The position numbers were made by a program, and so were the translations under genes. Of a stretch of 35,445 bases of DNA, positions 1 to 35,445 are shown piece by piece (the first letter of the stretch is position 1; each line of letters starts with the position of its first letter). Source of the stretch: Verrucomicrobiales bacterium (GTDB lineage: Bacteria; Verrucomicrobiota; Verrucomicrobiia; Limisphaerales; JAFMIX01); the NCBI GenBank assembly GCA_017853785.1, contig JAFMIX010000003.1, forward strand, positions 1 to 35,445. The letters run 5' to 3'. The notes under the pieces are model-generated. The model was not told the origin of the DNA. It saw only the letters and a program-made list of their open reading frames with translations, and did no database searches.

Positions 1-354
1 GGCGCCGCTGACACCGCGTTGGGCGCAGTCCTTGATGATGCCGGGCACGGTGGGCGGCGGGGTGATGATGACGGCGAGATCGGGCGGGGCGGGGACGGCG
101 GTGATGCTGGGATAGGCCTTGAGACCGAGGACGGTGTCGCGCTTGGGGTTGACGGGATAGAGTGCGCCGGGGAAGCGGCCCTTCTGGAGATTTTCCAGGA
201 TGGTGCGGCCCACGCTGCCGGGGGTTTCGGTGGCGCCGATGACGGCGATGGATTGCGGGGCGAAGATGGCGTCGAGCGGCTGCGAGTGGGGATGCAGGAG
301 GTTGTGAGTCCAGTCCGTTTGCGGCGGTTTGGAAGTAGGTAAAGATGATTTCAT
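1..354 (-). CDS. Acyl-CoA synthetase (NDP-forming) / acetate--CoA ligase alpha-type protein, N-terminal part (truncated by window edge)
   Basis: My minus-strand translation from ATG at 354: [118 protein letters not shown]; CoA-binding Rossmann motif SIAVIGA..PGSVG. Not in the ORF track because it runs off the edge. Confidence 0.85.
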
Positions 355-577
355 GATTAAAAATTAAGTTGCAGTTAAGGTCGCGATTTAGCGGCCGGCT
401 GCCTACACGCAGGTTGGCCTAAGCCAAACAGATTTTGCCCGACTTGTGGGGCAGAAAAGAGCCGGCGATGGGCGGCGAGCGGCGAGTTAATGGGGGTGAT
501 GGCCTTCAAATGAACTCTGAACGGGCGAGCTTTTTTCCTTCCATCTGCCAGCCTGCATCCGCCATCCTCTCGGCGCA

Positions 578-1129
578 ATGATAGAAGGCATGAAACTCTC
601 AACTTTGTCCATCTTGCTCGGCTTGGGTCTCGCGTTGCCGCAGGTTTACGGGCTGCTGCAACCGGCGGCGTTCCAAGCGGCGGTGCGCAAGTTTCCCCGC
701 TCGGTGCCGTGGGGCGTGGCGTTGATGCTGCTGGCGACGGCTTGGTTTGTATGGAATGTGACGCAGGAGGCGGATGCAGATTTCGCGGCGCTCAAGCCGT
801 ATCTGCTGGCGGGGTTCGTCGGGGTAGGCGTGGGCGCGTGCATTTTTGTGCAGGATTTTTTGGCGGCGCGCGGGCTGGCGGTGGTTTTTCTGCTGCTCGC
901 AAAACTGATGGTGGACACGGCGCGGTGGGCGGACACCGACTGGCGCTGGGTCATCAGCGGCTGGGCTTATGTGCTGGTGGTGGCGGGAATCTGGTTCACG
1001 GTTTCGCCTTGGCGGCTGCGCGATGTGCTGGAATGGGGCACGGCCACCGAGGCCCGGGTCCGGGCGGGTTGCGCGGCGCGGTTGGCATTCGGTATTTTTG
1101 TGGCGGTGCTGGGGCTGACGGTGTTTTAG
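578..1129 (+). CDS. Hypothetical multi-pass membrane protein
   Basis: 183 aa ORF with several hydrophobic segments; directly upstream of the receiver/kinase gene. Confidence 0.7.
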   Translation: MIEGMKLSTLSILLGLGLALPQVYGLLQPAAFQAAVRKFPRSVPWGVALMLLATAWFVWNVTQEADADFAALKPYLLAGFVGVGVGACIFVQDFLAARGLAVVFLLLAKLMVDTARWADTDWRWVISGWAYVLVVAGIWFTVSPWRLRDVLEWGTATEARVRAGCAARLAFGIFVAVLGLTVF

Positions 1130-1146
1130 AAACAATTTTTCCGGCA

Positions 1147-2247
1147 ATGAAAATAATGGTCATTGACGACGAAGAAGGTTTGCGGCTGATGATGCTGCAG
1201 GCGTTGCGTCAGCGTGGTTACGAGGTGGTCGGCGCCTCCGGCGGCACTGCGGGCGTGGAACTCGCGCGGAAGGAGTCGCCCGAGCTCATCATCTGTGACG
1301 TCAATATGCCGGTGATGAACGGTTATCAGACGTTGCAGGCCATCCGCGATCATCCCGCCACTGCCAACACTTCGGTGATCCTGATGACGGGCCAGGCGGG
1401 CAACGCCGGGATGCGGCAAGGCATGGAACTGGGCGCGGACGATTATCTGCCGAAGCCGTTCTCCACCGCAGGGCTGTATGCGGCGGTGGAGGCTCGGGTG
1501 AAGAAAATCCAAGCCCTCCGCGCCGAAGCGGAAAAGAAACTTGCCGATTTACGGGATAACATCAGCCTGATGCTGCCGCACGAACTCCGCACGCCCCTCA
1601 ACGGCATCCTGGCCTACGGCGATATCCTGCAGTCGGACGCCGCCAGCTTGCAGCCCGGCGAAATCGCGGAGATGGGGCAAGTCATCGCCGAATCCGGCCG
1701 GCGGTTGCACCACCTCATCGAAAATTTTCTCATCTACGCCCAGATCGAAATCCTGCAGGGCGATTCCCAAAAAGTCGCCGCGCTCCGCAAGGGCCGCACC
1801 CACCAGACCGCGCAATTGATTCAGCAACACGCGATTCAGCAGGCGGGAGCTGCCGGCCGGGCGGGCGATCTGTTGGCGGCGGAGGTGGCGGATTTGCCGT
1901 TGGCCATCGCGGAGAATTATCTCTGCAAGATCGTGGACGAACTGGTGCACAACGCTTTCAAATTTTCTCAGGCCGGCTCGCTCGTGCGGGTAGCCCTCGC
2001 AGCGGACGGCAACGAAGCGGTGTTGACCATCGCGGATGGCGGCCGCGGGTTGGATCCCGAGCACATCCGCAAGGTGGGCGCGTATATGCAGTTCGAACGG
2101 AAGTTCCACGAGCAGCAGGGGCTAGGGCTCGGGTTGACCATCGCGCGACGCCTGGTGGAAGTCCACGGCGGCAGCCTTGTGCTCCACAGCGAACGCACCC
2201 AAGGCACGACGGTGACGGTGAAAATTCCCCTCGCGCCTGCGGCTTGA
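1147..2247 (+). CDS. Response regulator receiver - histidine kinase (REC-HisKA-HATPase_c)
   Basis: MKIMVIDDEEGLRLMM...LIICDVNMPVMNG...DDYLPKPF receiver; HELRTPLNGI H-box; DELVHNAFKFS N-box; DGGRGLD and GLGLGLTIARRLVEVHGG G-boxes. ATG at 1147 preferred over the longer ORF start at 709. Confidence 0.9.
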   Translation: MKIMVIDDEEGLRLMMLQALRQRGYEVVGASGGTAGVELARKESPELIICDVNMPVMNGYQTLQAIRDHPATANTSVILMTGQAGNAGMRQGMELGADDYLPKPFSTAGLYAAVEARVKKIQALRAEAEKKLADLRDNISLMLPHELRTPLNGILAYGDILQSDAASLQPGEIAEMGQVIAESGRRLHHLIENFLIYAQIEILQGDSQKVAALRKGRTHQTAQLIQQHAIQQAGAAGRAGDLLAAEVADLPLAIAENYLCKIVDELVHNAFKFSQAGSLVRVALAADGNEAVLTIADGGRGLDPEHIRKVGAYMQFERKFHEQQGLGLGLTIARRLVEVHGGSLVLHSERTQGTTVTVKIPLAPAA

Positions 2248-2248
2248 A

Positions 2249-3082
2249 CTACGCCGGATAAAGCCGGGGTAACCAGCGTTCCACCAGCGCTCCAAGCAGA
2301 TAGACCACCACGATGCCCATTACCGGCGCGAAATCCATGCGGCCGAACCGCAGCGGCACCCAGCGCAGCGGTGTCAGCAACCGGCGCGAGGTGTGGTTCA
2401 CGTAATTCCACAGCGGATGGCTGCCGAAATAAACGTAGCTGTTCAAGAAGTAAAGCAGGAGCAGCCCGGCGATAACGTGTTTCCAGATCAGGCACGCGCC
2501 GACGCCGATGAGCAGGCCTTGTTTCACCGCCGCTCCAACTGTCACCGCCGCCGGGAGGATATCCCACCAGTTAAGCAGGGGGCTCAAACCCAGTCGCAGC
2601 AGCAACACCGCGCCGATCGGCAGGACCAATTTCACCAGCCACGGCAACCGCTCGAACCAGCCGAGGTGGCTGCGCACGAATTTTTGCAGCGGCTCCGTGT
2701 CTGGCACGGCGCGGTTGACCAGCGACAGCAGCAGCAGGGCGAGATAGAAACTCATGAGCGTCGCCCCAAAACTGCAGAACGAGAACAGCAGCATTCGGCC
2801 CAAGAGTTCACTGCGGAAGGGTATGACAATGGCCACGAGGTCCAATTGGGGAATCCAGTTCACTGCCGCGCCGATCCACCAATAGATGAGCGCGCGCAGC
2901 AGCAGCAGGCCAGCCAGGCCGATGAGATATTTGCGCCGCACCACCGTGGTCGTGCCCGCCTGGCGCAACGTGCGCACCAGCGGCGTGGCGGAGTTTTGCA
3001 GCAACGCGCCCGAGGTCACATCCCGCCAGCCCAGCCACAACAGCAGCACGGCCAGATCGAGGATGGAATGAATCAGGCCCAT
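2249..3082 (-). CDS. YggT family membrane protein (two YggT-like halves)
   Basis: 277 aa hydrophobic ORF with repeated pattern ...NPLWNYVNHTSRRLLTPLRWVPLRFGRMDFAPVMGIVVVYLL, typical of YggT. Confidence 0.75.
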   Translation of the reverse strand: MGLIHSILDLAVLLLWLGWRDVTSGALLQNSATPLVRTLRQAGTTTVVRRKYLIGLAGLLLLRALIYWWIGAAVNWIPQLDLVAIVIPFRSELLGRMLLFSFCSFGATLMSFYLALLLLSLVNRAVPDTEPLQKFVRSHLGWFERLPWLVKLVLPIGAVLLLRLGLSPLLNWWDILPAAVTVGAAVKQGLLIGVGACLIWKHVIAGLLLLYFLNSYVYFGSHPLWNYVNHTSRRLLTPLRWVPLRFGRMDFAPVMGIVVVYLLGALVERWLPRLYPA

Positions 3083-3092
3083 GGGAATTTCA

Positions 3093-3127
3093 AATCACGA
3101 ATATGAGATGTCGAATCATTCGTGATT
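3093..3127. terminator. Intergenic stem-loop between sucD and the YggT gene
   Basis: Perfect 10-bp arms AATCACGAAT (3093-3102) / ATTCGTGATT (3118-3127), 15-nt loop, located just 3' of sucD on the minus strand; no clear U-tract. Confidence 0.35.
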
Positions 3128-3153
3128 CGCAACTGCGCCATTCGCAATCTGCC

Positions 3154-4056
3154 TCACATCATCTTCAACAATGTGTCCGCCATCTCGCTCGGCGTGACGG
3201 CGACGCCGATGCCGGCGGCTTTGAACGCGGCGATCTTCGCTTCGGCCGTGCCTTTGCCGCCGCTGACGATCGCACCGGCGTGGCCCATGCGGCGTCCGGG
3301 CGGGGCGGTCGTTCCCGCGATGAATCCGGCCACGGGTTTCTTGCAGTGCTTCGCGATCCACTCGGCGGCTTCCTCTTCGGCGCTGCCGCCGATTTCGCCG
3401 ATCATGATGATGCCATGCGTCTCGGGGTCGTCATTGAAAAGTTTGATGATATCCAGATGCGACGTGCCGTTGACGGGGTCGCCGCCGATGCCGACGCAAG
3501 TGCTCTGGCCGACGCCGCGCGAGGTGAGCTGCCACACGGCTTCGTAGGTCAACGTGCCGGAGCGGGAGACGACGCCGATGTTGCCTTTCTTGTGGATATA
3601 GCCGGGCGCGATGCCGATGCGGCAGCCGCCGTGGGAATCCTTGCCATCGCCGGGCGTCACGATGCCGGGGCAGTTCGGGCCGATGAGGCGGGTCTTGGCG
3701 TTGCCCTGCATGGCGCGCTTGACTTTAACCATGTCGTTTACCGGAATGCCTTCGGTGATGGCGACGGCGAGTTCAAGACCGGCGTCCACGGCTTCAAGGA
3801 TGGCGTCGGCGGCGAAGGGGGGCGGGACGAAGATAGCGCTGGCAGTCGCGCCGGTCTGCCGGGCGGCTTCGGCGACGGTGTCGAAGATAGGGACTTTTTT
3901 TCCGCCGTGCTCGAAGCATTGGCCGCCTTTGCCGGGCGTGACGCCGGCGACGACGGCGCTGCCGTAGTCTATGGAGAGTTGGGCGTGCCGGGCGCCGAAG
4001 CTGCCGGTGATACCTTGGATGAGAACTTTGGTGTTGGCTTTGACGAGGATAGACAT
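3154..4056 (-). CDS. sucD: Succinyl-CoA synthetase (ADP-forming) subunit alpha
   Basis: [45 protein letters not shown]...[13 protein letters not shown]...[20 protein letters not shown]; start trimmed from ORF-track 4203 to ATG at 4056. Confidence 0.97.
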
Positions 4057-4075
4057 GGGAAATTGGTGCTGGAGT

Positions 4076-5281
4076 TTATTTGCCGACGGCTTTGACAACC
4101 TTCTGCGCCGCGTCGGCCATGGAGTCGCCGGTGATGAGGGTGAGGCCGGATTCGGCCAAGGTTTTCTTGCCGGCGGCGACGTTGTTGCCTTCGAGGCGGA
4201 CAACGAGCGGGAGTTTGAGGCCGGTTTCTTTCACCGCCGCGACGATGCCGGTGGCAATGACGTTGCAATCCATGATGCCGCCGAAGATGTTCACGAGGAT
4301 GCCCTTCACGTTCGGGTCTTGCAGGATGATCTTGAACGCGGCGGAAACCTGTTCCTTGCTTGCGCCACCGCCGACATCGAGGAAGTTCGCGGGCATGGCG
4401 CCGTAGTGCTGGATGATGTCCATGGTGGCCATGGCGAGGCCAGCGCCGTTGACGAGGCAGGCGATGGAACCATCGAGCTTGATGTAGTTCAGGGAATATT
4501 TGCTGGCCTCGGTTTCCAGCGGCGCTTCCTCGGCGAGGTCGCGCATGTCTTGAATGTTTTTCTGGCGGAAGAGGGCGTTGTCATCAAGGCTAACTTTGGC
4601 ATCCACGGCGCTGAGGGCTTCCTTGCCGTCCGGGCCGGTGACGATGCAGAGGGGGTTGATCTCCACCATGCTGGCGTCGCATTCCCACCAAGTTTTATAG
4701 ACATTGATGAGGAGCTTGATGCCGGAGTTGAAGGCGTCGCCTTTGAGGCCGAGGGCGGCGGCAATTTTCCGGGCCTGGTAGGGCATGATGCCGACGGCGG
4801 GATCGATGGTTTCCTTGAAAATCTTTTCGGGATGTTTTTCGGCTACTTCTTCGATGTCCACGCCGCCTTCGGTGCTGGCCATGATGATGGGGCGGGAGGT
4901 GGTGCGGTCGAGGAGGACGGCGAGGTAGAGTTCTTTTTTGATTTCCGGCGCGGCGGCGATGAGGAGTTTGCTGACGAGGCGGCCTTCCGGGCCGGTCTGC
5001 TTGGTGACGAGCACCTGGCCGAGCATGGCTTGGGCTTTGGCTTGGACGTCCTCCGCGCTTTTGCAGAGTTTGACGCCGCCTTGGAAGCCGGACTTGAAGG
5101 TTCCCTTGCCCCGGCCTCCCGCATGAATCTGGGATTTGACGACGACCAGATGGTTGCCGCCTTGGAAGAGGGTTTCGGCGATGGCGCGGGCTTCCTCGGG
5201 TTTGGTGACGACGGCGCCGGTGGGAACGGTGACGCCGTGGGTGGCGAGGAGTTGTTTGGCTTGGAATTCGTGGATGTTCAT
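4076..5281 (-). CDS. sucC: Succinyl-CoA synthetase subunit beta
   Basis: [22 protein letters not shown]...[18 protein letters not shown]...[31 protein letters not shown]...[16 protein letters not shown]. Confidence 0.97.
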
Positions 5282-5359
5282 TTGGTAAATTGACGGGGCC
5301 GGCAAATCGCCGGCGCTGAAACGGAGAAGGGGCCGGCCCTGTGCCGTCCCTCCTGATGA

Positions 5360-6652
5360 TTACTTTCGCTCCTTGATGGGAACGTATTGCTGGTTGACCG
5401 GACCGACATAGACCTGGCGCGGGCGGCTGATGCGGCCGGCGGGTTCTTCCATGACTTCGCGGTAGTTGGCAATCCAGCCAGGCATCCGGCCGATGGCGAA
5501 GATCACGGTGAACATTTCGAGCGGGATGCCAAGGGCGCGCATGATGATGCCGCTGTAAAAGTCCACGTTCGGGTAGAGTTTACGCTCGATAAAATAGGAT
5601 TCCTTGAGTGCGGCTTCCTCGAGTTTCTTGGCAATGTCGAGGAGCGGGTCGTTGATCTTGAGTTTGGCGAGGACTTCGTCGCACGCCTTCTTGATGATCT
5701 TGGCGCGGGGGTCGTAGTTCTTGTAGACGCGGTGGCCGAAGCCCATGAGCTTCTTGCCGCTGTTCTTGTCCTTGGCGGCGTTGATGAATTTGCAGCCGTC
5801 GTCGCCGGAGGCATGGATTTCGCCGAGCATTTCGAGCACGGCCTGATTGGCCCCGCCGTGGAGCGGTCCCCAGAGGGCGCACACTCCGGCGGCGCAACTG
5901 GCGAACATGTTGGCTTTGCTGGAGGCGACCATGCGGACGGTGGAGGTGGAGCAGTTTTGTTCGTGGTCGGCGTGCAGCAGGAAAATGAGGTCGAGGGCGC
6001 GCACGACTTCGGGGTCGAGCGGATATTCCTCGTAGGGCTTGGAGAACATCATGTGCAGGAAGTTCGCGGTGTATTTGAGTGCGGGCTTCGGATAGTTGAT
6101 GGGCAGCCCGTGGGACTTGCGATAGGCGAACGCCGCGATGGTGCGCACTTGCGAGATCAGCCGGGCGGCTTCGATCTCAAAATGATTCTTGTGCATGCTC
6201 GTGTCGAGCAGCTCGGGATAGAAGCAACTGACGGCGTTAATCATTGAGGAGAGGATGGCCATCGGGTGGGCGTGGCGGGGGAAGCCCTCGAAGTTGTGCT
6301 TCAGGTCCTCGTGCAGGAGTTCATTCTGCGTGAGCAGGTCGGAGAAGCGTTTAAGCTCGGCGCTGTTCGGGAGCTTGCCCATGATGAGCAGGTGGGCGAC
6401 TTCAACGAAGGTGGACTTCTCGGCGAGTTCCTCGATGGGGATGCCGCGGTAGCGCAGGATGCCCAGATCGCCGTCGATGAAGGTGATCTTGCTCTTGCAC
6501 GCGCCGGTGTTTCCGTAGCCTTCGTCGAGCGTGATGTGGCCGGACTGGGCGCGGAGTTGGGAAATGTCCACGGCGCGCTCGCCTTCGGTGCCGATGAGGG
6601 TGGGGAGGGAGTAAGTTTTTCCGTCGAGTTTGAGTTCCGCGTTGCTGCTCAT
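5360..6652 (-). CDS. gltA: Citrate synthase
   Basis: 430 aa; [104 protein letters not shown]. Confidence 0.97.
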
Positions 6653-6829
6653 AAATATTGTGGCGGCGCGACCAAGCCGGGTCGTGACTACCGCCCATTA
6701 AAGTAGGGAAGGCACCGCAGTTTCGCAACCTTGCAATTGAAAATCTTGGGCTGATTCCGGGGAATTTTTCCCGGGCGCGGCGGTCATTTTTCTTGAATCA
6801 GACGGCGACGGCGGTCAGATTGCGCCCCA

Positions 6830-7816
6830 ATGAAACGATTCGCCGCTGCGGTTTGTTGCGCGCTGGCGCTGACGATGGTCGGCGGCGTGACCCTGTCTGC
6901 GCGGGCGGAGCTGCGGGCGGTGAAGTTGTTTGGGCGGGATCACGTGCGGGTGCGGGACTGGGCGGCGGCGAACAAATTCCAAGTTCGCTGGCTCGAGCCT
7001 GACCGGCGCGCGCTGCTGACCAACGCCACCCACCGCTTGGTGCTCACAGCCAACTCCCCGCAGGCGGAACTCAACGGCATCAAAATCTGGCTCGCGTTTC
7101 CTGTGGTCGCCAGCGGCGGCGGGCTTTGCCTCAGCTCCGTGGATTTGCAGACGACGGTGACGCCTTTGCTGTTTCCGCCACGAAATCCGTCGGGCCGAAA
7201 AGTCAAAACCATCGTGCTCGACCCCGGCCACGGGGGCAAAGACCCCGGCAACCGCGTCGGCGCCGAAGCCGAAAAAAAATACACGCTTCTGCTGGCCCAG
7301 GAAATCAAGGACTTGCTCAAGCCGTCCGGCGTAAAAGTTGTCTTCACGCGCACCTCGGACAAGTTTGTTGAACTAGCTGACCGCCCCGCCAAAGCCCAGC
7401 AGGCCGGAGGGGATCTGTTTGTAAGCCTGCATTTCAACGCCACGGCGGAGGGTCGCAACGAAGTCCAAGGCTCGGAGGTTTACTGCCTCACGCCGGTCGG
7501 AGCCACCTCGACGAACACCCGCGGTGAGGGCAACACTTCCCGTGTGGCCGGCAACCGCCACAACGACCAGAGCACGCTGCTCGCTTACCAGATCCAGAAG
7601 GCCCTCCAAGCCGGGACCGTGAGCGAAGACCGTGGCGTGCGGCGGGCGCGCTTCGCCGTCTTGCGCGATGCCGCCATGCCGGCAGCGCTGGTCGAGGCGG
7701 GCTTCATGTCGCATCCCGTGGAAGCGAAGAAGATTTTCAACAGCACCTCGCGCCGCGAGATGGCCCGCGCCATTGTCAAGGGCATCCTTGCCTACAAGCG
7801 CGATGTTGGAGGGTGA
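6830..7816 (+). CDS. N-acetylmuramoyl-L-alanine amidase (Amidase_3) with signal peptide
   Basis: TIVLDPGHGGKDPGNRVG, FTRTSDKFVELADRPAKAQ, FVSLHFNA, PAALVEAGFMSHPVEAKK; N-terminal hydrophobic signal. Confidence 0.92.
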   Translation: MKRFAAAVCCALALTMVGGVTLSARAELRAVKLFGRDHVRVRDWAAANKFQVRWLEPDRRALLTNATHRLVLTANSPQAELNGIKIWLAFPVVASGGGLCLSSVDLQTTVTPLLFPPRNPSGRKVKTIVLDPGHGGKDPGNRVGAEAEKKYTLLLAQEIKDLLKPSGVKVVFTRTSDKFVELADRPAKAQQAGGDLFVSLHFNATAEGRNEVQGSEVYCLTPVGATSTNTRGEGNTSRVAGNRHNDQSTLLAYQIQKALQAGTVSEDRGVRRARFAVLRDAAMPAALVEAGFMSHPVEAKKIFNSTSRREMARAIVKGILAYKRDVGG

Positions 7817-7904
7817 AATTTCTTTCTAATCACAATCGTTCTCGTAATCCTGATCCCGTTCGGAGTGCGCAAGATTTCAGTGCGGATTAAATGATGATTT
7901 GACC

Positions 7905-8456
7905 ATGAGCATCGCCACCAAGACTGGAGACCAAGGCCTGACCGGCCTGATGTATAACCGTCGTGTCTCCAAATGCCATCCGCGCGTCGAAGCCTACGGC
8001 GCGGTGGACGAATTAAACGCCGCCCTCGGTTTGGCCCGCGCCACTGCCCTCCACAATTTCGTCCGCGCCAACATCCTCACCATCCAAAAAGACCTGGTCA
8101 TCGTCATGGGCGAACTCGCCACCGGGCTCGAGGATCTGCCGCGCTACGCCCAGGACGGCTTCACGCTCGTCACGCCCGCGTTGACCGTGAAGTTGGATGC
8201 GCTCGTCACAGAAATCGAGGCGCAGAAAGTTTCCTTTGCCGGCTGGGCCACGCCCGGCGCGACGGAAAATTCCGCCGCGCTCGATGTCGCCCGCACCACC
8301 TGCCGCCGTGCCGAGCGCCGCGTCTGCGGCCTGCAGGAAGCCGGGCAGTTGCAGAACGACGAGATCGTCATCTACCTGAACCGGCTCTCCGATCTGCTGT
8401 GGCTCTTCGCGCGCTGGGTGGAGACGCATCAACCGGAGGCGCCAAAAATTTCATAA
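7905..8456 (+). CDS. Cob(I)yrinic acid a,c-diamide adenosyltransferase (PduO/MMAB type)
   Basis: MSIATKTGDQGLTGLMYNRRVSKCHPRVEAYGAVDELNAALGLARA ... ARTTCRRAERRV ... YLNRLSDLLWLFARWVE; start could also be 7899. Confidence 0.92.
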   Translation: MSIATKTGDQGLTGLMYNRRVSKCHPRVEAYGAVDELNAALGLARATALHNFVRANILTIQKDLVIVMGELATGLEDLPRYAQDGFTLVTPALTVKLDALVTEIEAQKVSFAGWATPGATENSAALDVARTTCRRAERRVCGLQEAGQLQNDEIVIYLNRLSDLLWLFARWVETHQPEAPKIS

Positions 8457-8510
8457 CGCTCCGGGCGTCGGAAAAACTCCGCTCGTCAAGCCGCCGCTTC
8501 GGTAGTAAGG

Positions 8511-10331
8511 ATGGTTTGTGCAACGGTGGACGAACAAACCGGTGGTGGCGGCGGGGCTTGGGTTTGTTCGCCACAACTGGCCGCGGGCGCTCCGCTGCGG
8601 GAGCGGTTTCAATTCAAGGAGGAGGCCTTTCATGTTTTTCTGGCAGGCATTGTCGGTCTGATCGGCGGGCTGGTGAACTTGGGTTTCTTTTACGCCACTG
8701 ACTGGGTCAAGCGTTTGGTTCACATCATGCCCGGCGATCCGTTGGCGGTGGCGTAGCGGATGGCCGATTCGTAGCGGATTTTAGGCCCCGCTGTGGGCGG
8801 ATTTGCGGCGGGTTTGTTTTTATATTGGGGTTTGCGGTTGGTCGGCCGCCAAGGCTCGACCAATCTGTTGGAAATGGTGGTGGCGGGCGACGGGCGGTTG
8901 CAATTCCGCACGGAATTGGTCAAGACGTGGTCGTCGCTGGTGAGCCTCGCCACGGGAGCGTCCATCGGACGCGAGGGTGGCATCACCTAGCTTTCCGCCA
9001 CGCTGGCGTCCTAGCTGAGGCAGTGGGCGGCGTGGCCTCCGTATCGGCTGCGGTTGCTGGTGGGCTGCGGCGCGGCTTCAGGCATTGCGGCGGCCTACAA
9101 CGCGCCCATCGCCGGCGCGGTCTTTTCGGCGGCGACCGGGCTGGGCAGTTTTTCAATCAATCTGTTCGCGCCGCTCGTGTTTTCTTCCGTCATCGCAGCG
9201 ATGGTTTCGCGGAGTTTTTTCGGAATGGGGCCGGTTTACAAAGTGCCGGTCGTTCCGCTGACCAGCCCCTGGCAACTTGCGTGGTTCGTGCCCCTGGGAA
9301 TCTTGAGCGGCGGCGTCGGGGCGTTTTTTCTGAAAGTGCTGCGGGAATCCGAAAAACAATTTTCCCGCTGGAACTGGCCAGTTTATCTGCGGCTGCCGGC
9401 GGCGGGTCTGCTGGTGGGCTTGCTCGCGGTGGCGTATCCGGGGGTTTGTGGCAACGGCTATTCTGTCACCAACCGCATCCTGCACGAAGGTTTTTTGAGC
9501 GAGCCCCAGCCGCTAGTCTGGCTCGGCGGATTGTTTCTGGCGAAGCTGTTTGCCACCGGCTGCACAGTCGGCGCGGGCACGGTGGGCGGGGTGTTTACGC
9601 CTACGCTGTTTTTGGGAGCGAGCGCGGGGGCGTTGTTCGGCAGTTTGCTGCATTTGGCCGGAGGAGCGTTGCTACTGCCGACGAGCGCGTTCGCGTTGGT
9701 CGGCATGGGTGCGGTGCTGGCGGCGACGACGCGGTCGCCGTTTCTGGCCATGATCCTGATTTTTGAATTGTCCTTAAATTATGAGATCGTGCCGTCGCTC
9801 ATGCTGGCGTGCGTGGTGGCCATCCTCGTCGCTCAGCCGTTGCACGGGGCGTCTATCTACACGGAACAACTGGAGCGCCGGGAATTGCTCTCGGGCGCCG
9901 AAAGCCGCGCCACCGGGGCGACCATGGGGCAAACCGTGGGCGGCCGGCTACTCCCGCCCGTGCAGCCGGTCGCGGATTACGCGCGTCTCAAGAACATCGC
10001 CGCCCGTTTTCTGACCGGCCCGAATAATTTCCTGCCGGTGGTCGACTCGCACCAACGGCTGGTGGGGGTGGTGGCGTTGCAGGATCTGAAGGACTTCCTA
10101 AAAACCGAACGCGTGCTTGACGCTGTCATCGCTAGCGATGTGATGCGCCCGCCGCCACCCTGCCTCGTTCCCGGGCAGCGGTTGCTGGATGCCTTGCCGG
10201 TGGCGGCGAGCGAATTGAAAAAAATTCCTGTGATCAACAGTCACGCGAAACACCGGTTGGTGGGCTCGGTCTCCCGGACCGAAGTGTTGGTGCTCTTCAG
10301 CGAAGCGCTGGCGGCGGAAACAAAATTCTAG
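8511..10331 (+). pseudogene. ClC family chloride channel with C-terminal CBS domains; single frame interrupted by four in-frame TAG codons
   Basis: ORFs 8511-8756, 8793-8990 and 9054-10331 lie in the same frame and together read as one ClC protein (ATGASIGREGGIT...GAASGIAAAYNAPIAGAVFSA...GTVGGVFTPTLFLGA...CBS). TAG at 8754-8756, 8772-8774, 8988-8990 and 9012-9014. Confidence 0.8.
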
Positions 10332-11056
10332 CGTTTGTCCCGGGGCTGAGCCGTGAACGTCAGAAACATTTCGGCGCCGTGGCGGTGGGCGGAACGCAAT
10401 CCCATCGGAACGGCGGCGGCTAACTTCAAGCAGCCCGCCCCGTCCGCAATCGTCGGTGCATGCCGGCCACCAAAAATTTTCGGGCAAACGGTTAGGTGCA
10501 GTTCGTTCACCAGTCCGGCGCGGAGCAGCGCGGCATTCAATTCCCCGCCGCCTTCGCAGAGCAGCCAGCGCACGTTCCATTTCGCCCGGAGCCAGCGGAG
10601 CGCGGCTGGGAAATCTATTTCCGTTGCGCCACAGATTTTCACCTCCGCACCGCGCGCGCGCAGCGCGGCGAGTTTTTTTGAGGACGCAGATTTCGTGGTG
10701 AGAATGATGACGGGCGAAAACTTATGGCGGAAAATTTCCGCGCGCGGATTCACGCTGCCGCTGCGGCTGACGATGATGCGCAAATTGTATTCCGCGAGCC
10801 CGCGCTTCAGCCGCTGCCGGCGGAAGTTTGGCGCGCCCGGCCCGAGGTTCACGGCGTTCTCATCCACCGTGCGCGCGCCGGCCATCACGGCGTCGGCGGT
10901 GGCGCGGAGTTTGAGAAGATGGTCGTGATCGCGCTTGCTGCCGAACGACGCAACGGCGCGGTTGGCCGTGGCGATCTTGCCGTCCGCCGTCATCGCCATG
11001 TTAATGAAAACAAACGGCAATTCTTGCTTCCGAATCCTGACTCCTGACTGCTTCAT
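10328..11056 (-). CDS. RibD C-terminal/dihydrofolate reductase-like domain protein (5-amino-6-(5-phosphoribosylamino)uracil reductase-like)
   Basis: FVFINMAMTADGKIATANRA...ATADAVMAGARTVDEN...WLLCEGGGELNAALLRAGLVNELHLTVCPKIFGG. Confidence 0.85.
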   Translation of the reverse strand: MKQSGVRIRKQELPFVFINMAMTADGKIATANRAVASFGSKRDHDHLLKLRATADAVMAGARTVDENAVNLGPGAPNFRRQRLKRGLAEYNLRIIVSRSGSVNPRAEIFRHKFSPVIILTTKSASSKKLAALRARGAEVKICGATEIDFPAALRWLRAKWNVRWLLCEGGGELNAALLRAGLVNELHLTVCPKIFGGRHAPTIADGAGCLKLAAAVPMGLRSAHRHGAEMFLTFTAQPRDKR

Positions 11057-12105
11057 AAAATCAGCATCGCATCGCCGTAACTGAAAAAAAGGTAGCGCTC
11101 GCGCACGGCTTCGGCGTAGGCGGCTAAGATGGCTTCGCGCCCGTGCGGTTCGCCCGGCGCGGCGAACGCGCTCACGAGCATGAGCAAGGTGGAGCAGGGG
11201 AGATGAAAATTCGTGAGCAGCGCGTCCACGATTTTGAATTGATACGGCGGATAAATGAAAATTTTGGTGCGGTCGTTCGTGGCGACGAGTCGGCCGGAGT
11301 TTTTTGCGGCGACACTTTCCAGCACGCGCACACAGGTCGTGCCGACGGCGATGACGCGGCGGCGGGACTTTTTCGCGTCGTTGATGGCGTGCGCGGTTTC
11401 GGCGCTCAACTCGAAACGCTCCTCGTGCATGACGTGCGCAGCGAGCGTGTCGGCCTTCACGGGCGCGAATGTGCCAAGCCCGACGTGCAACGTAACGAAG
11501 CGCACCTCCACGCCGCGGGCGCGGATTTCGTCAAGCAGGGCGGGGGTGAAATGCAATCCGGCGGTGGGCGCGGCGACGGAGCCGGGCGGTTGCGCGAAGA
11601 CGGTTTGGTAACGCTCGCGGTCGGCGAGGACTTGGGTCTTGCGCAAGATGTAGGGCGGCAAGGGGATTTCGCCGAGCGCATCGAGTTCGGCGCGGATGTC
11701 GTCGCAGCCGGTGAATTGCAGGCGGCGATGGCCTTCGGTGTTGGTGTCGAGGACGCTCGCAGAAATTTTTTCGGTCAGATTGATCTGCGTGCCGACGGGC
11801 GCGCGCTTGCCGGGCTTCATGAGCGCCCACCAGTTGTTGCGCCCATTTTCTTCAAGTAGAAAAATTTCAAACGCGCCGCCGGTTTTGGCGTTCGTGCCGC
11901 GGAGGCGGGCGGGGATGACGCGGGAGTTGTTCAGCACCAGCACATCGCCGGCGCGGAAGTGGTCGAGGATGTCGCGGAATTTTTTGTGCGCGATGTTGCC
12001 GGAATCGCGTTGCAGGACGAGCAAGCGGGATTCGTCGCGTTGCGGCGCGGGAACTTGGGCGATGAGTTCCGGTGGCAAAACGTAATCAAAATCGGCGGTC
12101 AGCAT
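11053..12105 (-). CDS. queA: S-adenosylmethionine:tRNA ribosyltransferase-isomerase
   Basis: MLTADFDYVLPPELIAQVPAPQRDESRLLVL...GDVLVLNNSRVIPARL...QPPGSVAAPTAGLHFTPALL...TNFHLPCSTLLMLVSAFA. Confidence 0.95.
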   Translation of the reverse strand: MLTADFDYVLPPELIAQVPAPQRDESRLLVLQRDSGNIAHKKFRDILDHFRAGDVLVLNNSRVIPARLRGTNAKTGGAFEIFLLEENGRNNWWALMKPGKRAPVGTQINLTEKISASVLDTNTEGHRRLQFTGCDDIRAELDALGEIPLPPYILRKTQVLADRERYQTVFAQPPGSVAAPTAGLHFTPALLDEIRARGVEVRFVTLHVGLGTFAPVKADTLAAHVMHEERFELSAETAHAINDAKKSRRRVIAVGTTCVRVLESVAAKNSGRLVATNDRTKIFIYPPYQFKIVDALLTNFHLPCSTLLMLVSAFAAPGEPHGREAILAAYAEAVRERYLFFSYGDAMLIL

Positions 12106-12213
12106 CGGCGGAGAGGGTAGTGAGCAAGGAGAAATTGGCGAGCGGGGAGTGGGGTTATGCGCATGGTTGGGAAGGGATTGTGAATAAGTTGTGCAAAAAG
12201 GCGAAAAATGTAG

Positions 12214-12242
12214 TTGACGAAAAGTGGGGCGGAGTGTTTAAC
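12214..12242 (+). promoter_or_regulatory. Candidate sigma70-type promoter of the dcw cluster
   Basis: TTGACG (12214-12219), 17-nt spacer, TTTAAC (12237-12242), about 58 nt upstream of the mraZ ATG. Confidence 0.5.
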
Positions 12243-12259
12243 AGTGGGGTGTTAAGGGG
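12224..12259 (+). promoter_or_regulatory. Candidate MraZ operator (10-bp-periodic GTGGGG-like repeats)
   Basis: GTGGGG (12224), GTGTTT (12234), GTGGGG (12244), AAGGGG (12254), each 10 bp apart, overlapping the candidate promoter; resembles TGGGN-N5 MraZ boxes. Confidence 0.6.
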
Positions 12260-12299
12260 CAAAAGTGTGCCAAAGTCCCTTGATGTGAACAAAACGTCA

Positions 12300-12755
12300 A
12301 TGCAACCCAGCGAAACGATCTATTACAACTCGCTATTCCGCCACGGGGTGGACGAGAAGCGACGCGTGCAGATACCCGCCAAGTGGTTGCCGACGGAGGG
12401 CTCGGTGGAGTTCACGATGATTTTGTGGCCGAAGGCAAAGGAAGGTCCGTGTTTGCGGGTGCTGCCGCCGCAGGAGATGGCGGAGTTGATGGCGTCGATT
12501 GATGCGATGCCGAACAGCGACCCGAACAAGGGCGTGCTGAAACGTTTTATCGGGAGCGAGTCGGTGCAGGTGGTGGCCGACAAGGCGGGGCGGGTTTGCC
12601 TGCCGGAAGAAATGGCCAAGGCCGCGGGCATCAAGGACGAGGCGGTGCTTGTGGGCTGCTTGGACAAGTTTGAGATTTGGAATCCGAGCGCCTATCCGAA
12701 GGTCAAGGCGTCCGACTCGGTGATGGCGACGGAGGCGTTCAAGCTGATGGAATGA
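12300..12755 (+). CDS. mraZ: Division/cell wall cluster transcriptional regulator MraZ
   Basis: MQPSETIYYNSLFRHGVDEKRRVQIPAKW...DKAGRVCLPEEMAKAAGIKDEAVLVGCLDKFEIWNPSAY; two AbrB-like/MraZ repeats. Start trimmed from 12072. Confidence 0.93.
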   Translation: MQPSETIYYNSLFRHGVDEKRRVQIPAKWLPTEGSVEFTMILWPKAKEGPCLRVLPPQEMAELMASIDAMPNSDPNKGVLKRFIGSESVQVVADKAGRVCLPEEMAKAAGIKDEAVLVGCLDKFEIWNPSAYPKVKASDSVMATEAFKLME

Positions 12756-12758
12756 TTT

Positions 12759-13064
12759 ATGAGCCAGATCAAATCCCTCGTGGCGGGGCGGACGGTGAAC
12801 GGGGCGAAAAGCCTAGGACAATTCCGCAGTGCGAATGATCTGAGTTTGGTTGGTTTCGGTTTGGGCAGGCCGTTGGCCGCCGGGGATACGGACTTTATCC
12901 GGCGCAGTCGCCCCGGGTTTTGGGCCGGAGTCCGCAATAAATTCACGCGTCTGTTCCGCTGGGAAGTGCCAGCGGGTTATGAGGACGAGACAGGGTTCCA
13001 TTTTGGCATTGCGCCCACGCCGCCGCTGGTGGATGCGGGCCGGGGCGCAAGGCCGGTCGAGTGA
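12759..13064 (+). CDS. Small hypothetical protein in dcw cluster
   Basis: 101 aa ORF three nt after the mraZ stop, same strand; MSQIKSLVAGRTVNGAKSLGQFRSANDLSLVGFG. Confidence 0.65.
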   Translation: MSQIKSLVAGRTVNGAKSLGQFRSANDLSLVGFGLGRPLAAGDTDFIRRSRPGFWAGVRNKFTRLFRWEVPAGYEDETGFHFGIAPTPPLVDAGRGARPVE

Positions 13065-13618
13065 TTATGAGCTTGATGCGATTACTGACAGTTGGTCGTT
13101 CACTGAATGAAGTGAAGGGTGCGGGGCGGTATCACATACCCCGCGAAGTCGGGTTGCCGCAGTTCAATTTCGGCAAGTCGGCGGTGAAGTTTTCGAGCCC
13201 GGCGGCAGCGGCGGCGGTCACGGGCGGCGCAACCGGTGAAATTCCGGCCAAGCCGGCAGTCGCCGAGAAAACTCCGGTGGCCCCGGGCGCTCCGATGCCC
13301 AGTGCGGCGAAGAGGCCGACTTCGAGTGGCTGGTTGAAGCGGTCGAATCCCTTCGCCCCGGCGGCGCAGCCTCAGGCTGCAGCGGTGAAGCCGCCGCAGC
13401 AGACGGAACTGACGTTGGATCAGGTGAAGGTGCAGCGCAACGATTTGGCGGAAGCGGATTTTGAGATTGTGCCGAAGCAGGAACTGCCCCGGCAGGCGGA
13501 GTTGAAGCCGTATCGCAAGCCGAACAAGCCGGCGGCGGTGCCGGAAGACGATATGCTGGGCGCGAAGGCTTGGAACTGGCTGGGTTCGCGGCTGTTCGGC
13601 GCGGCGGCGAAGCATTGA
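13061..13618 (+). CDS. Hypothetical Pro/Ala-rich protein in dcw cluster
   Basis: 185 aa ORF; GTG start overlaps the preceding TGA stop, or ATG at 13067; MSLMRLLTVGRSLNEVKGAGRYHIPREVGLPQFNFGKSAVKF. Confidence 0.65.
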   Translation: MIMSLMRLLTVGRSLNEVKGAGRYHIPREVGLPQFNFGKSAVKFSSPAAAAAVTGGATGEIPAKPAVAEKTPVAPGAPMPSAAKRPTSSGWLKRSNPFAPAAQPQAAAVKPPQQTELTLDQVKVQRNDLAEADFEIVPKQELPRQAELKPYRKPNKPAAVPEDDMLGAKAWNWLGSRLFGAAAKH

Positions 13619-13631
13619 CCTGGAATTATGC

Positions 13632-14564
13632 GTGGTGGCCATCTTCGTTCACAAACCAGTTCTGTTGGCCGAGGTGTTGACCGCGCTGCAGCCGAAACCC
13701 GGCGGCAGTTACGTCGATGGCACGCTCGGTGGGGCTGGGCATGCAGCGGCAATTTTGGCGGCGAGCAGCCCGACCGGACGGCTGCAGGGCTGCGACCGCG
13801 ACGGTATAGCGATTGAAGCGGCGGCGGCCCGGTTGGCGGAATTCGCCGGGCGGTTTGAATTGCGGCGCGGCAATTTTTGCGAACTGGCGGAGTGGTTGCC
13901 AGCGCAGAGTTACGACGGGGTCTTGTTGGATCTGGGCGTGAGTTCGCCGCAGCTGGACGCGGCGGAACGCGGGTTCAGTTTCCAGCAGGACGGGCCGCTG
14001 GATATGCGGATGGACGCGCGGCAGCCGGTGACCGCGGCGGATGTGGTGAACACGACCGGGCCGGAAGAGTTGGCGAAGATTTTTTGGGAATACGGTGATG
14101 AGGAACAGTCGCGGCGGTTCGCGAGGGCGATCGCGTTGGACCGGCAGACGCGGCGGTTCACGACGACGAAGCAGTTGGCGGATTTGATCGAACGGCTGGC
14201 GCCGCGGCGCGGCAGCAAGACGCATCCGGCCACGAAAGTTTTTCAGGCCCTGCGGATTGCAGTGAATGACGAGATCGGTTCTTTGAGACGCGGGTTGGAT
14301 GGAGCGGTGAAGATTTTGAGGCCCGGCGGCCGGCTGGCGGTGATCACGTTTCACTCGCTGGAGGACCGGGTGGTGAAAGATTTTGGGCGCGCGCACACGC
14401 GGGACTATGCATTACCTGGAGGGGTGGATGTGCCAGAACTGCGTGTGCCGCGCGACCCGGTTTTGAAATGGGTGATGCGCAAGGCGATCAAGCCTGGCCC
14501 GGCGGAACTGGCGGCGAACCCGCGCAGCCGCAGCGCGCAATTGCGGGTGCTGGAGAAAATTTGA
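13632..14564 (+). CDS. rsmH: 16S rRNA (cytosine(1402)-N4)-methyltransferase
   Basis: HKPVLLAEVLTALQPKPGGSYVDGTLGGAGHAAAIL...YDGVLLDLGVSSPQLDAAERGFSFQQDGPLDMRMD...AVITFHSLEDRVVKDF; GTG start. Confidence 0.96.
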   Translation: MVAIFVHKPVLLAEVLTALQPKPGGSYVDGTLGGAGHAAAILAASSPTGRLQGCDRDGIAIEAAAARLAEFAGRFELRRGNFCELAEWLPAQSYDGVLLDLGVSSPQLDAAERGFSFQQDGPLDMRMDARQPVTAADVVNTTGPEELAKIFWEYGDEEQSRRFARAIALDRQTRRFTTTKQLADLIERLAPRRGSKTHPATKVFQALRIAVNDEIGSLRRGLDGAVKILRPGGRLAVITFHSLEDRVVKDFGRAHTRDYALPGGVDVPELRVPRDPVLKWVMRKAIKPGPAELAANPRSRSAQLRVLEKI

Positions 14565-14565
14565 G

Positions 14566-14958
14566 ATGGCGAAAAACAGAAAAAATCAGTCGGCGGCGGT
14601 CCGGTTCGGTCCGGCGTTGAAGGCCTTTTTGCTGTGCCTGTTCATCGGCGGGTCAGGCGTGGGTTACGTCTGGCAGAAAAATCAGATCTACGAGCTGGGC
14701 AAGCAGATCAAGGCGCGGGAAAACCGGCTGAAGGAATTGCAGGTGCAGAACGAGAAGACGCGGCGGCAGATCGCCATGCTGCACTCGCCGCAGTTCATCG
14801 AACTGCGCATCAAGGAATTGAATCTCGGACTGGTGCAACCCCAGCCGAATCAGATCTGGCGGATGGTCGAGTCGTCAGCGGAGATATCGGGGCTCCCGCG
14901 TCCGCCCGCCGTGCGGCAGCTAGCCGCCCGCCGGAGCACGAATGCAACCATGCCATGA
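14566..14958 (+). CDS. ftsL: FtsL-like cell division protein (single TM plus coiled coil)
   Basis: Position between rsmH and ftsI; one N-terminal TM segment followed by QIYELGKQIKARENRLKELQVQNEKTRRQIA heptad-like region. Confidence 0.75.
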   Translation: MAKNRKNQSAAVRFGPALKAFLLCLFIGGSGVGYVWQKNQIYELGKQIKARENRLKELQVQNEKTRRQIAMLHSPQFIELRIKELNLGLVQPQPNQIWRMVESSAEISGLPRPPAVRQLAARRSTNATMP

Positions 14959-15118
14959 ACTGAAATGATTTTACCGCCGTCCGTGGTGCCGTCGGAGAGG
15001 AACCGATCGCTGCGGACGGTTGGTAGTTTTGCGGTGGGGCACTGAAGACGATTTCGCCGCCGCCCGTGACGCATCGGTTGAGGGCCGATGTTAGCGGGCG
15101 GCTGGTGACTTTTAGGAC

Positions 15119-16999
15119 ATGGTAAAGCAACTACAATTCAAGCGGCTGTTCTGGCTGGCGCTGCTGCTCGTCTTTGGATTCGCGGGCCTCGGGCTCCGGC
15201 TCGGCTCGCTCCAGGTGCTCCGGCACGAAGAGCTCTCCAACCTCGCGCAGCGCAACACCCAGCGCACCTTCTCCCTGGAACCGCGCCGTGGCGACATCCT
15301 CGACGCCAAAGGAAACCTGCTCGCGACGAGCGTCTTCGTGAAGACCGTTGCCGCCGATTGGAACTTCATCGGCCCGCGCGTACGCGAAGTCGCCCATGCC
15401 GTCGCTCCGGTGCTCGGGCTGGACGAAGCGGGGTTGGTGCAATTTCTCGAATCCCGCCGCCTGCGTAAAAATTCCAAGGGGGAGACCGTCACCAACGCCT
15501 TCGTCGTCCTGAAGAATAAAGTTTCCGCCGAAACCTGGGAGCGGTTGCAGCAGACCATGGCCAATCTTTCCTTCGGCGTGGAAGAAAAGAAACTCCCCAA
15601 AGCCGAGCAAGCCTTCTACCGCAACCTCCGCGCGAAAGCCATCGTCGCCGACCCGCGCAGCGACCAGATCCGGGTCTATCCCAACCAGCAACTCGCCGCG
15701 CATGTCCTGGGCTATGTCGGTCTCGCCGACCGCATCGTCAACAGCAACCGCGTGAGCGAACTCGCCGGAGCGGAAGGCATCGAGCGCGTGCTGAACTCCA
15801 AGCTCTCTGGCGTCTCCGGCTGGCGCGTCACCGAAACCGACCGCCGCAATCGCGAACTGCTGACCCTTCGCGAACAGGAAGTCGCGCCGCACGACGGCCT
15901 CAACGTTGTGCTGACCATTGATTCCATGATCCAACACATCGCCGAGACGGCCCTGGCCGAGGCGGTGCAGAAACATTCGCCCATCAGCGCCTCTGCCATC
16001 GTCGTGCGCCCCCGCACTGGGGAAATCTTGGCGATGGCCACGCTGCCGAACTACGACCCGAACAATCCCGGGGCCGCTGCCGCCGCCGCCCGCCGCAACC
16101 GCGTCATCAGCGACCTTGCCGAACCTGGCTCGACCTTCAAAGTGGTCGTCGTTTCCGGCGCCCTGAATGACGGGCTGGTGCGGCTGACGGATAAGTTCGA
16201 CTGCGAGCGGGGAAAATTCGCCTTCGCCGGGCGGGTGCTCCACGACCACGACCCCTACGACACCCTCACGGTGGAGAACATCATCACCAAATCGTCGAAC
16301 ATCGGCTCGGCCAAAATCGGCATCCTGCTCCAGGAAGCACGGCTGCACCAATACATCCGCGACTTCGGTTTTGGCACCGCCACGGGAATTCCCTTGAGCG
16401 GCGAAGTGCGCGGCATTGTGAATCCCGTCAAGAGCTGGTCCAAGGTTTCCATCGCGCAGATTCCGATGGGCCACGGCGTCGCCGTGACTCCGTTGCAAAT
16501 GATCATGGCCATGAGCGCCATTGCGAACGACGGCGTCTTGATGCGCCCCTTGCTCGTGGATCGGCTCGAAGACGAGACCGGCCATGCTGTCGCGCAGTAT
16601 CCGCCGCAACGCGTCCGCCAAGTCATCAGCGCCGCCGCCGCGCACGAAATGGTCAAGGCTCTCAAGACCGTCGTCACCACGGATGGCACGGCCGCCAAGG
16701 CGGCGCTCGACTATTACACCGTGGCCGGCAAGACCGGCACGGCACAGAAGGTCATCAATGGCCAATACGCCAACGACAAATTTTTCTCCTCCTTCATCGG
16801 CTTCTTCCCGGCGGAGAATCCCGAGCTGTGCATCTCGGTCGTTTTGGACGAACCGAAAGGCGGCCACTATGGCGGCCAAGTGGCGGCCCCCGCCTTCAAG
16901 CAGATCGCCGAACGTGCGGCCAACTACCTCAACATCCGTCCCGACCGCGAAACTGAAGCCAAACCTGGCAAACCAACCAACCTCACCAAGAAATCTTGA
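15119..16999 (+). CDS. ftsI: Peptidoglycan D,D-transpeptidase FtsI (penicillin-binding protein)
   Basis: AEPGSTFKVVVVSGAL (SxxK), SSNIGSAKIG (SxN), AGKTGTAQKV (KTG); N-terminal TM and PBP dimerisation region. Confidence 0.95.
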   Translation: MVKQLQFKRLFWLALLLVFGFAGLGLRLGSLQVLRHEELSNLAQRNTQRTFSLEPRRGDILDAKGNLLATSVFVKTVAADWNFIGPRVREVAHAVAPVLGLDEAGLVQFLESRRLRKNSKGETVTNAFVVLKNKVSAETWERLQQTMANLSFGVEEKKLPKAEQAFYRNLRAKAIVADPRSDQIRVYPNQQLAAHVLGYVGLADRIVNSNRVSELAGAEGIERVLNSKLSGVSGWRVTETDRRNRELLTLREQEVAPHDGLNVVLTIDSMIQHIAETALAEAVQKHSPISASAIVVRPRTGEILAMATLPNYDPNNPGAAAAAARRNRVISDLAEPGSTFKVVVVSGALNDGLVRLTDKFDCERGKFAFAGRVLHDHDPYDTLTVENIITKSSNIGSAKIGILLQEARLHQYIRDFGFGTATGIPLSGEVRGIVNPVKSWSKVSIAQIPMGHGVAVTPLQMIMAMSAIANDGVLMRPLLVDRLEDETGHAVAQYPPQRVRQVISAAAAHEMVKALKTVVTTDGTAAKAALDYYTVAGKTGTAQKVINGQYANDKFFSSFIGFFPAENPELCISVVLDEPKGGHYGGQVAAPAFKQIAERAANYLNIRPDRETEAKPGKPTNLTKKS

Positions 17000-17727
17000 A
17001 TCCCTCCCGCCCCCAACTTTTCGGAATGCTCGCCGGCCTGTTCCTCGCCGCCGGGCTCGTGTGCTCCGCCATGCTCGCCACCGGCGCGTGGGTGAAGATC
17101 AAGAACTCGCAATTCATCAACGTCAAAGGCTCCGTGCAGAAAAGCATCGAGTCTGACCTCGCCATCTGGTCGGGCAGCTTTCAGACCGAGGCTGAAACCT
17201 TGCTCGCCGCGCAGAAAAAAATCCGGGATGACCGCGCGCTCGTCGAAAAATTTCTCCAGAGCGCGGGCGTGAAGGAATTCGCCTTCCTGCCCATCGGCAT
17301 CGAGGAGCTCAAGGCCACGCAGAAATCTGCCGATGGTTTTGTTTCGCACCGGACCACCGGCTATCGCCTGCGCCAGGGCGTATCGGTGGAGTCCGCGGAC
17401 GTGGACCGGTTGGACCGGCTCGACACCACGCCGCTCGTCGAGCAGGGGGTGCTGTTCACCGTTGCTCCCATTCAATTCATCTACACCCGCGCCGGCGACA
17501 CGAAGGTCGAGATGCTCGCCGCCGCGACCAAGGATGCCCGCACGCGTGCGGAGCAGATTGCACGACAGGGAGGCTGCACCATCGCGCGCTTGCATAGCGC
17601 GGACCAAGGCATCTTCCAGATCACGCCCCGGCACAGCGGCGCGACCAGTTGGCAGGGCGAGAGTGACACTTCTTCGCGCCAGAAAACCATCACCGCCGTC
17701 GTGACCGCCAGCTTTATGCTGAAATAA
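16996..17727 (+). CDS. SIMPL domain-containing (DUF541-like) membrane-anchored protein
   Basis: N-terminal TM; INVKGSVQKSIESDLAIWSGSFQTEAETLLAAQKKI...VEMLAAATKDARTRAEQIARQGG. TTG start overlaps the ftsI TGA (TTGA). Confidence 0.75.
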   Translation: MNPSRPQLFGMLAGLFLAAGLVCSAMLATGAWVKIKNSQFINVKGSVQKSIESDLAIWSGSFQTEAETLLAAQKKIRDDRALVEKFLQSAGVKEFAFLPIGIEELKATQKSADGFVSHRTTGYRLRQGVSVESADVDRLDRLDTTPLVEQGVLFTVAPIQFIYTRAGDTKVEMLAAATKDARTRAEQIARQGGCTIARLHSADQGIFQITPRHSGATSWQGESDTSSRQKTITAVVTASFMLK

Positions 17728-17731
17728 AATT

Positions 17732-19123
17732 GTGGAAGCGCGCTCATTGAAATTTATTGCCGCGGCCTGCGGCGGGGAAATCCTGCGGGGCGCGGTGGGT
17801 GCGATGGTGACGCGCGTGTGCATCGATTCCCGCCGGGCACAGTCCGGTGATTTGTTCTTTGCCATCAAAGGCGACCGCTTCGATGGCCATGACTTTCTCG
17901 AAGAAGTCGCGGCCAAGAACGTGGCGGCCGTCGTCATCGCGCGAAATCGCAAGCCGGCTCAATTGCCTGACTGCGCGGTGATCGTTGTGACCGAGGTGCG
18001 CGCGGCGCTGGGCCAGTTCGCGGCGGCGCATCGGGCGGAACTGGATTTGCCCGTCATCGCCGTCGGCGGTTCGAACGGCAAGACGACGACGAAGGATCTG
18101 ATTGCTGCCGTGCTGCGGCAGAAGTTCACCACGCTCGCGAGTGCGGCGAGCTTCAATAACGACATCGGCGTGCCGCTCACACTGTCGCAGTTGACGCGCG
18201 AACATCACGCCGCCGTGGTGGAAGTCGGCACGAATCATCCCGGCGAACTCGCGCCGCTGGTGCGGATGGCCGCACCGCAGTTCGGCGTCATCACGAACAT
18301 CGGGCGGGAGCATCTGGAATTTTTCGGCGACCTCGCTGGCGTGGCGGCGGAGGAGGGCAAACTCGCCGAGCTGCTGCCTGCGACGGGGAAATTATTTTTG
18401 AACGGCGACGACCCGACGACGGAAGTCATGGGCCTGCGTACTCCGGCTAAAGTTGTACGCGTGGGGCTGGGGCGCAGCTGCCACTGGAACGCGGGCGCGA
18501 TCCGCGGTGATCGCCGCGGCACGACCTTCAACGTCGTCGCGCCGGTGGTGGGGTTGGTCGGCGAGTATCGCATCAATTTGCTGGGGCGGCATCAGGTGGT
18601 GAACGCGCTCTTTGCCATCGCGGTCGGCGCGGAGCTGGGTTTGAGCCGCGAGGAAATCCAGCGTGGCTTGAGCGCGTGTCCGCCGGCGAAGATGCGGCTG
18701 CAACTTTGGGAAGCGAACGGCGTGACGGTGCTGGACGACAGTTACAACTCGAACGCGGATTCCATGGCCGCCGCGCTGCAAGTGCTGGCGGAATTGCCAG
18801 GCGCCGGGCGGCGGATTGCGGTCCTCGGCGACATGGCCGAGCTCGGCGTGCACGCGGAGGCCGCGCATGCGGAAGTCGGGCAGCGCGCTGCGGCGGCGGG
18901 CGTGGGGCAGTTGTTCGCCGTGGGCCAGATGGCGGGTGTGCTGGCGGCGGCGGCGCGGGCGGCGGGCCTGACGCGCATCTTTGAATTTCCGGATGCGGCG
19001 GCGGCGGCCGGCGCGGTGGAAAATTTTGTGAAGCCGGGCGATGTGGTGTTGTTGAAAGCGTCGCGGGCGGTGCGGCTGGAGCAGGTGGCGGAACGGTTGC
19101 AGGCCGAGCCGGCCGGGAAGTGA
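17732..19123 (+). CDS. murF: UDP-N-acetylmuramoyl-tripeptide--D-alanyl-D-alanine ligase
   Basis: DSRRAQSGDLFFAIKGDRFDGHDF...AVGGSNGKTTTKDLIAAVL...FNNDIGVPLTLSQL...LDDSYNSNADSMAAAL...VLGDMAELG; GTG start. Confidence 0.95.
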   Translation: MEARSLKFIAAACGGEILRGAVGAMVTRVCIDSRRAQSGDLFFAIKGDRFDGHDFLEEVAAKNVAAVVIARNRKPAQLPDCAVIVVTEVRAALGQFAAAHRAELDLPVIAVGGSNGKTTTKDLIAAVLRQKFTTLASAASFNNDIGVPLTLSQLTREHHAAVVEVGTNHPGELAPLVRMAAPQFGVITNIGREHLEFFGDLAGVAAEEGKLAELLPATGKLFLNGDDPTTEVMGLRTPAKVVRVGLGRSCHWNAGAIRGDRRGTTFNVVAPVVGLVGEYRINLLGRHQVVNALFAIAVGAELGLSREEIQRGLSACPPAKMRLQLWEANGVTVLDDSYNSNADSMAAALQVLAELPGAGRRIAVLGDMAELGVHAEAAHAEVGQRAAAAGVGQLFAVGQMAGVLAAAARAAGLTRIFEFPDAAAAAGAVENFVKPGDVVLLKASRAVRLEQVAERLQAEPAGK

Positions 19124-19127
19124 TGCG

Positions 19128-20270
19128 ATGTTATATTATTTGAGCCATTATCTTTTGAACGCGGCCCACGGCACGGAGTGGGCGGCGGCGCTCTCGCCGT
19201 TGCGCGTGTTCAAATACATCACGTTCCGCAGTGCGGGCGCGGCGGTGACGGCGCTGGTGTTGAGCTGGCTGTTCGCGCCGCGGATGATTGCGTGGCTCAA
19301 GCAGATAAAGTTCGGCCAGGAATACGCCGACAAGGCGGAGGGCGCGGGCGTGGCGCACGCGACGGTGAAACGCGGCACGCCGACGATGGGCGGGTTGTTG
19401 ATCGTCTCGACGCTGACGATCTCGACGTTGCTGTGGGCGGACTGGAATCCGCTGGTGGCCTTGACGCTGCTGGCGTTGGTGACGTTCTGCGGGCTGGGCT
19501 TCCACGATGACTACACAAAAATCGCGCAAGGCAATGCCCGTGGTGCCACGTCCGTGGTGAAACTGGTTGTGCAGACGACTTTGGCCTTGGGCATCGGCAT
19601 TTATCTGTGGCTCGTGCCGGCGACGAGCAAGCTGGTTACGGACATCATGGTGCCGTTCTACAAGCATCCCGTGGTGACGGGTGCGGTCGGGCTGGGCCTG
19701 TTGCTGATCGTGCTGACCATCGTGGGCAGTTCCAACGCGGTGAACCTCACGGACGGGCTGGACGGATTGGCGATCGGCTGTACGCTGATCGTTTCGTTCG
19801 CGCTGCTGGTGTTGACGTATCTCGCGGGGAATTTCAAGACGGCGAGCTACCTGCAGATTCCGTTCGTGCCGGGCGCGGACGAATTGACGGTGTTTTGCGC
19901 GGCGCTCATCGGCGCAGGGTTGGGCTTTCTTTGGTATAACTGCCATCCGGCGCAGGTGTTCATGGGTGACACGGGGTCGCTCGCGCTCGGTGGTGCGCTC
20001 GGCGTGATAGCGGTCCTGATCCATCAGCCGTTTGTGTTGTTCATCGCCGGCGGGGTGTTCGTGCTGGAGGCCGCCTCCGTGATGCTGCAGACGGGGTGGT
20101 TCAAATTCACCCGCAAACGCTATGGCATCGGGCGGCGGATTTTTCTGATGGCTCCGCTGCATCATCATTTCCAAAAAAAGAGCTGGCACGAGACGCAGGT
20201 CGTGATCCGGTTTTACATCCTGTGCATTTTGTTCGTAGTGCTCGCGCTGAGCACTCTGAAAATCCGCTGA
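19128..20270 (+). CDS. mraY: Phospho-N-acetylmuramoyl-pentapeptide-transferase
   Basis: GTPTMGGLLI, DDYTKI, NAVNLTDGLDGLAIG, MGDTGSLALGGALG, APLHHHFQKKSWHETQVVIRF. Confidence 0.97.
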   Translation: MLYYLSHYLLNAAHGTEWAAALSPLRVFKYITFRSAGAAVTALVLSWLFAPRMIAWLKQIKFGQEYADKAEGAGVAHATVKRGTPTMGGLLIVSTLTISTLLWADWNPLVALTLLALVTFCGLGFHDDYTKIAQGNARGATSVVKLVVQTTLALGIGIYLWLVPATSKLVTDIMVPFYKHPVVTGAVGLGLLLIVLTIVGSSNAVNLTDGLDGLAIGCTLIVSFALLVLTYLAGNFKTASYLQIPFVPGADELTVFCAALIGAGLGFLWYNCHPAQVFMGDTGSLALGGALGVIAVLIHQPFVLFIAGGVFVLEAASVMLQTGWFKFTRKRYGIGRRIFLMAPLHHHFQKKSWHETQVVIRFYILCILFVVLALSTLKIR

Positions 20271-20520
20271 TCGCCATGCCCATTTTACGACCCGACAAAA
20301 ACCTGATGCCCGGTGCGCCCCGCCGCGGGAAATCAGCGTTACCCCGGCGTGCTTTTACTCCTTGCGCCACCCCGGGTTCGTTGCTAAAAACACTGCGAGC
20401 AGCGGCGAAAAATTCAGGCGACAACAGCAAGGCGATTTCACTTTCACCGACTGACTTCGGCTTCGACCAGATACGGAACGGCAACCACCTGGGCGGGGCA
20501 TTTTTACCCGATGACAATTT

Positions 20521-20564
20521 AGTCCGCCGGGGAATTTTCCGAGGAAAAAATTCCCAGGCGGACT
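20521..20564. repeat. Long imperfect inverted repeat (stem-loop) upstream of LysM gene
   Basis: Arms AGTCCGCCGGGGAATTTT (20521-20538) and AAAATTCCCAGGCGGACT (20547-20564): 17 of 18 bp pair, 8-nt loop. Confidence 0.8.
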
Positions 20565-20621
20565 CAGACTCAACACAACCAACAACCACCTCAAAGAAAG
20601 GACGCAATCAGCGTTAAGCAA

Positions 20622-21416
20622 ATGAAGCAACCGAATCCGTTCAACTCGCCTCAAACCCCACAGGACCGTCTCAACCAAAGCCGCACCCGCCTGCGCCTCG
20701 CCGTTTTCGGCGCGCTCGCGTTATGCCTGCTGGTGCTCGTGCCGCTGCTCGTTCAGGGATGCAAGCGCGAAGAGCCCCCTGCGCCGCCGGTTGACTCCGG
20801 TTTTCCGCCGCTGGTCACGGACACCAATCTGCCGCCGCTCGATTCGGCACACACCAACGTCACGTTGCCGCCCATCAGCTTCCCGCCGATGACCAACCCG
20901 GCCATTCCGCCCGTCGCACCTATCACCCCCGAAGTCCCGCCTGTGACCCCGGTCGCCGCCGATGGCGAATACACCGTGGCCAAAGGTGATTCCTTCTACA
21001 CCATCGGCCAGAAGCACGGTGTGTCCATCAAGGCCATCAGCGAGGCCAACCCCGGCGTGGATTCCACCAAGCTCAAGATCGGCCAGAAGCTGATCCTCCC
21101 CGCGCCCACCGCCGCCGCCCCGACCGCCACCCCCGGCGCTCCCTTCGCGGATGTCGCCAGCGGTGACAAGACCTACACCGTGAAGTCCGGCGACACGCTC
21201 ACCCGCATCGCCAAGACGCAGGGAGCGACGGTCAAGGCCATCAAGGCCGCGAACAACCTGACCACCGACCGCATCAAGGTCGGCCAGAAGCTGAAGATTC
21301 CCGGCAAGGCTGCGGCTGCCGCGCCCCTCCCTGTGACGGAACCGGCCCCGACCATCGTGCCGCCGCCGGCCCCGGAAACCGCGCCGGCTTTGCCGCCGCT
21401 CGCAGCCCCGAGATGA
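20622..21416 (+). CDS. LysM domain protein (two LysM repeats), probable lipoprotein or membrane-anchored
   Basis: LLVLVPLLVQGCKREE lipobox-like; EYTVAKGDSFYTIGQKHGVSIKAISEANPGVDSTKLKIGQKLILP and TYTVKSGDTLTRIAKTQGATVKAIKAANNLTTDRIKVGQKLKIP. Confidence 0.92.
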   Translation: MKQPNPFNSPQTPQDRLNQSRTRLRLAVFGALALCLLVLVPLLVQGCKREEPPAPPVDSGFPPLVTDTNLPPLDSAHTNVTLPPISFPPMTNPAIPPVAPITPEVPPVTPVAADGEYTVAKGDSFYTIGQKHGVSIKAISEANPGVDSTKLKIGQKLILPAPTAAAPTATPGAPFADVASGDKTYTVKSGDTLTRIAKTQGATVKAIKAANNLTTDRIKVGQKLKIPGKAAAAAPLPVTEPAPTIVPPPAPETAPALPPLAAPR

Positions 21417-21440
21417 TAGATTAAATAGTAAACATTCCAT

Positions 21441-21473
21441 CCCGGACGCCGGCTCCCCTCCCCGGCGTCCGGG
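21441..21473. repeat. GC-rich perfect inverted repeat between LysM gene and ftsW
   Basis: Arms CCCGGACGCCGG (21441-21452) / CCGGCGTCCGGG (21462-21473), 9-nt loop; no U-tract follows. Confidence 0.8.
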
Positions 21474-21488
21474 GCAGCGACAGGTCGA

Positions 21489-22640
21489 ATGAAATTGGCC
21501 GTCAATACTTTGGTTTTATGTGTGTGCGCACTCCTTGCCCTGGGGATGGTGATGCTTTACAGTGCGAGCATGGCCGATGAGGTGCGCAACCGGCAGGTGG
21601 GCGCTCACTACCTCATGGCGCAACTCGTCTGGTGCACGCTCGGTTTGGTCGGCGGCTGCGTCGTGGCGCTGCTTGACTACCGCACGCTGAAAAAAATCAC
21701 CCTTCCGCTGCTGCTGCTCGCCCTGTTTCTCCTGCTGCTGGTGCTGATTCCGCACATCGGCCTCAAGGTCAACGGGGCGCGCCGCTGGCTCGGCTTCCAC
21801 AGCATCCGCTTCCAGCCTTCTGAGCTGGCGAAGCTGGCCCTCATCGTCTTCCTCGCGTGGTATGGCGAGCGGTATCAGCGCCAGATGCACACCTGGATGC
21901 AGGGAATTGTCATTCCCGGTGCGTTCATCGGGGCGACGCTCCTGCTAATCTTCGTCGAACCGGACCGCGGTTCCACCATCCTGCTCGCGGCGGTGAGCGC
22001 CGCGATGTTGCTGCTCGCGGGCGTGCGCTGGAAATACTTCGTGCCGCCGGTGCTGGCCGGCGTGGCGGCGCTGGCACTTTCCATCTGGCATGACCCGATG
22101 CGCATGAAGCGCATCTTCAGCTGGCTTGATCTCGAGCAGACCAAGTCCGGCGTCGGCTACCAGGCGTATCAGGCGATGCTCGCGCTGGGGGCGGGCGGTT
22201 GGACCGGTCTCGGGCTTGGCAACGGCCGCCAGAAACTCGGCTTCGTGCCGGAACATCATACGGATTTCATTCTCTCCATCATCGGCGAGGAACTCGGCTT
22301 CGTGGCCACCTTTGCCGTCATCGTCGGCTTCATCCTCATCGTTGTGAGCGGACTTTACATCGCCCGGCACGCGCGCGACACCTTCGGGCTGTTGCTCGGG
22401 GCGGGCCTCACAATCCTCATCGGCCTCCAAGCCTTCATCAACATCGCCGTGGTCACCAGCGTCTTTCCGAACAAAGGGCTGCCCCTGCCGTTCATCAGTT
22501 ACGGCGGCTCGAATCTCCTGATGATGCTCGTGTGCGTCGGCTGCTTGCTGAGCATTGCCCGGCAGGCGCGCGAACCGGCGGCTGTGCCGGACCGCGCGGT
22601 TGAAACCGACGAATTCCCCGGCCTCCAAACGGCGCCATGA
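21489..22640 (+). CDS. ftsW: Peptidoglycan glycosyltransferase FtsW (SEDS family)
   Basis: KVNGARRWLGFHSIRFQPSELAKLALIVFLAWY...GGWTGLGLGNGRQKLGFVPEHHTDFILSIIGEELGF...GLPLPFISYGGSNLL. Confidence 0.96.
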   Translation: MKLAVNTLVLCVCALLALGMVMLYSASMADEVRNRQVGAHYLMAQLVWCTLGLVGGCVVALLDYRTLKKITLPLLLLALFLLLLVLIPHIGLKVNGARRWLGFHSIRFQPSELAKLALIVFLAWYGERYQRQMHTWMQGIVIPGAFIGATLLLIFVEPDRGSTILLAAVSAAMLLLAGVRWKYFVPPVLAGVAALALSIWHDPMRMKRIFSWLDLEQTKSGVGYQAYQAMLALGAGGWTGLGLGNGRQKLGFVPEHHTDFILSIIGEELGFVATFAVIVGFILIVVSGLYIARHARDTFGLLLGAGLTILIGLQAFINIAVVTSVFPNKGLPLPFISYGGSNLLMMLVCVGCLLSIARQAREPAAVPDRAVETDEFPGLQTAP

Positions 22641-23758
22641 AATCGCCCGCCGCCACCAGCCCCCGCATCGCCATCGCCTGTGGCGGCACCGGCGGCCACC
22701 TCTTCCCCGGCATCGCCATCGGGGCGGAACTGCTCCAGCGCGGTGGCGCGGTCACGTTGCTCATCTCCCCCAAGGACGTGGATCAGCAGGCCGTGCGCAG
22801 CGTTGGCGGCATGGAAGTCGTCACGCTGCCGGCGGTGGCGTTGCAGGACGGCAATTATTTTTCGTTCGCCCGCAGTTTCTGGCAGGCGCGGGGCGCGGCC
22901 CTGAAACATTTCGCCGCCCAGCCGCCGCAGGCCGTGCTCGCGATGGGCGGCTTCACCGCCGCGCCGCCGGTGTTCGCCGCGAAAAAGTTCCGCGCCAAAA
23001 CCTTCCTCCACGAGTCCAACACCATCCCCGGTCGCGCCAACCGCTTCCTCGCCCGCCGTGTGGATGCGGCCTTCGTCGGTTTCCCCGAGGCCGCCCACCA
23101 GTTGCGCGCCCGCGACATCATGGTCGTCGGCACGCCCGTGCGGCCGCAGTTCGCACCGTCGCCGTTTCCGGAAATGCCGACCTCGATCTACCGCACGTCG
23201 CTCGGGCTCGATCCGGCCCGGCCCGTGGTGTTCGTCACCGGCGGCAGCCAGGGCGCGACCGGCTTGAACGATCTCATCCTCGCCGCGCTGCCCGCGCTGG
23301 CCGACCGGGCGGACGTCTGGCAATGGCTGCATCTCACCGGTCCGCGCGATGTCGAGCGGGTCAAAGCCGCCTACGCCGCGCACGGTTGCAAGGCGGTGGT
23401 GCAACCGTTCCTCGTGGAGATGGAAGCCGCTTTCCACGCCGCCACCGCCGTTGTCAGCCGCGCGGGGGCCTCGTCGCTCGCGGAGATCGCGGCGATGAAA
23501 CTTCCCGCGTTGCTTGTGCCACTGCCGACGGCGGCGGACGACCACCAACGCCACAACGCCCGGGCGTTCGCGACTGCGGGCGCGGCGCGCGTGTTGGAGC
23601 AGGCGGCCGCCACGCCGGAAAAGACCGCCGCGCTGCTGCGCGAGTTGATGGAAGCCCCGGCAGCGCGGACGGAAATACAAGTGGCACTGGCGAAACAGCA
23701 CACGCCGACAGCGGCGGCCCGGATCGCGGAAAACATCTTAAACGCTTTGAAGTCTTGA
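22637..23758 (+). CDS. murG: UDP-N-acetylglucosamine--N-acetylmuramyl-(pentapeptide) pyrophosphoryl-undecaprenol GlcNAc transferase
   Basis: IACGGTGGHLFPGIAIGAEL...HESNTIPGRANRFLAR...VTGGSQGATGLNDLI...AVVSRAGASSLAEIAAMKLPALLVPLPTAADDHQ; ATGA overlap with ftsW. Confidence 0.95.
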   Translation: MKSPAATSPRIAIACGGTGGHLFPGIAIGAELLQRGGAVTLLISPKDVDQQAVRSVGGMEVVTLPAVALQDGNYFSFARSFWQARGAALKHFAAQPPQAVLAMGGFTAAPPVFAAKKFRAKTFLHESNTIPGRANRFLARRVDAAFVGFPEAAHQLRARDIMVVGTPVRPQFAPSPFPEMPTSIYRTSLGLDPARPVVFVTGGSQGATGLNDLILAALPALADRADVWQWLHLTGPRDVERVKAAYAAHGCKAVVQPFLVEMEAAFHAATAVVSRAGASSLAEIAAMKLPALLVPLPTAADDHQRHNARAFATAGAARVLEQAAATPEKTAALLRELMEAPAARTEIQVALAKQHTPTAAARIAENILNALKS

Positions 23759-23760
23759 GT

Positions 23761-24687
23761 ATGAACGCCACCTTGCAATCCTCTGACCTTGCTGCGGAAC
23801 TCGCGGCGCGCGTCACGGCAGCGACGGTCATCCGGCGCGACGAGCCGTTGGCCAAGCGCACGACGATGCGCGTAGGCGGGCCGGCGCATATCCTGGTCGA
23901 GCCGGCTTCAGACGAAGACCTGGCGGCGGTGGTGCGGTTCTGCGGCGAGCAGCGGCAGGAATTTTTCGTGCTGGGCCGCGGTTCGAATCTGCTCGTGCGC
24001 GACGGCGGTTTTCGCGGTGTGGTGATTTCGCTGGCGGCGGCGCATTTCAGCAGGGTGACGGTGGATGGGGAGCGCTTGCGTTGCGGCGCGGGGGCGAAGT
24101 TGAAGGAAGTGGCGGCTGCGGCGAAACGCGCGAGCCTCGGCGGATTGGAATTTCTGGAAGGCATTCCCGGCAGTGTCGGCGGCGCGTTGCGGATGAACGC
24201 GGGCGCGATGGGCGGGGCGACGTTTGATTTTGTGGAGTCGGTGCGCGTCATGGATCGGAGCGGGCTGATCGGCGAACTTTCCCGGCGCGCCATCGCGGTG
24301 GAGTATCGCTCGTGCCGTTTGTTCCAGACGCATCTGGCGCTGGGTTGTGTATTCCACGGCGTGCCCGCGCCGCGCGAGGCGATCGAAGCGAAGCTGAACG
24401 AATTCAACCGCAAGCGCTGGGAAGCGCAGCCGGCCAAGCCGAGCGCGGGTTGCACTTTCAAGAACCCCGCGACGATTCCGGCAGGCAAGCTGGTGGACGA
24501 ACTCGGGCTGAAAGGCGCGCACGTCGGTGGCGCGCGGGTCTCGCAGGAACACGGCAATTTCATCGTGAACGACGGTCGGGCGACTGCGGCGGACGTGTTG
24601 CGGTTGATCGAGGTCATCCGGCAGCACGCGCGGGCGGAACGAGGAATCGAACTGGAGACGGAGGTGGAGATCATCGGTGAAGACTAA
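23761..24687 (+). CDS. murB: UDP-N-acetylmuramate dehydrogenase
   Basis: TTMRVGGPAHILVEP...VLGRGSNLLVRDGGFRGVVI...GIPGSVGGALRMNAGAMGG...AGCTFKNP...LGLKGAHVGGARVSQEHGNFIVN. Confidence 0.95.
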   Translation: MNATLQSSDLAAELAARVTAATVIRRDEPLAKRTTMRVGGPAHILVEPASDEDLAAVVRFCGEQRQEFFVLGRGSNLLVRDGGFRGVVISLAAAHFSRVTVDGERLRCGAGAKLKEVAAAAKRASLGGLEFLEGIPGSVGGALRMNAGAMGGATFDFVESVRVMDRSGLIGELSRRAIAVEYRSCRLFQTHLALGCVFHGVPAPREAIEAKLNEFNRKRWEAQPAKPSAGCTFKNPATIPAGKLVDELGLKGAHVGGARVSQEHGNFIVNDGRATAADVLRLIEVIRQHARAERGIELETEVEIIGED

Positions 24688-24712
24688 ACCATCCAAAAGA
24701 AAGGCGACCGAA

Positions 24713-25615
24713 ATGAAAATCACTGTGATGTTGGGCGGGCCGAGTGCGGAGCGGGAAGTGTCCTTGCGTTCCGGAGCGGCGGTGGCGGACGCGTTGGTTT
24801 CGCGCGGTTATGATGTCGAGGAACTGGATCCGGCCGGGGACGACTGGACGTTACCGCCGGACACCGATGTGGTGTTCCTCGCGCTGCACGGCACCTATGG
24901 CGAGGACGGCACCGTGCAGCGGGCGTTGGATGAGCAGGGCGTGCCTTACACCGGCTGCGGTGCGGAGGCAAGCCGCATCGGGTTCGACAAGATTTTGAGC
25001 AAGCGCGCGTTTCTTACGGCGGGCGTGCCGACGGCGAAGTTCGCGGTGATCAATTCGGTGGCCGCGCCGTGGCCGGCGGGCTGGGAATTGCCGGTGGTGC
25101 TGAAGCCGGCGTGCCAGGGTTCGAGCGTGGGGCTGCATTTCGTGGAGTGCGCGCAGGAATGGCGTGGCGCCTTGGCGGAAAGTTTCCGCTATGGTTCGCC
25201 CGTTTTGCTCGAAGAAAAAATTTGCGGACGGGAGACGACTGTTGGCATCCTTGACGGCGTGGCGCTGCCCGTGGTCGAGATCCGGCCCCGGAGCGGCGCT
25301 TATGATTATCGGTCCAAATACACCACCGGCGCGTCGGAATATTTTTGCCCGGCGGATTTCGATGCGGCGACGACGCAGCGGATCCAGGCGGCCGCGCTCG
25401 CGGCGTTTCACGCCATCGGCGGGCGGGATTATAGCCGGGTGGACGTGATGGTGACGCCGGCTGGCGAGCCGGTCGTGTTGGAGGTGAATACTCTGCCGGG
25501 CATGACGGCGACGAGCCTGTTGCCTAAAGCGGCCGCGGCGGCGGGGCTGAAATTTCCGCTGCTGTGCGAGCGCATGGTGGAACTGGCATTGCAGCGCGCA
25601 CCGGTGGCGGCGTGA
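24713..25615 (+). CDS. ddl: D-alanine--D-alanine ligase
   Basis: MKITVMLGGPSAEREVSLRSG...FLALHGTYGEDGTVQRALDEQGVPYTGCGAEAS...VVLKPACQGSSVGLHF...VLEVNTLPGMTATSLLPKAA; alternative GTG start at 24677 overlapping murB. Confidence 0.95.
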   Translation: MKITVMLGGPSAEREVSLRSGAAVADALVSRGYDVEELDPAGDDWTLPPDTDVVFLALHGTYGEDGTVQRALDEQGVPYTGCGAEASRIGFDKILSKRAFLTAGVPTAKFAVINSVAAPWPAGWELPVVLKPACQGSSVGLHFVECAQEWRGALAESFRYGSPVLLEEKICGRETTVGILDGVALPVVEIRPRSGAYDYRSKYTTGASEYFCPADFDAATTQRIQAAALAAFHAIGGRDYSRVDVMVTPAGEPVVLEVNTLPGMTATSLLPKAAAAAGLKFPLLCERMVELALQRAPVAA

Positions 25616-25627
25616 TGCGGATTTTTT

Positions 25628-26593
25628 ATGGCTTGGTTCAAACGAAAATATCAAAATCGGCGTCTGGATCGGCGCCGTGTCTTGTTGGACGTCAAACTGC
25701 GCGCCGACCAGGTGCGCGCCACCCGGATGCGCTGGGGCGCGATCGCGGTGACGGTCTCGGCGGGGACGATCTTCGGGCTGTATCTCGTCTGGCGCACGGG
25801 CGAATGGGCGGTGAATCATTTCCTGTATCAGAACAAGGATTTCGCCGTGCAGCAGATCGAGGTGCAGACCGACGGTGTGGTGGCGGTGGAACAATTGCGG
25901 CGCTGGGCCGGCGTGAAGGCGGGCGACAACCTGCTCGCGCTCGATCTCAGCCGCGTGAAGCGGGATCTTGAACTCGTGCCGCAGGTGAAGACCGCCGCCA
26001 TCGAGCGCGTGTTGCCCCGCACGTTGCGCATTCGGGTAACGGAACGCCAACCGCTCGCGCAGGCTTATGCGCCGCAGCCCCGGCCTGACGGGCGCGGCTA
26101 TGACATGAAGGTTTTCCAGGTGGACAACGAAGGCGCGGTGATGGCGCCGCTCGGGTTGCGGCAGCGGGCGACGCCGCTGGCGCAGGCGGGCGAGCAGTTG
26201 CCGACGCTCGCGGGGATCGACCCGATCAATCTGGCGAACGGCAAGAAGCTGGAGTCGCCACAGGTGCGGGCGGGGCTGGATTTGATCGTGGCGTTCGAGC
26301 GCTCGCCGATGGTGGGCTTGGCGGACTTGGCACGCATCGATATTTCTTCGCCGGGCGTGCTCATCGCGACAACGGGGCAGGGCAGCGAAGTCACTTTTGC
26401 GTTGACCGATTTTGAGCGGCAGTTGAAACGCTGGCGGCTGGTCCATGACCGGTGTCTGGCGGAGGGCAAAGGCATCGCCGCGCTCGATCTGGCCGTGCCC
26501 AGCAACATCCCGGCCCGCACCGTGGATGCCCGCGCCGTCGTCCCCATCGCGCCCAAAGCCAAACCCGCAACCTCCAGGAAACGCAATGTTTAA
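25628..26593 (+). CDS. ftsQ: Cell division protein FtsQ (POTRA/FtsQ-DivIB)
   Basis: TM segment then FAVQQIEVQTDGVVAVEQLRRWAGVKAGDNLLALDLSRVKRDLELVPQVKTAAIERVLPRTLRIRVTERQPLA; position before ftsA. Confidence 0.88.
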   Translation: MAWFKRKYQNRRLDRRRVLLDVKLRADQVRATRMRWGAIAVTVSAGTIFGLYLVWRTGEWAVNHFLYQNKDFAVQQIEVQTDGVVAVEQLRRWAGVKAGDNLLALDLSRVKRDLELVPQVKTAAIERVLPRTLRIRVTERQPLAQAYAPQPRPDGRGYDMKVFQVDNEGAVMAPLGLRQRATPLAQAGEQLPTLAGIDPINLANGKKLESPQVRAGLDLIVAFERSPMVGLADLARIDISSPGVLIATTGQGSEVTFALTDFERQLKRWRLVHDRCLAEGKGIAALDLAVPSNIPARTVDARAVVPIAPKAKPATSRKRNV

Positions 26594-27815
26594 CCAACCT
26601 TCCGTCATCGTCGGTCTCGAGATCGGCACCTCGAAAGTCTGCGCGGTCGTCGGCGAACGCAACGCCGAGGGCGCGCTGAACATCATCGGCGTCGGTCAGG
26701 CGAAGTCCCGCGGCGTCCGCAAGGGCGAGATCACCGATGCCACCGCCGTGGAAGAAGATGTGCGCAACGCCATCGTCGAGGCCGAGCAGATGGCCAATGT
26801 CGAGATCCGGAGCGTGTATCTCGGCGTCAGCGGCGCGCACATCCGCGGCTTCAGCAACCGTGGCGTCCATCCGGTGGTTTCCGCGGACCGCGAGATCACC
26901 GCCGAGGACGTGCAGGACGTGGTGAAGAACGCGAAGGCGGTGAACGTGCCGCAGGAGAACCACATTCTGCACGCCATCCGCCAGCACTTTCTCGTGGACG
27001 GACAGGATCGCATCATCAATCCCGTCGGCATGCTGGGGGCGCGGCTTGAGGTGGATGTCCACGTCATTCATGGAAATTTCAACCGGCTCCAGAACGCAAT
27101 CCGCATCGTCAAAGGAATGCAGTTGGAGGTGGAGGACGTGGTGTTCAACGGGCTTGCAGCGTCGCTCGCCCTGCTGACCAAGGAGCAGAAAGAACTTGGC
27201 TCGCTCGTGATCGACCTGGGCGGCGGCACGACGGATTACGCGGTTTCGGCCGGGGGCATCATCCAGCACACCGGCGTGCTTGCGGTGGGCGGCGATCACG
27301 TCACGAACGACCTCGCCATCGGCTTGAAGATTGCGCTGGGTCGCGCGGAAGGTTTGAAGCTGGAGCACGGCGCGGCGTTGCCCGATGCGGCGGCGCGGGG
27401 CCAGACCATCACGATTCCCGGCGAGGTGGGCTTGCCGGCAAAGACGCTGAACCTCGATCACCTGCGGCGCATAATGCACCTGCGGCTCGAGGAGATATTT
27501 AATTTGATCGGTCAGGATTTGGAGCGGGCGGATATGCTCGGTCATCTGCGCGGCGGCATTTTTCTCTGCGGCGGCGGCGCGCACATTCCGGGGATTGCCA
27601 AACTGGCGCAGGATATTTTCGGACTGCACGTTTCCGTGGGCAAGACTAACACCATCAGCAGCCTTAAGTCCGCGCTGGACCAGCCGGAGTTTGCGGCTCC
27701 GATCGGGCTGGTGAAATTCGGCTCGTTGCGCGCGCGGCAGCGGCCCAAGCCGAGTTTGCTGCCGTTTGAATTGGGCAAGACGTTCGATCGCCTCTTCAGC
27801 CGCATCGGTGCTTAA
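26586..27815 (+). CDS. ftsA: Cell division protein FtsA
   Basis: VIVGLEIGTSKVCAVVGE...SLVIDLGGGTTDYAVSAGG...GIFLCGGGAHIPGIAKLAQDIF; C-terminal amphipathic-like GKTFDRLFSRIGA. Overlaps the ftsQ end by 8 nt. Confidence 0.94.
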   Translation: MFNQPSVIVGLEIGTSKVCAVVGERNAEGALNIIGVGQAKSRGVRKGEITDATAVEEDVRNAIVEAEQMANVEIRSVYLGVSGAHIRGFSNRGVHPVVSADREITAEDVQDVVKNAKAVNVPQENHILHAIRQHFLVDGQDRIINPVGMLGARLEVDVHVIHGNFNRLQNAIRIVKGMQLEVEDVVFNGLAASLALLTKEQKELGSLVIDLGGGTTDYAVSAGGIIQHTGVLAVGGDHVTNDLAIGLKIALGRAEGLKLEHGAALPDAAARGQTITIPGEVGLPAKTLNLDHLRRIMHLRLEEIFNLIGQDLERADMLGHLRGGIFLCGGGAHIPGIAKLAQDIFGLHVSVGKTNTISSLKSALDQPEFAAPIGLVKFGSLRARQRPKPSLLPFELGKTFDRLFSRIGA

Positions 27816-27827
27816 CCCCACAAAACC

Positions 27828-29069
27828 ATGAGCACGCCAAATGAAACTTCCGCCCGCAACATCAATATCATCGGCGTCGGCGGCGCCGGCCAGAATCTGG
27901 TGGCGCAACTTGTGGCGCTGGCGCTGCCCGGGCTGCGCTGCGCGGTGCTGAACACCGCCGCGCCGACAGGGCCGATGGAATTTATTCCGCTCGCCGCCAA
28001 ACCGGTGCGCGATCTGGAAGTGGCGGACGGCGCGCAGGTGGATGCCGCGCTGGCCCCAGCCCAGCCGCAGTTGCAGGCGTGGCTCGCGGGGGCGGACGTG
28101 GTGTTTATCGTCGCGGGTTTGGGCGGCAAGACCGGCAGCGCGTTCGCGCCGGCGGTGGCGCGGTTGGCGAAGGCGACAGGCGCGTTGACGTTGGGTTTTG
28201 TGACGACGCCGTTCGCGTGCGAGGCGAGCCGACGGGCGCGGCAGGCGGAACAGGGCTTGGTGCGGTTGCGGGCCGAGGCGGATGGCGTGATCGCGCTGCC
28301 GAACGAAAAAATCGTGCGGCTGATCGACGAGAACACCAGCCTGCTCGACACGTTCAAGATTTCCAACGAACTGCTCACCGCCGGTCTGGCCGGGGTGTGG
28401 CGGTTGCTGCATTGCCCCGGGCTAATCCCGATCCATTTTGACGATCTGCGCGAGCTGATCCGCAGCGGCAAGGCGGAGAATGTCTTCGCTACCGCCGAGG
28501 CCGCCGGACCGAACCGTGGCCGGGAAGTGGTGGAGCAATTGGTGGCGCATCCGCTGCTCGATGGCGGGCGCGCGCTCGGCGCGGCGCCGGCGGCGTTGGT
28601 GAGCATCGTGGGCGGGCCGGGACTTTCGCTGGCGGAAGTGAATCGCGTGATGGAACAGCTCAACCGCCAGTGCGAAGGCGCGCAGGTGCTGATGGGTGCG
28701 GCGATCGACGAGACTTTCAAGGACCGCCTCGCGGTGACGATGATTGTGGCGCGCGGGGAAGTCGCCAAGCCCGTTGCCCCGGTCGGGGAATTGGACACGC
28801 AATTCCTCCACGCCGCGGAGCCGGTGCGGCCGCCCTCGCGGTTCGTGCCGCCGCCGCCGGCATTGTCGCCGGAAAAAATCGAGCAACTGGCCGCGCGACG
28901 GATGACCGGCGGCGGGCGCACGCGCAAAAGCGGACCGAAGATGACGCAGGAGCAGTTGCCGCTGGAGATCGTTTCCAAAGGGCGCTTCGACAAGAGCGAG
29001 CCGACGGTGCGAAACGGAGAAGACCTCGATCAGCCGACTTTCATCCGGCGCGGGATGGTGCTGAACTGA
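27828..29069 (+). CDS. ftsZ: Divergent FtsZ-like tubulin/FtsZ family protein
   Basis: NINIIGVGGAGQN...NTAAPTG...GADVVFIVAGLGGKTGSAFAP...GFVTTPFACEASRRARQAEQGL...PNEKIVRLIDENTSLLDTFKISNELL...GPGLSLAEVNRVM...GAAIDETFKDRLAVTMIV; C-terminal DLDQPTFIRRGMVLN; directly 3' of ftsA. Confidence 0.85.
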   Translation: MSTPNETSARNINIIGVGGAGQNLVAQLVALALPGLRCAVLNTAAPTGPMEFIPLAAKPVRDLEVADGAQVDAALAPAQPQLQAWLAGADVVFIVAGLGGKTGSAFAPAVARLAKATGALTLGFVTTPFACEASRRARQAEQGLVRLRAEADGVIALPNEKIVRLIDENTSLLDTFKISNELLTAGLAGVWRLLHCPGLIPIHFDDLRELIRSGKAENVFATAEAAGPNRGREVVEQLVAHPLLDGGRALGAAPAALVSIVGGPGLSLAEVNRVMEQLNRQCEGAQVLMGAAIDETFKDRLAVTMIVARGEVAKPVAPVGELDTQFLHAAEPVRPPSRFVPPPPALSPEKIEQLAARRMTGGGRTRKSGPKMTQEQLPLEIVSKGRFDKSEPTVRNGEDLDQPTFIRRGMVLN

Positions 29070-29223
29070 TTTTCCAGCTGCGGATTTTCACGGATGGAAC
29101 ACAGAGGGTGGGGCTGACCTGCCGGGCGGCCCAAATTTCGGCCGTGCGGCAGCACTGCGTAACCGGGGAAATTTATGAGCGAGGCAATCAAAACCAAACC
29201 GGGGGTGGAAACTTGCGCCGGGT

Positions 29224-29706
29224 TCAACCTGTCCCCGGAATGGCTCTCAGGGGCAGGTGTTCGGCGCGGATCTCGTTTTCGTCGCAGTGGAGCAGGGCGA
29301 CGCTGCGTTCCGTGCCGGATTTGGGCTTGCCGGCGTAACCGGGGTTCAGGAAGAGCGTGCCGTTGATGACTTGATTGTATGGCTTGTGCGTGTGGCCGAA
29401 GATGACGACATCGGGCCGGTGTTTGGCGAGTAGGGCTTGGAGCTTCTCGTCGGGCGCGAGCGGGTTGACAATGTGGTGGAGGAGGAACTTGCGGTGCGCC
29501 AGCGTGAGGATTTCCGTGAGACGATAGGTCATGCCGAAATCGGTGTTGCCAAGGCAGGCCGTGACGGGCGCGATGGCCTCCAGTTCCATCAGAATCATCG
29601 GCATCCCGACGTCGCCGCCGTGGAGGATGTGGTCCACGCCGGCGAAGAGTTTGGCGACGCGGGGGTCGAGGAAGTCGTGCGTGTCGGAGATGATGCCGAG
29701 CTTCAT
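29224..29706 (-). CDS. YfcE/MJ0936-type metallophosphoesterase
   Basis: MKLGIISDTHDFLDPRV...HILHGGDVG...CLGNTDFG...VVIFGHTHKPYNQVINGTLFLNPGYAGKPK. Confidence 0.93.
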   Translation of the reverse strand: MKLGIISDTHDFLDPRVAKLFAGVDHILHGGDVGMPMILMELEAIAPVTACLGNTDFGMTYRLTEILTLAHRKFLLHHIVNPLAPDEKLQALLAKHRPDVVIFGHTHKPYNQVINGTLFLNPGYAGKPKSGTERSVALLHCDENEIRAEHLPLRAIPGTG

Positions 29707-29779
29707 GTGGAAAGTGGCAGGCTAAAGATTGCAGGTTTGTCCGGTGCGGACAGTTCTGGGAACTTGAAGCCTGCAACGT

Positions 29780-30421
29780 TCAACTGGCAACCTCTTCAGG
29801 TTCGCCTTCGGCGGTTTCTTCGTCGCGCGCCCCGGCTTTTTTATCGGCGGGGGATTCGGCGGCGGCGGCGATTTTCATCGCGGCGGTGAACAGCGCGGTG
29901 AAGAGGCCGCCGCTGAGGAGGGTGTTGCGGAAGAATTCCCACGTCTGCGGCCAGCCGCCCGTGCCTTTGGTGAGGGCGATGAACCAGCCGGCGAGGGTCT
30001 TGGTGTATTCGGGGTTGCCGAAAGGATTGAAGAGCCACGAGGCGGTGTTGGTGATGAGGTAGAACAACAACGCGCCGAGCACGCCGCCGCCGAGCAGCGC
30101 AGCGAAGCTGGATTGCGGCTTGAACCGGCGACCGAGCAGGATGATAACGAGGAAGGCGGCGTAGTTGCAGAGTTGATATTTCAACACGGAGGTTTCCCAG
30201 ACGTTGATGTCGAGAGCGAGCCAGTAGTAGAGGTTGAGGCCGATGTCCGTGACCAGCAGCACACCGAGTGGTAGCCACCACGCGGCGCGGCCGGAAAAAT
30301 AGACGCCGGCGCAGAAAGCCAGGGCGTACGCGGCGCTGAAATTCTGCGGTAACGCGCCGGGCATCCGCGACAGCGCGAACACCGCCAGCAGCGCGAGCGG
30401 CAATGCAATCTTTCCTTTCAC
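29780..30421 (-). CDS. DUF6580-like integral membrane protein
   Basis: KGKIALPLALLAVFALSRMPGALPQNFSAAYALAFCAGVYFSGRAAWWLPLGVLLVTDIGLNLYYW...NTASWLFNPFGNPEYTKTLAGWFIALTKG; probable GTG start at 30421. The 31426 ORF-track start is too long. Confidence 0.7.
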   Translation of the reverse strand: MKGKIALPLALLAVFALSRMPGALPQNFSAAYALAFCAGVYFSGRAAWWLPLGVLLVTDIGLNLYYWLALDINVWETSVLKYQLCNYAAFLVIILLGRRFKPQSSFAALLGGGVLGALLFYLITNTASWLFNPFGNPEYTKTLAGWFIALTKGTGGWPQTWEFFRNTLLSGGLFTALFTAAMKIAAAAESPADKKAGARDEETAEGEPEEVAS

Positions 30422-30457
30422 CGCCGGCAATGATACGCCTCTCGTCCGCCATGACAA

Positions 30458-31186
30458 GTGGCGGAAATGGAAAAACTTTTTGACATCATCCACGAGGACG
30501 CCGACCTGCTGGTGCTGAACAAACCGGCAGGCCTCGTCTGCCATCCGACGAAGGGCGACGAGTATTCGAGCCTCATCAGCCGCGTGCGGTTGCACGTCGG
30601 CGCGGCGACGACGGCGCATCTGGTGAATCGCCTCGACCGCGAAACCGGCGGCGTGGTGCTGGTGGCGAAGAATGCCGCGACGGCGGGCGAGTTGGGGAAA
30701 ATTCTGGAAAGCCGCACGGCGGAAAAGGAATACTTTGCCATCGTCCACGGTCACGTCGCGGCGGAGCAGGGGAGGATTGACGGGCCGCTGGGCAAGGACG
30801 AGCGCAGTCGCGTGGTGATCAAGGATTGTGTGCGCGCGGACGGCGCGGCGGCGGTGACGGAGTTTTTCGTGCAGCGGCGGTTCGAGCGGGCGGAAGGAAG
30901 GTTTTCGTTGTTGCGTGTGCTGCCGCAGTCGGGGCGCAAGCACCAGATCCGCATCCACCTCGCACACCTGGGGCATCCGCTGGTCGGCGACAAGATTTAC
31001 GGCGGGGACGAGGATTTGTATCTCGCGCTCGTGGAAGGCCGGCTCACGGCGGAGCAGCGGGCGCGGCTGATTCTGGAGCATCACGCGCTGCATGCAGCGG
31101 CGGTGCGGTTGGTCTGGCGCGGGCAAGCGGTGGAGTTCAAGGCGAAGCCGGAGGAGTGGTTCGCGGCTTTTGCGGGCGGCGAGTAA
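30458..31186 (+). CDS. RluA family pseudouridine synthase
   Basis: LLVLNKPAGLVCHPT...AHLVNRLDRETGGVVLVAKN...LGKILESRTAEKEYFAIVHG...RVLPQSGRKHQIRIHLAHLGHPLVGDKIYGG; ATG alternative at 30467. Confidence 0.92.
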   Translation: MAEMEKLFDIIHEDADLLVLNKPAGLVCHPTKGDEYSSLISRVRLHVGAATTAHLVNRLDRETGGVVLVAKNAATAGELGKILESRTAEKEYFAIVHGHVAAEQGRIDGPLGKDERSRVVIKDCVRADGAAAVTEFFVQRRFERAEGRFSLLRVLPQSGRKHQIRIHLAHLGHPLVGDKIYGGDEDLYLALVEGRLTAEQRARLILEHHALHAAAVRLVWRGQAVEFKAKPEEWFAAFAGGE

Positions 31187-31292
31187 CGGTTGGTTGGGAT
31201 CTTGATCTTCGCCGCGGGCGTTATGTTGAGCACGCCGGCGTGCATTGATTCCGTTTGCGGCGGCGGCGTTTTTCTGGCACATACGGCGCATC

Positions 31293-32819
31293 ATGAATCT
31301 TGGACGTAAGGCATTTATTTTGATGGCGGCGTTCGGCGTTTGGGCCGGCGCGGGTGATGGCCTGGCGGCGCCGGCGGCGGCCACAACGACCTCGCGGTTG
31401 CATTGGCTGGGCAGCCGACAGATCAACGCGTCGCCGGAAGCTCGGCGATTTCAGACGCTATGGAATCTGCCGGAGAGCGTGGCGATGCAAAAGCAGTTGC
31501 TGGACAAGCTCGCCGGGGCGACGAATGCCACCAGCAAGGCGGATGCGCGGCTGCGAGCATTGCTTGAGGATGTCTTGTGCGAGGAATTTTATGCCGAGGT
31601 GCGGCACGAGCCGAATCAACCGGGCGCGGCGGTGTTCGCCATCCGCTTGAACGCGGAGCGGGCGCGGTTGTGGGAATCGAACCGCACCGCGTTGCCCAAG
31701 GGGATCGAGTTGGCCCGCGTCGGCGAATGGACGCTCCTCGGTCAGTCGCCCGGCGCGAATCCGTTGCTTGCGGAATGGCGGGAACGCATCGCCAAGAGCG
31801 GTGCGCCAGCGGCGCGGGGGGCGACGAATTTTTGGCTGGAGGCGGATATGGATCTGCCGGCGGTGGCGCGGGTGCTGGGTTGGAAATTGGAGTTGCCGGC
31901 GGGCTGGCCGCGGACGGTGTTCACGGTAGTGGGCGACGGGGAGAATGTGTTGACGCGCGGTACGCTGGATTTCGCCCGGCCGCTGGACTTGAAGTTGGAG
32001 GCGTGGCGCATCCCGACGAATCTGATCCGCGAGCCGTTGATCGGCTTCGCGGCAGCACGCGGGCTGGGGCCGGTGGTGACGGATACGGGCTTCTGGAAGT
32101 GGACGCAACTGGGCGCGGCTCCGGAGCAGATGTTTCTCTGGGCGCAGGCGGGGGTGCCGTTTCAGACCTACTTCGCGGGGCTAATGCCGGGCGGCTCGGC
32201 TCAGGTGCAGGCGCTTTCTGCGCGATTGCAGGGGGAGGGTAATGCTTGGGCCGCGACCAATCGGATGGGAAGTTTTGAGCCTCTGCCCGGCGTCGGGGGA
32301 GTCGAGTGGAAGAATGTTCCGTTCATGAGCCCGTTTGTGCGAAGCACTTCATCGGGTCAGCGCGACTACGTTTATGGCGGATTATTCAATTTGTCCGACT
32401 CGCGCACCAACGCCACCTTGCCGGCGGAACTGCTCCAACAGGTCGTCGGTGCGCCGCGTCTGGTGTTATACGACTGGGAGTTGACCGGTGCTCGCATGGA
32501 AAGCTGGTTACAAATCACCCAATTGTTCCGGGTGATGTTCCGGAAGGCGCAATTGCCCGCCAATTCAGCGGGTTTGATGTGGTTGCGGGCATTGACTCCA
32601 AAACTGGGCAATACTGTGACAACGGTCACGCAGACCGATGCGCATGAACTCCACTTCACTCGCAAGTCCACCAGCGGCTGCACCGCGCTGGAATTGCATT
32701 TGTTCGCGGACTGGATGGAGTCCCCGGAGTTTCCTAAGGGCTTGCATACATTCCAAGCTGCCCCGGGGTTTGGTTTTGGTGGAAAACGCCCGGCTCCGAC
32801 GATGCCGCCTAAAAAATAG
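31293..32819 (+). CDS. Hypothetical exported protein
   Basis: 508 aa ORF with N-terminal signal-like MNLGRKAFILMAAFGVWAGAGDGLAAPAA; no family recognised. Start trimmed from 31245. Confidence 0.7.
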   Translation: MNLGRKAFILMAAFGVWAGAGDGLAAPAAATTTSRLHWLGSRQINASPEARRFQTLWNLPESVAMQKQLLDKLAGATNATSKADARLRALLEDVLCEEFYAEVRHEPNQPGAAVFAIRLNAERARLWESNRTALPKGIELARVGEWTLLGQSPGANPLLAEWRERIAKSGAPAARGATNFWLEADMDLPAVARVLGWKLELPAGWPRTVFTVVGDGENVLTRGTLDFARPLDLKLEAWRIPTNLIREPLIGFAAARGLGPVVTDTGFWKWTQLGAAPEQMFLWAQAGVPFQTYFAGLMPGGSAQVQALSARLQGEGNAWAATNRMGSFEPLPGVGGVEWKNVPFMSPFVRSTSSGQRDYVYGGLFNLSDSRTNATLPAELLQQVVGAPRLVLYDWELTGARMESWLQITQLFRVMFRKAQLPANSAGLMWLRALTPKLGNTVTTVTQTDAHELHFTRKSTSGCTALELHLFADWMESPEFPKGLHTFQAAPGFGFGGKRPAPTMPPKK

Positions 32820-33012
32820 TCGTCTGCAGTTTGGCCGCGTCGGATATTTTGACCCAAATTTCGAAATGGAAATATTCCGGCAGCGGAGTGTGCTCGTTCA
32901 GCGCTCCAGCAGGTGAATTATCCCGCACTGAAAAAATTCCTGCTGCCGAAATCCGAAAATCGCTGTAAAGGCCGCGCTTTGGCGTGATGCAAATTCACTC
33001 AGTGATTTCGTA

Positions 33013-33801
33013 TCACTCGCCACCCGGGGTCGGTGGCGTTGGCGTCAAGAAAGTGGGCGGCATCGGAGGCATCCCGGGTGTGTTACGGTGCGCCTCCATC
33101 ATGATTGCCTGATTGATGATTTGAACTTCCGGGGACTCGGCAGCAGGTGCATTCAGTTGGGCGGAACTTTGCGGCAACCGTAGCGAGCGTGAAGGGATGG
33201 AGCGCAGCCCGCCGCTGGAACTAGGTTGGGCAATGCCAGGGGTGAATGCCGTCGGAGTCGTTCCTGGTGCGGTGGTCGTGCCAGAGCCGATGGTGGTCAC
33301 GCCGGCAGCTCCCGGAATCGGCGGTCTGCCAGGAATGGGAATTCCCCCATGCCCGCCCGGTATCCCAGGTGACCCCGGGACTGCTGCTGGTGCGGCTGGG
33401 GCTTTCAGGCCATCCTTGTCAAACGTCAGGGTCGCGACGTTGCCAGCATTGCTCACCTTGACCGTGCCGGCGATGCTGTCAATCGCCAAGACTTCGATCT
33501 GCCCTTCGCGTTGGCCTTCGGTGAGGATATAGGACTGGCTCTTTCCGCTCGGCCCGGGCTCTTGCACCATCAGGAGGGCGTTCTTGATACCCAGAATGGT
33601 GGTTATGCCCGTGAGCTTGATGTTCGAGGGCGGTGGTGTGGGGTCAACTACGGGCGCGGGCGGCGGCGGGGGAATCAGACCGAAGGAATTGCGGGTGACG
33701 ATGCTTTTAAATGGGTTTTCGCCCGGAAGCGTTGCCTGCGCCGGCGGGAGCAGGAGATATCCACCCGCCAGGACCAATGGCATCATCAACACTCGTTTCA
33801 T
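33013..33801 (-). CDS. Hypothetical exported Pro/Gly-rich protein, possibly GspC/PilP-like periplasmic domain
   Basis: Signal MKRVLMMPLVLAGGYLLLPPAQA; NPFKSIVTRNSFGL...NIKLTGITTILGIKNALLMVQEP...SYILTEGQREGQIEVLAIDSIAGTVKVSNAGNVATLTF; PGSPGIPGGHGGIPIPGRPPIPG tract. Start trimmed from 33849. Confidence 0.6.
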   Translation of the reverse strand: MKRVLMMPLVLAGGYLLLPPAQATLPGENPFKSIVTRNSFGLIPPPPPAPVVDPTPPPSNIKLTGITTILGIKNALLMVQEPGPSGKSQSYILTEGQREGQIEVLAIDSIAGTVKVSNAGNVATLTFDKDGLKAPAAPAAVPGSPGIPGGHGGIPIPGRPPIPGAAGVTTIGSGTTTAPGTTPTAFTPGIAQPSSSGGLRSIPSRSLRLPQSSAQLNAPAAESPEVQIINQAIMMEAHRNTPGMPPMPPTFLTPTPPTPGGE

Positions 33802-33870
33802 GTCAGAAATATAACCGCGCTCCTGAATCAACACCACCGCCAAATACAAGTTGCTCCCTGTGGTCTAGAA

Positions 33871-34071
33871 AACCACGAATGGACACGAATTCACATGAAT
33901 GCGAACGGAGTCAGATCATTACTCGCCTTCTCATAACATCGGTTTAGCCTGCCACACAGCGTGTAACACAGGTGAGACGTGCATGAAGTCGAAGGTTTGA
34001 GCCTGTTTAATTGATGAAGCCCTTATTGGAATGGTTTCTTGATTAGAGTTAATTCGTGTCCATTCGTGGTT
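33871..34071. repeat. Inverted-repeat-flanked intergenic element (REPIN/MITE-like)
   Basis: 21-bp perfect inverted arms AACCACGAATGGACACGAATT (33871-33891) and AATTCGTGTCCATTCGTGGTT (34051-34071). Confidence 0.7.
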
Positions 34072-34115
34072 CTCCTTCTGGGTCGGCTTAGAGTGTTCAA
34101 AAAAAGTAAAAAAAT

Positions 34116-34144
34116 TTGACACCTTGTGCACGCTCTGCAATATT
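34116..34144 (+). promoter_or_regulatory. Candidate sigma70-type promoter
   Basis: Perfect TTGACA (34116-34121), 17-nt spacer, AATATT (34139-34144), preceded by an A-rich tract; 38 nt upstream of the ATG at 34182. Confidence 0.5.
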
Positions 34145-34181
34145 CGGGTCACACACGGTAAACAATAAACACAAACACAAC

Positions 34182-34838
34182 ATGAGAACACACAAACTCC
34201 TCGCCGCGGCGGCGATATTCGCGGTCAGTGTTGCCACCTCTCTGGCACAGCCCTATTCACAGAACATTGTCGGGTATATCAACTTGACGGTTAAACCCGG
34301 CTTCAACCTGATTGCAAATCAGTTGAACTCCAGTGGTAGTAATACTTTAAACTCGATTTTTACTTCACCTACGGATGGTGACACTGTTTACAAATATGTT
34401 GGTGGGACTTTTCAGCAGGCCCTCGCGGATGCTGGTGCCTGGGTTGATCCCGTTTCAGGAGACCCAACCCCGATGACTTTGAGCCCGGGTCAAGGGTTCT
34501 TTTACTTCAGTCCAAGTGCCACCGACAAGACGGTGACTTTGGTCGGCAGCGTGTCGACAGGCACAAACACAACCGTTTTGAATTCTGGATTCTCATTAGT
34601 TGCCTCTGCTACACCGGAGTCATACCAGTTGGCTGGAACTAATTACCCTGGCGTCGACGGCGATACGTTCTACAGATATGCATCTGGAACATTTCAACAA
34701 TCGCTGTGGGATGCGGGTGGCTGGGTTGACCCGGTTACTGGCGATCCAGTTACTGTGCAGCCTGCCGTCGGTGAAGGTTTCTTCCTTTTCAATGCCGGAG
34801 CCTCTAGAAATTGGACCAGAGTATTCAATCCCCAATAA
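34182..34838 (+). CDS. Hypothetical secreted protein with internally duplicated module
   Basis: Signal peptide MRTHKLLAAAAIFAVSVATSLAQ; two similar halves (DGDTVYKYVGGTFQQALADAGAWVDPVSGDP / DGDTFYRYASGTFQQSLWDAGGWVDPVTGDP). Start trimmed from 34116. Confidence 0.75.
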   Translation: MRTHKLLAAAAIFAVSVATSLAQPYSQNIVGYINLTVKPGFNLIANQLNSSGSNTLNSIFTSPTDGDTVYKYVGGTFQQALADAGAWVDPVSGDPTPMTLSPGQGFFYFSPSATDKTVTLVGSVSTGTNTTVLNSGFSLVASATPESYQLAGTNYPGVDGDTFYRYASGTFQQSLWDAGGWVDPVTGDPVTVQPAVGEGFFLFNAGASRNWTRVFNPQ

Positions 34839-34874
34839 TCACAGTTATTGCATACAACCTTAAATTAAAATCAA

Positions 34875-35445
34875 ATGAAAACTACAATCGTTGCATTAAT
34901 CGGAATTTCAATAGCCCTAAATAGTTTCGGGCAAGGGCAATTTAGCTTCCAAAACGCGAACGTATCTGCCCAACGGATTACCACAAATGCTTTGGCGAAT
35001 CCGGGCGGGACTGTGGGTAGCATGGCTGGAGCTAGCAATTACCAGTTTCAGGTTTTTTATGGCCCTAACGCCAGTTCCATGACTAACGCTTCTCAAGTAT
35101 TTTTTAATGGATCGACAGCCGGACTGATTTCAGGCGGAACGATTACTTTAGTTGCGGGTTATCCGGCGCTTAGCCCGGTTGGGGCGCTTCAGGCGTTTGG
35201 TTGGTCGACTGGGTTGACGCTCGCTCAAGCTCAAATCACGCCTGGTGCGTTTTGGGGGTCGAGCACGATAATCTCTCCGACTCCTGCTGATCCGCTTGCT
35301 CCGCTGTTCAATTTGTTTACCAGCACTGCCAGTTCAACCCAGTTCTCGGGATTTGTCCTGAATGTTGTCCCGGTTCCCGAGCCCTCCACAATGGTGCTGG
35401 CTGGATTGGGTGCGGCTTCATTGCTGCTGTTCCGCCGCCGCAAGC
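34875..35445 (+). CDS. PEP-CTERM sorting-domain protein (truncated by window edge)
   Basis: My translation from ATG 34875: MKTTIVALIGISIALNSFGQGQFSFQNANVSAQ...VVPVPEPSTMVLAGLGAASLLLFRRRK. Absent from the ORF track because no stop occurs before the edge. Confidence 0.88.
   Translation, partial: MKTTIVALIGISIALNSFGQGQFSFQNANVSAQRITTNALANPGGTVGSMAGASNYQFQVFYGPNASSMTNASQVFFNGSTAGLISGGTITLVAGYPALSPVGALQAFGWSTGLTLAQAQITPGAFWGSSTIISPTPADPLAPLFNLFTSTASSTQFSGFVLNVVPVPEPSTMVLAGLGAASLLLFRRRK

Follow-up and report, generated by a model that had tools for sequence, protein, structure and literature searches.

Sequence evidence for repeated erosion of the FtsZ GTPase site, with retention of the FtsA-binding tail, in the Verrucomicrobiota

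The treadmilling of FtsZ, driven by GTP, is regarded as what powers bacterial division. In Staphylococcus aureus FtsZ, the catalytic water is positioned by a swing of residue D210 (E. coli D209) and its surroundings are shaped by D213 and R143, N208 and Q48 hold a K+ ion and D46 belongs to the Mg2+ shell; each of the changes D46A, N208L, D210N and D213N singly abolishes assembly, and E. coli FtsZ is inactivated in vivo by changes at the same positions (PMC8936486). The T7-acid mutants E. coli FtsZ(D212A) and B. subtilis FtsZ(D213A) have low GTPase activity and still join rings and constriction (PMC4383033, PMC8079713). Since these mutants enter rings alongside FtsA, a slow or FtsA-templated FtsZ may be workable for division. 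The FtsZ of Nitrosopumilus maritimus, whose T7 residues are lost, did not assemble into filaments upon expression in yeast (PMC3684127).

Divergent FtsZ proteins are already on record from the phylum considered here. Hou 2008 described ftsZ of M. infernorum as accelerated and ftsA as not, with the data not shown (PMC2474590), and a 2023 family study reported verrucomicrobial FtsZ to be fast-evolving (PMC9871819). The FtsZ of V. spinosum was called canonical by Yee 2007 (PMC1845146), and a 2025 study found ftsZ to be essential in that organism (PMC12283558). Thus, the fast evolution of verrucomicrobial FtsZ is known; in the open-access literature that we searched, we found no report of the missing T7 residues, the one-acid pattern or the tail-only remnants described below.

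The gene studied here lies in a 35,445-nucleotide stretch of DNA, hereafter the window, from a draft genome of the order Limisphaerales (Verrucomicrobiota), and closes a dcw cluster with the following parts:

12072..25615, forward strand: the remaining dcw cluster, in the order mraZ, rsmH (mraW), ftsI, mraY, ftsW, murG, murB, ddl
25628..26593, forward strand: ftsQ, with a POTRA_1 domain
26586..27815, forward strand: ftsA, 370 bits against TIGR01174 (cut-off 175.9), with ATP-site glycines and R300/E303 intact
27828..29069, forward strand: ftsZ, 413 aa, the sole FtsZ/tubulin gene detected in the genome

Only 12 bases separate the end of ftsA from the start of ftsZ, and the cluster is intact, in keeping with a preliminary description of this DNA that had placed the gene directly after ftsQ-ftsA. 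Pfam identified mraZ, rsmH, ftsI, mraY, ftsW, murG and ddl, and murB was called from its translation only. Within the 227-aa mraZ reading frame (12072-12755) the MraZ domain is confined to residues 164-215; the true start probably lies further downstream, or else an N-terminal extension is present. A 524-aa reading frame at 31245-32819 has no Pfam match.

The encoded protein matches the Pfam families Tubulin (8.8e-21, 75.5 bits) and FtsZ_C (2.8e-16, 60 bits), both above cut-off, and it matches B. subtilis FtsZ, for which a structure is solved, at E 1.1e-48 (phmmer). Its AlphaFold model, built on an alignment of three sequences, has a pLDDT of 49 and is usable for the N-terminal half only; in a fold search with this weak model every listed match was an FtsZ, the best at E 2e-18. 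The two domains, the dcw position after ftsQ-ftsA and the C-terminal peptide are, as far as sequence can tell, those of an FtsZ orthologue. The score against TIGR00065, the NCBIfam ftsZ equivalog, is 187.2 bits and falls below the cut-off of 295.2. Scans of viral sequences for relatives of the protein found none. To judge from its sequence, the window protein is FtsZ by descent and does not carry the signatures by which a canonical FtsZ GTPase was tested for, as a survey of its loops illustrates (E. coli numbering, all on the forward strand):

27873..27896, forward strand: T1 loop GVGGAGQN (canonical GVGGGGGN), N24 kept
27951..27965, forward strand: T2 loop NTAAP (canonical NTDAQ), D45A and Q47P
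28008..28037, forward strand: T3 region RDLEVADGAQ (canonical KGLGAGANPE), glycines lost (GLGAGA to DLEVAD)
28122..28142, forward strand: T4 tubulin signature GGKTGSA, with G107K, T110S and G111A
28209..28235, forward strand: T5/H5 PFACEASRR, with the nucleotide contacts P134, E138 and R142 kept
28296..28310, forward strand: T6 LPNEK, N165 kept
28428..28445, forward strand: T7 catalytic loop PIHFDD, with N207P, D209H and A211D, D212 kept; a single-acid T7
28980..29066, forward strand: C-terminal tail GRFDKSEPTVRNGEDLDQPTFIRRGMVLN, the FtsA-binding peptide as predicted from sequence
29022-29066, forward strand: tail segment DLDQPTFIRRGMVLN, named in the preliminary description and confirmed in position

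All motifs that the preliminary description had named were recovered at the positions it gave for them. Neither the tubulin signature [SAG]GGTG[SAT]G, here GGKTGSA, nor the T7 pattern NxDxxD, here PIHFDD, is present, whereas the nucleotide contacts E138, R142 and N165 all are. The term 'degenerate GTP-binding', used in that description, therefore holds for the damaged T2, T3, T4 and T7 loops and does not hold for P134, E138, R142, N165 and N186, which are intact. In short, the T5, T6 and H7 contacts, on the base/phosphate side, are preserved, and the changes fall in T2, T3, T4 and T7, on the surface where two neighbouring subunits build the composite active site.

In S. aureus numbering, four of these residues differ in the window FtsZ, namely Q48, N208, D210 and D46, the last being replaced by Ala exactly as in the mutant described above; R143 and D213 are retained. 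Changes at these four positions make canonical, assembly-coupled GTP hydrolysis unlikely, by analogy with S. aureus. The earlier expectation of poor GTP hydrolysis or altered polymerisation was consequently a reasonable one, given what D46A, N208L and D210N do there. We consider it probable that the window protein is an FtsZ tethered by FtsA, with a reduced active site of the single-acid type, and that it hydrolyses GTP slowly or not at all. On this reading the inter-subunit site built from T2, T3, T4 and T7 would be partly dismantled; GTP would still be bound through the retained T5 and T6 contacts and be hydrolysed slowly, if at all; filaments would be at best slow or FtsA-templated; and the protein would serve division mainly as a scaffold hanging on the conserved, actin-like FtsA, with FtsA as the putative driver. 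The observations beneath this reading are the sequences themselves, the residue losses, the constraint, the synteny and the dependence between the T7 acids. Some residual activity may persist, because D212 is kept beside an extra, adjacent D211; the mutational data come from S. aureus and E. coli, and a co-adapted interface could accommodate such residues.

Set against canonical FtsZ (TIGR00065; E. coli, B. subtilis, S. aureus), the window protein shares the Tubulin and FtsZ_C domains, the place after ftsA, E138/R142/N165 and the tail; it differs in having lost catalytic residues of T2, T3, T4 and T7 and in being more divergent than its own FtsA within the order. FtsZ(D212A) and FtsZ(D213A) are engineered proteins expressed beside the wild type, whereas the window protein keeps D212 and lacks D209, N207 and D45. 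In T4 the nearest natural parallel, from sequence comparison, is N. maritimus FtsZ, where AGKAGSA stands against GGKTGSA in the window and K107, S110 and A111 are common to both. However, N. maritimus is thought to divide by Cdv, whereas the window genome has the ftsQ/A/W/I cluster. We know of no alternative division system for the window's lineage.

The same kind of change recurs well beyond this genome. Of the 146 genomes of the order only 33 reach the TIGR00065 cut-off, as do 23 of 113 in the class sample and 8 of 87 in the phylum sample; as an outside control, 13/13 control genomes have a match above it, alongside published conservation statements (PMC8936486). We extracted 260 FtsZ sequences from the Verrucomicrobiota, and the loop alignment across the phylum that the preliminary description had called for reveals repeated erosion. 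N207 is kept in 118, D209 in 137 and D212 in 170 of about 260 sequences, the complete T7 triad N207/D209/D212 in only 62/260, and all fourteen listed core residues in 50; E138 (260/260), R142 (228/258) and N165 (225/260) are far better preserved. On an FtsA tree of the order (151 rows, with six outgroups), standing in for the species tree, we counted 23 changes at N207, 22 at D212, 17 at D209 and 16 at T108, compared with 4 at R142 and 0 at E138. These counts do not separate gain from loss; the changes are read as losses because the residues are canonical outside the phylum. As read from these alignments, in which T7 is uncertainly placed in the most decayed sequences, erosion of the GTPase site is phylum-wide and repeated. 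The earlier suspicion that the divergence is partly lineage-wide was thus right but understated. The individual changes listed at that stage are real and in part ordinary for the phylum, where T1 GVGGAG and Ser110 are common; P207, A45, P47, K107 and the loss of the T3 glycines exceed the pattern of the clade. By contrast, the idea that nucleotide binding and catalysis had been lost equally finds no support, since E138 and R142 rank with the best-conserved positions of the GTPase domain (n=260) and selection appears to keep one T7 acid in place.

The acids at positions 209 and 212 are both present in 78 sequences; 61 have 209 only, 110 have 212 only and 11 have neither (odds ratio 0.13), and many of the 'neither' sequences are the most decayed ones, where T7 aligns poorly. 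Collapsed by family the table reads 38/28/45/5 (p 1.4e-4). Under a four-state model fitted to an FtsA tree of 254 sequences, dependent evolution is favoured (LR 33.9, 4 d.f., p about 8e-7); the tree is a gene tree, and the fit and its p value are approximate. The estimated loss rate of D209 is 0.60 in the presence of D212 and 0.09 in its absence, and that of D212 is 0.59 with D209 and 0.20 without it. Loss has mostly struck only one of the two T7 acids, so that a single carboxylate persists in most eroded lineages, and the window protein, of the D212-only type, is like them in this. We read the single T7 carboxylate as the usual selected minimum; that most lineages retain it speaks for continuing selection on some T7 function. 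In family f63 (L061-L064, L066, L067, L071, L073) FtsZ scores are otherwise high and D212 is replaced by Thr, Ala, Ser or Gly (GLINLDFATL), a mirror image of the D209 loss in the window.

Selection for one acid would also be expected of a different but working inter-subunit GTPase with normal treadmilling, in which H209 is co-adapted with E/Q/P207, with A108 or K107 and with D211-D212. Indeed, H209 is stable in many families (31 sequences), where position 212 is mostly acidic and T4 often reads GGGAGTGI, and the retention of E138, R142 and N165 under a dN/dS of 0.24 would suit such a site. Nevertheless, the tree shows no significant coupling between changes at T4 T108 and those at T7 D209 (LR 7.4, p 0.12), the window's P207, A45, P47, K107 and missing T3 glycines go beyond the clade pattern, and D46A, N208L and D210N each stop assembly in S. 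aureus (PMC8936486). We therefore regard a co-adapted, fully working site as unlikely, and a tethered FtsZ with a reduced active site as the better account.

The window gene is neither artefactual nor broken. Sequencing or assembly error can be rejected because a sister MAG of the same genus (L032/L033) carries the same G107K, D209H and D211-D212. A pseudogene or frameshift was likewise rejected: the broken frame of the sister reflects runs of N in its scaffold. Between the two genomes dN/dS is 0.24 for FtsZ and 0.16 for FtsA, and the last 34 compared FtsZ residues are 34/34 identical, with dN 0 while dS is 0.38. With this ratio and this tail, ftsZ of the window is no pseudogene but a functional gene under purifying selection, of which the tail is the most constrained part.

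The motif [LIV]DxP..R lies near the C-terminus in 252/260 sequences, and most of the remaining eight leave the contig or meet a scaffold gap, with G196 (f56) having a divergent end. The window reads DLDQPTFIRR against YLDIPAFLRK in E. coli, and GEDLDQPTFIR is the lowest-entropy 11-residue stretch of the whole FtsZ in the order (0.72 bits versus 0.86 for the T4 loop). Its partner FtsA is strongly conserved: R300 is present in 255/255 sequences and position 303 is always E or D (255/255), and these are residues which we take to contact the FtsZ tail; the ATP-site glycines G214, G336 and G337 are also present in 255/255. FtsA is better conserved than FtsZ in 127/143 genomes of the order, and identity to G023 is 0.70 for the window FtsA and 0.46 for the window FtsZ. 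Between E. coli and canonical members of the order it is FtsZ that is the better conserved (0.41 identity versus 0.35 for FtsA).

Decay goes furthest in genus g75 (family f21), where two genomes, G135 and G102, carry after ftsA a reading frame with no recognisable GTPase motif and with the tail kept:

L272:7031-8329, forward strand: post-ftsA ORF of genus g75
L273:1639-3216, reverse strand: post-ftsA ORF of genus g75, start uncertain

No Pfam FtsZ match was found in this ORF, and tubulin searches of G102 (94% complete) and G135 (92%) gave no match below E 0.38. The two proteins share 32% identity over their whole length, differ hardly at all in the final 40 residues, and end in NLDEPTYLRK. By profile comparison they match the recognisable FtsZs of their family at E 3.9e-18 over the full length, and the body without the tail still does so at E 1.8e-5 (score 46, where the best of 60 column shuffles reached 23). 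These profiles identify them as FtsZ descendants that have shed the GTPase motifs and kept the FtsA hook. In family f60 FtsZ is nearly as decayed (27-78 bits), again with the tail kept; its genomes possess the AMO/pMMO family, marking them as methanotrophs, and f60 is probably Methylacidiphilaceae. The sequences thus suggest a gradient within the phylum, from canonical FtsZ through the single-acid T7 of the window to an unrecognisable GTPase domain with a tail in g75, with f60 close to that end.

Such extremes, together with the repeated losses and the absence of FtsZ from Planctomycetota and Chlamydiota, two related phyla (PMC5147048, PMC12283558), invite the view that the lineage divides without needing FtsZ and that the gene is decaying neutrally towards loss. 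This is improbable in the face of purifying selection on the window gene and its unchanged tail, the tail motif in nearly all sequences including those of g75, the lack of any complete loss where the post-ftsA stretch was recovered and read, and the essentiality of ftsZ in V. spinosum (PMC12283558).

Genome G000, to which the window belongs, is a draft MAG (2.38 Mb, 84% complete) with one detected FtsZ/tubulin gene, and ftsZ is single in 30/30 and 141/146 relatives, many of them more than 95% complete. Second hits in G027 and G133 are gene pieces. Of five genomes of the order that seemed to lack ftsZ, G072, G076 and G144 have no real ftsA match either, the contig being missing, and in G102 and G135 the remnant stands after ftsA instead. 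Weak second genes of the tubulin/FtsZ superfamily accompany the main ftsZ in G240 and G244 (family f71) and, in other classes, in G271, G279, G298, G297 and G299; those of f71 may be bacterial tubulins. A further, canonical FtsZ, which the preliminary description had considered, or a tubulin might carry out division beside a sub-functionalised window copy; this is most improbable, for although 84% completeness leaves some room, no second gene was found in G000, its relatives have one ftsZ each as a rule, no tubulin match below E 0.38 came from G102 or G135, and the window copy itself sits in the dcw cluster.

Taken together, these patterns lead us to propose, tentatively, that across the Verrucomicrobiota FtsZ has repeatedly ceased to be a GTP-driven cytomotive filament and become an FtsA-bound scaffold. 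If this is true, the phylum would preserve intermediates on the way from canonical FtsZ to the FtsZ-independent division of Planctomycetota and Chlamydiota, which bears on the open question of the route by which FtsZ was lost in the PVC superphylum. As a statement on the minimal FtsZ active site, the single-acid pattern is concrete and can be tested. The eroded lineages, some of which belong to culturable groups, would then be natural mutants in which to ask which part of FtsZ is indispensable and whether an active FtsZ is needed at all.
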